Of a stretch of DNA of 64,000 nt, positions 1 to 64,000 are shown one piece after another. How positions within the stretch are numbered: the first letter of the stretch is position 1; every line of letters begins with the position of its first letter. Position numbers and translations under genes: made by a program. A model generated the notes under the pieces. That model made no database searches. It saw nothing but the letters and a program-made list of their open reading frames with translations, and was not told the DNA's origin. This DNA is from Gemmatimonadota bacterium (lineage in GTDB: Bacteria > Gemmatimonadota > Gemmatimonadetes > Longimicrobiales > Gaopeijiaceae): positions 1 through 64,000 of the forward strand of contig JAJEBW010000024.1 in assembly GCA_022822325.1 (NCBI GenBank). The letters are read 5' to 3'.

Positions 1-34
1 CCGCTTGGGGAGGCCGGCCGGCCTCCCCAAGCGG
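1..34. repeat. Perfect 34-bp palindrome
   Basis: Bases 1-34 equal their own reverse complement, with CCGCTTGGGG at one end and CCCCAAGCGG at the other. It could form a very stable GC stem as RNA. No clear U-tract follows on either strand, so a terminator or REP-like role for a gene left of the window is only a guess. The palindrome may extend or end outside the window. Confidence 0.6.
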
Positions 35-187
35 CCAGCCCTGTCCTGCTCCTTCGTGCTCCGAGACATCCTGTGCCTCCTCTCGCTTCGACCCCGGATG
101 AATGGCTAATGTACTGTCCAAGAAAATCGGGGGCACTATAGGCCGGACACTCACCGGTCAATCGAGTTGTACGGAGCGGACGGTGCA

Positions 188-346
188 ATGAAACATGCCT
201 GGGAGTTGCCGGTTCCGATGGCAGCCGGGAAGCTGGATCCTATGAATCCCCGCAGGATCTTGCTATGGCGCCGGTGGATTGAGGGAGAGTTCGCCGACCG
301 CCGTCTGGTACTCATGGAGGTGACGGGGGAGGGCTATCCCCGGTGA
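188..346 (+). CDS. Possible 52-aa small protein coupled to the first beta-propeller gene
   Basis: An ATG at 188 opens a 52-residue frame ending in TGA at 344-346. Its stop overlaps the GTG start of the next gene as GTGA, the arrangement expected for translational coupling. The peptide begins MKHAWELPVP and is Arg-rich in the middle. I recognise no family, and no strong ribosome binding site lies ahead of it (a GGAG is about 13 nt upstream). It may equally be a leader peptide or chance. Confidence 0.3.
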   Translation: MKHAWELPVPMAAGKLDPMNPRRILLWRRWIEGEFADRRLVLMEVTGEGYPR

Positions 347-1569
347 AGCGCGTCCGCGATTGCAGTGGTTGGAGCCACGGCATCGGCCTGTGGGCGGTTG
401 GAGTTTTGCTCGTGGTGGGTGCGTGCGGCGACGACACGGATGAACGGGCAGAAGCACCTCCTGATCAGTCGATGGTCCGCGACAGCGCCGGCATTGCGAT
501 CACCGAAAACAGCGAGTCCGGCGCCGCGGTTGAGATCTGGCGGGTGTCCGACGAGCCGGTCCTCACGATCGGAGCTGATTTGCGAGCGCCACCGGAATAC
601 CAGTTCGAACGGATCGACGGCGTGGTGCGCTTGCCCGGCCGGAGGCTCCTGGTCGCTGACGGCGCCACGTTGCGGGAGTTCGCAGAGGACGGCGCCTTTG
701 TCAAGTCGTGGGGGCAGTACGGCGAGGGGCCGGGCGACTTCAGGCACATCGAGGGTCTGCGCAAGTTGGGAGCGGATTCGGTCGTTGCATGGGATCGGTT
801 CCCCCGCAGACTCACGGTGTTCGACACCAGAGGCAATCTCGGGCGGATAGTCGCAATCCGCGAAGCGCCGCTACTACATCTTGTCGATGTCATCGGATCT
901 GATCGGTTTGTCTTCAAGCGCGACGTGATGCAGTTGGAGGGGAACCTCAACGCACTGCTGGACAACTGGGACCGGCGGGAGGAGTACGACCGGCGATCGG
1001 GCTTCGTCGAAGTGTGGGACGCAACGGGGAACCCGGTGTCGATCATTGGTCCGCATCCGGATTACGAGTACTTTACGCGACGACACCGCGACCGGTACAT
1101 GGGCCCGGTGGAATTCTCCCGGCGCATGATCACGGGCGTCTGGGGCTCTCTGGTGATTGCGGGCCCCAATGACAGCTACGAGTTGCGGGCGCATGAACCA
1201 GACGGCGCGCTCGCGCGAATTGTCCGCCTGGACCGACCGCCGGTGGTTCCCGGCGATGCTCACCGAAGGACGCTGCTTGAAGCGGATCCCGAGCGCGACC
1301 CCGACATTCCGATGGCTGCGACGCTGCCCATGTTCGCAACGGTGACCGACGACGAGCTCGGCTATCTTTGGGTGCGGGACTACGAGATGCCCGGTGACGA
1401 TACCGTCTGGTGGACCGTCTTCGACTCGGAAGGCGCCGTCGCGGCTCGCCTGGAAGTCGACGAGCGGATTGGGATCCGGGAGATCGGCCGCGACTACATC
1501 GTGGCTTCTTCGCGGGTCGGCGAGTTGGGTATCCGGGCAGTGGTCGTAATGTCCCTGGACCGAGGCTGA
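343..1569 (+). CDS. Six-bladed beta-propeller lipoprotein (paralogue 1)
   Basis: 408 residues from a GTG start. The N-terminus has a hydrophobic stretch ending in a lipobox-like VGAC with Cys28, so it is probably a lipoprotein exported by Sec. The body has the repeating pattern of six-bladed (NHL/6-bladed beta-propeller) proteins: short strands such as RLLVADGATLREFAEDGAF followed by WGQYGEGPGDF, the usual G-G-GPGEF turn. Such proteins are abundant in Gemmatimonadota and have no established substrate. It is a close paralogue of the gene at 2993-4261: both share VRDSAGI, a shared PLTIGADLRA-like segment and a matching C-terminal YLWVRDYxMP segment. No catalytic motif is seen. It most likely binds a ligand or partner in the periplasm or at the outer membrane. 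Confidence 0.8.
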   Translation: MKRVRDCSGWSHGIGLWAVGVLLVVGACGDDTDERAEAPPDQSMVRDSAGIAITENSESGAAVEIWRVSDEPVLTIGADLRAPPEYQFERIDGVVRLPGRRLLVADGATLREFAEDGAFVKSWGQYGEGPGDFRHIEGLRKLGADSVVAWDRFPRRLTVFDTRGNLGRIVAIREAPLLHLVDVIGSDRFVFKRDVMQLEGNLNALLDNWDRREEYDRRSGFVEVWDATGNPVSIIGPHPDYEYFTRRHRDRYMGPVEFSRRMITGVWGSLVIAGPNDSYELRAHEPDGALARIVRLDRPPVVPGDAHRRTLLEADPERDPDIPMAATLPMFATVTDDELGYLWVRDYEMPGDDTVWWTVFDSEGAVAARLEVDERIGIREIGRDYIVASSRVGELGIRAVVVMSLDRG

Positions 1570-1613
1570 TCGCGCACTGTACACTGGACTCATCCCCTCC
1601 GCCGATCCCGCGT

Positions 1614-1643
1614 TTGACAATCGGTGGAAGACGCGCATACGAT
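1614..1643 (+). promoter_or_regulatory. Sigma70-like promoter before second beta-propeller gene
   Basis: TTGACA at 1614-1619 is an exact -35 consensus. After an 18-bp spacer, TACGAT at 1638-1643 matches four of six -10 bases. It lies about 55 bp ahead of the GTG at 1697 in an otherwise GC-rich gap, so it is a reasonable promoter for the 1697-2902 gene. Confidence 0.5.
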
Positions 1644-1680
1644 TTCGGGCCGGGAATGCCGAGCTACGAGTCAACCACGC

Positions 1681-1730
1681 GCGACGGAGACGAATCGTGA
1701 CGGAGCCGCCGAAAAACCACGAATCGGAAT
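1681..1730 (+). repeat. 50-bp leader repeat, copy 1
   Basis: This 50-bp segment matches 2918-2967 at 46 of 50 positions by eye. It starts GCGACGGAGACGAAT and ends CACGAATCGGAAT. It contains the GTG at 1697 and would encode the peptide VTEPPxNHESE in both copies. Its conservation ahead of two neighbouring paralogues suggests either that duplication carried the leader along or that it is a translated or regulatory leader. Confidence 0.75.
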
Positions 1731-2902
1731 TGGCCATGGGATCCGAGGCAACCCGACGCATCAAGAGCGTCCTGGCTTTCCTTTTGCTTTCCACGGCGCT
1801 TGCTTGCGACCACGGGACCGGCACGGCGACGAACCAGGATGCCACCGTAATCGCCCTGTCCCCCATCACCGGGACGAGCGTGCCTCACAGCAGCTCCACC
1901 GAGGTCACGCTTCTCGCGGACGGGGAAACCGCCTGCACGATCGATTCCTTCGAGGCCCGGGGGCGGTGCGTGGCCAGGAATGGAGCGACGGTCGGGGTGT
2001 TCGGCGGAGAGGGCGAGGGCCCCGGGGAGTTCAGGAATCCGGGCAGAATGGCGCGCGGCGAGTCCGGTACGGTCGGAGTGATGGACCCTTCTCTTGGTCG
2101 CTTCCAGATTTTCACGGCAAAGGGCGAGTTGGTTGCCAGCGTACCGGTTGAGCAATCGTTATGGGCGCCCGCCTCTGACCATGCTGACGATGCCATTGTC
2201 GGCACCCATAGTACGGCGAGGATGGGACCGGAAGTCGTGCCGATGTTCACCATGTTGTTGCAAGCGGCCGCTCTGTCGATCCCCTCGGGGGAGACGATCG
2301 AGACGTGGAAGCCGGCGGCCCTGCCCGAAATCAATGAGTGCGAACACCGCTTCTACAGCTTCCCCGCACCGGCGAGAGAATGGGTGTTCGTCGACTGCGC
2401 GGGCACCTTCTCGGTCGTCGACGCCGAGGGGGAAATCAGAAGTGTGCAGTCGCCCATGTGGAAGGACGAGTTGCCGAACGAGCGCGATGTGGCCGCCCGC
2501 CTTGCCTCGCAAAGGCAATCGTGGGATCGCCAAAACGAGTACATCGCCGAAGGGTATGCAGCCAGAGGCAGATCCCGCTACGTACCGCGCGCTTTCGTGG
2601 TCGACTCGACCGCCCTGGAGGAATACAGACAGAGCCCGAAGATCTACTACTTGTCGCGGGGGAACGAAACGATAGACGCGCAAAACCGCGTGTGGATGCC
2701 GACGCGGGCGGACCGGTCGGGACATTCCTACATCGACGTCTTCTCGCTGGAGCCCGCGTACCTGGGAACGGTGCGAGTGCTCGACAGGATGATTGATTTC
2801 GATGTGCTGGGAGAGACCCTGGTCGTGCTTGTCGAGGGATCCGACCTGGAGGGCTCGCGGCGAATCGACTGGTACGAGATTCCGGCCGAGACCGACGGTT
2901 AG
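1697..2902 (+). CDS. Six-bladed beta-propeller lipoprotein (paralogue 2)
   Basis: 401 residues if it starts at GTG 1697, or 388 from ATG 1736. The later start is attractive because MGSEATRRIKSVLAFLLLSTALAC then forms a clean lipoprotein signal with lipobox LAC, while the first 13 residues lie in the duplicated leader. The mature part carries propeller-like motifs, including VFGGEGEGPGEF, the family turn, and weaker strand repeats. It is more divergent than the genes on either side. It sits in the middle of three co-directional propeller genes with its own likely promoter at 1614-1643. Function unknown; envelope-associated ligand binding is the usual guess for such proteins. Confidence 0.75.
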   Translation: MTEPPKNHESELAMGSEATRRIKSVLAFLLLSTALACDHGTGTATNQDATVIALSPITGTSVPHSSSTEVTLLADGETACTIDSFEARGRCVARNGATVGVFGGEGEGPGEFRNPGRMARGESGTVGVMDPSLGRFQIFTAKGELVASVPVEQSLWAPASDHADDAIVGTHSTARMGPEVVPMFTMLLQAAALSIPSGETIETWKPAALPEINECEHRFYSFPAPAREWVFVDCAGTFSVVDAEGEIRSVQSPMWKDELPNERDVAARLASQRQSWDRQNEYIAEGYAARGRSRYVPRAFVVDSTALEEYRQSPKIYYLSRGNETIDAQNRVWMPTRADRSGHSYIDVFSLEPAYLGTVRVLDRMIDFDVLGETLVVLVEGSDLEGSRRIDWYEIPAETDG

Positions 2903-2917
2903 GTTGCCGAACGCGCC

Positions 2918-2967
2918 GCGACGGAGACGAATTGTGACGGAGCCGCCGGTCAACCACGAATCGGAAT
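2918..2967 (+). repeat. 50-bp leader repeat, copy 2
   Basis: Second copy of the 1681-1730 leader, in the same orientation and just after the stop of the second gene. Its GTG at 2935 opens the same VTEPPxNHESE peptide. Here the peptide frame does not run into the downstream lipoprotein frame, which begins at 2993 in another register. Confidence 0.75.
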
Positions 2968-2992
2968 CGAAGGGGACAACAATTGGATACAG

Positions 2993-4261
2993 TTGTCATG
3001 TTCACCGGTCGCAGCAACCGCGGCAGCGGTGTGGGCGCCACTTTTCCGCCGGTCGCTGAAGCGCCACCATGGGTTGGTCCTGCTTGCCGGGGGAACCCTG
3101 CTGGCAGGCGCGTGCCGCGGCGACGCGCATGAAGCGACGCAAGCGAGCCAGGATCGACCGGTGGTCCGCGACAGCGCCGGCATCACGATCGCCGAGACCA
3201 GCGATTCAAGCTCCCCGGCCGAGATCTGGCACATGTCCGACGAGCCTCTGCTGACGATCGGAGCGGATTTGCGGGCGTCTCGGGAATATCAATTCGATCA
3301 GATAAGCGGCGTGATTCGCCTGCCCGAGGGCGAAATTCTTGTCGCGGATGCGGGCAATACGCTGAGGGTGTACCGGGAGAATGGGGATTACCTCGCAACA
3401 TGGGGAAGAGAGGGCGAGGGACCGGGAGAATTCGGGTTTCTGGGGGGATTGGCAAGGCTGGGGTCCGACTCCGTCGTGGCGTGGGACCGCAGGTCGCGAA
3501 GGCTGACGGTGTTCGACGCGACCGGCATGGTGGCACGCGAGAATACGCTGCGCGAAGCTCCGGAGCTGATTCTGCGTGGCTCAGTTGGGCGGGGCCGGCT
3601 CGTGTTCGAGCGGGTAATCGAGTTCGAGTTCAACCTGTCGGAGTTCGACGAGTTGCTTGCTGGCCGCAGTGGGAACGAGGAGTTTCAGCGGCAACAGGGA
3701 ACGGTTGAGATACGTGGTGCGACGGGCGGCCTCCTGGCAGTCGTGGGGCCATACCCACATACCGAGTACCATTTCCCGACTCCCGCCGTTCTCTTTGTCG
3801 GACCGGTCAGGTTCTCCAGAGGGATGATCACAGGCGTATGGGACTCGCTGGTGGTAGCCGGCCCGAACGACAGCTACGAGCTTCGCGGCCATGGGGTGAA
3901 TGGGGAGCTGGACCGAATCATTCGGTGGAACAGGATCCCAATTGTCGCCGATGAAACTCATCGCAGGGCCTTCGCCGACGAAAACCCGCAGAGCAACCAG
4001 GAGGCTCCCATGGCGTCTCACCTGCCCATGTTTGACAGAGTGATTGGAGACGAGCTTGGCTACCTCTGGGTGCGAGACTACGACATGCCCGACGAAGAGA
4101 CGGTTCGGTGGACGGTCTTCGACTCGAATGGCGCTATCGTGACCCGGCTGACCACGAGCGACAGGCTGATGGTCCGCGAAATCGGGCGGGACCACATATT
4201 GGCTTCGCAGACCGACGACCTGGGCATCCAGTCGGTGGTTGTGCTGTCCCTCGAGAGGTAG
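2993..4261 (+). CDS. Six-bladed beta-propeller lipoprotein (paralogue 3)
   Basis: 422 residues from a TTG at 2993. A GTG at 3029 (residue 13) is a plausible alternative, and neither has a strong Shine-Dalgarno. The signal region LVLLAGGTLLAGAC ends in a lipobox Cys. Propeller motifs include EILVADAGNTLRVY and WGREGEGPGEF. It aligns along its whole length with the first gene (343-1569), including VRDSAGITIAET near the N-terminus, PNDSYELR in the middle and YLWVRDYDMP near the C-terminus. The gene pair therefore arose by tandem duplication. No enzyme motif; role probably ligand or partner binding at the cell envelope. Confidence 0.8.
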   Translation: MSCSPVAATAAAVWAPLFRRSLKRHHGLVLLAGGTLLAGACRGDAHEATQASQDRPVVRDSAGITIAETSDSSSPAEIWHMSDEPLLTIGADLRASREYQFDQISGVIRLPEGEILVADAGNTLRVYRENGDYLATWGREGEGPGEFGFLGGLARLGSDSVVAWDRRSRRLTVFDATGMVARENTLREAPELILRGSVGRGRLVFERVIEFEFNLSEFDELLAGRSGNEEFQRQQGTVEIRGATGGLLAVVGPYPHTEYHFPTPAVLFVGPVRFSRGMITGVWDSLVVAGPNDSYELRGHGVNGELDRIIRWNRIPIVADETHRRAFADENPQSNQEAPMASHLPMFDRVIGDELGYLWVRDYDMPDEETVRWTVFDSNGAIVTRLTTSDRLMVREIGRDHILASQTDDLGIQSVVVLSLER

Positions 4262-4551
4262 AACCAGGAACGACTTCACGAGCACGTTCCCTGCAAGATC
4301 CTCATCCCTGCCGCAGGAGGAGGCCCGTCAGCCCGCCGGAATGCGCTGTTCGCGGAGACGCGAGAGGTTCAGCGCGACTTCACGATCCGCTTCCGCAACG
4401 TGTACGGCATCCGGTCTTCCGACCTCACGGGACAGATAGGTGCCCGGGCTCAAGAATTTGACTCTCCGGTCCGTATCGCGCCTGTTGCGATCCTGCGGGC
4501 AGTCTTGGTATCTTTCGAGTGGCACTTCCGCCGGATCCGACCCGCCACCCC
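4262..4551. other. 290-bp gap with no recognised gene
   Basis: Separates the beta-propeller tandem from the AAA ATPase. Short open frames exist on both strands, but none shows a family motif, a good start site or a codon pattern I would trust. I see no tRNA, inverted repeat or clear promoter. Confidence 0.4.
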
Positions 4552-5748
4552 ATGGACCAAACGCCGATGCTGATTCATAGGCTGGCCGCGCGAGGGCTGC
4601 TCTCCTTCGGGACGCAGGGCATCGATTTGGATCTTCGACCGCTGAATGTCCTGATCGGCGCCAACGGCTCTGGGAAATCCAACCTGCTGGAGAGCATCAC
4701 GCTCCTGAAGGCGGCTCCAGGGGACCTCGCCGGAGCCATTACTCGGGGTGGAAACGCGGTACGCGACTGGATTTGGAGCGGGGAGCCGAAGGTATCTGTG
4801 GCGGCTATCGCGGCCATTCTCAACAACCCGAAGGGCACCCAGCATCTGCGCCACGAGTTGAAGTTCGCTGCCCGCGGCCAACGCTTCGAGGTGACCGAGG
4901 AACGCATCGCGAATGAGCACGCGTACCGAGAGTTTCCGACGCCCTACCTCTACTACGAGAACGCCGGCGGGCGGGCGACGATCAACTATCTGGACACCAG
5001 TGGAGAGAACACCAAGCGCAATCTGCGCATCGAGACCGTCGATAGCGAGCAGTCGATTCTCGCCCAGCGCAAGGATCCGGACCACTACCCCGTCCTGACC
5101 CACCTCGGTAACGTGCTTAGCCGCGTCCGCTTCTACCGTGAATGGGAGTTCGGAAGGGACACCGTGCTGCGAACACCGCAGAAGACCGATAGGTCCAACG
5201 ATTTTCTTCGCGAAGACGCGAAGAACCTCGGTCTCGTTTTGAACAGCTTGCGTCGGTCGCCGAGGGTCAAGACCCGACTCATCGAGTCCCTGCGCAGGTT
5301 GTACGACGGAATAACGGACTTCGAGGTAATCATCGAGGCCAACACCGTCCAGGTGTTCTTCCACGAAGGCGACATCGAGGTGCCAGCGACGCGCCTGTCT
5401 GACGGAACGCTTCGTTACCTCTGCCTCCTCGCCATTCTTTGTCACCCGAACCCGCCGCCGCTGGTGTGCATCGAGGAACCCGAGTTGGGTCTCCATCCGG
5501 ATGTGCTGCCGACCTTGGCCGAGTTGCTCTTGGAGGCCTCGGAGCGGGGCCAGTTGATCGTAACGACGCACTCCGAGGTGCTGGTCGACGCCCTGACGGA
5601 TCACCCCGAGTGCATCGTCGTGTGCGAGAAGCACGAAGGACAGACCAAGATGCGTCGTCTGCAGGCCAACGAACTGACGGATTGGCTTAAGCGGTATGGT
5701 CTCGGAGACCTTTGGCGCCGGGGCGAGATCGGAGGCAACCGATGGTGA
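4552..5748 (+). CDS. AAA family ATPase (SMC/OLD-like), first gene of a two-gene module
   Basis: 398 residues from ATG 4552; a GTG at 4519 would add 11 residues. The N-terminus has the SMC/RecF-type layout: a beta-strand region (ARGLLSFGTQGIDLDLRPLNVLIG) leading into Walker A GANGSGKSN. Near the C-terminus are an ABC-like signature region LSDGTLRYLCLLAIL, Walker B VCIEEPELGLHP and a switch segment IVTTHSEVLVDAL, the AAA_21 (OLD-type) pattern. The stop overlaps the next gene's start as ATGGTGA, so the two are translationally coupled. ATPases of this class act with Toprim-like nucleases in OLD, Gabija, AbiL and PARIS-type phage defence. The sequence shows the ATPase fold directly; the defence role is inferred from the partner gene and from adjacent gene debris. 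Confidence 0.85.
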   Translation: MDQTPMLIHRLAARGLLSFGTQGIDLDLRPLNVLIGANGSGKSNLLESITLLKAAPGDLAGAITRGGNAVRDWIWSGEPKVSVAAIAAILNNPKGTQHLRHELKFAARGQRFEVTEERIANEHAYREFPTPYLYYENAGGRATINYLDTSGENTKRNLRIETVDSEQSILAQRKDPDHYPVLTHLGNVLSRVRFYREWEFGRDTVLRTPQKTDRSNDFLREDAKNLGLVLNSLRRSPRVKTRLIESLRRLYDGITDFEVIIEANTVQVFFHEGDIEVPATRLSDGTLRYLCLLAILCHPNPPPLVCIEEPELGLHPDVLPTLAELLLEASERGQLIVTTHSEVLVDALTDHPECIVVCEKHEGQTKMRRLQANELTDWLKRYGLGDLWRRGEIGGNRW

Positions 5749-6356
5749 GCGTCAAGATCTATGTGGAGGGTGGTGGAGACCGGGGGGCGCTCAAGGGAGA
5801 ATGTCGGCGAGCGTTCACCGAGTTCTTTCGAAGAGCAGGATTCGCGGGTCGAATGCCACGCGTCGTCGCGTGCGGCTCACGAGGCGACGCTTTTGATGAC
5901 TTCCGTACAGCGGTCCGTAACTCCGCCGGGAACCAGTTCATTATGCTGCTGATCGACAGCGAAGAGGGGGTTTCCGCATCCGCCGAACCTTGGCAGCATG
6001 TCTCGAAGCGGGATGGATGGACGCGTCCTGCAGGTGCAGCCGACGATAGTCTGTGCCTTATGGTCCAATGTATGGAAGCTTGGTTTGTTGCGGACAGGGA
6101 CTGCCTGAAGGCGTACTACGGCCAGGGGTTCAATCCGCGAAAACTCCCTCGTAGACGGGAAGTTGAGAGAATCCCCAAGGCAGACCTCTATGCGGCATTG
6201 GACAAAGCGACGCGCAACTGCACCAAGGGCAGCTATCGGAGGCGCAAGGGCCGACACTCGTTCAGCATTCTGGCCACAGTCGATCCCAGCAAGGTCGCTG
6301 CGGCTTCTCCACACGCGACGCGGCTGTTGCAGACGCTCCAAAGGGCTGTGGCATAA
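5742..6356 (+). CDS. DUF4276 Toprim-like protein, partner of the ATPase
   Basis: 204 residues from ATG 5742, overlapping the ATPase stop. The N-terminal KIYVEGGGDRGALKGECRRAF matches the DUF4276 start, with the Toprim-type Glu in a VEGGGD motif. A following hydrophobic strand ends in MLLIDSEEG, matching the acidic second Toprim motif. The middle CLMVQCMEAWFVAD is also characteristic of DUF4276. Toprim folds bind Mg2+ and cut DNA or RNA in OLD-family nucleases. Together with the upstream ATPase this looks like a two-component anti-phage module. Catalysis is not proven by sequence, and the family is formally of unknown function. Confidence 0.75.
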   Translation: MVSVKIYVEGGGDRGALKGECRRAFTEFFRRAGFAGRMPRVVACGSRGDAFDDFRTAVRNSAGNQFIMLLIDSEEGVSASAEPWQHVSKRDGWTRPAGAADDSLCLMVQCMEAWFVADRDCLKAYYGQGFNPRKLPRRREVERIPKADLYAALDKATRNCTKGSYRRRKGRHSFSILATVDPSKVAAASPHATRLLQTLQRAVA

Positions 6357-6430
6357 GCGGAATACGGGAGGCCAGATCACGGCAGGGTTCGGCGGTGGGG
6401 ATGCTCTGATGTGGAGTGGCGACGCAATCG

Positions 6431-6538
6431 TCACACGGCGGCCGTCATGGCCACTTTCCCTAACGCTTCGACGAAGGACACGGGCACGGCGTTTCCGATC
6501 CAGCCGGCGATCCCGTTCTTGGCTCGGACAACTCTTGC
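6431..6538 (-). pseudogene. C-terminal stub of a C5 DNA methyltransferase
   Basis: Reading the minus strand from 6538 to 6431 gives 35 residues and a stop. It contains GWIGNAVPVSFVEALGKVA, a good match to conserved motif X of cytosine-C5 DNA methyltransferases (usually Q-x-G-N-A-V-P...A-L-G). An in-frame TAA at 6541-6539 and the absence of motifs I-VIII upstream show that only the tail remains. It lies directly beside the ATPase/Toprim pair, so the lost methyltransferase may have belonged to the same defence islet. Short length limits certainty. Confidence 0.55.
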
Positions 6539-6540
6539 TT

Positions 6541-6720
6541 ATGATCCCCCTTTCCAAAGCCGATTTCGCGCCTGACGGGAATCTTGTGGTTCTCGATGGA
6601 GCCGCCCAGGAGGTGCGAATATTCGATCGATACGGCGAATTCGTCGAGCAGTTCGGGGGGGCTGGGAAACGGACCCCTGGAGCTGCGTGGCGCCACGGTA
6701 TCCTTGCGAGTCCAAGAGGC
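6541..6720 (+). pseudogene. Frameshifted fragment of a six-bladed beta-propeller gene
   Basis: From 6541 the plus strand reads a typical propeller blade: FAPDGNLVVLDGAAQEVRIF then DRYGEFVEQFGG. The next expected turn (LGNGPLELRGATVSL) appears in a different frame. The switch falls at a run of seven Gs (6655-6661); removing one G restores the blade. No start, signal peptide or further blades are present. This is a decayed fragment whose left edge abuts the methyltransferase stub. Confidence 0.55.
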
Positions 6721-6851
6721 GTGCGGTGGAATCGGACAGGCCCCCTGCGCCCATGAGGCGCGACGCACCCCTTGCCATCCCCGCCTCCCCGCCCTATTTC
6801 CCCAGAACGAATCCACGTCCGCAACGCATCCCCCAGCAGGAGTCCGTCCCC

Positions 6852-8465
6852 GTGTCCCGCTCGATCGAACGCCGCCGCTTTCTTGCCGCCACCGCCGCCG
6901 CCACCGGTGGCCTCCTCCTCGAATCGGCTCCCGGACCCGCCACCGCTTCCCCCGCCCCCGTCCCACAGGCCGCCCCCCAGGATGTTCCCGAACCCGTCCC
7001 CCTCGGCAACGGCGAGCCCCCCGCGCTTCAGTTCCAGGCCTGGCCCGGCGGCACCGGCTCCCTCATGGAGAAGCTCTGGGCCGAAGCGGACGGCAATCCC
7101 TTTGCGCCGAGCGAGATCGAGAATGAGCGCTGGAGCGGATCCGTTCCCACCGACGAGACCGAGATCGCCTTCCTTCCGGTCCACCGCCTCTCCGCGCTGA
7201 TCCGGGGCGGCCACATCACCTCGTCTGAGTTGACCGAGATCTACCTGGAGCGGATCAAGCGGCTCGACCCGGTTCTGCTCTGCGCGGTCACGATTCTGGA
7301 GGGGCGCGCGCGGGAGGAGGCCCGCCAGGCCGACATGGAGATCGCCGCGGGCAACTGGCGCGGGCCGCTGCACGGAATTCCCTACGGGCTCAAGGATCTC
7401 TTCGCGGTGGCGGGGACGCGCACCACCTGGGGCGCCGCCGACTTCAGCCACCAGTTCACCCGTTACGACTCCGAGGTCGTGGTGCGGTTGCGCAATGCGG
7501 GCGCCGTTCTGCTGGCCAAGCTGGCGACGGGCGAGTTCGCGCGGGGCGACCGTTGGTACCGCGGCCGCACCCTCAATCCCTGGAATCTGGACGAAGGGTC
7601 GAGCGGATCGTCGGCGGGACCGGGCTCCGCGACCGCCGCCGGGTGCGTTGCCTTCGCGATCGGCACCGAGACGCAGGGCTCGATCGTGTCGCCCTCGCGG
7701 CGCTGCGGCCTCACCGCGCTCCGTCCCACCTTCGGGCGCGTCAGCCGCTACGGGGGAATGGTGCTGTCGTGGAGCATGGACAAGACCGGACCGATGTGCC
7801 GCAGCGCCCTCGACTGCGCGCTCGTCTTCAACGCCATCCACGGCGCCGACGAGAAGGATCCGGCCTCGCTGACCACCCCCTTCCGCTTCGATCCCGCCCC
7901 CGACCTGGCGGCCATGAGGATCGGCTTCGCCGAAGACGCCCCCGAGTCGTTCGTGGAGGCGTTGCGCGAAATGGGCGCCGATCCGCAGCCGATGCCGGAG
8001 ATCCCGCGGGGCGGCTCCAACTCGCTGGGGGTGGAGTCGTCGGCCGCCTTCGATTTCCATGTGGCGCGGGACGGCGAACCCGAACCGTTGCCCGACGATC
8101 TGGAGCCCGCCGAACGCCGCACCCGGGGCCGTTTCCGCGGCGGCCGCGATGTGCGCGCCCTCGATTTCGTTCAGTCGCAGCGCCGCCGCCACATCCTGAT
8201 GAAGGAGATGGCCGGGGTCATGCGCGACTTCGACATGTTCGTCAGTGGTTCGGGCCAGGTCGGACTGACCAACCAGACGGGCCATCCGGCGGCGGTCGTT
8301 CCCTACGACTTCGGCGTTCGCAACCCGGATTCGGAGAGTCCGACCGAGATGCCGCTGACCACGACGCTGATCGGCAACCTCTTCGCCGACGACAAAATCC
8401 TGAGCGTGGCGCACGCCTTCCAGCAAGGGACCGACTGGCACGCGCGGCGTCCGGATATCGGGTAG
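6852..8465 (+). CDS. Tat-exported amidase (amidase signature family)
   Basis: 537 residues from GTG 6852, which puts a twin-arginine signal at the very N-terminus (SIERRRFLAATAAATGG). ATG 6753 is an in-frame alternative but would bury the signal. The protein has the amidase-signature Ser-cisSer-Lys layout: Lys in YGLKDLFA, the Gly/Ser-rich loop GSSGSSAGPGSATAAG, and GTETQGSIVSPS holding the nucleophile region. These enzymes hydrolyse carboxamide bonds; substrates vary widely (GatA, fatty-acid amides, peptide amides). Export through Tat suggests it acts on external amides, which fits the many secreted peptidases in this window. It stands alone, co-directional with the Rieske gene but 160 bp away. 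Confidence 0.85.
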   Translation: MSRSIERRRFLAATAAATGGLLLESAPGPATASPAPVPQAAPQDVPEPVPLGNGEPPALQFQAWPGGTGSLMEKLWAEADGNPFAPSEIENERWSGSVPTDETEIAFLPVHRLSALIRGGHITSSELTEIYLERIKRLDPVLLCAVTILEGRAREEARQADMEIAAGNWRGPLHGIPYGLKDLFAVAGTRTTWGAADFSHQFTRYDSEVVVRLRNAGAVLLAKLATGEFARGDRWYRGRTLNPWNLDEGSSGSSAGPGSATAAGCVAFAIGTETQGSIVSPSRRCGLTALRPTFGRVSRYGGMVLSWSMDKTGPMCRSALDCALVFNAIHGADEKDPASLTTPFRFDPAPDLAAMRIGFAEDAPESFVEALREMGADPQPMPEIPRGGSNSLGVESSAAFDFHVARDGEPEPLPDDLEPAERRTRGRFRGGRDVRALDFVQSQRRRHILMKEMAGVMRDFDMFVSGSGQVGLTNQTGHPAAVVPYDFGVRNPDSESPTEMPLTTTLIGNLFADDKILSVAHAFQQGTDWHARRPDIG

Positions 8466-8486
8466 CGGAAACCGACCGGGATGTTT

Positions 8487-8546
8487 CGGCCCTCGCGCGG
8501 GCCGGCCCGGAGCGGCGCCGTGAGACGATGGCGCGCGCGCAACCCC
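8487..8546. repeat. Dispersed intergenic GC repeat, copy A
   Basis: This segment (core GCGCGGGCCGGCCCGG, then a GCGCGCGCAACCCC block) closely resembles 12629-12690 and, in reverse orientation, 12515-12575. The three copies lie only between genes. They look like a short REP-like family. Confidence 0.6.
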
Positions 8547-8627
8547 TCCTTCGTCTCGCAGGCCGTGCGGAATTTCCATAGCTTGTAGCGGCCATTTTCC
8601 CTCAAGCCCCCTGCCGCTTCGTCGCCC

Positions 8628-9194
8628 ATGCCCCGTCCGCTTCCGCCCGCAGAGGAAGGTTTGCCCGATTCGGCTTCCGCGCCCCGCCGGAGCTTTCTGG
8701 CGGGAATCGCCGCGTTGGGGACGGGAGCGCTGGCCCTTCTCGCGCCGCTCTGGTCGGGGATCCGGGTGGCCCTGGCGCCGCTGGGACGGGCGCGCGAGGA
8801 TGCGGCGATGGTGCCGGTCGCGAAGCTGGCGGCGATCCCGGACGATGGCGTGCCGCGTCGGTTTCGGGTTGTGAAGGACCGGGTGGACGCCTGGAACACG
8901 CACCGCCGGTTGCCGGTGGGCGCGGTCTATCTGCGGCGGATGGGGGATTCGGTCGAGGCGCTGAATGTGGTCTGTCCGCACGCGGGTTGCTTCGTGAATG
9001 TGGCGGCGGACCGGTCGCGCTTCGTCTGTCCCTGCCACAAGAGCAGCTTCGATCTGAGCGGGGCGGTGAACGATCCGGCCAGCCCCAGCCCCCGCGACAT
9101 GGACCCGCTCGACGTCGAGATTCGGGGCGACGAGGTGTGGGTGCGCTTTCAGAACTTTCTGCCGGGGCGCGCCGAGCGGGAACCGGTGGCGTGA
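8628..9194 (+). CDS. Rieske [2Fe-2S] protein of a cytochrome bc/b6f-type complex
   Basis: 188 residues. An N-terminal RRSFLAGIAALGTGALALLAPL acts as a Tat-like signal anchor. The C-terminal Rieske domain has both cluster-binding boxes: CPHAGC (C-x-H-x2-C) and CPCHKS (C-x2-H) with Cys and His ligands intact. It would carry electrons from quinol at the cytochrome b Qo site to cytochrome c, on the outer face of the membrane. Its stop at 9194 is one base ahead of the GTG start of the cytochrome b-c fusion gene, so the two are co-translated subunits of one quinol-oxidising complex. Confidence 0.9.
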   Translation: MPRPLPPAEEGLPDSASAPRRSFLAGIAALGTGALALLAPLWSGIRVALAPLGRAREDAAMVPVAKLAAIPDDGVPRRFRVVKDRVDAWNTHRRLPVGAVYLRRMGDSVEALNVVCPHAGCFVNVAADRSRFVCPCHKSSFDLSGAVNDPASPSPRDMDPLDVEIRGDEVWVRFQNFLPGRAEREPVA

Positions 9195-9195
9195 A

Positions 9196-11055
9196 GTGAG
9201 CTTCGGCAAGGGGCGGGCGTTCGACTGGCTGGACGCGCGGACCGGCTACCGGGGTCTGCTGCGCGCGGCGTTGGTGGAGCCGATTCCCGGCGGCGCGAAG
9301 TGGAAGTATGTGTGGGGGAGCGCGCTGACCTTCGCGATTGCGGTTCAGTTCGTAACGGGGATCGCGCTGTGGGCTTCGTACAGCCCGAATGCGCAGGGGG
9401 CGTGGGAGAGCGTCTACTACATCGAGCATGTGATGGTCGGCGGATCGACGTTGCGCGGAATCCATCACTACATGGCGCACGCGACGATGGTTCTGCTCGT
9501 TCTTCACCTGATGCAGGTCGTGGTGGCCGGCGCCTACCGGGCCCCGCGCGAGGTCAACTTCTGGTTCGGGATCGCGTTGCTGCACATCGTGTTGGGGCTG
9601 TCGCTGACGGGGTACCTGCTGCCGTGGGACCAGAAGGGCTACTGGGCGACGAAGGTGGCGACGAGCATCGCGTCGATCACGCCGGTGGTCGGGCCGGAGC
9701 TGCAACGGGTGCTGATTGGCGGGGCGGACTACGGGCATCTGACGCTGACCCGGTTCTTTGCGCTCCATGCGGGGGTGCTCCCCGGCGCGCTGGTCGCGTT
9801 GATCGCGGGACATGTGTTTCTTTTTCGGCGGCATGGGGTGACGACGGGGGGATTGCGCAAAGGGGCGCGGACGCCGGAGGAGGAAGAGGACGGCCATCCC
9901 ACCCGGCCACCGCGCAGTCCCGACGGACAGTTCTGGCCCGATCAGGCCTTGCGCGACGCCGTCGCTTGCCTTGCGGTCATGGCGGCGGTCCTCTTCCTGG
10001 TCATGCGCAGCGGCGGCGCCCCCCTGGGAGCTCCGGCCGACGCGAGCGAACCCTATGCGGCCGCGCGTCCCGAGTGGTATTTCATGTTCCTCTTCCAGTG
10101 GCTGAAGTACTTCCCGGCCGGCGCTGAGGTCGTTGGCGCGATCGTGGTTCCGGGGGTCGTGGTCGCCCTGGTCGCGCTCATGCCCTTCGCCGGGCGCTGG
10201 CGGCTCGGCCACCGCTTCAACCTGGGCTTCACGGCGGCGCTCCTGGGCGGGATCGGGCTCCTCACCTGGCAGGCCTACGCCACCGACCGCGCCGATCCCG
10301 ATTTCGTGGCCGCCCAGCGCGCAGCCGATGCGGCCGCCGAACGCATTGTCGAACTCGCCGCGGCCCCCGATGGAATTCCTCCGGCCGGCGCCCTGGAGCT
10401 GTTGCGCAACGACCCCCTCACCCGCGGCCCCCTTCTCTTCGCCGACCGCTGCGCGAGCTGCCACAGCTACGATGGCCACGACGGCCTTGGCAACGAGCTC
10501 GCCGAGCCGCCCACCGCCCCCGATCTCCGGGGCTTCGCGAGTCGCGAGTGGCTGGCCGGGCTCCTGGATCCGGCGCAGGTGGCGACGCCCAGGTACTTTG
10601 GCGGCACCGAGTTCGCGGGTGGCCGGATGGTGCGGATGGTGCAGAGTCGCATCGCCGACTTCGACGACGAGGAGCGGGCGGCACTGGCCAGGCTGGTGAA
10701 GGCGCTCTCGGCGGAGGCCGCGCTTCCCGGCCAGGCGGCGGCGGAGACGGCCGATCGGGCGGAGATCGAAGAGGCGCGCGCTCTCCTGTCCTCCGAATCG
10801 ATGGGATGCACCGAGTGCCACGACTACCGCGGCGTCTTTGAGCAGCGGCTGGGTCCCGAGCTGACCGGGTACGGGTCGCGGGAATGGCTGGAAGCCTTCA
10901 TTCGCGATCCCTCGCACGCCCGCTTCTATGGCGAGCGCAATGACCGCATGCCCGCCTTCGGCCCCGACGGAATCCTGACCGACGAGGAGATCGGATTACT
11001 GGCGGACTGGCTGCGCGGGGACTGGTGGCGGGCGGAGGGGGAGTCGTCGCGGTAG
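9196..11055 (+). CDS. Cytochrome b fused to a diheme cytochrome c
   Basis: 619 residues from GTG 9196. Residues 1-210 form cytochrome b with four membrane helices. The haem ligands fit His90/His104 and His191/His206; the 15-residue spacing in the second pair is the b6 type. The next part is a subunit-IV-like region with a PEWYFMFLFQWLKY Qo motif and three further helices. The tail carries two CxxCH haem c sites, CASCH at 419-423 and CTECH at 538-542. Thus one polypeptide joins cytochrome b6, subunit IV and a diheme cytochrome c. With the Rieske protein it makes a compact quinol:electron-acceptor oxidoreductase. No separate cytochrome c1 or f gene is adjacent. Confidence 0.9.
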   Translation: MSFGKGRAFDWLDARTGYRGLLRAALVEPIPGGAKWKYVWGSALTFAIAVQFVTGIALWASYSPNAQGAWESVYYIEHVMVGGSTLRGIHHYMAHATMVLLVLHLMQVVVAGAYRAPREVNFWFGIALLHIVLGLSLTGYLLPWDQKGYWATKVATSIASITPVVGPELQRVLIGGADYGHLTLTRFFALHAGVLPGALVALIAGHVFLFRRHGVTTGGLRKGARTPEEEEDGHPTRPPRSPDGQFWPDQALRDAVACLAVMAAVLFLVMRSGGAPLGAPADASEPYAAARPEWYFMFLFQWLKYFPAGAEVVGAIVVPGVVVALVALMPFAGRWRLGHRFNLGFTAALLGGIGLLTWQAYATDRADPDFVAAQRAADAAAERIVELAAAPDGIPPAGALELLRNDPLTRGPLLFADRCASCHSYDGHDGLGNELAEPPTAPDLRGFASREWLAGLLDPAQVATPRYFGGTEFAGGRMVRMVQSRIADFDDEERAALARLVKALSAEAALPGQAAAETADRAEIEEARALLSSESMGCTECHDYRGVFEQRLGPELTGYGSREWLEAFIRDPSHARFYGERNDRMPAFGPDGILTDEEIGLLADWLRGDWWRAEGESSR

Positions 11056-11288
11056 ATGAATCCCGCTGGCCCGAAGGGTTGAGGACCGTCGCGCGATTCG
11101 GGCGAGGGGGCTGCGAACCCGGCGCCCTTTTTCCGGCGAAGCGAAGGTGGCCCCCGTTGGCCCGGGAGCGGGTGAGGCGAGCCGGAGACGGAGCCTTGAC
11201 GGCGCGCGGGCCGGGGCGTCATTTCCGGGAGCCCCCCAATGACCCGGAGCCCCCAATGACCCGGATTCCCCCGATCGCAGGCGTTCCC

Positions 11289-12482
11289 ATGACCCGTGCC
11301 CACCGCCAATCCTTCCGCGTGCTCTCCTGGGCCCTCCTCGCGGCCACCCTCGCCGCGCCTCCGGCCACCGCTCAGCCCACCATCTCCCGCACCGCCCCCG
11401 CCGATGCCGGGATGTCGGCGGGCGTTCTCGCCGGCGGGGTCGCGCTCTACGAGGAGGCGGTCGCCCGGGGCGATCTGGTCGGCGCGGTCCTGCTCGTGGC
11501 GCGAGAGGGCAAGGTCGTGCTGCACGAGGCGCTTGGCTGGCGCGACAAGGGGCGCGACCGTCCCATGGAGCCGAACACGATGTTCCGCATGGCGTCGAAC
11601 ACCAAGCCGGTCGTTGCGACGGGGGTCGCCATGCTGGTGGAGGAGGGCCGCCTCGCCTACGACGATCCCGTGCGCGATCACATGCCGTCGTGGGACAACT
11701 ACCGCGCGGGGTTCATCAACATCGGGCATCTGCTCTCGCATTCGAGCGGGTTGCGCATTCCCACCCTCTTCCTGCGGCCCTACATGGAGCCGAGCGCCGA
11801 GCACCCCGACGCGCCCACGCTTCAGCTCGAGGCGGCCCGCTTCGGCGCGGTCGGCGCCGAGGTCGCGCCGGGGGAGAGCTACAGCTACAACAATCCCGGC
11901 TTCAACACCCTGGGCGCGCTGATCGAGATGGCCGCCGAGGCGCCGCTGGACGCCTGGCTCGACCGCGAGCTCTACACGCCGCTCGGCATGCACGACAGCT
12001 ATCACCACGAAGTGAACGAGAAGCTCGACGGCAAACTTGACCGCATGTCGGTTGTGTACTATCAGCGAGACGATGCGGGGGAGTGGGCGCCGGGCTGGGC
12101 GCCGGGCGATCCGCCGCAGGTTCCCTTTGTGCGCGCCTCCGGGGGAATGATCTCAACCGCGGGGGATTATGTCATTTTCTGCCAGATGTTCCTGAATGGG
12201 GGCGTGTACGATGGTCGGCGCTATCTCTCGGAGGAATCGGTTGCGCTGATGACCTCGCCGAAGATTCGCATCAATCCGGGGTCGGATGGGCCGGCGAGCC
12301 ACTACGGCTACGGCTGGAGGATCGGCGAGGACGGGGTGTATTCGCACAGCGGATCGGATGGCACGAATGCCTTTGTGGATCCGAACCGCGACCTGATCGT
12401 TCTGGTCTTCACGCAGACGCCGAATGGGCGAAATCCGGTGCGGCGCTTTCTGGAAATCGTGAATCTCGCGGTGGAGGGGTGA
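11289..12482 (+). CDS. Secreted serine hydrolase, class C beta-lactamase/DD-peptidase family
   Basis: 397 residues from ATG 11289, chosen because it starts a standard signal peptide (LSWALLAATLAAPPATAQ). In-frame ATG 11256 is possible. The SxxK motif is S103-N-T-K106 with Ser103 as nucleophile. YSYNNPG gives the Tyr-x-Asn motif, and HSGSDGTNAF fills the place of the KTG box. The family (Pfam Beta-lactamase) includes esterases, D-aminopeptidases and penicillin-binding hydrolases, so resistance should not be assumed. A 233-bp GC-rich gap with no gene separates it from the cytochrome gene. Confidence 0.85.
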   Translation: MTRAHRQSFRVLSWALLAATLAAPPATAQPTISRTAPADAGMSAGVLAGGVALYEEAVARGDLVGAVLLVAREGKVVLHEALGWRDKGRDRPMEPNTMFRMASNTKPVVATGVAMLVEEGRLAYDDPVRDHMPSWDNYRAGFINIGHLLSHSSGLRIPTLFLRPYMEPSAEHPDAPTLQLEAARFGAVGAEVAPGESYSYNNPGFNTLGALIEMAAEAPLDAWLDRELYTPLGMHDSYHHEVNEKLDGKLDRMSVVYYQRDDAGEWAPGWAPGDPPQVPFVRASGGMISTAGDYVIFCQMFLNGGVYDGRRYLSEESVALMTSPKIRINPGSDGPASHYGYGWRIGEDGVYSHSGSDGTNAFVDPNRDLIVLVFTQTPNGRNPVRRFLEIVNLAVEG

Positions 12483-12514
12483 GGCCGGCCGCGGACGGCG
12501 GAAAAGAGAGGAGA

Positions 12515-12690
12515 GGGGGTGCGCGCGCACCTGCCTGATCCGGCCGCCATTGGAGCCGGCCCGCGCAGGGGCCGGAACCGCGTTGTTGGGCGCCGTCACG
12601 CCGGATGGAAAGAGACGAACACCCCACCCCGGCCCCTGCGCGGGCCGGCCCGGGCGCTTGCCGTGCGATGAGGGTGCGCGCGCAACCCCC
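12515..12690. repeat. Inverted pair of the dispersed repeat between convergent genes
   Basis: Two copies of the repeat seen at 8487-8546 face each other here. The left arm at 12555-12575 and the right arm at 12629-12649 are perfect 21-bp reverse complements (GCCGGCCCGCGCA...GGCCGG). The similarity continues outward to the GTGCGCGCGCAC block at about 12520 and the GCGCGCGCAACCCC block ending at 12690. The pair lies between the convergent hydrolase and metallo-hydrolase genes, where a hairpin could end transcription from both sides. Confidence 0.65.
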
Positions 12691-12750
12691 TTCGTGCACT
12701 GAACGAATGCACCCATTTCGCTGCCCGGAATTTGCGAAATCGTCCGCCGT

Positions 12751-13683
12751 TCAGCTTCCCCGCTTTCGCCAATACCGCGCCAGCCCCCACCACGAGTCGG
12801 GAAATCCCGACGCGACCGCGTAACTCCGCGCGGTGTCCGCGGCCAGATTGCCCAGCCGGGAGCGCACCCACGCGGCGAAGGCCTCCGCACGTTCGGCGTC
12901 GTTGGCGAAGTCCTTGCGGGCGAGCGAGTTGCGCACCCACGCAGCCCAGTTGTCCAGCTCGCTGCCCAGCGCGGCGAAGTGATCGGGGAGATCGCTGTAG
13001 GGGCCGAAGTGCGTCGCGACGATCCGCTCCGGGCGCCAGGCCATCACCCGCTTCATGCTGGCCTTCCACAGCGCCACATCGATGTCCGGCGGGGGCGTCA
13101 CCGGCAGCGTCGGCCCCTCTCCGATCCGGATTCCACCCACATCGCCCACCCAGGCCGTGCCGGTTGCGGCCTCGTGGTAGGCGACGTGGTGGCGGGCGTG
13201 TCCCGGAAGCCAGGCGACCTGGAGGCGGCGTCCGCCGATACCGAGAAGCGCGCCCTCGTCCACCTCAACGAGCGCGTTGGGCGCCACCGGAAGAAAACGG
13301 CCCCAGAGGGTGTCCATCGCGTCGCCGTAGATGCGGCCGGCCGAGGCGAGGAGCCGCGACGGATCGATCATGTGGGGGGCCCCGACCGAATGCACATAGG
13401 CCGAGGCGCCGGGCGCTTCCCGCAGAATGGCGCCGGTGGCGGTGGCGTGGTCGAGGTGGATATGGGTGAGGAGGATGGCGCGGGTGTCGCGCAGAGTGTG
13501 GCCGAGCGCCTCCAGTCCCGCGCGCAGCGACGGCAAACGCGCCTCGGGGCCCGGATCGACCAGGGCGATCCCGCCGTGCGGAAGCGCCAGAACACCGACC
13601 CCGATGATCGCGGGGTGGCCCTGGTGGTGGAGATCGATGATGGTGGCGCCGCCGCCGATCCTGTGAATGGCGAAGGCGCTCAA
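12751..13683 (-). CDS. MBL-fold metallo-hydrolase
   Basis: 310 residues. The TTG start at 13683 overlaps the stop of the upstream peptidase gene as TTGA, so the pair is translationally coupled. Metal ligands are clear: THIHLDH (His74, His76, Asp78, His79), then a WLPGHARHH region and THFGPY supplying later ligands. The fold hydrolyses esters, thioesters, lactams or lactones with one or two Zn or Fe ions. No signal peptide is evident, so it is probably cytoplasmic. Its C-terminus ends 60 bp after the intergenic inverted repeat. Substrate is not deducible; a partner role in peptide or lactam breakdown with the S9 peptidase is a guess from the operon. Confidence 0.85.
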   Translation of the reverse strand: MSAFAIHRIGGGATIIDLHHQGHPAIIGVGVLALPHGGIALVDPGPEARLPSLRAGLEALGHTLRDTRAILLTHIHLDHATATGAILREAPGASAYVHSVGAPHMIDPSRLLASAGRIYGDAMDTLWGRFLPVAPNALVEVDEGALLGIGGRRLQVAWLPGHARHHVAYHEAATGTAWVGDVGGIRIGEGPTLPVTPPPDIDVALWKASMKRVMAWRPERIVATHFGPYSDLPDHFAALGSELDNWAAWVRNSLARKDFANDAERAEAFAAWVRSRLGNLAADTARSYAVASGFPDSWWGLARYWRKRGS

Positions 13684-15761
13684 CGCAAGCCCCCCCGGTC
13701 GCCGTCCTGGTCGGTCATCGGGCCGCGATGCGTTCCCCACTTCTCGAACCACTTGCGCAGGTACAGTTGGGTGCGGAGGAAGTTCGAGGGACGCCGGCTG
13801 GTTCCATGCCATTCGCCCTGAAAGCGGATCATCACCGTGGGCACGCCCAGGTATTGCAGCGCCTGGTACATTTCTTCGGTCTGCGGCATCGGCGTGCGGA
13901 TGTCCATCTCGCCGGTCAGGAACATGGTCGGGGTGGTGACGTTGCCGACATAAAAGATGGATGAGCGGTCGATCCACTCGGCGGGATCCTCCCAGAAGGG
14001 TTTCTCGAAGGTGCGCATGTAGCTGATCGCATCGGAGGTGCCCATGGCCGAGATCCAGTTGACGATGGGGCAGTTGGCCGAGGCGGCGCGGAAGCGATCG
14101 GTGTTGCCGACGATGTAGCTGGTGAGGATGCCGCCGCCGGAGCAGCCGTAGACGAAAAGATTGTTCTCGTCGACATAGCCGCGCGCAAGCATCTCGTCGA
14201 CCCCCTTCATGAGGTCGGGAACGTCGGCGCCGGGGTAGTCGTGATTGATGGCGTTGGCGAATTCGGTGCCGTACCCTGTCGAGCCGCGGGGGTTGGTGTA
14301 GAGGACGACATAGTCGTTGGCGGCGTGTTCCTGGAAGGCGAAGTTGAAGCCGCCGTTGTACATGGCGTGGGGTCCGCCATGAATCGCCAGCATCAGGGGG
14401 TACTTGCGCGACGGATCGAAGTCGGGGGGTTTGACGATCCATCCCTGGATCTGGAAGTCGTCGGTCGATTCGTACCGGATCTCCTCGACCTCGCCGAGTT
14501 GCACATCGCCCAGCACATCGGCGTTGACCTCGGTGAGGCGCGTGACGGCCTCGGGGTGGGTCAGGTTGAAGCGGTAGATGTCGCCGGGTTCGTGCGCGCT
14601 CGAAATCGTGCCGACCGCCACGCCGTCGTCGGAGAAGGACGACATCGCGAAGAGCCAGTCGTTCGACGTGAGCATGCTCACGCCCCCCTGCAGCGACGCG
14701 AAGTGAAGCTGGCGGTAGCCGTCGCGGCTGACATTGAAGTAGAGGCCGCCGCCGTCGGGCGCCCAGGTCATCGGTCCCACTTGGCGGTCGTAGCCCTCCG
14801 AAATCACCCGGGAACTTGATCCGTCGCGGTTCATGACATGGATCCTGACGTTTCGGTAGGTGTCGTCGTGGGCGTCGATCCCCGTGTAGGCGATCAGCGA
14901 GCCATCGGGGGAGGGGACGGGATTGCCGTCGGGGCCCCGCCGGCCGGTGAGTTGCCGGATCTCGCCGTCGGCCACCGAAACCGCGTAGATCTCGCTCTCC
15001 TGCCAGTGCTCGGGGCGGTGCGCGTCGGCGTCGCGGAACGACGTGAAGTAGATCTCGCTTCCGTCCGGGCTCCATTGGACTCCGGAGTGGTTCCAGTCGC
15101 CGCCGGTGAGCTGCCGGGGGGTGCCGCCCGCCGCCGGAACGACGAAGATGTGGGTCCAGCCGGTGTCGACGTAGCCGGTGCCGTCGCGCTTGTACGCGGC
15201 GCGCTCGACCACCTTGGGCTCCCGTTCCCACTGGGCGCCCGCGGGCCGGTCGGGAAGGCTGACCCCGGCGAAGTCGGCCCGGTCATCGACGCGGCTGGTG
15301 AATGCGATCCACTCGCCGTCGGGGGACCAGCGGGGATTGGATGGACCGTTTTCCAGGCGCGTGATCTGGGTGGAGAGTCCCTCGGCGTCCATCCACCGCA
15401 CGAAGAGCTGCGAGCCGCGGGGGTCGCCGGGTGCGGTGTAGAGGATGCGCGTGCCGTCGGGAGACCATGCGCCGCCGCCGCCGTCGACGAGGTGCCGCTT
15501 GCGGGAGCCGTCCGCGTTCATCATCCACAGCGACGACTCGCGGCGATCGTTGACATCGTCGATCCGGCCCCGCGTGTAGACGATGCGGGAGCCGTCGGGC
15601 GAGATCTGCGGGTTCGACACCGACTCGATCTCCAGGTACCGCTCCAGCGCGAGGCGTGGCTGGGCGGTGGCGGGTGGGGCAAGCGTGGCCGCGACGGCCA
15701 GAGCGGCGAGGGCGACGAGGGTGGTGGTGGGGTGGGGAGGGGGGGTGGGGGGGTGGGTCAT
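13680..15761 (-). CDS. Secreted S9-family prolyl oligopeptidase/acylaminoacyl peptidase
   Basis: 693 residues with an Ala-rich signal peptide ending near PPATAQ. The N-terminal half has WD40-like PD40 blades (ISPDGSRIVYTRG, WSPDGTRILYT, WSPDGEWIAFT). The C-terminal half is the alpha/beta hydrolase. The nucleophile Ser sits in YGCSGGGILTS, Asp in LTGEMDIRTPM and His in GEWHGTSR. Such enzymes cut short peptides in the periplasm or outside the cell. It is the first gene of a pair with the MBL hydrolase. It resembles the partial S9 gene at 62923, both opening with a Val/Glu-x-x-SNPQISPDG-like blade. Confidence 0.9.
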   Translation of the reverse strand: MTHPPTPPPHPTTTLVALAALAVAATLAPPATAQPRLALERYLEIESVSNPQISPDGSRIVYTRGRIDDVNDRRESSLWMMNADGSRKRHLVDGGGGAWSPDGTRILYTAPGDPRGSQLFVRWMDAEGLSTQITRLENGPSNPRWSPDGEWIAFTSRVDDRADFAGVSLPDRPAGAQWEREPKVVERAAYKRDGTGYVDTGWTHIFVVPAAGGTPRQLTGGDWNHSGVQWSPDGSEIYFTSFRDADAHRPEHWQESEIYAVSVADGEIRQLTGRRGPDGNPVPSPDGSLIAYTGIDAHDDTYRNVRIHVMNRDGSSSRVISEGYDRQVGPMTWAPDGGGLYFNVSRDGYRQLHFASLQGGVSMLTSNDWLFAMSSFSDDGVAVGTISSAHEPGDIYRFNLTHPEAVTRLTEVNADVLGDVQLGEVEEIRYESTDDFQIQGWIVKPPDFDPSRKYPLMLAIHGGPHAMYNGGFNFAFQEHAANDYVVLYTNPRGSTGYGTEFANAINHDYPGADVPDLMKGVDEMLARGYVDENNLFVYGCSGGGILTSYIVGNTDRFRAASANCPIVNWISAMGTSDAISYMRTFEKPFWEDPAEWIDRSSIFYVGNVTTPTMFLTGEMDIRTPMPQTEEMYQALQYLGVPTVMIRFQGEWHGTSRRPSNFLRTQLYLRKWFEKWGTHRGPMTDQDGDRGGLR

Positions 15762-16501
15762 CGGGCGGCTCCCGCAAAAGGATCTGGATGTGGGCGGAAC
15801 TGCGTACAGGCGAATTGGAATCGAGGGACAGGTGGATGGAATCGAGAAATGCAGCCGCGACGCCGGGGCGGTGAGAATGTCGTTGTTCGGCTACCCCGGC
15901 AATCTCTGGATCGTGGCCGGCAAACCGAGCCCGATCGCCATCGTCGTTCCCAGGCGAATTGTCATGCGATGCTGGAGTTCGGCAGTGTGTCGAATCCCAT
16001 CATGCCTCCAATAGTGTGGCGTTGCGAACGCGACCGCCAGCCCCCTCCTCATGCCCCGAGCCCCTCCTCTACGAGAACTGCGATCAGTGACGCCAACGCG
16101 ATCGGTCAATTGAATGGGCGCATTCATGGCCAAATCGGCCAACTTCCGGATAAGTATTTGTAGTATCGTGTGTTACGAGAGACGCTGCGTTCGGTATTTC
16201 CCAAGCAGTTCCCAACCGGCTCGACGGCCGACAGTCCGGTGGGCGCGGCAAGTCGGCGGCCGGGGCTCATCCCGGGCCGGCAACAGGTGTGGGTGGCAAG
16301 CATCGTGCAGGCGACCGCAAGCAGGCGGTCCGCAACCGAGCGGGGGGCGGCTGAGTCGGTTCCGACGCGCGCATCGCGCATTTGATTGTCGCACGCGGCA
16401 GGGTTAGCTTTGCTGCAGTTCCCCAGGGAGATCCCGCAGTCCCCGGGAGATGAAATGGTTCCCATTCTCGCGCTGTCGGCTGTGGCCCGAGTGAGGTGGT
16501 G
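15762..16501. other. 740-bp intergenic region
   Basis: This lies between two divergent genes. I found no convincing protein, RNA gene or repeat. It has AT-richer patches around 16147-16180 (GATAAGTATTTGTAGTATCG) that could hold a promoter, and a GAGG just ahead of ATG 16502. Open frames crossing it are overlaps of neighbouring genes. Confidence 0.4.
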
Positions 16502-17404
16502 ATGGACAACGTCCGAAATGCACGCTGGCGCGGGGCGCTGCTCTGGGTGGGCGCGTTCCTGATCATGGCGGGGGCCGCGATCTACCAGCGCCGCACCGGT
16601 CCCACCTATCCGCTGCGCGGCGAGGTCACCGTGGGCGCCGATGCGTACCGCTACGAACTGGTGCGCAGCCAGGAGACCACCGAGCGCGCGCGCGTTGCGT
16701 TGCCTCGACCGGGTGCGGACGCCACCGGTACGATGACCTACCGGCGCTACCCCACCAGCGACGACTTCACCACGGTCGAGATGGCGATGGAGGAGGGGGA
16801 AGACGGCCCGGAGTTGGCGGCGCACCTCCCCATCCAGCCCGCGGCCGGAAAGATGGAGTACTACGTGGAGCTGGAGACGGCGGACGGCGGCGTGCGCATT
16901 CCCGCCGAGCAGGGCGGCGACGCCAACATCATCCTGCGCTACAAGGACCCGGTTCCGGCCCCGCTGCTGATCGCGCATGTGGTGGCCATGTTTTTCACCG
17001 TGCTGATCGGGATGCGGACCGGCCTGGGGGCGCTGTTCGCGCCGGGCAACCTGCGGGCGCTGGTCTGGGTGACTCTGATCGGGATGACGGTGGGTGGCCT
17101 GGTGCTCGGCCCCTTCGTCCAGAACTACGCCTTCGGCGCGTACTGGACCGGCTTCCCCTGGGGCTACGACCTGACCGACAACAAGCTGCTCATCATGTGG
17201 GTCGTGTGGGTGTTCGCGGCGCTTGCGCTGGGCATGAAGCCGAAGCGGAGAGCCGGGCCGGGTCGCGTGACCGTGGGCGTCGCCGCGCTCGCCATGACGG
17301 TGGTGTACCTGATCCCGCACAGCATGCGCGGCAGCGAGCTGGACTTCGCGGCGGTAGACGCGGGCGTGCCCGCCGAGGAGGCCGTCGGGACCGGCCGCAA
17401 CTAG
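16502..17404 (+). CDS. Membrane protein of unknown function
   Basis: 300 residues from ATG 16502, which has GAGG six bases upstream; GTG 16496 is the in-frame alternative. One N-terminal helix (about 11-29) is followed by roughly 120 periplasmic residues rich in beta-strand (YPLRGEVTVG... YYVELETADGG). Four membrane helices then fill residues 155-285, with a charged KPKRR loop. No haem, metal or enzyme motif is visible. The fold order, with an Ig-like outer domain and a four-helix bundle, hints at a membrane-anchored binding or assembly factor, but I do not recognise the family. The next gene is also a small membrane protein. Confidence 0.65.
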   Translation: MDNVRNARWRGALLWVGAFLIMAGAAIYQRRTGPTYPLRGEVTVGADAYRYELVRSQETTERARVALPRPGADATGTMTYRRYPTSDDFTTVEMAMEEGEDGPELAAHLPIQPAAGKMEYYVELETADGGVRIPAEQGGDANIILRYKDPVPAPLLIAHVVAMFFTVLIGMRTGLGALFAPGNLRALVWVTLIGMTVGGLVLGPFVQNYAFGAYWTGFPWGYDLTDNKLLIMWVVWVFAALALGMKPKRRAGPGRVTVGVAALAMTVVYLIPHSMRGSELDFAAVDAGVPAEEAVGTGRN

Positions 17405-17576
17405 GCAGCCCGTGGACAAACTCCCCCCGGCATTCGAGCGGCGATGCATCCGCGCTGGCACGCTTCGCTCTGCGTTGCCCTTCGGCCCAATAGCTGTGCC
17501 ATTAGGCCTTCAGGGCGCCTTGCCAGCCCGGCGCCTCGCCGCTCTCGGTGCTCGGGCGGATTCATCCACGGACTGC
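17405..17576. repeat. 172-bp imperfect palindrome (long-hairpin/MITE-like element)
   Basis: It starts at the base after a stop codon. The outer ends are inverted repeats: GCAGCCCGTGGACAAACTCC at the left and, reversed, GCAGTCCGTGGATGAATCCG at the right, about 19 of 27 matching. Further inward, GAGCGGCGA..GCTGGCA also recurs in inverted form, so most of the element can fold on itself around about 17490. It codes for nothing recognisable. A non-autonomous mobile element or an attenuator are both possible. Confidence 0.55.
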
Positions 17577-17591
17577 TAGCCCGGTTCCATC

Positions 17592-18059
17592 GTGAGCGCG
17601 GGGCACCTTCATCTGCTGACCGTGCACCTGCCGGTCGTGCTCTGTCCTCTCGCGCTGGCGCTCTTCCTCTTTGCCCGCCTGCGCCATGACACGCCCGCCG
17701 CCCGCATCGCCCGCTGGCTCCTTGTGGCTTCCGCGGTCGTGGGCGTGCCCGCGTACTTCTCCGGCCCGCCCGCCTTCGAGTCGATGGAGAGCGAGCTGGC
17801 CACGGTGCGCGACCTGGTGGAGTTGCACGCGGTTCTGGGCAGAGCGGCCTTCTTCGGTCTCGTGCTGCTGGCGCTCACCGCCCTCCAGACGACGCTGAGG
17901 GAGATGCAGGAGGAGCCGGTGCCCGGCTGGCTGCACGGCATCGTGGTCCTTGGTGCCCTGCTTCTCAGCTACGTTCTGGCTTGGACGGGGCACCTCGGGG
18001 GCGCCATACGCCGGCCGGAGATCGGAGATGCGCTCTCATGGCTCTTCCCCCGCTGGTGA
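17592..18059 (+). CDS. Small four-helix membrane protein (DUF2231-like)
   Basis: 155 residues from GTG 17592. HLHLLTVHLPVVLCPLALAL at the N-terminus resembles the HPxHxxxVHFP start of DUF2231-type membrane proteins. Three further helices follow (LLVASAVVGVPAYF, AAFFGLVLLALTAL, IVVLGALLLSYVLAW). Conserved-looking histidines in helix 1 and HLGGAIR near the end could bind haem or metal, but this is speculative. It lies 15 bp after the hairpin element and may share transcription with the 16502 gene. Confidence 0.6.
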   Translation: MSAGHLHLLTVHLPVVLCPLALALFLFARLRHDTPAARIARWLLVASAVVGVPAYFSGPPAFESMESELATVRDLVELHAVLGRAAFFGLVLLALTALQTTLREMQEEPVPGWLHGIVVLGALLLSYVLAWTGHLGGAIRRPEIGDALSWLFPRW

Positions 18060-18168
18060 GCCCATGCCCCGGCGCCGACGATGACAGTGTCGAGTGACCG
18101 GGTCCCCTTCGTCATCGGCTCACCCGAAGCGTTTCTCGTTCGCCGAGGCGCAACGCGCCGTCACGCGG

Positions 18169-18273
18169 TCAGGCCCGCCGGTCGATCTCCCGGCCCCCGC
18201 GAACGATTGTGTCCGACGCAACCTCGTCATGCCCGTCGCTCCGACGGCGCCTCGGCACCAGCGGGCGGCTCAT
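18169..18273 (-). pseudogene. N-terminal amidohydrolase fragment coupled to the S9 peptidase
   Basis: An ATG at 18273 overlaps the peptidase stop as ATGA and opens a 34-residue frame ending at 18169. It contains SDTIVRGGREIDRR, which resembles the first strand of amidohydrolase-superfamily proteins (D-x-x-I-R-G-G-x-x-x-D). Nothing of the remaining enzyme follows. It may be a truncated third gene of the D-aminoacylase/peptidase operon, or a chance peptide. Confidence 0.35.
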
Positions 18274-20798
18274 GGACGCCTGGACCACGGCCTCATCCCA
18301 ACTACTGCTCCGTCCTCGTCGATCTCAAGGCTCAGGTGCTCGGCCAGGAACTCGAGGCGACGCTCCCAGAAGTCGATCACATTGGACCGCTGGGAGATCA
18401 CATGCCCTTCACCGCGGTACAGGCGGTACTCGACCGGCTTCCGGAGCCGCTCCAGGGCGATGAAGATCGCCTCGGAGGGCACCAGGTCGCCGTCATTCTC
18501 GCCCTGCCCGATCAGAAGCGGGGTGTCGATGCGGTCGAAGGCGAACAACGGTGAGTTCTCACGGTAGCGCTCCGGAAACTCCCATATGCTGCCCCCCATG
18601 TGGCCCTGGCCCTGCTCGTAGTATCCCGGCCACCAATCCCCCCCAACGTAGGCTGCGAACAGATCCGGGTGAATCACCGCCGCCGTAATCACCGCGGCCT
18701 TGAAACGGTGCGTCCGCGTGACGATGCCGAGGACGTTGTACGAGCCGTAGCTCTGGCCCATGAGAGCGAGCCGCTCGGGGTCGGCGTAGCCTTGCTCGAT
18801 CACGGCGTCCACGCCCGTCATCACGGACTCCATCACATCGGCGATCGGCGATCCCATGCGGATCGGCGCATTGGGGAAGAAGACGGCGTAACCCCTGGTG
18901 GCGAGCACATGCATGTTGAACGCCGCGCCGCTCACCATTCCGAACCGGTTGACGGAGTCCGAGCCGCGACGACCATATCTTGAGTCGCGAAGACCTCCGT
19001 AGACCCACACGACGAGGGGCAACCGCTCGCCCTCCCGGTATCCGGGAGGAAGCAGGAGTGTCCCGGCCCGCGGCTCGCCGTCCCGGCTCCGCCACTCAAT
19101 GAGCCTGGCGGAACCCAACTCGTAGCGTTGCAGGCCCGGATTGATGCGGGATCGCTGGCTGGACGCTCCAGTGCGCGTGTCGAATGTCCAGATGTCCGGC
19201 AGGTGCTCCTGGTCGGTGGACACGAAGGCAACCTCGCCGGTCTCGGCGCTCCCATCGACGCTGAAGATTCCCGAGTACCACTTCCGCTCGGTGAGCGCGG
19301 CACGGCTCGCGCCGGAGATGCGATCGACGGCAAAGATTCCGGACTCCCCGCCGCTCTCGTCGCGTGCGATGACCCAGAGAGTCCGGCCTTCATCGGTCGT
19401 CCACGCAGTCTCGTCGTGCGGACCGGCTACGATGACGCTGATCCGCCAACCCGGAATGTCCGTCAGGCGGCGGAGCGAACCGGTGCCGAGCGAAGCCTCC
19501 CACAGGTCGCCGTCGCCGACCCCGTACGCCCGCTCCCCGGCCGAGTCCCACAGGGGCCTCATATAACCACTGCCCGGGTCGAAACTCGGTGCATCGGCTT
19601 CACCGATCTCGGTGACGTGGCCGTCGGCGATGGAAGCAACCATCAGCCGTCCGGGTTCGCCGTCGGCGGCCGCAGCGCGGGCGGACGGTCCCACCGGGAA
19701 CCACGCGACATGGCGGCTGTCCGGCGACCAGCTCCATTCGATGCCGTAGTTGAGTCGCACATTGGCGCCAAGAATCCCCGTCCAGCCGGTGGCAACTTCG
19801 TGGACGATCAGATCGAAGTTGCGCTGCAGGCTTACAGGCTCGACCCCCTTATCCACGGTGTACGCAACGTACCGTCCGTCCGGGGAGAAGGCGTAGCCCC
19901 ATATCGCCTTGCGCTCGACGAGCCTTGCCACCTCCCCGTTCAGATGGACCACGGCGAGGTCCGCTTCGAGCGTGCGGGGGGCGCCGGTGGGCGGACGGCG
20001 TTCGGATGGCGGCTCCACGTCGGGCGGATCGCTCGACTCAACGGACGCATCGACGCGCCGCACCCATACCGAGGGCGCATCCGGCCCCGCGTCCGGAAAG
20101 CGGGAGGGAGCGGCTCCGGGAGCCTCATCAGCCAGTTCGTTGGCGGCGGCTATCGACTGGCCAGCCGGCAGAATCTTGACGAGGATCGCGTCGCCGCCAG
20201 GATGCCATCGCGGCATCTGAAATCCAAAGAACGGGCGCACGAGCACGCTGCCCAGGCGCTCGGCCCGACGCGCGCTTGCATCCCAGATCCACAGACCGGC
20301 CTCGCCGCCCTCGTCCGAATAGAAGGCCACCCACTTGCCGTCGGGCGACCAGGTTCCCGCCCAACTGGCACTATGCTCGCCACCCAGTCGTATCGACTCG
20401 GAGTCCGCGAGCCTGGTCACCGTCGCCTCCATGTGGGCGTTTCCCTCGCCGAACGGGAAACCGGTCTCGGTGTACATTTGCCCTGAGGCCAGCGGCACGG
20501 TCTCATCCGTCATCACCGTGTGCGCGATCCAGGCTCCGTCGGGCGAGAAGTTGATCGGCATGCGTGCGTGGTGACCATGCACGGTGACCGCGATTTCGAG
20601 CGGCAGCGGCTCCCTGATTTGCGTCCCCGTCGATTGTGCCAGGACCACCGGCGTGGCGCTGGCGAGGACGATCGTCGCGATCGGCACAGAGCCCACAACA
20701 TGTGCGCTTCTCCTACGAAAACCATCCGTTCGTCGAATCACGCTGAATCTCCTGGGGGGGCGGCGGCAGGAGGGCCTGAAGCTAATGTCCCGGGGCAT
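18270..20798 (-). CDS. Large S9-family peptidase
   Basis: 842 residues from ATG 20798; a GTG nearer the hydrophobic segment VPIATIVLASATPVVLAQ may be the true start. The N-terminal two thirds is a PD40-type propeller (INFSPDGAWIAHT, WSPDGKWVAFYSDEGG, FSPDGRYVAYTVD). The C-terminal alpha/beta hydrolase shows the nucleophile in GQSYGSYNVLG, Asp in GENDGDLVPS and His in GEGHVISQRSN. It should be exported and hydrolyse oligopeptides. It is 36 bp after the D-aminoacylase gene, so the two probably form one peptide-scavenging operon with the broken fragment at 18169. Confidence 0.88.
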   Translation of the reverse strand: MPRDISFRPSCRRPPRRFSVIRRTDGFRRRSAHVVGSVPIATIVLASATPVVLAQSTGTQIREPLPLEIAVTVHGHHARMPINFSPDGAWIAHTVMTDETVPLASGQMYTETGFPFGEGNAHMEATVTRLADSESIRLGGEHSASWAGTWSPDGKWVAFYSDEGGEAGLWIWDASARRAERLGSVLVRPFFGFQMPRWHPGGDAILVKILPAGQSIAAANELADEAPGAAPSRFPDAGPDAPSVWVRRVDASVESSDPPDVEPPSERRPPTGAPRTLEADLAVVHLNGEVARLVERKAIWGYAFSPDGRYVAYTVDKGVEPVSLQRNFDLIVHEVATGWTGILGANVRLNYGIEWSWSPDSRHVAWFPVGPSARAAAADGEPGRLMVASIADGHVTEIGEADAPSFDPGSGYMRPLWDSAGERAYGVGDGDLWEASLGTGSLRRLTDIPGWRISVIVAGPHDETAWTTDEGRTLWVIARDESGGESGIFAVDRISGASRAALTERKWYSGIFSVDGSAETGEVAFVSTDQEHLPDIWTFDTRTGASSQRSRINPGLQRYELGSARLIEWRSRDGEPRAGTLLLPPGYREGERLPLVVWVYGGLRDSRYGRRGSDSVNRFGMVSGAAFNMHVLATRGYAVFFPNAPIRMGSPIADVMESVMTGVDAVIEQGYADPERLALMGQSYGSYNVLGIVTRTHRFKAAVITAAVIHPDLFAAYVGGDWWPGYYEQGQGHMGGSIWEFPERYRENSPLFAFDRIDTPLLIGQGENDGDLVPSEAIFIALERLRKPVEYRLYRGEGHVISQRSNVIDFWERRLEFLAEHLSLEIDEDGAVVGMRPWSRRP

Positions 20799-20834
20799 GC
20801 AGGCAAGAAAGAGGGCCGGCTCGTCCCCATCCCC

Positions 20835-22412
20835 TTATCCCCCCCGCCGAATCCCCTCCCCCGGCCAGACTCCCTCCACGAGGCGGCCATCGCGCACCAC
20901 GGACGTCCCCCGCACGAGCACATGAACGAATCCGCGCGACGGTGTGGCGGGGGCGTCGTAGTCGGCCAGATCCAGCACAGTCGCCGGATCGAAGATCGCG
21001 AGGTCGGCGTCGGCTCCCTCCTGCACCCGCCCCTTTCGCGCCATCGCCGGGGCCGCGCCCTGAACCCGCCGCGCCGGCAGAATTGTCATCTTGGCGAGGG
21101 CGTCCATCAGCCCGATTGCGCCGCGGTCGCGCGAATAGCGCCCCAGGATGCGCGCGAAGGTGCCGGCCCCGCGCGGATGCGCCGCCACATGCAGGAAGGG
21201 AATCCCGTCGCTGGCCGCGATCACATCCGGTTGCGCCACGATCCATTCGTTGGTCGCTTCGTTGCGGCCATGAATCACCACCCATCCCCCCTGTTCCCGA
21301 TAGCGCGAAAACCTCTCTCTGTCAAGACGCTCGGCCTGCCCCGGCCACTGCAACCGAGCGTAGGCCGCGTCGTCCAGACCCTCCCACGAATCGAAGAGCG
21401 CCGACTCGATGAAGGTGGCGGACGCGGTGTACGGATAGGCCTCGGTCGTGACGTCCACCCCCCGCTCGCGCGCACCTCGAATCAGCGCCAGGGCATCTCT
21501 GGCCGACTCGCCCGCCGAAGAATTGAGGTGGACGATGTGCAGCGCAGCCCCGGTTGCAGCGGCGTTCGCGATCACCTCCTGGAAGGGTCCGAGCACGCCG
21601 CCACCGTCGTCCCCGCGCAGATGCACATAGGCCGGAACTCCTTGCACCGCAGCAGATTCAAAGAGGTCCAAAATCTCGGCCCGCGACGCCCCCGGGGTGT
21701 AGGCAATCCCGAATCCGTATCCCAGCCCCCCCTCCTCCAGCCCCGTCTCCATCAGCGCGGCCAGCTCCGCCACCTGCGCCTCCTCCAGCGCCTCGTAGAT
21801 CACATCGGATCCCATCGCCTCGTTTGCGCCCGGAGGAAGCGTCGGCTGGTGCCCCACATCGACCCCGGACAGCAGCTTTGCGCGCGCATTCGGATGGCTG
21901 ACCGTGGCCCCGTAGTTGATCAGCGCCCGCCCCTCGCGCGAGGCGTACCAGGGCCCGACCGGATGCACTCCCACCTCCATTTCAAGAGCTGTCGTCACGC
22001 CGTCAAGAGCCTGAAGCTGTTCGCTGATCGAATCCTGACCGTGCGCATGCAGATCGACGAATCCGGGCGCCACCACGAAGCCCATCGCGTCGATCGTGTC
22101 GCGGCCCGCAACCGATTCCTCGGTGACGGCGGCGATCGTCCCACCCCGAATCGCCACATTGCGAAGGCCGTCCAGCCCGGTCTCGGGATCCATGACGCGC
22201 CCATTGACGATCACCAGGTCGAAGGGGGTGGAGCCGAGGAAGCGCAGCGCGAAGAGGGTGGCCGCGACGAGGGCCAAAGCCACAACGACGCCGGCAACGA
22301 TACGGCCGGCCGGGGAAGGAGCGGTGCGGCCCGAAGCGCGCGAACGGGAGGCCAGCCGGGTGCCGAAGGCGGGGGCGCCGGAGGAAGTCGACTCGGAGCG
22401 GGTGGGCGTCAT
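20835..22412 (-). CDS. D-aminoacylase / N-acyl-D-amino-acid deacylase family amidohydrolase
   Basis: 525 residues with a basic N-terminus and one hydrophobic anchor (IVAGVVVALALVAATLFAL). It has the amidohydrolase layout: FDLVIVNGRVMDPETG, then APGFVDLHAHGQD with metal-binding His residues, GVTTALEMEVG with the bridging acidic residue, and a late segment KMTILPARRVQG typical of D-aminoacylases. The family removes acyl groups from N-acyl-D-amino acids or cleaves D-amino-acid dipeptides using Zn. Membrane anchoring implies action in the periplasm, feeding the downstream S9 peptidase pathway. Substrate stereochemistry is not provable from sequence. Confidence 0.85.
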   Translation of the reverse strand: MTPTRSESTSSGAPAFGTRLASRSRASGRTAPSPAGRIVAGVVVALALVAATLFALRFLGSTPFDLVIVNGRVMDPETGLDGLRNVAIRGGTIAAVTEESVAGRDTIDAMGFVVAPGFVDLHAHGQDSISEQLQALDGVTTALEMEVGVHPVGPWYASREGRALINYGATVSHPNARAKLLSGVDVGHQPTLPPGANEAMGSDVIYEALEEAQVAELAALMETGLEEGGLGYGFGIAYTPGASRAEILDLFESAAVQGVPAYVHLRGDDGGGVLGPFQEVIANAAATGAALHIVHLNSSAGESARDALALIRGARERGVDVTTEAYPYTASATFIESALFDSWEGLDDAAYARLQWPGQAERLDRERFSRYREQGGWVVIHGRNEATNEWIVAQPDVIAASDGIPFLHVAAHPRGAGTFARILGRYSRDRGAIGLMDALAKMTILPARRVQGAAPAMARKGRVQEGADADLAIFDPATVLDLADYDAPATPSRGFVHVLVRGTSVVRDGRLVEGVWPGEGIRRGG

Positions 22413-22512
22413 GACGTTGCCTGCGTTGGGTTCGGGTTGTTGCGGATTCGCGTCTCGGCTTTGCGATGTTTGTCAAGTTCGGTGCATCAAAGTTCCATCA
22501 GCGGCGATTTCG

Positions 22513-23679
22513 TCAGCGGCGATCCCACCATCGGCGCTCGCTCGGCGCGGTTCCGTCCAGCGCCAAACGGGTCCCCGGATGAAAGGCGGCCCACGGCGTC
22601 CAGAATGCAACATATGCCTCCGCAAGCGGCCGCAATGTCCGCCCGGTTCCGGTCAGCGGCCCCGCAACCGGCGTGCCATCCACCGCCCAGGTCGTCCCGG
22701 TAAGCTCGTCCACCACCCCCTCCGCACCCGCCGCAAACCGCGTCGGCTCACCGCGGATCTCGCTGCGGTAGGCCATCGCCGCCTCGCGCGAACCGTCCCA
22801 AATGGCTATTGCGGGAATGTTGTCGTAGGTGAATGGGAAGACGGCGTGCTCACCCTGCGATCGCATCGCGCCGAAGGAGAATGCCAGCGGCGGCGAGCCT
22901 GCGGCGCTCCTGGGCAAGCCCAGAACGCGCTCTTTCGGCGGCAGACGATCGTCGTCGCGGGCAATCGCGAATCCCAGGAAATCGCCGTTGTGCAGGTCCT
23001 CGTAGTCGTCGCCGTAGGGGTTGCGCACATAGAGCCGCCAGTCGTCGAATCCGCCCGGCGCACCGACCATCCGCCCATCGGGGTGCAGCGACCGCCAACC
23101 GCCCATGGTCATCTCGACCACCGCCAGCCGCTCCAGCCGGGTTCCGGTCCGGGGGCCGCACCGCGCTTCGCCCAGCATCTGCGGCCAGAACGACCCCCGA
23201 TCGGTGTCGTACATCATCAGGTTCGAGTGGTAAAGCAGTCCCGAAACCCGCATTTCGGCGTCGTTGATCGCGGCCCGCCCGAAGGCCAGCGCCGATCCGG
23301 TGAGCGGGCAGAAGGTGACGACGATGCGGTCCTCGCGGCCGTTGAAGTTCACTATCTCGTGGCGCCACATGATGTTGTGCGGAATCGCGATCCACTCCGC
23401 ACCGAGGCGCGCCGCAATGACGCGGTCGGTGTCGCGCACGAAGGCGTTGGCCGGAATGGTCGGCGAGATCGGGACCAGCAGAGGATCGGTCAGCGCGGGA
23501 ATGCCGTCGCGCCCCACCCCGCCATCCGAGAGCCAGGCCGGGTCGAGATCGCACTCCGGGGTCGGGTCGTCGAAGGGCCGAAGTCCGAAGGCGTCGCCGT
23601 CGCCGCAGCCCGCGAGGAAGGCGGCGGCCGCGGCGACCGCGAGTCCCCCCCAACTTCTGCGGCGGCGATCAGATGGCAT
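22513..23679 (-). CDS. DUF3179 domain lipoprotein
   Basis: 388 residues from ATG 23679. The signal VAAAAAFLAGCGDGD ends in a lipobox Cys, so it is anchored in the envelope. The body shows the DUF3179 pattern: IPALTDP near the start, then VVTFCPLTGSALAF with its conserved CPLTG, SGLLYHSNLMMYD, and RSEIRGEPTRF near the end. The family has no known function; a thiol- or substrate-binding role around the conserved Cys has been guessed. It is transcribed away from the TonB receptor at 23834 across a 154-bp region with tandem repeats, which suggests joint control. Confidence 0.8.
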   Translation of the reverse strand: MPSDRRRRSWGGLAVAAAAAFLAGCGDGDAFGLRPFDDPTPECDLDPAWLSDGGVGRDGIPALTDPLLVPISPTIPANAFVRDTDRVIAARLGAEWIAIPHNIMWRHEIVNFNGREDRIVVTFCPLTGSALAFGRAAINDAEMRVSGLLYHSNLMMYDTDRGSFWPQMLGEARCGPRTGTRLERLAVVEMTMGGWRSLHPDGRMVGAPGGFDDWRLYVRNPYGDDYEDLHNGDFLGFAIARDDDRLPPKERVLGLPRSAAGSPPLAFSFGAMRSQGEHAVFPFTYDNIPAIAIWDGSREAAMAYRSEIRGEPTRFAAGAEGVVDELTGTTWAVDGTPVAGPLTGTGRTLRPLAEAYVAFWTPWAAFHPGTRLALDGTAPSERRWWDRR

Positions 23680-23696
23680 TATCGTTACCTGCACGG

Positions 23697-23757
23697 CTGG
23701 ATTTTTCAAATGCAAACTGGATTTTTCAAATGCAACCAACCTTGGGAAAATGCAACC
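23697..23757. promoter_or_regulatory. Tandem 20-bp repeats in a divergent promoter
   Basis: CTGGATTTTTCAAATGCAA occurs at 23697-23715 and again at 23717-23735, unit length 20 bp. A partial third copy (CTTGGGAAAATGCAACC) follows up to about 23757. This AT-rich patch is striking in a very GC-rich region and lies between the divergent DUF3179 and TonB-receptor genes. Two helical turns between copies suit a dimeric or tandem operator. Confidence 0.55.
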
Positions 23758-23833
23758 GATCGATCGAACGCAACGGCCCCTTCCCCCCGTCAATCTTCGC
23801 GCCGTCCGACCTCTGCACAACCCCACGCCCCCC

Positions 23834-26800
23834 ATGCCCCGCCCCCTCCGCATCGCGATCGCCGCGCTGATCGTCCTGCAATCTCCCCTCGCGGCCACCG
23901 CCCAGTCGCAGGCCACCACCGGGATCATCCGGGGCGTCGTTCTGGATGCGCTGGACGTTCCCGTCGCCGGAGCGGTCGTCGAGTTCAGGCACCGCGAAAC
24001 CGGGCTGCGCACGACCGTCGCCACCCTGCCCACCGGCGTCTTCGTGCGGCCGCTTCTCCCCGTGGGCAGCTACGATGTGGTCGCGCGGGCGGATGGCCAG
24101 CCTGGCACGGCGTCCTCGCGCGGTCTCGTTCTGCGCGTCGGCAAGGAGTTGGCGCTCACCCTGCGCTTCGGCGCGATCGAGCTCGAGGGAATCACCGTCG
24201 AAGGCAATCCGGAGAGTCTGCTGCATCCCGAAGACGCGACGAGCTCGACCCGCTTTCGCGAAGAGGTGGTGCAGGGGCTGCCCAACAACGGACGCAACTA
24301 CCTCGACCAGGCGCTACTCACCCCCGGAGTGGCCATCTCGCAGGGACCCGACGGCGAGGTCCTCAACATCAGCGGCCAGCGCGGCATCTTCAACAACGTC
24401 ATTGTGGACGGCGCCGACTTCAACAATCCCTTCTTCGGCGAGCAGCGCGGCGGGCAGCGGCCGGCCTTCACCTTCGGCCAGGACGCGATCGAGGAGTTCG
24501 TCGTCGTCAACCAGGGCGCAACGGCGGAATTCGGGCGTTCGGCGGGGGGATTCGTCAATGTCATCACCAAGTCGGGAACCAACGAATTGGCGGGTTCGGC
24601 GCACTACTTCGGCCAGTGGGACGGCGTCGCCGCCGCGCATCCGTCCGCGCTCGGAGCGGGCCAGCCGGAGTTCGCGCGCAACCAGTTCGGCTTCACGCTG
24701 GGCGGTCCGATCGTCCGCGACCGGGCCTTCTTCTTTGTGGCGTGGGACCAGCAGGTGGCGGCGGAAACCCGGCAACTCAACCGGAGAGTGAACGATCCGG
24801 CGGCGCTCGCGCGGCTGGCGGACTTTCTGGCCCGGCAGTGGCCCGGCCTCTTCGACAACGAGTTCGGCCCGATCGAGCGCACCGACGACGCCCGCGCGCT
24901 CCTCGTCAAGGCCGACTATCACCCCTCGGGGACCAATCAGCTCTCCTTCAAGTACAGCTACAACGAGTCCGAACAGCTCAACGGTACCTTCGATGTGGAT
25001 TCATGGGGGCGCTCGGCCAATGGCGTCGAGACCGACGAATCGCACGCCTTCAACCTGCACTGGCGCTGGCTTCCGGGGAGCGCGGCTTCGCATGAGTTGA
25101 GGCTGCAATGGGCGCGCGAGGACAGGATACGGTGGTACGACGGGCCGCTCATGCCGGGGTCGAGTCCTCCGGGTACACCGCAGTTCGACTGGCTCGGCGG
25201 CCGTCCCTTCCCCGACATCGGGATGGATTTCGCCGATGGATTCCGGCTTGGGCTGCCCTTCTTCCTCCCGATCGATCCGTCGTACGACACCCGTCTGCAG
25301 ATTGTGGACAACTGGTCGTGGCTGCGCGACCGTCACCTCTTCAAGGCGGGCGTCGAGTACAACCGCACCGATGTGGACCAGCAGTTCATCGGCTTCGCCA
25401 ACGGCCGCTACATCTTCGATTCGGTGGATGGCTTCATCAACTTCGCGACGCGCGGCCCGGGTTACGTCACCTGCTCCGACGGCTCCTCCAGCGACGCGGG
25501 CGACTGTCCTGCGGGGACGACGATCACCGGTCCCGTATTGTTGTACTTGCAGTCGGCGACGGTTCCGGGGGTGGCGCCGGACAGATTGGGGCGGGGCGAT
25601 TTCCGCATGCACGAGCTTGCCCTCTTTGTGCAGGACGCCTGGCGTCCGACCAACCGCCTGACGGTGAATCTCGGTTTGCGCTGGGAGGGAAGCTGGCACC
25701 CGCACACGCTGATTCGTCCGCAGGACACCTTCTACGCCCCCTACCTGAACGATCCGCGCTTTCCGTCGGATGGAACGATTCCCAACGACCTGGACAACTT
25801 TCAGCCGCGGCTGGGTCTGGTCTGGGATCTGCCGGGCGAACGGAGGACGGTGCTGCGGTTGAATGTCGGCGCCTATCATGCGCGCATCCCCATTCTGGTC
25901 TTTGCGCAAAGCGTGACGACCAACGGTGCATTTCAGCAGATTCATTCGCGCAGCAGTTTCGGTTTGCCGAAGGAAGGACCGCCGCCGCTCGGGCGACTGA
26001 TCGACGGGAGCGCCACGCCGCCCTTCCTGCCCGACATTCATGTGACCTCGAAGGATCTGGAGCTGCCGCGTACCTGGTCTCTGGCCGCGGAGGTGGAACG
26101 CGAGCTTCCCGGTGCGGTCGCGGCGAGTCTTTCCTACCAGCATGCCCGGGCCGAACATCTCTTCCGCTTCGTCAACCGCAACGACGCGGTCTTCGGATCC
26201 CCATTCGGCCCCGGCACCCACCCGACCGGCGGCGGCATCGGCACATTGACGGTGGCCGAGAGCACGGCGCGGTCACGCTACCATGCTCTGACCGTTGGGC
26301 TTCGCGGCGACGACGCGCTCGGCGGCAATCTCGCCTTCAACTTGAGCTACACACTCTCCTTCGACCGCTCCGACGACGACAACGAACGCGATCCCTTCTC
26401 CCTTCGCTACGCCGACGCCTCCAACCTGGCCCCCGAGTTCGGCTGGTCCGACCGCGACCGCCGCCACAAGATCGCCGGCTACTTCGCCCTGCGGCTCCCC
26501 GGCAACTTCGGTCTGGGCAATGTGGTGCGGGTTCTCTCGGCTTCGCCGGTCTCGGAGAGCTGCGCGGCGCGGGGACGACGGGCCGGCCAGCCCGGAGACC
26601 GCATCTGCGCCGACGGCACAATTCTGGAGCGCAACACGCTGCGTCGCGACAACGCCTTCTTCACCTGGGACCTGAAGCTGTCGCGATCGTTCGAGCTGCG
26701 CGGCGGCGGCGCCGTCGAGCCCGTTTTCGAGGTCTTCAATCTCTTCAATGCGGACAACTCTCTCGACACCGCGCAGGGATCGCTGCTCTTCAACTTCGAC

Positions 26801-26866
26801 GGCGCGATTCGGAGCGGCCTGGGCGACACGCGGCGGGCCCAGCTTGGGGCAAGGGTCAGGTTCTGA
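23834..26866 (+). CDS. TonB-dependent outer membrane receptor, Oar-like
   Basis: 1010 residues from ATG 23834, which starts a good signal peptide (IAIAALIVLQSPLAATAQ). Residues about 28-115 form a CarboxypepD_reg-like domain (GVVLDALDVPVAGAVVEF). A plug domain follows with GQRGIFNNVIVDGADFNNP and IEEFVVVNQGATAEFGRSAGG, motifs typical of Oar-type receptors. The rest is a 22-strand-type barrel ending in the outer-membrane signature Phe (AQLGARVRF). It would import a large substrate, energised by TonB. Substrate unknown; adjacent peptidase and aminoacylase genes make peptides plausible. It is convergent with the copper-efflux operon, 21 bp apart. Confidence 0.9.
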   Translation: MPRPLRIAIAALIVLQSPLAATAQSQATTGIIRGVVLDALDVPVAGAVVEFRHRETGLRTTVATLPTGVFVRPLLPVGSYDVVARADGQPGTASSRGLVLRVGKELALTLRFGAIELEGITVEGNPESLLHPEDATSSTRFREEVVQGLPNNGRNYLDQALLTPGVAISQGPDGEVLNISGQRGIFNNVIVDGADFNNPFFGEQRGGQRPAFTFGQDAIEEFVVVNQGATAEFGRSAGGFVNVITKSGTNELAGSAHYFGQWDGVAAAHPSALGAGQPEFARNQFGFTLGGPIVRDRAFFFVAWDQQVAAETRQLNRRVNDPAALARLADFLARQWPGLFDNEFGPIERTDDARALLVKADYHPSGTNQLSFKYSYNESEQLNGTFDVDSWGRSANGVETDESHAFNLHWRWLPGSAASHELRLQWAREDRIRWYDGPLMPGSSPPGTPQFDWLGGRPFPDIGMDFADGFRLGLPFFLPIDPSYDTRLQIVDNWSWLRDRHLFKAGVEYNRTDVDQQFIGFANGRYIFDSVDGFINFATRGPGYVTCSDGSSSDAGDCPAGTTITGPVLLYLQSATVPGVAPDRLGRGDFRMHELALFVQDAWRPTNRLTVNLGLRWEGSWHPHTLIRPQDTFYAPYLNDPRFPSDGTIPNDLDNFQPRLGLVWDLPGERRTVLRLNVGAYHARIPILVFAQSVTTNGAFQQIHSRSSFGLPKEGPPPLGRLIDGSATPPFLPDIHVTSKDLELPRTWSLAAEVERELPGAVAASLSYQHARAEHLFRFVNRNDAVFGSPFGPGTHPTGGGIGTLTVAESTARSRYHALTVGLRGDDALGGNLAFNLSYTLSFDRSDDDNERDPFSLRYADASNLAPEFGWSDRDRRHKIAGYFALRLPGNFGLGNVVRVLSASPVSESCAARGRRAGQPGDRICADGTILERNTLRRDNAFFTWDLKLSRSFELRGGGAVEPVFEVFNLFNADNSLDTAQGSLLFNFDGAIRSGLGDTRRAQLGARVRF

Positions 26867-26887
26867 GATGCCCGCCGTTCGCCCGGG

Positions 26888-29800
26888 TCAGTCCTGCCTC
26901 TTCTCCAATTCCCTCCCTTTCCACAGGTAGAACGCCACCGGAAAGATCACCAGCACCACCATCCCCGACGTCACCACCCCACCCATCAGCGGCGCCGCGA
27001 TGCGCTTCATCACATCGGTGCCCGCACCCGCGCTCCACATGATCGGCAGCAGTCCGATCATGTCGGTGGCGATCGTCATCATGATGGGGCGGACGCGCTG
27101 GACCGCACCGCGCCGGATCGCCTGCCTGAGCGCGCCCCGGTCGGTGAGGAGGCCGCGCTCGCGGTAGTCTCCCACGGAGACGTTCAGGTACAGGAGGAAG
27201 ACGATCGCGGTTTCGGCGTAGAGGCCCGCCAGCGCGATGATGCCCACCCAAACCGCGATGCTCAGGTCGTAGCCCAGGACGTGGAGGAACCAGAACGACC
27301 CGGCGACCGCGAAGGGGACGCCCAGTAGCACGAGGCCGGTCTCCGCGACGGAGCGGGTGGTCAGGAAGATGAGGACGAAGATGAGGAGCAGGGTGAGGGG
27401 GATGCCGTACAGCAGCCGCTGCCGCGCGCGCTCCAGGTACTCGTACTGCCCGCTCCAGGCGACCGTGTACCCGGGCGGCAGCGCAACCCCGTCCGCCACT
27501 GCCTCCCGGGCCGCCTCGACGTAGCTGCCCATATCGATGTCGCGGATGTCGATGTAGACCCACGCGTTCGGCTTCGCACCCTCGCTCTTGATGCTAGGCG
27601 GGCCGACCACGTACGCCATGCTCGCCAGCCGCCCCAGCGGCACCTGGTGCCCCTCCGGCGTCGCGACAAGCACCGACCTCAGCGCGGGAAGATCGTCGCG
27701 CAGTTCCCGGCTGTAGCGCAGGTTGACCGGGTAGCGCTCGAGCCCTTCGACCGTGGTCGTCACGTTCATCCCGCCGATCGCGGTCCGGATGACCTCCTGC
27801 ACGTCGCGCACCGTCAGTCCGTGGCGCGCGATCGCGCCCCTGTCAATCGCGAAGTCGAGGTAGTTGCCGCCCATCACCCGGTCGGCGTACACGCTGGCGG
27901 TGCCGGGAACGTCCCGCACGACGGCCTCCACCTCGCGCCCCAGCCGCTCCAGTTCGGCCAGATCCGGCCCCGCGATCTTGATCCCCACCGGCGTGCGGAT
28001 CCCGGTCGAGAGCATGTCGATGCGGCTCCGGATCGGCATCGTCCACGCGTTCGTGAGGCCGGGGATTCGCAACGCCGCGTCCAGCTCCTCGATCAGCCTC
28101 TCCGGCGTCATCCCGGACCGCCATTCGTTGCGAGGCTTGAGCGCGATCGTCGTCTCGATCATCGACAGCGGCGCGGGATCGGTCGCCGAATCCGCCCGTC
28201 CCACCTTCCCGAAGACGTGCCTGACCTCGGGGAAGGTGTGGATGATGCGATCCGTCTGCTGCAGAATCTCGCGCGCCTCGGTAACCGAAACGCCCGGGAG
28301 CGTAGTCGGCATGTAGAGGAGGTCGCCTTCCCAGAGCGGCGGCATGAACTCGGACCCAAGACGCGAGAGCGGCACGACCGTCACCACCAGCCCCGCCACC
28401 GCGACTGCCATCACCCACCGTCGCCGCTTCAGCACGAACCCCAGCAGCGGCCAGTACATCCCGCCCAACAACCGCCCCACCGGCGTCTCCGTCGCGGGCC
28501 GGATTTTCCCCCGCACCCAGTACCCCACCAGCACCGGCACCAGCGTCACCGAGAGGAGCGCAGCCGCCGCCATCGCGTACGTCTTCGTGAAGGCCAGCGG
28601 TTTGAACAGCCGCCCCTCCTGCGCTTCCAGGGTGAAGACCGGCATGAACGACACCGTGATCACCAGCAACGCGAAGAAGAGCGACGGGCCGACTTCCCTG
28701 GCCGCGCGCGCGATTATCTCCCAGTGCGGCCTGCGCTCCCCGTACCGCGCCAGGTGCTTGTGCGCGTTCTCGACCATCACGATCCCCGCGTCGACCATGG
28801 TCCCGATCGCAACGGCGATCCCCCCCAGCGACATGATGTTGAGCGTCAGCCCCTGCAACCGCACCACGATCAGCGCCAGCAGAATCCCGACCGGCAGCGC
28901 GATCACCGCCACCAGCCCGCTCCGCAGATGGAACAGAAAGACCAGGCAGACCAGTCCCACGATCAGCAGTTGCTGCGCAAGGCTCGTGCGAATGCTCCCC
29001 ACGGCCCGGTCGATCAGCGAGGTGCGATCGTACGCGACCTTGATCTCGACCCCTTCCGGCAGCCCCGGCCGGATCTCGTCCAGCCGGGCCCGCACGTCGC
29101 GGATCACGCGCCGCGTATCGGCCCCCGGCCGCACCACGACGATCCCGCCCACCACCTCCCCCTCGCCGTTCCACTCCGCCAGCCCCCGCCGGCTCTCCGG
29201 CCCCAGGCTCACCCGCGCCACGTCCCGCAGCAGGATCGGCGTCCCGTCCGGCCCCACGCCGAGCCCGATCCGCCGAATGTCGTCCACCGACCGGATGTAA
29301 CCGAGCCCCCGGATCATGAACTCCTTCTCGGCGACCTCGATCAGCCCGCCCCCCACGTCGCTGTTGCTCTCCTGGATGGCCGCGCGGATCGCCGAAATCG
29401 GCAGGTCGAAGGCGCGCAGCCGGTTCGGGTCGACCGTCACCTGGTACTGCCGCACGAATCCCCCCACGCTCGCCACCTCGGACACCCCCGGCACCGCAGT
29501 GAGCTCGTACTTCAGGAACCAGTCCTGGATCGAGCGCAGCTCGCCGAGGTCGTGCCGGTCGGAATGGAGCGCGTACATGAAGGCCCAGCCGACTCCGGTT
29601 GCGTCGGGTCCGAGTTCGGGAGTCACGCCTGGCGGCAGTCGGCCGGTGATCGAGTTGAGGTACTCGAGGACGCGGGCGCGGGCCCAATAGAGGTCGGTCC
29701 CGTCCTCGAAGATGACGTAGACGAACGACACCCCGAAGAAGGAATAGCCGCGCACCACCTGCGCGAAGGGCGCCGCCAGCATCTGCGTGGTGAGGGGATA

Positions 29801-29998
29801 GGTGACCTGATCCTCGACGATGCGCGGAGCCTGGCCCGGGTATTCCGTCTGGATGATGACCTGCACGTCGGAGAGGTCGGGGATGGCGTCGATGGGCGTG
29901 CGGGTGAGCGAAAAGACGCCCGCGACCACGATGAATAGCGTGCCGAGGACCACCAGGAGGCGGTTGCCGATCGACCAGTCGATGATGCGTGCGAACAT
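26888..29998 (-). CDS. CusA-type heavy-metal RND efflux pump
   Basis: 1036 residues with 12 membrane helices and two large periplasmic loops. The N-terminus MFARIIDWSIGNRLLVVLGT and the early DAIPDLSDVQVIIQTEYPGQAP are hallmark HME-RND sequences. Helix 4 carries the proton-relay Asp in GTMVDAGIVMVENAHK. A Met-rich segment (TNAWTMPIRSRIDMLSTG) matches the CusA metal pathway. It would drive Cu(I)/Ag(I) from periplasm or cytoplasm to the outer channel. It is the last gene of the C-B-A operon, 12 bp after the adaptor. Confidence 0.92.
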   Translation of the reverse strand: MFARIIDWSIGNRLLVVLGTLFIVVAGVFSLTRTPIDAIPDLSDVQVIIQTEYPGQAPRIVEDQVTYPLTTQMLAAPFAQVVRGYSFFGVSFVYVIFEDGTDLYWARARVLEYLNSITGRLPPGVTPELGPDATGVGWAFMYALHSDRHDLGELRSIQDWFLKYELTAVPGVSEVASVGGFVRQYQVTVDPNRLRAFDLPISAIRAAIQESNSDVGGGLIEVAEKEFMIRGLGYIRSVDDIRRIGLGVGPDGTPILLRDVARVSLGPESRRGLAEWNGEGEVVGGIVVVRPGADTRRVIRDVRARLDEIRPGLPEGVEIKVAYDRTSLIDRAVGSIRTSLAQQLLIVGLVCLVFLFHLRSGLVAVIALPVGILLALIVVRLQGLTLNIMSLGGIAVAIGTMVDAGIVMVENAHKHLARYGERRPHWEIIARAAREVGPSLFFALLVITVSFMPVFTLEAQEGRLFKPLAFTKTYAMAAAALLSVTLVPVLVGYWVRGKIRPATETPVGRLLGGMYWPLLGFVLKRRRWVMAVAVAGLVVTVVPLSRLGSEFMPPLWEGDLLYMPTTLPGVSVTEAREILQQTDRIIHTFPEVRHVFGKVGRADSATDPAPLSMIETTIALKPRNEWRSGMTPERLIEELDAALRIPGLTNAWTMPIRSRIDMLSTGIRTPVGIKIAGPDLAELERLGREVEAVVRDVPGTASVYADRVMGGNYLDFAIDRGAIARHGLTVRDVQEVIRTAIGGMNVTTTVEGLERYPVNLRYSRELRDDLPALRSVLVATPEGHQVPLGRLASMAYVVGPPSIKSEGAKPNAWVYIDIRDIDMGSYVEAAREAVADGVALPPGYTVAWSGQYEYLERARQRLLYGIPLTLLLIFVLIFLTTRSVAETGLVLLGVPFAVAGSFWFLHVLGYDLSIAVWVGIIALAGLYAETAIVFLLYLNVSVGDYRERGLLTDRGALRQAIRRGAVQRVRPIMMTIATDMIGLLPIMWSAGAGTDVMKRIAAPLMGGVVTSGMVVLVIFPVAFYLWKGRELEKRQD

Positions 29999-30010
29999 GG
30001 CGGGGCCCCG

Positions 30011-31417
30011 CTACCGGGTTGAGGACATGGGCGGCTCGTGACGGTGGGCCGCCGCCGCGGAATCCCCGGCCATCGCCGAATCGACCCCCACCGCGCCACC
30101 CGGCAGCTGCGAAATCGCCGCACGCAGATTCGCGTCCGAATCGATCAGGAATTGCGATGAAACCACGACCGTCTCACCCTCGGCGAGCCCCGAAGCGATC
30201 TCCACCATCCCCTCGCTCTCGGTTCCGAGCGCTACCTCGCGCGGCTCGAACACCCCTCCCCCCTTCGCCACGATGACCACCGTGCGCGTGCCGCTGTGCA
30301 GCACAGCCTCGGCGGGCGCCATCACCACATCGGCCGCCCCGCTCGTGCGCACGGCCACGTTCACATACATCATCGGACGCAGCAGCAAGTCCGGATTGGC
30401 GACCTCGACGAATGCGGTCAAGGTCCTCGTCTGCGGATTCACGGCGGGACGGAAGAACAGAATGCGTCCACGCCATTCGCGTCCCGGAAACGCGTTCGCC
30501 TCGATCGCGACGGCCTGCCCTTCGCGCACGTGGCGCAGATCGTCCTCGTAGAACTCGGTCTCGGCCCAGAGGGTGGAGTGGTCGGCGATCTTGAGCACCG
30601 TCATCCCGGGACTGAGCTTCATCCCCTCCATCGAGTCGCCCATCTTGTCAACGATGAACCCCGTAGCGGACGCGAAAACCGTTACCGTTCGCGTAACGTT
30701 GTCCGACTCGGCGAGCACGTCGATCTGCTCCTCGGTCATGTCCCAGTAGAGGAGCCGCTCCCGCGCCGCCTCGAGGAGCGACTGCGCCCGCTCGATCGCC
30801 GCCGGGTACGCACCGCCGTCGCGCAGCCGCCCCACGTACTCCATCGCGCCCAGGAATTCGCGCTGCGTGGTGACCAGCTGCGGGCTGTAGATCTCGAAGA
30901 GCACGTCGCCCCGCGCGACCGTCTCGCCGACGTTGTTGACGCTGGCCCGCTCGATCCATCCCTCGTACTTGGTCTGCACCGAGACGACCCGTTCCTCGTT
31001 GTGCGCCAGGATCCCGACGGTGCGGATGGAGACGGGAAGGGTGCCGCGGTGCACCATTGCCGTGCGCACCGCGAAGTTCTGCAGGAAGGCCTGGCTGACC
31101 CTGATGCCGCCCTCGAGGGGGGCGGCGGCCTCGTCAGCGTAGACCGGTACGAGGTCCATCCCCATGGGGGACTTGCCCGGGCGGTCGGAGGTGTAGTTGG
31201 GGTCCATCGGGGCGCGCCAATGGAGGATTTCGCGCTCGCTCGCCGCGTCGCCCGCCGCCGGATCCGCCTGGCCGGGCATGGCCATCCCCGCATGGGCGCC
31301 GTCTCCGGCCATTCCATCGCCCGACCGGTCCCGCACCAGCCACGCCGTCCCCCCCGCACCGACCACAATCCCGGTCGCCACAAGAAGCACCTTGTGCACG
31401 TTCTTCGTCCCGTTCAT
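30011..31417 (-). CDS. CusB-type RND periplasmic adaptor with heavy-metal-binding domain
   Basis: 468 residues. An N-terminal anchor (VLLVATGIVVGAGGTAWLV) is followed by a His/Met-rich stretch and then the heavy-metal-binding domain MDPNYTSDRPGKSPMGMDLVP, the usual CusB YHS-like box. The membrane-fusion core follows with barrel-sandwich (YEGWIERASVNNVGETV) and hairpin segments. It joins CusA to the outer channel and hands over metal through Met residues. Its ATG overlaps the stop of the channel gene (31414-31417, ATGA). Confidence 0.9.
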   Translation of the reverse strand: MNGTKNVHKVLLVATGIVVGAGGTAWLVRDRSGDGMAGDGAHAGMAMPGQADPAAGDAASEREILHWRAPMDPNYTSDRPGKSPMGMDLVPVYADEAAAPLEGGIRVSQAFLQNFAVRTAMVHRGTLPVSIRTVGILAHNEERVVSVQTKYEGWIERASVNNVGETVARGDVLFEIYSPQLVTTQREFLGAMEYVGRLRDGGAYPAAIERAQSLLEAARERLLYWDMTEEQIDVLAESDNVTRTVTVFASATGFIVDKMGDSMEGMKLSPGMTVLKIADHSTLWAETEFYEDDLRHVREGQAVAIEANAFPGREWRGRILFFRPAVNPQTRTLTAFVEVANPDLLLRPMMYVNVAVRTSGAADVVMAPAEAVLHSGTRTVVIVAKGGGVFEPREVALGTESEGMVEIASGLAEGETVVVSSQFLIDSDANLRAAISQLPGGAVGVDSAMAGDSAAAAHRHEPPMSSTR

Positions 31418-32736
31418 GATCCTTCCTCCTCCGGAAAAGCCGAGCCGATCGCCCGTTCCATCTCCGCCAGCGCCTTCATGTAGTCGGCCCGCAACCGCGC
31501 CAGCCCAAGGCGCACATCGAGCAGCACCTCTTCGCTGTCCAGCAGCTCCAGCACCCCGGTCACCCCGCCCGAATACGCCTCCTCGGTCGCGTGCAGCGCC
31601 TGTTCCGCCTGTGGGAGCAGGGCGCGCTCGAAGAGGGCCAGCTGCCCTTCGATCGTCGTGATGCGAAGCGCTGTCGACCGAACGGCCAGCCCCACCCCGC
31701 TGACCACGTCCCGGTACGCTTCCTCCGCGGCGGAGAGTCGCGAGGCTGCTTCCCGGACCCCCGCGTCGTAGCTGCCCCTGAAGACGGGGATGCTGGCTCC
31801 GAGCGTGAGGCTGTACGTATCCCGCCCGTTGTCCGGCGGCGGATTCGCCAGGCCCGGGTCGTCGCGGCGGCCCAGCACGTTGCCCCAGGCGACACCGACG
31901 GTGAATTCGGGCCGGTACCGCCGCCGTGCCAGGCTCACCCCGTGCTCGTCGCGCTGAATCCTCATCCGCGCCGATCGCACCTCGGGCCGCTCGCCGATCC
32001 CCATCGCCCGCAGCCGGTTGCCGTCCAGCGACACCGCAGGCCGCGCCACGATCGACACTGGCGGCACCCGCGTTTCCACCGGCCGGTCCGCCAGCACGTT
32101 CAGCACGGCCTCGAAGTCCGCGCGCTGCCGCAGCAGTTCCTGGCGGCGGTTCAGAACCCGCGTGACCTCGGCCTGGAGCTTGACGACCTCCTGCTGCTGC
32201 CCGAAGCCCTGCGAGTAACGGGCCCGGGCCAGTGCTTCGTAGTGGAGGAGGAGCTGCTCTTCCTCGCCAGTGATCCGGAGCGCCTCATCGAGGTAGGCGA
32301 GGTCGTAGTAGGCCAGCTTGACCTGACGGACGACTTCGGCCCGTTGTTCGCGGTACGACTCGCTCTGCAGCGCCGACCCGGCCGCCGCGATCGACCGGCG
32401 ATCCGACAGCGTCCCCGGCCACGGCAGGGTCTGGCTGACCGAAATGCTCGAAAGCTGGGGACCGACACGCGTCTGGGGCCCGATGACGTGCTGGGTGAAC
32501 GACAGCGACGGATCCGGCAGGGTCGCGGCCTGCTCGACGCGCGACTCGGCCGTGCGGTTCTCCAGGAACGCGGCGCGAATGCGCGGGTTGCCCTCGAGTG
32601 CTTCGCGGATGAGCGCGGCCAGGGCCGGGTCGCCATGGGTCGCATGGGACGGCGACTGCGCCTCCGCACGCGGTGCAATGATGTATGCCGATACGGCGAT
32701 CGCGGATGCGACCGCCATGGTTCGCAGGTTTGACAT
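31414..32736 (-). CDS. TolC/CusC-type outer membrane efflux channel
   Basis: 440 residues with a signal peptide (VASAIAVSAYIIAPRAEAQ). It has the TolC internal duplication: long helical segments such as TLPDPSLSFTQHVIGPQTR and the paired IPVFRGSYDAGVREAASRL and LELLDSEEVLLDVRLGLAR. It forms the trimeric outlet for CusAB. First gene of the three-gene core; a small secreted protein gene ends at 32845, 108 bp upstream, in the same direction. Confidence 0.88.
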   Translation of the reverse strand: MSNLRTMAVASAIAVSAYIIAPRAEAQSPSHATHGDPALAALIREALEGNPRIRAAFLENRTAESRVEQAATLPDPSLSFTQHVIGPQTRVGPQLSSISVSQTLPWPGTLSDRRSIAAAGSALQSESYREQRAEVVRQVKLAYYDLAYLDEALRITGEEEQLLLHYEALARARYSQGFGQQQEVVKLQAEVTRVLNRRQELLRQRADFEAVLNVLADRPVETRVPPVSIVARPAVSLDGNRLRAMGIGERPEVRSARMRIQRDEHGVSLARRRYRPEFTVGVAWGNVLGRRDDPGLANPPPDNGRDTYSLTLGASIPVFRGSYDAGVREAASRLSAAEEAYRDVVSGVGLAVRSTALRITTIEGQLALFERALLPQAEQALHATEEAYSGGVTGVLELLDSEEVLLDVRLGLARLRADYMKALAEMERAIGSAFPEEEGS

Positions 32737-32844
32737 GGTGTCCTCGCCATGGATGGGTCACTAACGGAGCGACCGTCTCCGGGTGGAGGGGTCGGCTCGG
32801 GTGACCTTCAGGTGTGGTATGCGCCCCGGGCGGGACGCGGCGGA

Positions 32845-33213
32845 TCACACCGTGTGGCGAGGAGGGGGTGTCTCGACTGCCAGGTCGGCAGCGACGGGGA
32901 TGGGTGGGGCGGGGGCGGCAGCCGCAACGAAAACCGAGGGAATGCGAACCAGGACGGCCGGGCGGACATGCCGTGCCGAAACGACGGTGCAGGCCATGAC
33001 CATCGGGCAACTGTGGTCGGCATGGTCGGCGGGGGGGGTCGCAGGTGGGTGAAGCGCGGTGGAGTTGGCCGTATGGAGGTGGGTGGCGGTGGCCGAAGCG
33101 TGGGCGCGACCCGTGGCCGTCGTGAGCGATCTCGCTCCCATGTCACAGCGCAGGTCGGCCAGATGGGACCACGAAAGGACCAGGAGGGCGAAGATCGCTG
33201 TGAAACGGCTCAT
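32845..33213 (-). CDS. Small secreted His/Cys/Met protein upstream of the Cus operon
   Basis: 122 residues from ATG 33213 with a signal peptide (RFTAIFALLVLSWSHLADL). The mature part has scattered His (ATHLHTANSTALH, ADHADHS) followed by CPMVMACTV, a Cys/Met cluster suited to Cu(I). The tail is Pro/Ala-rich and ends DLAVETPPPRH. Similar small ORFs precede metal-efflux operons in related genomes as far as I recall, but I cannot confirm a family. Possible role: periplasmic copper chaperone or buffer. The start codon overlaps the opposite-strand ATG at 33212 through CATG, so one of the two starts is probably different. Confidence 0.55.
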   Translation of the reverse strand: MSRFTAIFALLVLSWSHLADLRCDMGARSLTTATGRAHASATATHLHTANSTALHPPATPPADHADHSCPMVMACTVVSARHVRPAVLVRIPSVFVAAAAPAPPIPVAADLAVETPPPRHTV

Positions 33214-33646
33214 GGGTAAAGGTGGGTCGAGAACGGTTCGCCCGTCAACTCGAAAGGTGGCGGGCACCGGCGGCGAGGAGGAGGCGGCGGCTACGCTGGT
33301 CTCGCTCAGGGAGCGCGGCTTCCTGGTTCCACAGGGCAGGGGCAGAGGTAGGAAATACGGATTGGCGCGCCGCTACTCAGGGCGTTGCTCAGGGCTTGTA
33401 GATCGGACCAGCGTCGATGGAGACATCTGGCTCGATGAGGAATCCGTCAGACTTCGACTGCTCGCGGTTCTGCCGGAACGCGGCCGGCTGACCAACGCCG
33501 AGATCCGGCGCCTGTCGGGCTACTCCAGGACGCAGGTCCTGAAGCTGATGCGCTCGCTACGCCGGGAGGGCCTGGTCGAGGTCAGAGGGCGCGGCCGGGG
33601 TGCCCACTACGTGCCTGCATCGGGGCACGGTCGGCGCCTGGAATAG
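33212..33646 (+). CDS. Winged-helix protein fragment
   Basis: 144 residues if read from ATG 33212. The first 15-20 residues look random. Residues about 25-55 (TLVSLRERGFLVPQGRGRG) match the end of a winged helix. Residues about 75-140 form a full second one: LLAVLPERGRLTNAEIRRLSG, then YSRTQVLKLMRSLRREGLVEV and RGRGRGAHYV. Tandem winged helices of this type are usual at the C-terminus of AlbA_2/Schlafen-type ATP-binding regulators, whose N-terminal part is absent. It is therefore probably the tail of a broken gene. It overlaps the next pseudogene's dead 3' end. Confidence 0.45.
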   Translation: MGKGGSRTVRPSTRKVAGTGGEEEAAATLVSLRERGFLVPQGRGRGRKYGLARRYSGRCSGLVDRTSVDGDIWLDEESVRLRLLAVLPERGRLTNAEIRRLSGYSRTQVLKLMRSLRREGLVEVRGRGRGAHYVPASGHGRRLE

Positions 33647-33681
33647 ACGGCTGTTCAGCCCGGCCTCGATCATGACATCCA

Positions 33682-34001
33682 TCAGGTCGTGGTGGGATGC
33701 GGCCCGCCGGCGATGACGGGAACCCCCGCGCGGTTGCAGCGCTCAACGACCTGCTCGAGCGAGGGCGCTGCGGAATCATTGTCGACGTGAAGGCCAGGTC
33801 CGCCCACTCCAGGTCGTCGTCTTCGAGTGGGGTCACGTTGAGGTCGACCACGCGCAGGTTGTACCGGGACGGGAACATCGCGGCGACGGTGAGCAGGCCG
33901 AGAGGAGGGAACACCGCCTTGATGCCCTGGAGGTCAAGAGCGTAGTTGTTGCCCCAGTAGGTGGGAGGCTGTTTCGGGTAGACGAGGAGGGCGTTCGACA
34001 T
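33682..34001 (-). pseudogene. Frameshifted N-terminus of a B12-binding radical SAM protein
   Basis: From ATG 34001 the frame reads NALLVYPKQPPTYWGNNYAL, then FPPLGLLTVAAMFP and NLRVVDLNVTPL, the standard start of a cobalamin-binding radical SAM protein. It stays good to LAFTSTMI near 33776. The expected continuation (PSLEQVVERCNRAGVPVIAGGPHPTTT) appears in another frame down to a stop at 33682. The cluster-binding CxxxCxxC domain is missing entirely. This is a truncated and frameshifted relic. Confidence 0.7.
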
Positions 34002-34022
34002 GGTCTACGAGCAGTCCACGGG

Positions 34023-36581
34023 CTATAGCATCGAGGCTCTCCGGTCGCCCTCCGCGAGAAACTTCCGGTACCGGGCAAAGGCCGCGTCGATCGTCTCGCG
34101 CGCCAGCCCGTAGTCCGCGATCTCGTAGCTGTGTCGCGTTTCGGTTCGCCGACGCGCCCGCTGCTCGTCCAGCCATTCATTCATGGCACGCACCGCCTCC
34201 GGCTCCAGCTCCCAGCCGCGGCGCTCGTAGATATGGGCCACGACCGCCATCGGATCCTCCACCAGGTCGTAATAGCTGACGTCGATCCAGCGATCTTCAA
34301 GCTCCGGGCGCGATTCGCGGAAGGCGACGGCGCGGTCCAGCATTCGGCTCATCTCGCGCAGTTGCTCCCGGCCAAGCACATCCCGTGGGCGCGGCTCGCT
34401 GATGTTGGAGCGAATCCGTTCCACGAGGCTGCACCACGATCCCATGAATTGAACCGGCTCGCGGTGCGTCTGAATGAAGAGAGCGTCCGGGTAGGCGCGG
34501 GTCAGCGCCTCGAGCTCCCGCAGGTGCGTCGGCATCTTGAAGAGCCATTGGCCGTTCGCGCCGGGGTGGCGCTCCCTGCGCTGGTACGTGTAGTGCTGCA
34601 TGACGCGACGGTGGTGCCGGTAGGCTTCGCGCGAACCCTTTGCATCCAGCCAGCGATTGTACGCGGGAATGTGGTACCTCGTGGCGAACATCCAGGCCCG
34701 GAAGGACAGTCGCAGGATCGGGATGTCCTCTTCGGGTTCGTCGATGTCGATGTGGTGGATTCCGGCAAAGGAATCGATGATGCCGGAGGCTTCGAACACA
34801 TCGGTTGCAAGCGCCCGGCGGGGGTCGTTGGGCGTTCCGGCAAGTCGCGCATAGTCGCCGCCCGGGATCACCGGTTCAACGTATTCGTAGGCCCGCAGCG
34901 CCCAGAACCGCGGATCGCGCGCCATCAGACGGTGCAGATAGGTTGTGCCGGTCCGGTTGATGCCGACGATGAAGACGGGCCGGGCGATCGTCTGTCTTCC
35001 GATTTCGGGGCAACGCTCGCGTTCGGCGGCCAGCTCCGCATTGTTGCGCAACATGCGGCACATGTCGAAGGCGACGTGGCCAATTCGCGTGTCGAGGAGG
35101 CCCGCCTCCGGCGACCTGATTGCCTGGACGAGCCGGGTCATTCCTTCCAGCATCCAGTCCGGGTAGGTGGAAGCGAAGGACAATCCGCGATCGCTTGCAT
35201 AACGCCTCGCCTGCTTGAGCAGGTGTTCGACCTTCAGGCGGCGTTTGGGAAGCGGGTGGGGCCATTCGTCCCGGTGTTTCCGTATCCATCGGTTGTAGCG
35301 GACGTACCGCGTGAGGGGGCCGGGCCAATCGATGGAGCCGAAGAAGTCGTCGCGAATCGCCCGGTCGCCGATCGGCAGGGAAGTCGCCGAGTCGCGGCCC
35401 CGCAGCCAATAGGGAGCGAAGTGGTCGAGCAGAGCCCAGTATCTGGCGAGCGGAGAGGCGTCGCCCCGTGCCTGGCAGGCGCGCTTGAATACCTGGTAGG
35501 AGACTTCCGGGTAGTCCAGGCCGAGCTCCTCGATCCGCAGGGTGCGGTAGGAGGGCGTGGGGTTGAAGCAGTTGTAGATCGTGAAGCGGCGCTCGGGATT
35601 CAGCGAAATGCCGGCGCAGATCCGGCTCAGCGTGTCGACCGGATCGACGTTGGATTGCAGCGTGAAGCCGCGGGGAATCATCCCCGTGTCCACCACCGCC
35701 GCGAAGAGCCGCTGGATGATGTTGGTCGGTTGCGTGTACCCGGTCGACGCCATGCTGGTCTGCGCCAGACGGAAGATTGCCGCGGGCAGGCTGGCGGCAT
35801 GCGCAAAGAGGATCGCCTGTTCAGCGACAAGTTTGCTCCACGGATAGCCAAGGAGTCCCAGGGGGAAGGTCCGCTTCATCCTTGCCAGATCCGGCTGCAT
35901 CTGGTCGTCGATGCGGCAATCCGCGTATTCGCGCGCAAATGAGCAGAAGTACTCGGGGAATATCCCCAGGGTCGAGGCGTGAAACAGGTGCTTGAAGCGG
36001 GTGCGCAGGCAAAGCTCCAGCACATTGCGGATGCCGAAGGCGTTGACCCGGCGAATGCCGGCGTAGGAGGCCGAGAGACTCAGTGAGGCGGCGAAGTGGT
36101 GGACGGCGTCGATCTTTGCGCACAGGGAGCGGAAGCGGGAATCCGAAAGGCCGAAGCGCGGTTCGGCGATGTCTCCGGGGTGCACGCGAATGCGGGACGC
36201 GAAGTTGTCGTTCCAGATCTCGGCGTGTTGCATACTGGCGCGCAGCCGCTCCAGGCCCTCCTCCGGCGCCGTGCCCCGCACGATGCAGTGAATGGTCAGG
36301 GTCGGGGCCTCGGTGAGCAGGTCGCGCAGCAGAAACCGTCCGACGAAGCCGGTTGCGCCGGTGACGAGGAGATGGCGGAAGTCGGCGGGGGGGACGGGGG
36401 GAGCGGGGGGCGCACCGGTGACCGCATCGCGAACGAAGGCGCGCAAGGTGGCGAGATCGCGCTGGCAGTGCGGGGGCAGCGTTCCCTTCAGTGGGGGGGG
36501 GGGGCGGTGCGGGTCGGCCGGGTCGCGGTCGGGGTCACTGGCCCGCCGCCGTCGTGATTCCGGTTTCTGCGCCGGGTGCAT
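34023..36581 (-). CDS. Thioester reductase-sulfotransferase fusion
   Basis: 852 residues. Residues about 65-400 are an NAD(P)-dependent thioester reductase: LLVTGATGFVGRFLLRDLL (NADPH loop), FHASTLGIF for the catalytic Ser/Thr, and YPWSK with Tyr246 and Lys250. Residues about 530-850 are a sulfotransferase (Sulfotransfer_3): VFIVGINRTGTTYLHRLM is the 5'-phosphosulfate loop and TQ/THREPVQFMGSW the 3'-phosphate site. The order suggests reductive release of a PKS-bound acyl chain to an aldehyde or alcohol, then O-sulfation with PAPS. It overlaps the PKS stop by 47 bp. A 12-C tract at 36493-36504 encodes Pro27-30. The first 45 residues are low-complexity, so the true start is uncertain. Confidence 0.85.
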   Translation of the reverse strand: MHPAQKPESRRRRASDPDRDPADPHRPPPPLKGTLPPHCQRDLATLRAFVRDAVTGAPPAPPVPPADFRHLLVTGATGFVGRFLLRDLLTEAPTLTIHCIVRGTAPEEGLERLRASMQHAEIWNDNFASRIRVHPGDIAEPRFGLSDSRFRSLCAKIDAVHHFAASLSLSASYAGIRRVNAFGIRNVLELCLRTRFKHLFHASTLGIFPEYFCSFAREYADCRIDDQMQPDLARMKRTFPLGLLGYPWSKLVAEQAILFAHAASLPAAIFRLAQTSMASTGYTQPTNIIQRLFAAVVDTGMIPRGFTLQSNVDPVDTLSRICAGISLNPERRFTIYNCFNPTPSYRTLRIEELGLDYPEVSYQVFKRACQARGDASPLARYWALLDHFAPYWLRGRDSATSLPIGDRAIRDDFFGSIDWPGPLTRYVRYNRWIRKHRDEWPHPLPKRRLKVEHLLKQARRYASDRGLSFASTYPDWMLEGMTRLVQAIRSPEAGLLDTRIGHVAFDMCRMLRNNAELAAERERCPEIGRQTIARPVFIVGINRTGTTYLHRLMARDPRFWALRAYEYVEPVIPGGDYARLAGTPNDPRRALATDVFEASGIIDSFAGIHHIDIDEPEEDIPILRLSFRAWMFATRYHIPAYNRWLDAKGSREAYRHHRRVMQHYTYQRRERHPGANGQWLFKMPTHLRELEALTRAYPDALFIQTHREPVQFMGSWCSLVERIRSNISEPRPRDVLGREQLREMSRMLDRAVAFRESRPELEDRWIDVSYYDLVEDPMAVVAHIYERRGWELEPEAVRAMNEWLDEQRARRRTETRHSYEIADYGLARETIDAAFARYRKFLAEGDRRASML
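36493..36504. repeat. 12-bp homopolymer (C on the coding strand) inside the reductase-sulfotransferase gene
   Basis: Twelve Gs on the plus strand, read as Cs near codons 26-30 of the minus-strand gene. Tracts of this length are prone to slippage, and a change of one base would put translation from 36581 out of frame. It may be a phase-variation site or a sequencing weak spot. Confidence 0.7.
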
Positions 36582-39500
36582 GATCCGGTGAGCCGTCGGC
36601 CCCGCTCCCTGAGGTGCCGGGCCCGCGCAGGCTACGGCCCTCCATCCCGTTGTCCGTCGCCGTCGCCCCGGTTCCGTTCGGAAAGTGATCCTCGGGTGCG
36701 TTGGCGAAGGGCGAGCGGCGTCTCCGAACCCGCAGCCGAATCTCTTCCGCAGGGCCCCCGGCGCCGTCGGTTGCGGCCGCCGTCTCGTCCTCGTCCGCGG
36801 AGTCGGCCCCGTGCACGATGTTCCGGGCGAGGGAAAGCGCCGAAGCGGTCGTCATCAGCTCGAGCGCGCTGACCTGGTGGTTGAACTGCGTCTGCACGAA
36901 GGCGCCCAACTCGGCGACCGAAATCGAGGTGAGCCCGAAGCTGGACAGCGGCTCGGCCACATCGCCTTCGTCGTGTCCGCACAGCTCCGCGACCTTGGCG
37001 GAGATCTGGGCCACGACGCCCTCCACCGTCAGCTCGCCGCCCGCGTCGACCTCGAACGCGGCCTGATTGTTCAACAGACGGCCGTTGCGCATGTAGTCGG
37101 GCGAATCGACGGTCCAGGGGGGATTCGCGAAGAGCGCGGTGACCAGGTGGTCGTGGTCCGTCATGGCGCGCAGGGCATAGTCGAGATTCGCAATCGCGAA
37201 GTTGGCGCTGACGGTGGTCATGCCCGCCGCGCGCAACATGCGCATGACGTGCAGGCTGCGGGTCGCCATCCCGACCTCGGTGACCGCACCCAGGTTGTAC
37301 GCGAAGCCCGGAAGACCTCGCTTCCGCCGCCAGGCCGCCAACCCGTCCAGAAAGCCGCTGGCCCCGCTGTAGTTGATCTGGCCCAGGTTGCCGAAGGTCG
37401 ATGCGATCGAGGAAAAGAGGACGAAATGGTCGAGATCGAGCTCGGCGGTGGCGTGGTGAAGGTTGAGCGCGCCCTGGGCCTTCGGAGCGAAGACCCGCCG
37501 CAGCGAATCGGGCGAAGTCTCCAGGAAGGACCGGTCCTCCAATGTTCCGGCGAGGTGGAACACGCCCTTCAGAGGTCGCTTCATCTCGTTCACGCAGCGC
37601 TGCACGTCCTCGCGGTTGCGCACATCCCCCGCCACGATCTCGATCTCGAATTCCTGCGTCATCTTCGACAGCGTGGTGTTCCGGCGTATCCACTCCACGT
37701 CGCGGCCGCCGGCGGGATCGCGGTCGATCAGCGTCAGATGGCGTGCACCGGCGGCGATCAGGTACGGTAGGAGGCGGAGGCCGAATCCCCCCAGGCCGCC
37801 GGTGACCAGCCAGGTCGCGTCGGGGTCCAGGAAGGGTCGCGTGTCCGCAACGGCGAATCCCCGCTCGCCAGGGTCCGCGGGCGCCTGCAGAACCAGCTTG
37901 CCCTGGTGCCGGCCCGTCGTCATCAGCCGCAGCGCACCGGCATGGTCGCGGTAGGGAAAGAGCGTCAGCGGCGGCGGCGCGAGCGCCCCTTCGTCCATGA
38001 GGTCCAGGCAGGCCTGGGAGAGGGTGTGCGACAGGACCGGGTCGTCGAGCATCAGACGGTCCACATCGATCGCGGCGAAACGCAGATTCTTGCGGAAGAC
38101 GCGCATGCTGAGCGAGTTGTCGGTGTAGATGTCGACCTTCCCGATCTCGCAGTGCCAGCCGGAGGGCCGCAGCGCCTTCAGACAGAGCGCGATGTGATGG
38201 CCGGCGAGCGAGTTCAGAACCACGTCGACCCCTTCGCCTTCGGTGGCCTCCATCAAATCGTCGTACCAACTGTGGCTGTGCGAATCGAAGGCGCCGCGCG
38301 CGCCCATCTTCAGCAACCGCTCCCGCTTGGCCTCGTTGCCCGCGGTGGCGTAAATCTCCGCGCCGACATGCTTCGCCAGCGCGATCGCCGCCTGTCCGAC
38401 GCCGCCCATCGCCGAATGAATGAGGACCCGCTGGCCCTTCCGCAGGCGGGCAAGGTGAATCAGCGCGTAGTAGGCGGTGACATGTACGGACAGCGCCGCC
38501 GCGGCCTCCTCCATGCTCAGGCGGGACGGTTTCAGGAAGGCGAGGTGTTCGTTCACCACCACCCGGTTGGCGATGCAGCCGCCCACCGTGAGCGCCACCT
38601 CGTCGCCGACCTTCAGGCGCTTTACTCCGGAGCCCGCGCGCCGCACGGTCCCGCTGGCCTCGATGCCGACCTCGCGGCCCAGGGCGGAGCGCTCGTAGGC
38701 CATCGCGGGCAGGAGCCCCAGCGTGACCATGACGTCGCGGAAGTTGAGCGCGGCCGCGGCGACCTCGACCTCGACATCCGATGGGCCCAGCGACGGCAAC
38801 TCGCATGTCGTCATCCGGAGACCGCTCACCTGGCCGGGGTTGTCCAGGCGCAGCCGGTAGGGGGCGTCTTCCCCGGGCGAAAGGTGTGGGGCGCGCTGCC
38901 GCAGACTGACGATTCGAGGCACCCACGGACGGCCGTTCCTGATCGCCACCTCGCGCTCGCGCAGATCGCAGCGGGCGAGCCGGGCCAGGGCTTCCAGATC
39001 CTGCCGCGCGCCGATGTCCACGAGGCGAAAGTCGATCCGGGTGTCTTCGCCGAGCAGCTCCAGGGCGATGCTGCGCACAGCCCCCCACAGCGCGCTTCCA
39101 CGCGGATCGTCCACGTCGCAGGCCGCGTCGCGGGTCACCACGGTCAGGCGGCAGTCGCGGGTCGCGCTCTCGAGCCGCAGAGGCACCAGGGCCTGGAGGA
39201 AGGCCACAACCCGCCAGACCGCCTTTTCGCCGGTGGGATCCTCCGGGTCGGCGGCGACCAAGAGGTCGATGGCTTCCACCGCTCCCGCGTCCGGCCCTTC
39301 GTCAAGCCAGGCAAAGTCGCCCGCTTCGAATGTGGACCAGGGGACATGATGCACCTCGGCCGAATCGAGCAGATCGACCCAGGCCGATGCCAGGGTGTCC
39401 GGTTCCCCGATCACCCAGCGGGGGCGCGAAGCGCGTCTTTCGAACCCTTCGTCCCCGGCCCTCCCTTCCCCCGCTCTCTCCACCCCTTCCGCGCGATCGT

Positions 39501-42500
39501 GGCGGTCGGGCGCCTGCACCAGCGTCGTCCGCGAACCCTTGTGAAGCGTCGTCCAGCCCGCGCCCAACTCAACCTCATCCTCCTCTTCGTGGCAAACCAA
39601 CGCGAGACCGCCGTCCACCAGCAGCCGCTGGACCAGCCCCCACTGCCCGGCCCCAAAACCGCAGGCTTCCCGGTGCAGCAGCGCCACCTCGGCCGCCGCC
39701 GGTCGCAGGAGTCCCGAAGTCATCTCCGGCTCGCGGTCATCGACAGCCATCGGATCAAGCGAATCGAACCGAATCGCCGCGTCATGGTGGTTGAAGGCGT
39801 CGTAGAGCGCGCGCGTGCACTCATCGTCTTGGCCCAACAGCCAGTACTCGCTCTGTGCATCCGCGCCCGAGAGTCGTTCAAGACACCGGTTCAGAATGGC
39901 GTCGCCGGGCTCCCGCCCACCCGCGATCTCGATCAGACGGCAGGCGTGGCGATCGCCGAAGGCTCCCTCCTCAAGCGCCGCGATCAACGCTTCGGGATCG
40001 ACCTCGCCATTGCGGATTGCGTCCCCGACCGGGGGCGTCGGCGGCAGGAATTTGGGCTGCCAGCGAATCTGGTGCTTGCTGTCCGGAACATCGCTCCAAC
40101 GAGGGTTGCTGTTGAAGCAATGATGCTCGCCGATGTGCGCGATCAACTCTCCCGTCGCCCGGTCGTAGAAGCTGGGGCTGCCGACGTACACTTCGCCGAG
40201 GGGCTTGTTGTACTGGCCGCGTTCGTCCACGTCGAACCAGTCGCCGGTGTCGGCCACGTAGCAAACGATCCGCGGTCCCGTCGGAGGACGCAGGAAGGTG
40301 ATGTCGCGGGCCCGCTGCGGCACGGAAAAGAAGTCCGGCAGCCGCATGAGATAGCGGAGGAAGATCTGCAGCCCGGCATCGATCAGCGCAGGATGGAGGA
40401 GATAGCCCTCGTCGCGGCCGGTGGCCCACAACTCGTCCTCCAGCTCGATCTCCAGCAGCATGTCCGTCGAAGCCGAATCCATGTCGATCTGCCGGATTCT
40501 GCGGAACTGGGGACCGAATTCGAATCCGTCGCCCACCACCGCTTCGACCCGATCATAGAACTCTTCCCCGGTCGCGAGGGGTTGGGGATCGAAGTCGGAG
40601 CCCAGGACATCCCCCAGCGTCGGGGGAGCGTTGACGGGATGGTCCTCGTTCACCCGCCGAACCCTGCCGCGGCAATGCAGCGTCCCCTCGTCGTCGTCCT
40701 CGAAGGAACGCGTGGAGATGGTGAAGGTGAACCGATCCGGCGCGTTGGGGACCGGGAAGAGGGCCGTCTGCAACCTCACCGGCGTCTCGCCGACCGGCGT
40801 GTGCTGCAGGTACTCGATCTCGTCGATATGGACGGGGTCTCCGGCGAACGCCTGCACGATCAGCTCGATGTAGCCGGCCGCGGGAATGATCGACGCCCGG
40901 TGCACCCGGTGGTCGGCCAGCCAGGGGAAGTCCCGCTCGGAGAGCCGCGCCTCGAAGAGGATGTGGTCGCAGGGAACTCGGTGGCCGACGAGGGGGCCGT
41001 GCGAGTACTCGCCGCGCTTCACGAACATCTCGTCGTCGGCCAGATCGTTGCGGGTGGTCGTCTGCTCCTGCGGATGGCCGGGGAGGAGATGGGCGATGGG
41101 TCTCGGGCGCGGATACTGGGAAGCGAAGTCCAGCTCGACGCCGCTCCGGTACAGCGCGCCCAGCGCCTCCTGGAAACCGAGGCGCACATCCTGATCCTTC
41201 ATGAAGGTGGGGATGCACGCCGGGGCCGAGGGGCCGCCCTCCACGCACTGGCGAATGAGTGGTTGCAGCGCGCCGTGCGGTGCGATCTCCAGCACGATGT
41301 CGGGGCGGTGGTCCCGCGTCACCGTCTGCATGGCCGCGGCGAAGCGAACGGGCTCCCGGATGTTGGACCACCAGTACGCGGCGTCCAGGCGCTCGGGCAC
41401 TTCGCCCGTGACCGAGGACACCATCGGCACATCGGCCTCGAAGTCACGCGGGTTCGCGGAGTCCGGATTCGCGGCGCCCGGGTCCGAAAAACCCGGATCG
41501 AGAAAGGACAGCGATGCCATCACATCGGTGTGCAGGGGGTCCATCGCGGTGGAGTGGAAGGCGATGTTGCCGGGGATCAGCCGATTCTGCAGGTCGCGGC
41601 GGTCGAGCTCGGCGATGACGGGCTGGAGCGCGGCCTCCCTTCCGCAGACGACGGTGTTGGCGGGGGAATTTTCGCAGGCGATCTCGACCCGGGCCGGTCC
41701 GTGGCCTTCGGAGCGGAAGGAAACGCCGATTTCGTCCAGCAGCTCCTCCACGCCCGCCCGGTCGAGTCCAATCGCCAGCATCCGGCCGGAGCCCGCCACC
41801 CGTTGCTGGAGAGTGGCGCGGTGGTAGACCAGGTGAGTGGCTTCGGCAAGCGACAGCGCTCCGCAGGCGTAGGCGGCGGCCACCTCGCCCGAGCTGTGTC
41901 CGACAACGCAGTCCGGTTGCACGCCCCAGGTCGACAGGAGCTCGACGAGGGCGCACTGAATCATGAAGATGGCGGGCTGAGCGAGTTGGACTTCGTTCAA
42001 CTCCTCCTGGCTCGCCGCAAAGCAGGCCTCGCGCAGCGACACGCCGGAATGCTTGCGCCACTCCGCTTCGATGGCGTCCACCACGCGGCGGAAGACGGGA
42101 TCGGCGTCGTAGAGCGCCCGTCCGCACCCCGCCCACTGCGTACCCTGGCCGGAGAACACCATCGCCACCCGTCGCTCGCCTGGCTCCACGACGGAAACGG
42201 GGGACGGATCGTCCGCGAAGGCGTCGAGGGCCGCCGCGAGCTGGGCCCGGTCGCGCACGGCGAAGGCGGCCCGCGCGGGAAAGAGGCTGCGACGGCGAGC
42301 GAGATTGCCCGCCAGGGTGTAAAGGTCGAAATCCCCTTTGTCGAAATCACCCTTGTCGATCTGTCTCTTGTCCCGGTTCCGTTTGTCGAGAACCTCGCGC
42401 AGGCTGCGCGCGCTTTCCCCCAGGGCGTTCGCGGTGCGCGCCGAAAGCGGGACCATGTACCCGGCTCCGGGCGCCAGCGGCGCCGACCACGCTCTCGGTC

Positions 42501-43818
42501 GCTCCGGCCGGTATTCCCGCACCACGCAGTGCCCGTTGGCGCCCCCGAACCCGAAGGAGTTGATCCCGACCACGACCGGTCGCTCCGGGAAGGGCTCGCA
42601 CGCGGTCTGCACCTGCATCGGGCAGCTCTCGAAGTCGATCTCCAGATTCGGCGCCAGGAAGTTCTTCGATATTGGCGCAAAGGTGCGCCGCCGCATCATG
42701 AGGACGACCTTGAGCAACGCCGCGCCGAAAGCCGCCGCCTCCAGGTGTCCCACATTGCTCTTCACGCTCGCCACCCGCAGCGGAACCTCGCGCTCGAACC
42801 CCCCGAATGCCTCCGCAATCGCATTCCCCTCGATTCGGTCGCCCACCACGGTGCCGGTTGCGTGCGCCTCGATGTAGTCGATCTCCTCCGGCCCCAGCCC
42901 CGCGCGGGCACAGGCCGTCCGCATCAGCTCAACCTGCGAGTGGCGGGTCGGCGCGGTGATGTAGCGCCCCTGAGCCAGCCCGGCTGCGTCGTCGGCGGCC
43001 CCGGCCGTGTTGACCGCGGTGGCCTCGATGACCGCGAAGATGCGGTCGCCCTCCCTCTCGGCCGCCTCCAGCGGCTTGATCGCGAAGACCAGCGTCCCCT
43101 CGGCGCGCATGTACCCGTTGGCGTCGGCGTCGAAGGAATGGCACCGGCCATCCGGACTGATCACCCCCAGCGCATTGAACGACGCGCTGCAGCGGGCGGA
43201 ACCCAGATAGGCTGCGGCCCCCACCAGCGCTCGCTCGCAATCGCCCTGCCGAATCGAGTTCACCGCCGTGTGGAGCGCGGTCAGCGACGCCGAACAGGCC
43301 GTGGAGCAGGCGATCGACGGCCCCATCAGATTCAGGTGATAGGAGATCCGGTTGGCCAGCATCGATGCGTCGATGCTCAGTATGGAGAACTCGTTGGTCC
43401 CGTACAGCGCCCGCCAGTTGGCGGTTGACGCAACCTGCGCCCCGATGAAAACGCCGGTAGGGCTGTTGCGCAGTGCGTGCAGGTCCCACCCGGCGTGTTC
43501 GCAGCTCTCCCATGCGCAACCCAGCAGCATCCGGATCTGCGGATCCATGTTGGCCATCTCGTTGCGCGACACGCCGAAGAGGCCGCGATCCATCCGCTGT
43601 TCGCCGTCGTCGCGGATCAACCCTTCATAGGCGCTGCCGAAGCGTCCCGGACCCGAGAATTCCCCGATCGGGCGATAGCCGCGGCCGTAGCGGTCGGTCA
43701 CCGGTTCGCGCACGATCTCGCGCTCGCTGAGGAGCCGCCAGAAGTCGTCGTCGGTGACGATGCCGCCGGGCATGCGGTAGGCGTACCCGACGATGGCGAC
43801 GGGTTGCTTGGAGGTCAT
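36535..43818 (-). CDS. Highly reducing type I polyketide synthase, one complete module
   Basis: 2427 residues. Ketosynthase 1-440 with Cys175 (STACSAS), His319 and His358 all present. Acyltransferase about 545-880 with GHSSG Ser642 and AFHS at 753-756, a malonyl-type pattern. Dehydratase about 935-1235 with His970 (LADHRVH) and Asp1147 (HPALIDAGL). Linker/structural KR part about 1290-1650; no methyltransferase motif seen. Enoylreductase about 1660-1965 with HSAMGGVGQAA. Ketoreductase about 2000-2190 with TGGLGGFG, Ser137-type FSSIAS at 2135-2140 and Tyr2150. ACP about 2265-2340 with Ser2298 in FGLTSIS (Asp of the usual DSL is Thr). It should build a fully reduced alkyl chain, probably iteratively. 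No loading or thioesterase domain; release by the next gene. Confidence 0.93.
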   Translation of the reverse strand: MTSKQPVAIVGYAYRMPGGIVTDDDFWRLLSEREIVREPVTDRYGRGYRPIGEFSGPGRFGSAYEGLIRDDGEQRMDRGLFGVSRNEMANMDPQIRMLLGCAWESCEHAGWDLHALRNSPTGVFIGAQVASTANWRALYGTNEFSILSIDASMLANRISYHLNLMGPSIACSTACSASLTALHTAVNSIRQGDCERALVGAAAYLGSARCSASFNALGVISPDGRCHSFDADANGYMRAEGTLVFAIKPLEAAEREGDRIFAVIEATAVNTAGAADDAAGLAQGRYITAPTRHSQVELMRTACARAGLGPEEIDYIEAHATGTVVGDRIEGNAIAEAFGGFEREVPLRVASVKSNVGHLEAAAFGAALLKVVLMMRRRTFAPISKNFLAPNLEIDFESCPMQVQTACEPFPERPVVVGINSFGFGGANGHCVVREYRPERPRAWSAPLAPGAGYMVPLSARTANALGESARSLREVLDKRNRDKRQIDKGDFDKGDFDLYTLAGNLARRRSLFPARAAFAVRDRAQLAAALDAFADDPSPVSVVEPGERRVAMVFSGQGTQWAGCGRALYDADPVFRRVVDAIEAEWRKHSGVSLREACFAASQEELNEVQLAQPAIFMIQCALVELLSTWGVQPDCVVGHSSGEVAAAYACGALSLAEATHLVYHRATLQQRVAGSGRMLAIGLDRAGVEELLDEIGVSFRSEGHGPARVEIACENSPANTVVCGREAALQPVIAELDRRDLQNRLIPGNIAFHSTAMDPLHTDVMASLSFLDPGFSDPGAANPDSANPRDFEADVPMVSSVTGEVPERLDAAYWWSNIREPVRFAAAMQTVTRDHRPDIVLEIAPHGALQPLIRQCVEGGPSAPACIPTFMKDQDVRLGFQEALGALYRSGVELDFASQYPRPRPIAHLLPGHPQEQTTTRNDLADDEMFVKRGEYSHGPLVGHRVPCDHILFEARLSERDFPWLADHRVHRASIIPAAGYIELIVQAFAGDPVHIDEIEYLQHTPVGETPVRLQTALFPVPNAPDRFTFTISTRSFEDDDEGTLHCRGRVRRVNEDHPVNAPPTLGDVLGSDFDPQPLATGEEFYDRVEAVVGDGFEFGPQFRRIRQIDMDSASTDMLLEIELEDELWATGRDEGYLLHPALIDAGLQIFLRYLMRLPDFFSVPQRARDITFLRPPTGPRIVCYVADTGDWFDVDERGQYNKPLGEVYVGSPSFYDRATGELIAHIGEHHCFNSNPRWSDVPDSKHQIRWQPKFLPPTPPVGDAIRNGEVDPEALIAALEEGAFGDRHACRLIEIAGGREPGDAILNRCLERLSGADAQSEYWLLGQDDECTRALYDAFNHHDAAIRFDSLDPMAVDDREPEMTSGLLRPAAAEVALLHREACGFGAGQWGLVQRLLVDGGLALVCHEEEDEVELGAGWTTLHKGSRTTLVQAPDRHDRAEGVERAGEGRAGDEGFERRASRPRWVIGEPDTLASAWVDLLDSAEVHHVPWSTFEAGDFAWLDEGPDAGAVEAIDLLVAADPEDPTGEKAVWRVVAFLQALVPLRLESATRDCRLTVVTRDAACDVDDPRGSALWGAVRSIALELLGEDTRIDFRLVDIGARQDLEALARLARCDLREREVAIRNGRPWVPRIVSLRQRAPHLSPGEDAPYRLRLDNPGQVSGLRMTTCELPSLGPSDVEVEVAAAALNFRDVMVTLGLLPAMAYERSALGREVGIEASGTVRRAGSGVKRLKVGDEVALTVGGCIANRVVVNEHLAFLKPSRLSMEEAAAALSVHVTAYYALIHLARLRKGQRVLIHSAMGGVGQAAIALAKHVGAEIYATAGNEAKRERLLKMGARGAFDSHSHSWYDDLMEATEGEGVDVVLNSLAGHHIALCLKALRPSGWHCEIGKVDIYTDNSLSMRVFRKNLRFAAIDVDRLMLDDPVLSHTLSQACLDLMDEGALAPPPLTLFPYRDHAGALRLMTTGRHQGKLVLQAPADPGERGFAVADTRPFLDPDATWLVTGGLGGFGLRLLPYLIAAGARHLTLIDRDPAGGRDVEWIRRNTTLSKMTQEFEIEIVAGDVRNREDVQRCVNEMKRPLKGVFHLAGTLEDRSFLETSPDSLRRVFAPKAQGALNLHHATAELDLDHFVLFSSIASTFGNLGQINYSGASGFLDGLAAWRRKRGLPGFAYNLGAVTEVGMATRSLHVMRMLRAAGMTTVSANFAIANLDYALRAMTDHDHLVTALFANPPWTVDSPDYMRNGRLLNNQAAFEVDAGGELTVEGVVAQISAKVAELCGHDEGDVAEPLSSFGLTSISVAELGAFVQTQFNHQVSALELMTTASALSLARNIVHGADSADEDETAAATDGAGGPAEEIRLRVRRRRSPFANAPEDHFPNGTGATATDNGMEGRSLRGPGTSGSGADGSPDHAPGAETGITTAAGQ

Positions 43819-43872
43819 GGGGCCGGCAATCGAGGCGTCCGGCGGTGGAAAGGCCGTTGCCCCGTTTCCGAA

Positions 43873-44139
43873 CTACTCGTCGACGCAATCCTGCAGAATG
43901 TCGTCGGCGGTGGTGAACATCTGCCGTAGCCACTCCTGCCGCCGCGCGCGCGCCTCCTCGATCTTCTTCCAGAGCGCCTGGCGAATCCTCTTGATCGCTT
44001 CCTCGCGCACCTCGGCCGAAAGGGTGGTGTCGTTCCTGAACTCGTGCTTCTCGATCGCGAACTCGGCGATGTCCTGGATGTTCTCGCCCACGATGTTCAG
44101 GTCGATGGCGTTTTTGATCGTGATGGTCTTGTCGGTCAT
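43873..44139 (-). CDS. Small charged helical protein in the PKS operon
   Basis: 88 residues from ATG 44139. The sequence is mostly predicted helix with many Glu, Arg and Lys (AEVREEAIKRIRQALWKKI, EEARARRQEWLRQMF) after a short strand TDKTITIKNAIDLN. There is no Cys pair, signal or known motif. It lies 54 bp before the PKS start and 93 bp after the STAS gene. I do not recognise a family. It may be a PKS accessory or a partner of the STAS protein. Confidence 0.65.
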   Translation of the reverse strand: MTDKTITIKNAIDLNIVGENIQDIAEFAIEKHEFRNDTTLSAEVREEAIKRIRQALWKKIEEARARRQEWLRQMFTTADDILQDCVDE

Positions 44140-44232
44140 TTGCGGGGCTCCGTGTTGGGAGGGGGTGTGAAGGCCGGCCGACGCCGCGAGGCTCGGAAGC
44201 CGGGTCGGGAAGCGTTCGGGCCGGGGAAGGCG

Positions 44233-44577
44233 TCAGTCGCCGAGAGCCGCGAGCGCCGCGTCGCGCGATTCGTGAACATCGATAATCCGGTCGAAGCCGC
44301 TGATCGCGACGACCTCGCGGTTGAGTTCCGAGAGCGAGCAGATCGCGAACCGCTTTCCCGGTTTGGCGAAGCGCTTGGCGATGACGAGGCACACCCGCAG
44401 GCCGGCGCTCGTAATCATGGAGACCCGTTCGAAATCGAGAACGAGCTTGCGATCGTCGGGACCGAGTCCATCCTCCAGCAGTTCCTGGAAGTGATCGGCG
44501 CTTCCGCTGTCGATACGGCCCAGAAGAATGGCGACGAGGGTATCGCCCGACCTGATCCACTTCAGGTCGATGGTCAT
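44233..44577 (-). CDS. STAS-domain anti-sigma factor antagonist-like protein
   Basis: 114 residues from ATG 44577; an upstream in-frame start at 44622 adds unlikely residues. It is a complete STAS domain: DTLVAILLGRIDSGSADHFQ, then KLVLDFERVSMITSAGLRVCL with the usual phosphorylatable Ser before AG, and KRFAICSLSELNREVV. In partner switching such proteins bind an anti-sigma HATPase unless phosphorylated. The upstream gene encodes a permease fused to a degenerate HATPase domain, a natural partner. Downstream are the small protein and the PKS, which it may help control. Confidence 0.8.
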   Translation of the reverse strand: MTIDLKWIRSGDTLVAILLGRIDSGSADHFQELLEDGLGPDDRKLVLDFERVSMITSAGLRVCLVIAKRFAKPGKRFAICSLSELNREVVAISGFDRIIDVHESRDAALAALGD

Positions 44578-44695
44578 GTCGTTGGCCTTTGTAGAGGCTT
44601 GGAGTTCCCTTCCCGGATCCACCGCCCCCGCCCGTCCCGCGTTCGCCGGAGCCTTCGGGGAGACAGGGCGCCGCTTGCGTGAACGGCAAGACGGA

Positions 44696-44723
44696 AGGGT
44701 AACCGTTGCTCGCGATCTGTCAA
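44696..44723 (-). promoter_or_regulatory. Candidate promoter for the STAS-PKS genes
   Basis: On the minus strand TTGACA at 44723-44718 is an exact -35. A 16-bp spacer leads to TACCCT at 44701-44696, a weak -10. It lies within the 321-bp gap (44578-44898) between the permease and STAS genes. That gap otherwise shows no gene. If real, the PKS genes can be expressed apart from the upstream catabolic operon. Confidence 0.3.
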
Positions 44724-44898
44724 GCTGCGCCGGGGTTGCCCCGAATTTTCCGCACCCCCCGCTCGCGCACCGGCGCTTCCGGGGAGTCGGCGACCGACCT
44801 GCGAACAGGGGCTGCAGGCGGTCGAGTTCGCGGGCCTTGCCCTGGTCAGCTCCGCCGATTGCCGAGCACGGCCGGGTTCGCTCCAGCGTTGCGGGTCG

Positions 44899-46677
44899 TC
44901 AGGATCGCCGAGGGCTGCGGTCCGGTTTCCGCCGCGCCACCTCGACCGTGAGAATGTCAACGTTGCGGTACTCGCGGTGCCTCACCGAAGAGGCATGGTG
45001 GCGAAGCAGCGACAGCGACAGATCGCGCTCGCTGGTTGGATCCGGATGGTCGCCCAGCAGCATCGCCTGGTTTTCCAGGTTGCCCTCCCGGGTGGCGGCG
45101 GTGAACTCCAGCACGGCGCCGTCCCGCGCATTCCAGGCGGCCACGCGCAGCCGCCGTCCCGCGGCGACCGGGGCGTGCTCATCGTCCTCTTGGCGCAGGA
45201 GACTCACCAACGCCTCTTCGGACGCTGCCCGCAGCCGCTCCGTCGCTCTGGTTCCCCATCCATGGCGGCTTGCAAGATCGACCACGAAACGATCGAGTTC
45301 GGGGAGGCTTCCGGCGCGAAGGGGCATCTCGGTCCTGTGGCGGCGAGGTCCGGTCAGTTGAAGGAAGAGGGTCAGGAGAAGGACCGTGAGACCGCCGGCG
45401 GTCAGGCCGTTCGCCAGCATTCGACCGGTCGGAGTCGCGAGCTGGCCGGGAAAGATGGCCTGGAACTGAATCCCGACGCCGATCCAGAAGGCGAGTCCGG
45501 CAACGAGGGCGCCCTGGCGGGTGACGCTTTCGCGGAAGACGACCTTCATTCCCTGCGCAAAGGTCAGTCCGAAGACGACCGTGAGATAGGCCCCCAGCAC
45601 CGGCAACGGAATCGAGAGGATCAGGGCCACGATCCTGGGCACGAAGGCGAGCGCAACGAGGACGATTCCGATGCACACGCCCACCCTCCGCGCCGCCACG
45701 CCGATTCCCGCCGCCAGGGAGATGCCGGCCGTGTAGGGCCAGGGCGGCAGCACTCCCGCGACGCCGGCGAGCAGTGTGCCGATGCCGCAGGCGTTGACGG
45801 CCCCCTGGACCTTGCGGAAGTCGATCGCGCGGGGCTCTCGGTAGGACAGTCGTTGCATGCGAACCGAATCCGCCACCTGCCGAACCGTGATCACGAAGGT
45901 CACGAAGAGGAAGCCGGGAAGCAGAATCCAGAAGCCCGGGCCGAAGCTCGCGTCCGGAGCGAATGACGGCAGCGCGGGCAGGCCGACCCAGCGGGCATCG
46001 GCGACGCGGCCAAAGTCCACAATTCCAAAGAATGCGGCGGTCGCGCATCCCGCGCCCATGCCGAGCACCGGGGTCCAGGCCCGCACCATCCGTGGGGCGC
46101 GCAGCATCAGACCGACGACGATCAGGATCGTCACGGCGGCGACCGTCGGCGCTGCGGCCGGGTGAGCGTCGTCGGGCACGCGCGTCAGCATGGCGAACCC
46201 CATGGGCATCACCGTCACCGACACGAGTGCGAGGAGCGTACCGGATATCAGCGGCGTAATGATGTGCCGGAGACGCGAAAGGACGGCCGACAGGAAGAAC
46301 TGGCAGATCGCCGATGCGACGACGAGTGCGCCGAGCAGGGGGGGTCCGCCCGTGACCAGAGCCAGAACCGCCACGCCGATGGAAGCGCCGGAAGCGCCCA
46401 TGACGGTCAGGGCGCCGCCGCCGAATGCGCCGACGCGGCCCGCCTGCAGGACCGTGATCAGTCCGCCGATCACCATGCTGGCGAAGATCGCCCAGGACAG
46501 GTAGGCGTCGTCCAGGCCTGCCGTGCGCGCGACGACGGTGGTGACCACGACCACCGGCACGCACACCAGGATACCGACCTGGAGCCCGATCACGAGAGAC
46601 ATCGCACCGGGAGGCCTGTCGTCGGCCGCGTAGCGCAGTCCGGCGCCTTCGGTGCGGCTCAACCGTCGCTTCTCCAT
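44899..46677 (-). CDS. NCS2-type permease fused to a degenerate anti-sigma HATPase domain
   Basis: 592 residues from ATG 46677. Residues about 25-460 form a 12-14-helix nucleobase/xanthine-permease-like (NCS2) transporter, with GALTVMGASGASIGVAVLAL, QVADSVRMQRLSYREPRAIDF and ISLAAGIGVAARRVGVCIGI typical of the family. Residues about 475-585 resemble an RsbW/SpoIIAB-type HATPase: LDRFVVDLASRHGWGTRATERLR followed by ASEEALVSLL where the family has EEALTNAI. The Mg-binding Asn is replaced by Ser, and the Gly-rich lid reads DLSLSLL, so ATP binding is probably lost. NCS2 shares its fold with SulP carriers, which usually carry STAS tails. Here the STAS is a separate gene. Confidence 0.78.
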   Translation of the reverse strand: MEKRRLSRTEGAGLRYAADDRPPGAMSLVIGLQVGILVCVPVVVVTTVVARTAGLDDAYLSWAIFASMVIGGLITVLQAGRVGAFGGGALTVMGASGASIGVAVLALVTGGPPLLGALVVASAICQFFLSAVLSRLRHIITPLISGTLLALVSVTVMPMGFAMLTRVPDDAHPAAAPTVAAVTILIVVGLMLRAPRMVRAWTPVLGMGAGCATAAFFGIVDFGRVADARWVGLPALPSFAPDASFGPGFWILLPGFLFVTFVITVRQVADSVRMQRLSYREPRAIDFRKVQGAVNACGIGTLLAGVAGVLPPWPYTAGISLAAGIGVAARRVGVCIGIVLVALAFVPRIVALILSIPLPVLGAYLTVVFGLTFAQGMKVVFRESVTRQGALVAGLAFWIGVGIQFQAIFPGQLATPTGRMLANGLTAGGLTVLLLTLFLQLTGPRRHRTEMPLRAGSLPELDRFVVDLASRHGWGTRATERLRAASEEALVSLLRQEDDEHAPVAAGRRLRVAAWNARDGAVLEFTAATREGNLENQAMLLGDHPDPTSERDLSLSLLRHHASSVRHREYRNVDILTVEVARRKPDRSPRRS

Positions 46678-46711
46678 ATCCACGATCGTTCCGGAAAAGA
46701 CCAATGACCGA

Positions 46712-47896
46712 CTACGACTTCGGAATCTCCTTCCGCGGATCCACGAAGGGCATGGGCACGACCGTCGCCTCCCGCTCCCCGTCGGGCGTCGCCACCCGCA
46801 ACCGCGTCCCCGTCTCGGCGAACGCGACCGGCACCATCGCATACCCGACATTGCGCTTCAGCCGGGGCGACCAGACCGCCGAAGTCACGACGCCGATTTG
46901 CCCGCCGCCCGCGCCGCCATTCCCTTCGCCCCCCTCTTCGCCCCCGCCCCGCACCGCCCACCGCGTCATGTTCAGATCCAGCGGCGCACCCGCGATCTCC
47001 ACCCCCGCCAGCCGCCGTCGCAGTCCCTCGGCCGCAATCCGCGCCAGCGCCTCCCGCCCGATGAAGTCGGCGCTCTTCCCCCGGTCCACCTGCCACCCCA
47101 GCCCCACCTCGTACGGGTTCGTGTCCAGCGTCATGTCGATCCCGTAGTTGAGGATCCCCGCCTCGATCCGCCGAATGTCCGACGGCCCCGTCGGCGCGAT
47201 CCCCAGGTCTGCCCCCGCATCCATCACCCGGTCCCACAGCTCCACCCCGCGGCTCCCGTCGCGCAGATAGATCTCGTAGCCCACCTCGCCGCTCCATCCG
47301 GTCCGCGTCACCACCACCGGAATCCCGTCCAGCTCCGTCTCCAGGAACCAGTAGTAGCGCAGCGCGAGCACATCGTCCCCAAAGAGCCGGCGCACCACCA
47401 CCTTCGACTTCGGCCCCTGCACCTGCATCGGCGACACATCGGGTTCGCCCAGCCGCACATCGAGCCCCGAATTCAGCGCCACGCCCTTCGCCCACAGCAG
47501 CACGTCGCTGTCCGCCAGCGCCAGCCAGAAGTGGTTCTCGCCCAGCCGCAGCAGCACCGGATCGTTCACGATGCCCCCGTCCTCCGCAGTGATCAACACG
47601 TACTTTCCCTGCCCCACCGCGCACTTCGACAGGTCCCGCGGAGTCAGCATGTTCGTGAAGGCGAAGGCGTCCGGACCGGTAATCTCGACCTGCCGCTCCA
47701 CGCTCACATCCCACACCGTCACCCCCGTCCGCAGCTTCTCGTACTCGGCGTGCAGATCGTCGTAGCGGGTCGGCAGAAACATGTGGTTGTACACCGTGTA
47801 GCTTCGGCATCCGGCCCGCAGGGTGGCGTCGAAGTAGGGGGAACGGCGGAGACGCGCACCACGCTGAATCAGCGCCATGTCGAAGGTCGGTTTCAT
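46712..47896 (-). CDS. DmdA-like GcvT-family THF methyltransferase
   Basis: 394 residues from ATG 47896, with CAGGAG 8 bp ahead. It follows the GcvT fold. The N-terminal part closely resembles DMSP demethylase DmdA as I remember it: YTVYNHMFLPTRY, VWDVSVERQVEITG, LTPRDLSKCAVGQG, GGIVNDPVLLRL, ALADSDVLLWAKG and MQVQGPKS. DmdA moves a methyl group from dimethylsulfoniopropionate to tetrahydrofolate. Many paralogues in this clade act on other methylated compounds, so the substrate is not certain. It sits last in a run of flavoprotein and GcvT genes and 34 bp before the permease, which could import the substrate. Confidence 0.78.
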   Translation of the reverse strand: MKPTFDMALIQRGARLRRSPYFDATLRAGCRSYTVYNHMFLPTRYDDLHAEYEKLRTGVTVWDVSVERQVEITGPDAFAFTNMLTPRDLSKCAVGQGKYVLITAEDGGIVNDPVLLRLGENHFWLALADSDVLLWAKGVALNSGLDVRLGEPDVSPMQVQGPKSKVVVRRLFGDDVLALRYYWFLETELDGIPVVVTRTGWSGEVGYEIYLRDGSRGVELWDRVMDAGADLGIAPTGPSDIRRIEAGILNYGIDMTLDTNPYEVGLGWQVDRGKSADFIGREALARIAAEGLRRRLAGVEIAGAPLDLNMTRWAVRGGGEEGGEGNGGAGGGQIGVVTSAVWSPRLKRNVGYAMVPVAFAETGTRLRVATPDGEREATVVPMPFVDPRKEIPKS

Positions 47897-47972
47897 TCGG
47901 GAAGCTCCTGGGCAAGGCCCGGTTTGGTGTGGCAAAAGCAAGGGCGTAGGGGGGGAAGCAGGTTGCGCGGCC

Positions 47973-49739
47973 TCATGACCGCCGGGTCAATCGCGCCCCC
48001 GGCTTCCATTTTCGCAAGATTGAGCTTGCACAGAGTTGACCCGGTCCTCCCGTCACGCCCCCACCCGGATGGCATCCCGATCCGCACAGGAACAGCCCCT
48101 CGACCGGCGTGCGGTACTGCGCCCAACCCGCCACCGGCCGCATGAAGAGGATCCGGTCGAGCCCCAGTTGACCATGATGCTCGTCGCCGCCGGTGAGCCC
48201 GAGTTCGGTTTCCAGATCGCGCGGGGTCAGGAGGCGGCGATCGACGATGCGGTCGCGCAGGCCGGGGAGAAAGTCGTCCAGGACGGCCAGGACATTGGCG
48301 AGGAGGGCGTCGCGGGGGGCGGGATCGTCCCAGCCGGTGGGGGTCCGGTCTGTGGGGCGGCGCGGTTGGCGTGGCGAGCGGCCGGCGGTTGGCGCGTCGC
48401 GAACGGTTGCGGGTCGGCCGGTCTGGCGTCGCGAAGGGTGTGGCGCAGAGTCGTCGGCGGGCGCGCCCGGGGCGGTCCCGTTCCGCAGCCGGTAGGGGGC
48501 GTAGCGCACCTGGATCGAGGCAAGGTGGCGTCCGGCGGGTGCGAGCGAGGGGTCGTGCAGGGTGGGGATCACCATGTCGAGGTGGGGGCGTTCGGAGATG
48601 CGGCCGTACTTGGCGGCGTCGCTGGCGCGTTCGAGGTACTCCACGGCAGGGGCCACGAGGGTGTGGCCGGCGAGCCGTGCAGCCGCGTCGGGAAGCGGCG
48701 GAAGTCCGTCGAGGAGGAGGTGCAGGACGGCGGTCGTGCCGCGCATCCGGATGTGGGCCACCTTGCGGTTGAACTCGGGCCCGAGTCGGGGCGCCCCCAC
48801 GAGCCCGAAGAAGGTGCGGCGCGGATCCACGCCCGAGACCACGCAGCGGGCCGCGATCTCTTTGCCGCCGGCCAGCCGCACCCCGGTCGCGGCCCCCTCC
48901 CGGATCACGATCCGCTCCACCTCGGCCCCGGTGCGCAGCTCGGCGCCGTGCACGCGAGCCGCCGCGGCCAGCGCCGCCGGGAGCGCGCCGATCCCGCCCT
49001 TCACGAAGGCGGAGGAGCGGAAGCCGTGGGCGTCGGCGCCGCAGGCATGATAGAAGATGCGGAAGCCGCCACCCATTGCCGCGGGGCCGTGCGCCGATCC
49101 GGCGAGCGCGCTCGTGGCGAGCATTCCCTTCAGCGATTCGTCGGAGAACCACTCGTCCAGGAGGTCGCGGGCGGGGAGCGGGAGGGCGCGCAGCAGCTCG
49201 ACCACGGTGCGCTTGCCAATCGGTCCCGGCCCGACGACCAGCCGCGCCATGCGGAGGAGCGGGCGCAGGAGACGGAGCCGTTCGCGAGGCCCTGGGTCGT
49301 GCAGGGCGGGGGCGGGGTGGTCGAGGGCCACCCGCAGCAGGCGCGCCATCGTGCGCAGGTAGTCGGTCCAGTCCGGGAAGCGCGCCGCGTCGGTGCGGCT
49401 GCGGGCGGAGATCTCGTCCAGGGTGCGCCCCGGATCGCGCCACAGAGTGAAGGCGTCGCCGCCGCCGGTCAGCGAAGTGGCCAGTGCGGGAGGTCGCACC
49501 CATGCGAGGCCGTGGGAGCCGAGGCCGAGATCGCGGGCGAGCCGGGCCGGAAAGAGCCCCGCATCCTGGGCGGCCACGTTGACGCGGCAGCCGGGGAAGA
49601 TCTCCTCCGTCGAGGCGGCGCCCCCCAGGACTCCGCGCCGCTCCAGCACAAGAACCTTCCACCTCGCGCGGGCGAGCAGCGCGGCGGTCGCCAATGCGTT
49701 GTGGCCCCCTCCCACCACGATCGCGTCGTACCTCTTCAT
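47973..49739 (-). CDS. CrtI-like FAD-dependent oxidoreductase (copy 1)
   Basis: 588 residues. The N-terminal dinucleotide fold is IVVGGGHNALATAALLARA, followed by ERRGVLGGAASTEE. The C-terminal FAD box reads PVEGLFLCGSGCHPGGGVTGG, as in phytoene desaturase and related amine oxidases. Its paralogue is 13 bp upstream. Residues about 415-465 form an insertion rich in Pro, Arg and Asp that is absent from the paralogue and looks disordered. No carotenoid gene lies nearby, so a role in carotenoid synthesis is unlikely. The operon points to oxidation of a small amine or lipid substrate. Confidence 0.8.
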   Translation of the reverse strand: MKRYDAIVVGGGHNALATAALLARARWKVLVLERRGVLGGAASTEEIFPGCRVNVAAQDAGLFPARLARDLGLGSHGLAWVRPPALATSLTGGGDAFTLWRDPGRTLDEISARSRTDAARFPDWTDYLRTMARLLRVALDHPAPALHDPGPRERLRLLRPLLRMARLVVGPGPIGKRTVVELLRALPLPARDLLDEWFSDESLKGMLATSALAGSAHGPAAMGGGFRIFYHACGADAHGFRSSAFVKGGIGALPAALAAAARVHGAELRTGAEVERIVIREGAATGVRLAGGKEIAARCVVSGVDPRRTFFGLVGAPRLGPEFNRKVAHIRMRGTTAVLHLLLDGLPPLPDAAARLAGHTLVAPAVEYLERASDAAKYGRISERPHLDMVIPTLHDPSLAPAGRHLASIQVRYAPYRLRNGTAPGAPADDSAPHPSRRQTGRPATVRDAPTAGRSPRQPRRPTDRTPTGWDDPAPRDALLANVLAVLDDFLPGLRDRIVDRRLLTPRDLETELGLTGGDEHHGQLGLDRILFMRPVAGWAQYRTPVEGLFLCGSGCHPGGGVTGGPGQLCASSILRKWKPGARLTRRS

Positions 49740-49752
49740 CCCGGCCTCCGCT

Positions 49753-51393
49753 TCATCCCAATCCCCCCCTTGAACCAGACGCCCGGCCCGGCCCCCGCTT
49801 CAGATCGGCGAGCACCCTGACCGCCGCGAGCTTCCCCGGCGCGCCCATGATCCCCCCGCCCGGGTGCGTGCCCGAGCCGCACTGATAGTAGCCGCGCACC
49901 GGTGTGCCGTAGCCCGCATGGCCCGCCGCCGGCCGCAGAAAGAAGAGCTGCGACGGGGTCAGCTCCCCCTGGAAGATGTTGCCCTGCGAGAGGCCCGTGG
50001 TGCGCTCGATGTCCAGCGGGGTGACGACCTGGCGGTGCAGGATGATCTCCCTCAGGTTGGGGATGTGCTCGCTCAGCGTCTCGATGACGGTGTCGCCGAA
50101 GGCCTCGCGCTTCTCGTCCCAGGTGCCTTCGCGCAGCTCGTAGGGGGCGTACTGCACAAAGCAGGACATGACGTGCTTGCCGGGCGGCGCCATGCCCGGA
50201 TCGATCGCCGAGGGAATGACGATGTCGATGTAGGGCCGCCGCGAGAAGTCGCCGTACTTTGCGTCGTCGTAGGCGCGCTCGAGGTAGTCGATCGAGGGGC
50301 TGATCGAGACGGCGCCGCGCAGATGGGGGCCGTGGCCCGGCATGCAGGCGAAGTCGGGGGCCGCGTCGAGCGCCAGGTTGACCTTGGCCGAGGAGCCCCG
50401 GAAGCGGAAGGCCCGCACCCCGCGAACCAGCTCGGCGGGGAGATGGTCCTCGTCGACCAGGTCGAGGAAGGTGCGGCGCGGATCGAGGCTGGACGACACG
50501 ACCCTCGCCCGCAGCTCCTCGCCGCTGTCCAGCGCGACCCCGGTGGCGCGCCCGTTCTTCACCAGCACCTGTTCCACCGCCGCGTCGGTGCGGATCTCGG
50601 CCCCCGCCTCGCGCGCCGCCGAAGCGATCGCCTCCGCCACCGCCCCCGTCCCCCCCTTCGCGAATCCCCAGGCGCGAAAGTGGCCGTCGATCTCGCCCAT
50701 GTAGTGGTGCAGCAACACGTATGCGGTCCCCGGCGAACGCGGCCCCAGGAATGTCCCGATGATCCCGCTCGCCGACAGCGTGGCCTTCAGCGCGTCGGCC
50801 TCGAACCACTCGTCGACGAAGTCGGCGGCGCTCATCGTCATCAGCTTGACCAGGGTGTGGAGCTGGTCGGGTTCGAGGTCGAGGAAGTGCCGGGCGAGGC
50901 CGGCCAGGCCGCGGATGTCGCCGGGCCCCAGCCGCCCGGGATCGGGAGGAGCGATCCCGAGCAGGCGCTTCACGGCGCGCGCCATGTAGAAGAGCGTCCG
51001 TCCGTAGTCGTCGTAGGCCTCGGCGTCGCGGACCGAGAAGCGGGCGATCTCGCGCCAGGTGCGATGATGGTCGGCGTCGCGATAGAGGCGGTCGCCATTC
51101 GGGAGCGGGGTGAGGGTGCTTTCGAGCGGCAGGATGGCGAGCCCGTGGCGGGGAAGGTCGAGCTCGCGGATGATGTCCGGTCGCATCAGGCTGACCACAT
51201 ACGAAAAAACACTGTAGCGAAAGCCGGGGAAGATCTCCTCGGTGACAGTGGCGCCGCCCAGCAGAGGCCGTCGTTCGAGGACGCAGACGCGCAGCCCGGC
51301 GCGGGCCAGGTAGGCGGCGTGGACCAGGCCGTTGTGGCCGCCGCCGATGACGATCGCGTCGTAGCGGCGGGGCACAGGGGACGCGGCGTTCAC
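49753..51393 (-). CDS. CrtI-like FAD-dependent oxidoreductase (copy 2)
   Basis: 546 residues. FAD-binding start IVIGGGHNGLVHAAYLARAG and LERRPLLGGATVTEEIFPGF. C-terminal box PVRGYYQCGSGTHPGGGIMGAPG. It aligns with copy 1 along the whole length (shared DPRRTFxxLV, YAPYxLR and ITxG-type segments) but lacks its disordered insertion. Four bp after the GcvT gene stop, so it is in the same operon. The pair could act as a heterodimer or on successive substrates. Substrate unknown; FAD binding is clear from sequence. Confidence 0.83.
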   Translation of the reverse strand: MNAASPVPRRYDAIVIGGGHNGLVHAAYLARAGLRVCVLERRPLLGGATVTEEIFPGFRYSVFSYVVSLMRPDIIRELDLPRHGLAILPLESTLTPLPNGDRLYRDADHHRTWREIARFSVRDAEAYDDYGRTLFYMARAVKRLLGIAPPDPGRLGPGDIRGLAGLARHFLDLEPDQLHTLVKLMTMSAADFVDEWFEADALKATLSASGIIGTFLGPRSPGTAYVLLHHYMGEIDGHFRAWGFAKGGTGAVAEAIASAAREAGAEIRTDAAVEQVLVKNGRATGVALDSGEELRARVVSSSLDPRRTFLDLVDEDHLPAELVRGVRAFRFRGSSAKVNLALDAAPDFACMPGHGPHLRGAVSISPSIDYLERAYDDAKYGDFSRRPYIDIVIPSAIDPGMAPPGKHVMSCFVQYAPYELREGTWDEKREAFGDTVIETLSEHIPNLREIILHRQVVTPLDIERTTGLSQGNIFQGELTPSQLFFLRPAAGHAGYGTPVRGYYQCGSGTHPGGGIMGAPGKLAAVRVLADLKRGPGRASGSRGGLG

Positions 51394-51397
51394 GAAG

Positions 51398-52612
51398 TCA
51401 ATTCCGCTTCCTCGGCGGGTCGAAGAAGGGCGTCTTCACCACCGTGGCGGGCACCCTTTGGCGCACGAACTCGACCGTGAGCTCGGCCTGGATGCGGGCG
51501 CCGGGGCGGGCGAAGGCGCGCCGGATGGTGGCGAGCGCAATGTACTTCTTGAGAATTGGCGAGAAGGTGGAGCTGGTGAGGTAGCCGATCTGCCTGGCGG
51601 CGGATCTCCCGCTCCTGCCCTTTGCGTAGATCGGCGCCGCGTCGCGCGAGGCCCGGCCGGCCACCAGCGGCGGAAGCCCCACCGCGGCGAAACGCTCCTC
51701 GATCCGCGGCCAGTCCAACTCGATGCCGGCCAGCGCCCAGCCCGACGGCTTCGCGGCCTCCTCCTCAAGCGCCCTGCCGCCCACGAACTCGCGGCCCCGG
51801 CGCGGCTGCACCGCCCACCCCAGCCCCGCCTCGTACGGCGACGACTTCCGCGATTCGATCAGCGCCGTCCAGCTCGACACATAGTCCACCTCCTTGAGGA
51901 GCAGCCCGGCCTCGATGCGGGCGACGTCGAGGGCGTCGAGCCCGGCTGGCGCCAGACCGTAGCCGCGGCCCGTCTCCACGATCGCGTCCCAGAGGGCGAG
52001 CGCGTCGGCGGGGCGCACCCAGAGCTCGTAGCCGAGATCGCCCGTGTAGCCTGTGCGCGTGATCGTGACCGGGGCCGCGCCGATCCGCCCTTCGGCCAGC
52101 GCGAAGAAGGGAAGCGCGGCGATGTCGGCGCCGGTGACGAGCCGTTCGAGGATCCGGCGCGAGGTGGGGCCCTGGAGGGCGAGGGCGGCGAGGTCGGAGG
52201 AGACGTCGCGGACGGAGGCGTCCATTCCGAGCGCGCAGTCCTGGAACCAGCGCAGGCAGGGGTCGGCGGCGGTGATGCGGAAGCGGTCGCCGGCCAGACG
52301 CTGAACAGTGCCGTCGTCGATGATCTTGCCCGCCTCGTCGCACCATGGGGTATAGAGGACGCGGCCCACCGCGCAGTCGGCGACCCTGCGGGTGACGATC
52401 CGGTCCACCAGCGCCGCCGCCTCGGGACCGGCGATCTCGTACTTGCGAAGCGGCGAGATGTCGAAGAGCGCCGCCCCGCTGCGGACCGCGTAGTACTCGT
52501 GCTCGTGGCCCGGTTCGTAGCTGAGAGCGCTCGCGTAGCCGGACCAGTTGCGCCAACGGCGGCTTCGGCACAGCGCGGCGGTCCGGGGGTGGAAGGGGGT
52601 CCCCAGGAGCAT
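51398..52612 (-). CDS. GcvT-family aminomethyltransferase
   Basis: 404 residues from ATG 52612; a GTG at 52636 would add eight residues. GcvT fold: VRSGAALFDISPLRKYEIAG, ALALQGPTSRRIL, ITRTGYTGDLGYELW, ARIEAGLLLKEVDY and SPYEAGLGWAV, with the C-terminal barrel ending VVKTPFFDP. Proteins of this type take a one-carbon unit from a methylamine oxidised by a flavoenzyme and give it to tetrahydrofolate, as in dimethylglycine or sarcosine dehydrogenases. It lies directly after a flavoprotein oxidase gene, so the two resemble a split dimethylglycine-dehydrogenase system. Confidence 0.85.
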   Translation of the reverse strand: MLLGTPFHPRTAALCRSRRWRNWSGYASALSYEPGHEHEYYAVRSGAALFDISPLRKYEIAGPEAAALVDRIVTRRVADCAVGRVLYTPWCDEAGKIIDDGTVQRLAGDRFRITAADPCLRWFQDCALGMDASVRDVSSDLAALALQGPTSRRILERLVTGADIAALPFFALAEGRIGAAPVTITRTGYTGDLGYELWVRPADALALWDAIVETGRGYGLAPAGLDALDVARIEAGLLLKEVDYVSSWTALIESRKSSPYEAGLGWAVQPRRGREFVGGRALEEEAAKPSGWALAGIELDWPRIEERFAAVGLPPLVAGRASRDAAPIYAKGRSGRSAARQIGYLTSSTFSPILKKYIALATIRRAFARPGARIQAELTVEFVRQRVPATVVKTPFFDPPRKRN

Positions 52613-52642
52613 CGGTTGCGCTCGGCGTTCACGCACGGGGCG

Positions 52643-53800
52643 TCAGCTCTGCATCGCCGCAAAGAGCGTCCGGTGGGCGTTGACGATCCGCTCCATCGCC
52701 TCGCGGTTCGGCTCCAGCGACCACTCTCCGCGTTCGGCGGTCCCCCCGAGGGCGATGCCGTCGCTGCGGGGCTGCATGTGAATGCCGAGCCCGCCCACCG
52801 ACGGTCCCGGTCCTCCGAAGGTGCCGTAGTCCACCTCCGGCTGCGGCACCAGCACCGTCAACTGTCCCTTCACGGGGACCAGCTCGCGATCGCCGAAGAG
52901 GTCGCGCGCGCCGAGTCCGGTGCAGTTCACCACCAGCGATTCCTCCAGCGCCACCAGCTCCCGCGGCTCGGCGAAGCTGCGAATCGCGATCCGCCCGCCG
53001 AAGCCGACAAAGTCGCGCACGAGCGCCGCCAGGTAGATCGTGGGCTCGATCCGCATCTCGGTGCGGCGGGTCGCGTAGCGGGTCGGAAAGGGGTGCTCGC
53101 CAGGGCCCAGCCGGGTCGATCCGGTGCGAAGGTGGTCCGGCAACAGGGGGGCGCGCTCCGGTACGCGGCTGCCCTGCCTTGCGCGCGGCTCGTTGTCGCT
53201 CAGCGCGTAGCTGCGGATCCAGGACACGCCGTAGCCGCGTCCCACCAGAAGTTGCAGTTGGCGGTAGGAGATCTCGACGGCTTCGCGGAACTGCGCGTCC
53301 CAGGCGGGGGTTCGCCGGTCTCCGCTCACCAGCCCCGAGGTGGGGGTGAAGCCCGCCAGCGACATGTTCGAGGTCGTGTTCGGCGGCACCGTCATCGCGT
53401 AGATGGCGACGTCGAATCCGCGCCGCTGGAGTTGGCGCGCGCAGGTCAGCCCCACGACGCCGCAGCCGATCACCGCAGCCGCGCGACTGTCGTGGTCGAG
53501 GGCCATCTCGGCGGCCAGTTGCCCGGTCCCCCACGAGATCGACATGCCGGCGCCGCCGTGCCCGTAGTTGTGAATGACCGTCGTCTCTCCGAACCGCTCC
53601 GCGTGCAGCACGAACCCCGAAGGACGATGCGGACGCAGGCCAACGGTGGTGCGGATCACCCGGTCCCAGTCCGCCCGCACCGGCGCCAGCCCCAACTCCG
53701 GCATCGGCCGGTCCACCGACCACGAGTGTCCCGAGCACGCCCCGAGTCCGCTCCCGATCAGCCCCATTCCGCCGATCTTCAGCATTGTCCTTCGGTTCAA
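52643..53800 (-). CDS. Circularly permuted D-amino-acid-oxidase-like flavoprotein, Tat-exported
   Basis: 385 residues from TTG 53800, which has GGAGG six bases ahead. The N-terminus NRRTMLKIGGMGLIGSGLGAC is a Tat signal. Key DAAO motifs are present but reordered. GLRPHR (54-59) and HNYGHGGAGMSISWG (77-91), normally the end of the protein, come first. The FAD motif AAVIGCGVVGLTCARQL (108-124) and VVNCTGLGARDLFGD (290-304) follow, and no second GLRP/YGHGG exists at the C-terminus. This is a circular permutation of the usual order. It probably oxidises an amino or N-methyl group of a periplasmic substrate. It heads the operon running down to the permease. Confidence 0.82.
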   Translation of the reverse strand: MNRRTMLKIGGMGLIGSGLGACSGHSWSVDRPMPELGLAPVRADWDRVIRTTVGLRPHRPSGFVLHAERFGETTVIHNYGHGGAGMSISWGTGQLAAEMALDHDSRAAAVIGCGVVGLTCARQLQRRGFDVAIYAMTVPPNTTSNMSLAGFTPTSGLVSGDRRTPAWDAQFREAVEISYRQLQLLVGRGYGVSWIRSYALSDNEPRARQGSRVPERAPLLPDHLRTGSTRLGPGEHPFPTRYATRRTEMRIEPTIYLAALVRDFVGFGGRIAIRSFAEPRELVALEESLVVNCTGLGARDLFGDRELVPVKGQLTVLVPQPEVDYGTFGGPGPSVGGLGIHMQPRSDGIALGGTAERGEWSLEPNREAMERIVNAHRTLFAAMQS

Positions 53801-53983
53801 CGGTCGCCTCCGGCATCCTGGTTTCCCGTGGCAGGCTCCTTCGCCGATACCCATCTTGGAGCGCACGCCCGCACCCGGCAACACCTTCGCCTCCGCCAAT
53901 CCCATGACCCCACCCGCAACGTCGGCGGCCCGTCGCGTCGTTCCTTCGCGCCTCGTCCTCACGGCCTGGCCCGCATGCGCGCC

Positions 53984-54568
53984 ATGAACGTCCGGTGGCA
54001 GGACTTCGAGATCACCGGCGAACTCCGCGCCCGTCGCATGGGCCAGCGCGCCCGCTGCCTGTGGCTGACCGGTCTCCCGGCCGCGGGCAAGTCCACGATC
54101 GCCAACCTCCTGGAGCGCCAACTGGCGACCCGGGGCCATCACACCTACCTGCTGGACGGCGACAATCTGCGCCACGGCCTCAACCGCGACCTGGGCTTCG
54201 CCAGAGCCGACCGCGCGGAGAACATTCGCCGGGTGGCCGAGGTGGCGCGGCTCATGGTGGATGCCGGGCTGATCGTGATCGTCGCCGTCATCAGTCCATT
54301 TCGGTCCGAGCGCGACTTCGCCCGCGGCCTCTTCGACCCCGGCGACTTCGTCGAGATCTTCGTGGACGCGTCGCTGGAAAGCTGCATCCGGCGCGACCCA
54401 AAGGGGCTCTACGCCAGGGCGATGCGCGGCGAGATCGGGGACTTCACCGGCATCGACAGCCCCTACGAGCGGCCCGAGCGGCCGGATCTGCGGCTGAATA
54501 CCGAGGAGCTCTCGTCGGCGGAATGCGTCGAGCGGGTGATGGGGAAGCTGGATCGAGTCCCGAGTTGA
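53984..54568 (+). CDS. cysC: Adenylylsulfate (APS) kinase
   Basis: 194 residues from ATG 53984; ATG 53975 also fits. P-loop GLPAAGKST, then DGDNLRHGLNRDLGF, ENIRRVAEVARLM and VISPFRSERD containing the Ser-loop typical of APS kinase. FVDASLESCIRRDPKGLYARA completes the family. It phosphorylates adenylylsulfate to PAPS, the sulfate donor used by the sulfotransferase at 34023. No ATP sulfurylase (cysN/D or sat) is in the window. It is transcribed away from the flavoprotein operon across a 183-bp gap in which I see no clear promoter. Confidence 0.92.
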   Translation: MNVRWQDFEITGELRARRMGQRARCLWLTGLPAAGKSTIANLLERQLATRGHHTYLLDGDNLRHGLNRDLGFARADRAENIRRVAEVARLMVDAGLIVIVAVISPFRSERDFARGLFDPGDFVEIFVDASLESCIRRDPKGLYARAMRGEIGDFTGIDSPYERPERPDLRLNTEELSSAECVERVMGKLDRVPS

Positions 54569-54591
54569 CGGAGTTGGCGGCGCGCGCAACA

Positions 54592-55632
54592 ATGCGAGAC
54601 CGCAAGAGCGCGGGCCGGGCCGCAGTGCGCGACCGGACCAGCGCGAGGATAGCGGAAAATCGCAATCAACCCCGCCGGAGGACGAAGATCTCCGCATCCG
54701 GATTCAGGACGAACCGCGAAGCCGTGTCGGGTCGAGCGCGGTCGGGCCCCCGGCCCTCGCGCAATCCGCGGCGTGCCGCGCGGCGCTCCCCGGCCTCGGC
54801 ACCCGCGAAGGCAGCCGCGTGGCCATACCTTCTCATCCCCCTGCTTTTCCTCCTGCTTGCTCCGCCCACCCCGGCATCTGCTCAATGGGGCGGCCGCACC
54901 CGCTGGGCCCCGCCCCGCCAACCGGGCGACGAGGCCGAACGCGGCGAGTTCACCTTCTGCCGGCTGCGCTACACTCCGGTCCGCAGAGAGTGGCTCGGAA
55001 CCGGATGGGACACCGACTACCCCGACGGCGACCGCAATCTCCCTCTGCGTCTCTCGCAGCTCACCCGGGCCGACATCGCGCGCGACGCACGCGGCGACCC
55101 CTTTCACGCGGTCGTTTCGCCCACCGAAAACACTCTCTACGCCTGTCCCTTCCTCTTCGCCTCCGATGTGGGGACGGTCCGCTTCAGCGAAATCGAGGCG
55201 GTGCGGCTGCGCGACTACCTCCTCAAGGGCGGCTTCCTCTGGGCCGACGACTTCTGGGGCGACTTCGCCTGGCGGAACTGGGCGATCGAGATGGGGCGCG
55301 TGTTGCCGGGCTACGCGATCGTGGAGGTGCCGCCCGACCATGTCCTCTACCACACCCTTTATTCGGTGGAGTCGATTCCGCAAGTGCCGTCGATCCAGTA
55401 TTGGCGCCGCAGCGGACGCACGGGAACCTCGGAGCGGGGCGCCGAAAGCGCGGTTCCCACACTGCACGGCATCATGGACGAATCGGGCAGACTGATGGTC
55501 ATCATGACCCACAACACCGATATTGCCGACGGATGGGAGCGCGAGGGCGAGGACGACGAGTTCTTCTACCTCTTCTCGCCGGACGCCTACGCCGTGGGCA
55601 TCAATGTGGTCCTCTACATGCTGACGCACTGA
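54592..55632 (+). CDS. DUF4159 domain protein
   Basis: 346 residues from ATG 54592; GTG 54724 would give a 302-residue form with a shorter basic leader. A long Arg-rich start precedes the hydrophobic segment WPYLLIPLLFLLLAPPTPASAQ, a likely signal. The domain matches DUF4159: FTFCRLRYTPVRREWLGTGWDTDYPDGDRN, then ACPFLFASDVGTVRFSE and the late TDIADGWEREGEDDEFFY. The family is found in envelope-linked gene sets with unknown role. It lies about 23 bp after cysC and may share its transcript. Confidence 0.75.
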   Translation: MRDRKSAGRAAVRDRTSARIAENRNQPRRRTKISASGFRTNREAVSGRARSGPRPSRNPRRAARRSPASAPAKAAAWPYLLIPLLFLLLAPPTPASAQWGGRTRWAPPRQPGDEAERGEFTFCRLRYTPVRREWLGTGWDTDYPDGDRNLPLRLSQLTRADIARDARGDPFHAVVSPTENTLYACPFLFASDVGTVRFSEIEAVRLRDYLLKGGFLWADDFWGDFAWRNWAIEMGRVLPGYAIVEVPPDHVLYHTLYSVESIPQVPSIQYWRRSGRTGTSERGAESAVPTLHGIMDESGRLMVIMTHNTDIADGWEREGEDDEFFYLFSPDAYAVGINVVLYMLTH

Positions 55633-55742
55633 ACGCACCGGCCGGCCGTCGGCGGCGCGAAGGGACCGGGCCGGTTGCGGCGCGCGCGGAATGCGGAAGA
55701 GGCGGCGCGAAAACCCGGGGCAATGGCGAAGGGAGAGAAGGC

Positions 55743-56429
55743 ATGGCCGAAAAGCGAATTGCCGAAGAAAGCGCGACGGACGAGGGGATCGCAGGGGAGC
55801 GAATCACCGAACCCGGCCCTGCGGCGGACCGCTGGTGGGCCGAGGGCCTCCTCTTCGAGAACTGCAACTGCACCGCAGTCTGCCCGGGACATATTCATTT
55901 CAGCCAGAAGTGCACGCAAGAACGCTGCCGGGGCTACTGGGCGATCCGCTTCGATGCCGGACGCATGGACGCTGTGGACCTTGCCGGAATCAGTGTCGTA
56001 GTGCTATACGATACGCCGCCGGTAATGGTCGAGGGCGGCTGGAAGCAGGCGATCGTAATCTCGGACCGCGCCACTCCCGCGCAGCAGCGGGCCATCGAGG
56101 AGATCCTGACCGGAAAGCGGGGCGGACCCTGGCGGATCCTCGCGCCCTTCGTTGCCGATGCGCAGCCCACCCGAACGGCGCCGGTGCGGATCGATGGGGA
56201 GCGGGGCAGGAAAACGGTGCGCGTCGCCGGAATTCTGCGCGGCGCGATTCAGGCCATCCGGGGTCGCAACCGCAACGAACCGGTCCGGTTCGTCAACATC
56301 TACAACCAGATTCACAACTCCACGCAGGTCATCGCGCGCGGCTCCACCGAATGCGACGACGGCGATTTCGTCTTCAGCACCGAGGACACCCACGGACTCT
56401 GGTCGCGCTTCCGCTGGGACGGAGCGTAG
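55743..56429 (+). CDS. DUF1326 domain protein
   Basis: 228 residues from ATG 55743 behind a good GGGAGAGAAGG ribosome site. The domain begins GLLFENCNCTAVCPGHIHFSQ with the conserved Cys cluster CNC...C seen in DUF1326, and continues QKCTQERCRGYWAI. No signal peptide. The Cys/His cluster suggests metal binding. DUF1326 genes commonly sit beside DUF2182 membrane protein genes, as here, so the two probably work together; the function is not known. Confidence 0.85.
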   Translation: MAEKRIAEESATDEGIAGERITEPGPAADRWWAEGLLFENCNCTAVCPGHIHFSQKCTQERCRGYWAIRFDAGRMDAVDLAGISVVVLYDTPPVMVEGGWKQAIVISDRATPAQQRAIEEILTGKRGGPWRILAPFVADAQPTRTAPVRIDGERGRKTVRVAGILRGAIQAIRGRNRNEPVRFVNIYNQIHNSTQVIARGSTECDDGDFVFSTEDTHGLWSRFRWDGA

Positions 56430-56506
56430 AACATGCGCGGATTCCGTCTCCGGCGTCGGGTCGGCGTCCCGGTCCCCCCGGATCGGCCGCCCGGGAGGCA
56501 GCTCCG

Positions 56507-57127
56507 GTGACCTTTGCCGCGCTCTTCGGGATGTGGCTGGCGATGACCGCCCTCATGATGGCCCCGGTCGTCTACCCCTGGTTGCGGGCGCTGCAACGGA
56601 TCGCGCGGACCCCCGCCCCCGCCCCGCCGCCCCCCCTCGCGGCCACCCCCGTCGTCCCCTTTCTGGCTGGCTACGCGGTGGCCTGGACCGGCTTCAGCGC
56701 GGCCGCCGCCCTCCTTCACTCGGTCCTCCTGGCCGCGCGGATCGCCGTTCCCTTCGGCGCGCGGGAACACCTTCTCTCGGCCGGTGCGCTCCTTCTCGCG
56801 GGCGCGTGGCAGTTCGCTCCGGCCAAGCGGGCCTGTCTCTCGCACTGCCGCTCGCCCGCCGGTTTTCTGCTCACGCACTGGCGGGATGGCTTCGTTGGCC
56901 AACTCCGTCTCGGCGCGACGCACGGCGTGCATTGCGTGGGGTGCTGCTGGGCGCTCATGGCGCTCGCTCTCGTGGTGGGGATGGCCGATCTGCGCTGGAT
57001 GGCGCTCCTGATGGGCGTCATGGTCGCCGAAACGGTTCTGCCCTGGGGTGCCCGGCTGGCGCGTCCGATCGGGGCGCTCCTCATCGTGGCCGCGGCGGTG
57101 GTCCTGGCGAGGGGGGCGCCGTCATGA
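56507..57127 (+). CDS. DUF2182 metal-binding membrane protein
   Basis: 206 residues from GTG 56507, with GGGAGG nine bases ahead. It has four or five membrane helices. FGMWLAMTALMMAPVVYPW at the start matches DUF2182, with its Met-rich helix. AGAWQFAPAKRACLSHCRSP carries the family's Cys/His signature (predicted metal site), and GATHGVHCVGCCWALM is the second conserved block. It is the usual partner of the upstream DUF1326 protein. The stop overlaps the next ATG (ATGA at 57124-57127), linking it to the lut genes. Confidence 0.87.
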   Translation: MTFAALFGMWLAMTALMMAPVVYPWLRALQRIARTPAPAPPPPLAATPVVPFLAGYAVAWTGFSAAAALLHSVLLAARIAVPFGAREHLLSAGALLLAGAWQFAPAKRACLSHCRSPAGFLLTHWRDGFVGQLRLGATHGVHCVGCCWALMALALVVGMADLRWMALLMGVMVAETVLPWGARLARPIGALLIVAAAVVLARGAPS

Positions 57128-57864
57128 AGGTCACGCTCTTCGTCACCTGCCTGGCCGACCACTACTTCGCGCAGGCGGCCGCCGATTCGGTGCGGCTGCT
57201 TCGTCGTCTCGGCTGCGAGGTCCACTTCCCCGAGGCCCAGAGCTGCTGCGGCCAACCGGCCTGGAATGCGGGGCGGAATCGCGAGGCGCGGCGTATGGCG
57301 GAGCACACGGCGCGGGTCCTTGCGGATGCCGAAGCGGTGGTGGTCCCGAGCGGGTCGTGCGCGGCGATGCTGAAGAAGTCCTATCCGAAGCTGGCCGTTG
57401 CCGGGGACGGGTCGCTCGCCGAACTGGCCGCGCACACCTGGGAGCTGGGCGAGTTCATCGTGCACCGGCTGGGCGTCACCGAGCTGGGAAATGGCTTGGC
57501 CGGACGCCGGGTCGCGATCCATCAGGGGTGCCATGCCCTCCGCGAGCTGCGTCTCGAGACCGAACCCGAACTTCTGCTGCGGGGCGCCGGGGCCGAGATC
57601 GTTCCCTGGGAAGCGCAGGACGAGTGTTGCGGCTTCGGCGGCCTCTTCGCCGTCAAGATGGGAGCGGTGTCGGCGGCGATGGCCGACCGCAAGCTCGACA
57701 CCCTGCCCGCCGTCGATTGGGTGGTCTCGGGCGATGGCGGCTGCATCCTCCAGCTCGATGGCCGGGCGCGGATGCGGCGCGCGCGGATCCCCTTCGTTCA
57801 TCTGGCGACGGCGCTCTGGGAAGGGGTGTCCTCGTTGGCGGCGAGTCCGGAAAGGGAGAACTGA
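57124..57864 (+). CDS. lutA: L-lactate oxidation iron-sulfur subunit (LutA/LldE)
   Basis: 246 residues. Two CCG motifs typical of LutA: AQSCCGQPAWNAG and DECCGFGGLFAVKMG, which with HQGCHALRELR bind the catalytic or electron-transfer iron-sulfur cluster. It is the first of the three-gene LutABC set for L-lactate (or glycolate-like) oxidation to pyruvate. Three bases separate it from lutB. Confidence 0.9.
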   Translation: MKVTLFVTCLADHYFAQAAADSVRLLRRLGCEVHFPEAQSCCGQPAWNAGRNREARRMAEHTARVLADAEAVVVPSGSCAAMLKKSYPKLAVAGDGSLAELAAHTWELGEFIVHRLGVTELGNGLAGRRVAIHQGCHALRELRLETEPELLLRGAGAEIVPWEAQDECCGFGGLFAVKMGAVSAAMADRKLDTLPAVDWVVSGDGGCILQLDGRARMRRARIPFVHLATALWEGVSSLAASPEREN

Positions 57865-57867
57865 CCG

Positions 57868-59259
57868 ATGCGGATCGAGATCGGCGACTACGGGGCGCGG
57901 GCGCGTCAGGTCATCCGCGAAGACCCGCAGGTGCGCGAAGCGGTGACCGGCGCAACCCTCGCCTTCGACGCCAAGCGGCGGCGGAGCTACGACGAGATTG
58001 ATTCGGACGCGTGGAGAAGGTGGGCCGAAGCGGTCAAGAGTCATGCCCTGACCCACCTGGACCGCTACCTCGCCGAGGCCGAGGCCCGCCTGATCGAAAA
58101 CGGCGCCGTGGTGCACTGGGCGGCGGACGCCGGCGAAGCCCGCCAGATCGTGATGGAGCTGGCGGCGGAAAACGGGGTGCGGCGGGTCGTGAAGGGAAAG
58201 AGCATGGTCACCGAAGAGATCGACCTCAATCCCGCGCTGGAGGGGGCTGGAATCGAGATCTTCGAGACCGATCTGGGCGAATACATCCTTCAGCTCCTCG
58301 ACGAACCGCCCAGTCACATCCTCGGTCCCGCGATTCATCGCACCCTGGAACAGGTCCGCGAACTCTTCGCCGAACGCCTGGAAACGCCCCCCGACGGCAA
58401 TCCCGACACCCTCGCGCGCGCCGCCCGCAAGGTTCTCCGCGACGCCTTTCTCAGCGCCGAAATGGGGATTACCGGCGGCAACTTCCTGGTCGCCGAGACC
58501 GGCACCGTCGCGCTCATCGAAAACGAGGGAAACATCCGTCTCACGACCTCGCTGCCGCGCATCCACGTCGCGATCGTCGGGATCGAAAAGCTGCTTCCGC
58601 GCATGTCCGATCTCGCGGGATTCCTTCAGCTTACCAGCCGCGCGGCCACCGGCCAGCCGATCGGCTGCTTCGTCTCGCTCATCCAGGGACCGGCCGCTCG
58701 CCCCGGCGACGACGGCCCGAAAGAGGTGCACGTCGTCCTCGTCGACAATGGCCGCACCGACGTTCTCGCGCACGAACACGCCTGGGAGGCGCTGCGTTGC
58801 GTTCGTTGCGGGGCCTGCCTCAATGTCTGCCCGGTCTATCGCCAGACGGGGGGACACGCCTACGGCTGGGTCTATTCGGGACCGATCGGTTCGGTGCTCG
58901 ATCCCGGTCTGCTGGGGCTGCGCGAGGCGATGCCGCTCCCCTTCGCGTCGTCGCTCTGCGGGGCCTGCTTCGACGCCTGTCCGGTGCGGATTCCGATCCC
59001 CGAGCTGCTCCTCGAGTGGCGGCGCGAGGCGCAGGAAGAGGGGCTGACCCCATGGAGGGAACGCGCGGCGCTGACGACTCTGGCGCAGATGGCGACGCGG
59101 CCGGGACTCTACCGGCTGGCGGGCAGGATCGGATCGCGGTTGGGGGGAAGCGCGCTGGGCCGGGCGCTGCCGATGCTGGGCGACTGGGCGCGGGAGCGGG
59201 CGCTGCCGAAGCCGAGCGAACGGAGCTTTCGGGAGCTGTGGCGGGAGGGGATCGAGTGA
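57868..59259 (+). CDS. lutB: L-lactate oxidation iron-sulfur subunit (LutB/LldF)
   Basis: 463 residues. The N-terminal LUD domain contains KGKSMVTEEIDLNPALE and GITGGNFLVAETGTVALIENEG. The C-terminal part holds two 4Fe-4S motifs, CVRCGACLNVCP and CGACFDACP. It passes electrons from lactate oxidation to the respiratory chain together with LutA and LutC. Full length for the family. Confidence 0.92.
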   Translation: MRIEIGDYGARARQVIREDPQVREAVTGATLAFDAKRRRSYDEIDSDAWRRWAEAVKSHALTHLDRYLAEAEARLIENGAVVHWAADAGEARQIVMELAAENGVRRVVKGKSMVTEEIDLNPALEGAGIEIFETDLGEYILQLLDEPPSHILGPAIHRTLEQVRELFAERLETPPDGNPDTLARAARKVLRDAFLSAEMGITGGNFLVAETGTVALIENEGNIRLTTSLPRIHVAIVGIEKLLPRMSDLAGFLQLTSRAATGQPIGCFVSLIQGPAARPGDDGPKEVHVVLVDNGRTDVLAHEHAWEALRCVRCGACLNVCPVYRQTGGHAYGWVYSGPIGSVLDPGLLGLREAMPLPFASSLCGACFDACPVRIPIPELLLEWRREAQEEGLTPWRERAALTTLAQMATRPGLYRLAGRIGSRLGGSALGRALPMLGDWARERALPKPSERSFRELWREGIE

Positions 59260-59415
59260 CCGGGCGGCAGGGCGGGTTCGCAAAGGGGGTGGCGGCGGTT
59301 TGCTGCGGCGAAAGGTGTGGCGGGGGCGGGGGATGGGTGGAGCCGTGCGGCGAGGTGGGACCGTGCGAGGGGTGGGCGTCGTGAATGCAGGAAGGCGACG
59401 CGGAGAGCGGAAACG

Positions 59416-60036
59416 ATGATCGGGCGAAGCGGCGGCGCGCGCGACCGGATTTTGCGGCGGGTCGGGGCGGCGACGGCGGCGCGGGAGCGGCGGCCGCATC
59501 CGGGTGCGCTGGCGGGGGATGGCCCGGACGATGTGGTGGCGGCCTTCGCCGACCGGTTCCGGCGCAGCGGCGGGGAGGTGGTGGCGGCGGGGATGGGGTG
59601 GAGGGGCGGGGAGCTGCTGCGGTGGTTGCGCGACCAGGTGCCCGAGGTGACCGCTGTGGCGACCGCGCCGGATCTTCCCGGGGAGCTGCGCCCGGATCTC
59701 CCCGAGGTTGCGGCCAGGGAGGCCGGGGCGGGGGTTTCGGTGGGGTGGGGTGGGGTGGCGGAGACGGGGAGCCTGATCCTTCCCTCGACGGGGGGACGCG
59801 CCGTTCAGCTTCTGCCTCCGCTTCACATCGTCTGGATTTCCGCCGACCGCATCTTCGCCCGTCTGGAACACGCGCTGCTCAGCCTCGCCGCCGACCTGCC
59901 CGCCGCTGCCGGACTGCATTCGGGTCCCAGCAAGTCCGCGGACATCGGACGCACGGTGGTCACCGGAGTGCACGGTCCGGGACGATGCGTCGCCTTCGTC
60001 AGGGGAGCGCTTCGTTCGCCCGCCGCCACGGAATGA
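59416..60036 (+). CDS. lutC: L-lactate oxidation subunit LutC/LldG (LUD domain)
   Basis: 206 residues from ATG 59416. LUD-domain features: GVSVGWGGVAETGSLILPST, LPPLHIVWISADRIF and SGPSKSADIGRTVVTGVHGP. 156 bp of GC-rich sequence with nothing recognisable separate it from lutB. Its last 38 bases overlap the convergent ATPase gene end at 59999; the final residues past VHGPGRCVAFV are probably not conserved. Confidence 0.85.
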   Translation: MIGRSGGARDRILRRVGAATAARERRPHPGALAGDGPDDVVAAFADRFRRSGGEVVAAGMGWRGGELLRWLRDQVPEVTAVATAPDLPGELRPDLPEVAAREAGAGVSVGWGGVAETGSLILPSTGGRAVQLLPPLHIVWISADRIFARLEHALLSLAADLPAAAGLHSGPSKSADIGRTVVTGVHGPGRCVAFVRGALRSPAATE

Positions 60037-61168
60037 GCTCGCCCGCCGCGCGCGACTGGGCCTCGTCGCCGCCGTAAATCACCCGCAGCTCGCAGGGACC
60101 GAGCCGGGAGAGATGGCGTCGCACCCGTTCGGCCCCGCCAAAGAAGCTCCCCGAAGGCGTTGCCCCGGCTTTCGCCTCGATCAGCGTGAATCCCCCACCG
60201 GGCTGCCCCACCACAAGATCGGCCTCCACTCCGCTCCGGTCGCGATAAAAGTGCAACCCATGCCGTTCCCCCCGGTTCGCACGCGCCTTCACGATCTCGC
60301 ACACGACCCAGTTCTCGAAGATGGCGCCGCGCAACGGATGCGACCGCAACTGACCCGGTTCACGGACTCCCAGCAGCCAGCACACAAGCCCGGCATCCAG
60401 GAAATACAGCTTGGGCATACGCACAAGCCGCTTGCGAAGATTGGCAAAGAAAGGCGGCAAGCGCAGGACAACGAATCCGGCTTCAAGCACGCTCAGCCAG
60501 GCCTTTGCGGTCGGCTGCGAAATGCCGCAATCCCCCGCCAGCGACGAGTAGTTCAGCAGTTGGCCGGTCCGGCCCGCACAAAGCTCGAGAAAGCGTTGAA
60601 AGGCAACCAGGTCGCCGACATTGGTGACTGTGCGCACATCGCGTTCCAGGTAGGTGGCCACATAGGACGCCAGCCAGCGCGCGGGATCGAGCTTCCGGTT
60701 GAAGATGCGCGGGAATCCGCCGTTGAAGAGGGCGTCCTCCAGGGTCGCGGGCGAGCGGCCAAAGCGCGTGATCTCGTCCCAGGTCAGCGGCAAGAGGTGG
60801 AGAATTCCGGTCCGCCCGGCAAGCGACTGGCTGACCGACGACAGCAACGCGAGGTTCTGCGAACCGGTGAGGATCCAGCGGCCGGGGGTGGGGTCGTCGT
60901 CGATGATGCCCTGCAGGTAGGAAAGCAGGTCGGGCGCGCGCTGGATTTCGTCGAGAACGGCGCCATTGGGAAGGTGCGCCAGAAACCTCCGCGGATCTTC
61001 CAGCGCGAAGGCGCGGACGTCGGGAGCTTCAAGGGTGCGGTAGGGGTGATTGGGGAAGACGGCCCGGCAAAGAGTGGTCTTTCCGCTCTGGCGGGGACCG
61101 GTCAGCGTCACGGCGGGCGCCTGGGACGCGGCGCGCAAGAGCTCCGGCGTGATGTCGCGCTCAATCAT
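59999..61168 (-). CDS. DUF4143 AAA ATPase
   Basis: 389 residues from ATG 61168. N-terminal AAA_14 ATPase: Walker A TGPRQSGKTTL, Walker B AVLDEIQRAPDLL, sensor WILTGSQNLALL. The C-terminal DUF4143 part has NWVVCEIVKA and a nuclease-like FYRDRSGVEADLV...LIEAKAG, a PD-(D/E)xK pattern of the restriction-endonuclease fold. The family's cellular job is unknown; many copies look like solitary accessory genes. A palindrome at 61262-61276 lies 94 bp upstream. Confidence 0.87.
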   Translation of the reverse strand: MIERDITPELLRAASQAPAVTLTGPRQSGKTTLCRAVFPNHPYRTLEAPDVRAFALEDPRRFLAHLPNGAVLDEIQRAPDLLSYLQGIIDDDPTPGRWILTGSQNLALLSSVSQSLAGRTGILHLLPLTWDEITRFGRSPATLEDALFNGGFPRIFNRKLDPARWLASYVATYLERDVRTVTNVGDLVAFQRFLELCAGRTGQLLNYSSLAGDCGISQPTAKAWLSVLEAGFVVLRLPPFFANLRKRLVRMPKLYFLDAGLVCWLLGVREPGQLRSHPLRGAIFENWVVCEIVKARANRGERHGLHFYRDRSGVEADLVVGQPGGGFTLIEAKAGATPSGSFFGGAERVRRHLSRLGPCELRVIYGGDEAQSRAAGELIPWRRANEALP

Positions 61169-61261
61169 GGGGAAACCTCCGATCAAGGACGGCGGGGGCG
61201 ACACTCGGGGAACGGTCCACCCATGCTGACGCGAACGCGGGCGGGACGCAAGTAGCCAATC

Positions 61262-61276
61262 CAAAATCGGATTTTG
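61262..61276. promoter_or_regulatory. AT-rich palindrome CAAAATC-G-GATTTTG
   Basis: Perfect 7-bp arms around one central base, in the 183-bp gap upstream of the DUF4143 ATPase gene and downstream of the 61352 gene. The AT content is out of keeping with the region. It could be an operator of a small dimeric regulator or part of a promoter. Confidence 0.4.
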
Positions 61277-61351
61277 AATCAGCCGTCGGCTTCCCAAGGA
61301 TTCAAACCCATCCCTGCCGACAATCAGATCCCGGTACCCCAGCGTAGCCGG

Positions 61352-62887
61352 TCAGGCCGTCCTGACAAGTCGCTCCGACGCAAAACGGATGGCTCTTCGA
61401 CTTCCCTCGGACCAGGTGCCGCCGATGGCTGCGGCGGATGCCTGCGACCATGCGGCGACGCTGCGCCGCACGTCTTCGGCAAGTTCCGAATTCGACATAT
61501 TGACGGCGACAGTCTTCCCCTTCAGAACAACGGTCTTTCCCTTCAGGTAGGTATCCCGCGCGAACCCGGAGCACGAGTCCTTCCATTCCACCGACCCAAA
61601 CCATTCACGAACGAGTCGTGCCAGTTCGTCGGCCTTCGGCTCGGCCTTGTCGTAGAGTTTGGTGACGAGGAAATAGCTCACGAGACCCAGCATGATTGCC
61701 AACCAGGCGGGCGCCGGAATTAGTTGCGTGGCACCGATCAACGCCGCCGCACCGGCAACGCCCCGGCCCCCACCGCTGACAAGTCTCCCGAGGCCCGCCC
61801 CGTGCCGAGCCTGGTGGAAGCACCTCGCGAGGCCAATGAGCGTGACGATGACCATGATCGGGTTGGCGCCGACGAGCGCAGAGAAACCCAGACTGGCAAC
61901 GATCTCGGTGAAGCGCCGAGTGTCCTGCTTGTTCCACATCAGAATGACGGCAATCGCGCCCATCGCTGCGCCGAGCAACTCGGTGCCCGTGAAGGTGGCC
62001 ATGTCCTTCGTCCAGCTTCGGTTGATTCCCAGCGTCTCCTTCAGGAAGCTGGCCACGCTGTCGAACGCTTCCTTGTCCCAGCTCACTACTGGCAGACCTC
62101 TGGGCGTTACCATGTCCTTCCAGAGTGCGGAGACATAGCCTTGAGCGTTTTCCAGCCATGGCGCGTCAGGGAACCTCTCGGCCACAGCCTTCCATGCGCC
62201 GACGAAATCATGACTGCCGTCAAAGATGCGATGGTCCGCGCCATGCTGCTTGAGGGTGTTGTAGATGTGGTCGAGTGCCTGGTCGTATTGGGTCGCGGAG
62301 CCGGATGCGAAGGTTGCGCGCATCCAGCGATCCATATGGACAGCGATATCCGTTGCGAGCACGGCATTTGCGAGGTTGGCCGCCGAGACGGCCGTTCTGG
62401 TGGCTCCCTTGCGCACGCCGCTCCCGACGGTCGCGGTTGCACCGACTACTGCTTTCCCGGCTGTGGTCGTCGCCTTCCCGGCTTTCTTCGTAACCGACGC
62501 GCTGGTCTTGACAACACATTCTCCCGCCCGTGCCGCCGCCCGGCCTGCAGTCGCCAGCCCGTCCCCGGCGATCCGGCCGCCCTTTGCGACCTTCGTTCCC
62601 GCAGCGCTTCCCGCCTCTCCCATCTTCTCGCGCACAGCCCCGGCCGCCTCGGCTACCCCCTTGGCCGCGGCCTGGCCAGCCTCTGCTACCGTCTCCCTTG
62701 CCGCCTTCAACGCCTCTGCGGACTGCTTGACAACCATGACACTTCCCTGGCTCGAGGTGCGCGATTCCCATGCCTTACTTGACGACATCCACCCCGCAAC
62801 CCCCACTTGGGTGATGAAGCTAACGCCCCCGTCAAGCACCTTCCCCGCGTCCATCCGCTCCAAGGTGAACCGCCCATGATCCCGCAT
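61352..62887 (-). CDS. Ala-rich helical membrane protein of unknown function
   Basis: 511 residues from ATG 62887 (GGAAGG seven bases ahead, GC-rich third codon positions throughout); ATG 62737 gives 461 residues. Residues about 50-165 are an amphipathic run of Ala, Gly, Lys and Glu (VAEAGQAAAKGVAEAAGAVRE, AGKATTTAGKAVVGATATVG) like LEA or apolipoprotein repeats. A globular part follows with HIYNTLKQHGADHRIFDGSH. Two or three hydrophobic segments come next (LLGAAMGAIAVILMW, ALVGANPIMVIVTLIGLA, PAWLAIMLGLVSYFLV). No family recognised. The build suggests a membrane-inserting or surface-associated protein. Confidence 0.6.
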   Translation of the reverse strand: MRDHGRFTLERMDAGKVLDGGVSFITQVGVAGWMSSSKAWESRTSSQGSVMVVKQSAEALKAARETVAEAGQAAAKGVAEAAGAVREKMGEAGSAAGTKVAKGGRIAGDGLATAGRAAARAGECVVKTSASVTKKAGKATTTAGKAVVGATATVGSGVRKGATRTAVSAANLANAVLATDIAVHMDRWMRATFASGSATQYDQALDHIYNTLKQHGADHRIFDGSHDFVGAWKAVAERFPDAPWLENAQGYVSALWKDMVTPRGLPVVSWDKEAFDSVASFLKETLGINRSWTKDMATFTGTELLGAAMGAIAVILMWNKQDTRRFTEIVASLGFSALVGANPIMVIVTLIGLARCFHQARHGAGLGRLVSGGGRGVAGAAALIGATQLIPAPAWLAIMLGLVSYFLVTKLYDKAEPKADELARLVREWFGSVEWKDSCSGFARDTYLKGKTVVLKGKTVAVNMSNSELAEDVRRSVAAWSQASAAAIGGTWSEGSRRAIRFASERLVRTA

Positions 62888-62922
62888 CAAATGCCTTCCC
62901 AGCACCCCCCAGGAGCCCGCCC

Positions 62923-64000
62923 ATGAGACCCCGCCCCCGCCCACTCCTCCTCGCAGCCTTCGCCCTGCTTGCGCCCCCGGCCCTCGCGCCTCCGGCCCTG
63001 ACCGCCCAACCCGCCGAGGACCGCCTCACCGTCGATCGCTACCTGGACTGGGAGGGCGTCGGCGATCCGCGGATCTCGCCCGACGGCGGCCGCATCGTCT
63101 ACACGCGCCGCTGGGTCAACAAGCTCCGGGACAACTGGGAATCGGCGCTGCACCTCATGAACGCGGACGGGTCGCGCCCGCGCTTCCTGGTCGAAGGGTC
63201 GTCGCCCCGCTGGTCGCCGGATGGGGAGCGCATCCTCTTCACCGCCCCCGACGATCGCGGCCGGCCCCAGCTCTTTGTGCGCTGGATGGACGAAGAGGGC
63301 GCGGTCACGCAGGTCACGCGGGTGGATCGCGCGCCGATGAACGCCATGTGGTCCCCCGACGGCGGCATGATCTCCTTCACCATGTACACTCCGGGCGAGT
63401 TGCCCAGCGACTGGTCGATCGATCTGCCCGCGCCTCCCGACGGGGCCGAATGGACCGCGCCGCCGCGCATCGTGGAGAACATGCACTATCGCGCCGACCG
63501 CGTGGGATTCACCGATCCGGCTTGGATGCACCTCTTCGTCGTTCCGGCCGAGGGCGGCACCGCCCGCCAGATTACCCATGGCCAGTGGAATGTGGGCGCG
63601 CGCTACATCGGCATCTACATGGGCGCCGGCTACGACTGGACTCCCGACGGACGCACGATCGTCTTCGATGGATTGATGCGCGATTCGGACATGCGCTACT
63701 TCGAGTCGAACATCAATGCGGTGGATGTGGCGAGCGGCGAGACGCGCGAAATCACGAATGTGCGGGGACTCTGGACCTCGCCCTCGGTGTCGCCGGACGG
63801 CCGGACGATCGCCTTCACCGGCTACGAGTGGTCGCCGCAGACGTACCATGTCGGCGAGATTCACGCGATCGGGATCGATGGCAGCGGGATGCGCAAGCTG
63901 GCTCCCGGGCTTGACCGCGATGTGGGCGGAATGATCTGGGACGCGGACGGCGAGCGCTTCTACTTCTCGGTGCAGGACCGCGGCTCGGCGAATGTGTATG
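62923..64000 (+). CDS. S9-family peptidase, partial (window edge)
   Basis: Starts at ATG 62923 with a signal peptide (LLLAAFALLAPPALAPPALTAQ) and runs off the window after 359 codons. Only the PD40 propeller is seen: GDPRISPDGGRIVYTRRW, WSPDGERILFTAPD and VSPDGRTIAFTGYEWSPQ. The hydrolase domain should lie beyond 64000. It strongly resembles the first part of the 13680-15761 peptidase. It diverges from the 61352 gene across 35 bp. Confidence 0.88.
   Translation, partial: MRPRPRPLLLAAFALLAPPALAPPALTAQPAEDRLTVDRYLDWEGVGDPRISPDGGRIVYTRRWVNKLRDNWESALHLMNADGSRPRFLVEGSSPRWSPDGERILFTAPDDRGRPQLFVRWMDEEGAVTQVTRVDRAPMNAMWSPDGGMISFTMYTPGELPSDWSIDLPAPPDGAEWTAPPRIVENMHYRADRVGFTDPAWMHLFVVPAEGGTARQITHGQWNVGARYIGIYMGAGYDWTPDGRTIVFDGLMRDSDMRYFESNINAVDVASGETREITNVRGLWTSPSVSPDGRTIAFTGYEWSPQTYHVGEIHAIGIDGSGMRKLAPGLDRDVGGMIWDADGERFYFSVQDRGSANVY

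Follow-up and report, generated by a model that had tools for sequence, protein, structure and literature searches.

A swf polyketide synthase-sulfotransferase cluster with a damaged swfC in Gemmatimonadota and its probable alkyl sulfate product

Results

Identification of the swf cluster

We found that the window (the whole 64,000-nucleotide stretch analyzed, which is the start of contig C20 in a 94% complete Gemmatimonadota assembly of 3.48 Mb and 49 contigs) contains a new copy of the swf cluster, made up of swfA, swfB and a broken swfC (Table 1). The cluster is conserved and, taken as a family, probably functional, with an alkyl sulfate as the most likely product; we consider it reasonably probable that an acyl chain is made by SwfA, released reductively and O-sulfated by SwfB to give a long-chain alkyl sulfate. 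The swf genes (for "sponge (symbiont) widespread FAS") were originally described in bacteria living in sponges, from pPS11G3, pPSA11D7 and POR_0547-0550 (Della Sala 2013, PMC3908369), with swfA encoding a polyketide synthase (PKS), swfB a reductase plus sulfotransferase and swfC, which is missing from one of these three clusters, a B12/radical SAM protein. Swf-like clusters have also been reported in metagenome-assembled genomes (MAGs) of Nitrospirota, Latescibacterota and Acidobacteriota (PMC9426513) and in 'Thalassonella' (PMC10227082). Since the window genes match swf in motifs, domain order and neighbors, they do not represent the likely new pathway that the initial annotation had proposed: swf has been known since 2013, when conversion of a carboxylate to a primary sulfate was also suggested for it (PMC3908369). 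The sulfated alcohol predicted in that annotation is plausible and agrees with this earlier proposal. We found no paper in the open-licence literature that names the swf product, and swf is an orphan pathway that already has a name. What is new with respect to 2013 is the Gemmatimonadota hosts, the link to sulfate activation and the damage seen in the window assembly.

Table 1. Features of the swf locus and its surroundings in the window.
Feature	Coordinates	Strand	Description	Basis
swfA	36535..43818	-	Type I PKS/FAS, 2427 aa; KS-AT-DH-ER-KR-ACP	Pfam/NCBIfam and signature motifs
swfB	34023..36581	-	852 aa; thioester reductase (residues ~69-400) and sulfotransferase (~530-840)	Pfam, alignment, dN/dS
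swfC remnant	33689..34002	-	First ~105 codons; 1-nt frameshift near 33762; lacks the radical SAM core	
swfC internal scrap	33645..33690	-	46 nt	89% identity to the interior of L010 swfC
Post-swfC scrap	33424..33510	-	87 nt	91% identity to L010 DNA just beyond swfC
STAS gene (anti-anti-sigma type)	44233..44622	-	Upstream of swfA	PF01740
NCS2/xanthine-type permease gene	44899..46851	-		PF00860, TIGR03173
cysC	53984..54568	+	Leftover APS-kinase domain of a CysNC fusion; cysN part and cysD missing alongside	

Architecture of SwfA and SwfB

Both swfA and swfB showed the GC periodicity by codon position that is typical of coding sequence, and the start of swfB overlaps the end of swfA by 47 nt. Pfam domains for KS, AT, DH, ER (ADH_zinc_N), KR and ACP were matched in SwfA, in agreement with the complete PKS module previously claimed for this locus; the strand, which had not been given, is minus. 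SwfA was defined in 2013 by a set of signature motifs, namely DPQI/V in place of DPQQ, HATGT, GHSSGE, IAFH and QCALVEL (PMC3908369), and all five were present in the window protein, the first of them as DPQI. The catalytic motifs of the PKS were likewise present and were kept over an alignment of 12 sequences, in which Ser replaces Asn in the KR of the window protein and its close relatives, and the glycine of the DH HxxxG motif is absent throughout. SwfA is a mono-modular PKS, probably used iteratively. In the 2013 study the SwfA ACP was shown to be phosphopantetheinylated by Svp (PMC3908369). No Pfam match to a thioesterase was found in either SwfA or SwfB, as had been noted before.

SwfB carries a reductase (NAD_binding_4, 7.8e-49, residues 73-320) and a sulfotransferase (Sulfotransfer_3, 4.4e-37, residues 535-793) in one open reading frame, and its best NCBIfam match was the thioester reductase domain TIGR01746, below the cut-off of that model. 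Fifteen SwfB sequences were aligned. In the reductase, the TGATGF.G motif, Tyr246 and Lys250 were invariant, so that both the GxxGxxG and the Tyr-x3-Lys patterns are present. In the sulfotransferase, the 5'-phosphosulfate loop reads GINRTGTT, and the R-T-G-T-T residues as well as the 3'-phosphate residues R707 and S715, aligned to 2zq5, were invariant. With these cofactor motifs kept, the domain is predicted to be a PAPS-dependent sulfotransferase. Within the window genome SwfB was the only match to the Sulfotransfer_3 profile, PF00685 lying outside this search. Compared with locus L010 (L010 and L011 come from genomes of the window's own genus), dN/dS was 0.16 for whole SwfB and likewise 0.16 for its reductase part, with 0.13 for the sulfotransferase part, and both domains are under purifying selection. 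The nearest solved structures were the R domains of MxaA (4u7w/4w4t) and of a Streptomyces PKS (S. coelicolor 8v1x) for the reductase, and mycobacterial 2zq5 (9.5e-41) and STF9 (2z6v, 3.8e-27) for the sulfotransferase. The latter two, together with two weak unrelated matches, were all that phmmer returned for the sulfotransferase at E<=10; no CurM or Ols entry was among them, which supports the distance from CurM/Ols claimed in the initial annotation. The AlphaFold model of SwfB had a mean pLDDT of 60.8, with low confidence in the sulfotransferase half, and was therefore used for fold search only.

The fusion itself could be real or a sequencing or assembly error that joined two genes. The fragmentation of the window assembly into 49 contigs would allow for such an error, but the same fusion is a single frame in 14 homologues of 55-79% identity, including proteobacterial MAGs, and SwfB from two of the 2013 fosmids has it as well (PMC3908369). 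We thus regarded the joining of two separate genes as ruled out, its probability being negligible. The fusion is a single open frame in all 15 sequences of the alignment, which represents two phyla or more. Several irregular cases were observed elsewhere. A second partial sulfotransferase C-terminus (residues 709-842) lies directly after swfB at L002:12613-13014. The SwfB frames on G062:C147 and G065:C183 have in-frame stops (one TGA, and one TGA plus one TAG, respectively), for which decay, an end effect or an error in the sequence may be responsible. On G020:C77, G005:C229 and G006:C41 there are separate ORFs with about 34% identity to the sulfotransferase region of SwfB; genome G005 has this ORF and a cysD-type gene and is without SwfB.

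Distribution and phylogeny

SwfB was common in the window's genus. In an even draw of Gemmatimonadota, it was matched at <=1e-60 in 36 of 395 genomes and 4 of 138 genera. Proteobacterial MAGs had SwfB at 55-57% identity, and in the SwfB tree the Gemmatimonadota were set apart from a group formed by the proteobacterial sequences and L008. Within Gemmatimonadota, SwfB of G010, a member of the window's genus, grouped with that of G125 from another family, and this grouping hints at transfer. Gene order in the family varies, with swfC located between swfA and swfB at L008:8184-9893 and L048:9707-11416.

The swfC remnant

Among the sister genomes whose swfB is complete, most had a full swfC near it. 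The window remnant showed 96% nucleotide identity to L010 swfC over 315 nt with a 1-nt gap (33717-34001 in the whole-genome match), and the distal 87-nt scrap marks the far side of the swfC deletion. A second, near-full-length swfC (574 aa, with B12-binding, radical SAM and DUF4070 domains) is present in the window genome on contig C40 (G000:C40:13174-14898, or L029:7175-8899), with neither swfA nor swfB alongside. The remnant differed from its neighbors in divergence: DNA identity to L010 was 96%, compared with about 81% for the adjacent swfA and swfB, and dS was 0.15, compared with 0.65-0.79. This lower dS indicates that the remnant has a more recent shared history with L010 than its neighbors have, and suggests that local recombination or transfer may have preceded the decay.

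Sulfate activation

The cysC product matched TIGR00455 with 233.8 bits and was most similar to the C-terminal part of PRK05506. Homology to relatives begins at position 53974, at the CysC end of CysNC, and homology of the preceding DAO gene ends about 90 nt away. At locus L062 the order is STAS, cysD and cysNC, with CysN and CysC fused. We found no ATP sulfurylase in the 94% complete window assembly, either as PF01507 (CysD, CysH) or as PF01747 (Sat); the PF01507 control was matched in 14 of 14 reference genomes. Because neither type of ATP sulfurylase was found, cysC alone gives no PAPS from sulfate, and PAPS supply could not be reconstructed in the window genome. Thus, of the PAPS-making cysC that had been reported in the window, the APS kinase at this position is real, whereas cysC as proof of PAPS supply was rejected, CysD, CysN and Sat not having been found.

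Sister genomes provided a different picture. In the genus, 18 genomes had both SwfB and a cysD-type gene, 3 had neither and the two discordant classes had one genome each (Fisher p 0.009, a value that ignores shared ancestry and in which several genomes were counted on SwfB fragments). The two genes were located 5-42 kb apart on one contig in 7 genomes. This retention of cysD and cysNC in sisters, often near swf, points to real sulfation. The strong cysD-type matches in the genus were about 681 bp long, similar to L062 CysD, and we noticed no strong match there of the ~500-bp type, which certain genomes elsewhere in the order have. Judged by length alone, we read the ~500-bp type as CysH, in which case PAPS in the genus would serve sulfation, given that strong matches of CysH length were not seen. 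It is possible, and we suggest it tentatively, that swf is a long-chain alkyl sulfate pathway across symbiont phyla which in this genus travels with its own cysD-cysNC for sulfation and not for sulfur assimilation.

Neighboring genes

The STAS and permease genes are frequent neighbors of swf, the former being also found at L008, G013 and G033 and the latter at G010 and G013; in pPS11G3, ORF18 is the STAS counterpart and ORF17 a permease (PMC3908369). Two GCV_T-type proteins, two CrtO-like FAD oxidoreductases and one DAO are encoded at 46712-53883. The nearest model was DMSP demethylase for one of the GCV_T pair and TMAO demethylase for the other, both below cut-off. Sister genomes also carry this block in the vicinity of swf or cysNC, and pPS11G3 has a similar one. 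On the other side of swf, at 26888-32736, are genes for an RND pump, an HlyD-type adaptor with a heavy-metal-binding domain and an outer-membrane factor (OEP), likely a metal efflux set. A role of this set as exporter of the swf product was set aside because of the heavy-metal-binding HlyD protein and because no close homologues lie beside swf in the relatives examined.

Discussion

Proposed pathway and alternatives

In the pathway that we propose, SwfA, probably acting iteratively, would assemble a malonate-derived acyl chain, for the most part saturated, on its ACP. The reductase of SwfB would then use NAD(P)H to free the chain from the ACP as an aldehyde, probably reduced further to the primary alcohol, and the SwfB sulfotransferase would move a sulfonate group from PAPS to the new hydroxyl, yielding a long-chain alkyl sulfate. 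An intact SwfC would add a tailoring step, for example methylation. Here we infer that SwfA iterates, how long the chain is, that reduction involves four electrons and that the new alcohol is sulfated, as well as any role in the cell. R domains are known to release either aldehydes or primary alcohols (PMC12783407).

We consider it unlikely that reduction ends with the aldehyde, or that the reductase has no redox activity, with the sulfotransferase acting on another hydroxyl or amine of the same chain or of another lipid. The closest solved R domain, that of MxaA, carries out four-electron release. Besides, the fusion of the two SwfB domains in one chain and their joint conservation suggest that the product is handed from one to the other. 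On the other hand, release by two-electron reduction is possible for R domains (PMC12783407), and redox-inactive R domains were also mentioned by the authors of the 2013 study (PMC3908369). Much less probable is the use of sulfate as a leaving group, in which sulfation of a beta-hydroxyl would lead to a terminal alkene as in CurM/Ols. A sulfotransferase domain paired with a PKS recalls CurM, and this parallel was discussed for SwfB (PMC3908369), but the lack of a thioesterase match, the position of the reductase ahead of the sulfotransferase and the absence of a CurM/Ols match at E<=10 all argue against such an outcome.

A further alternative concerns the window organism only and is compatible with alkyl sulfate formation by the family: the pathway may be decaying there, with the chain perhaps still made but left unsulfated. 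We view this as rather unlikely, albeit with evidence on both sides. Next to cysC, both cysD and the cysN part are gone, the search of the assembly for an ATP sulfurylase gave none, the swfC next to swfB is frameshifted and gutted, and the genome, at 3.48 Mb, is smaller than the ~4.2 Mb of most sisters in the genus. However, neither swfA nor swfB is disrupted and dN/dS is low (a long-term measure), and a near-full-length swfC persists on contig C40. Moreover, the swfC and cysDN losses may be assembly errors, and cysD may be located in the missing 6% of the genome. Sulfation of a reductively released chain is the reading that we prefer for swf as a family.

Two mono-modular PKS groups have been described as widespread in marine sponges, and swf is one of them. 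Should SwfB indeed make alkyl sulfates, these would be an abundant and overlooked class of symbiont lipids. Two observations of the 2013 study speak against this reading: no new compound appeared when a complete swf cluster was expressed in E. coli BAP1, and a wide occurrence of alkyl sulfates in sponges was said not to be known, although according to its authors a standard lipid work-up would miss them (PMC3908369). The cysD-cysNC link makes sulfation directly testable and indicates which functions an expression host may need to provide.

Comparison with known systems

The window cluster shares with the published swf clusters the SwfA domain order and motifs and the SwfB architecture, while its B12/radical SAM gene swfC is a remnant beside swfB and near full length on contig C40; its likeness to JX946307/JX946308 was judged by published motifs, domain order and neighbors. 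With pPS11G3, a sponge fosmid, it also shares the surroundings, that is, STAS and permease genes upstream and a FAD-oxidoreductase/aminomethyltransferase block nearby. It differs from the 2013 clusters in that only a broken remnant of swfC adjoins swfB, in that its host genome is placed in Gemmatimonadota by kinship, and in having a cysC leftover. Like swf, CurM and cyanobacterial Ols tie a sulfotransferase domain to a type I PKS; swf is distinguished from them by having no thioesterase, by a reductase that precedes the sulfotransferase and by no phmmer kinship to the solved CurM/Ols sulfotransferases. Mycobacterial Stf proteins (2zq5; STF9, 2z6v) match the SwfB sulfotransferase over its full length, including the PAPS loops, but are stand-alone enzymes without a reductase fusion. 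In 2013, coccidian type I FAS were the only other known proteins with adjacent R and sulfotransferase domains (PMC3908369). Acyl thioesters of very long chains are substrates for the R domain of Cryptosporidium CpFAS1; the authors of that study were unable to distinguish whether an alcohol or an aldehyde was formed (PMC2995488). Both this domain (CpFAS1-R) and the terminal R domains of MxaA and S. coelicolor (8v1x) are Rossmann-type thioester reductases that serve in release, similar to the SwfB reductase. However, R domains of PKS/NRPS systems and of CpFAS1 end the synthase itself, whereas that of SwfB is located on a separate protein together with the sulfotransferase.
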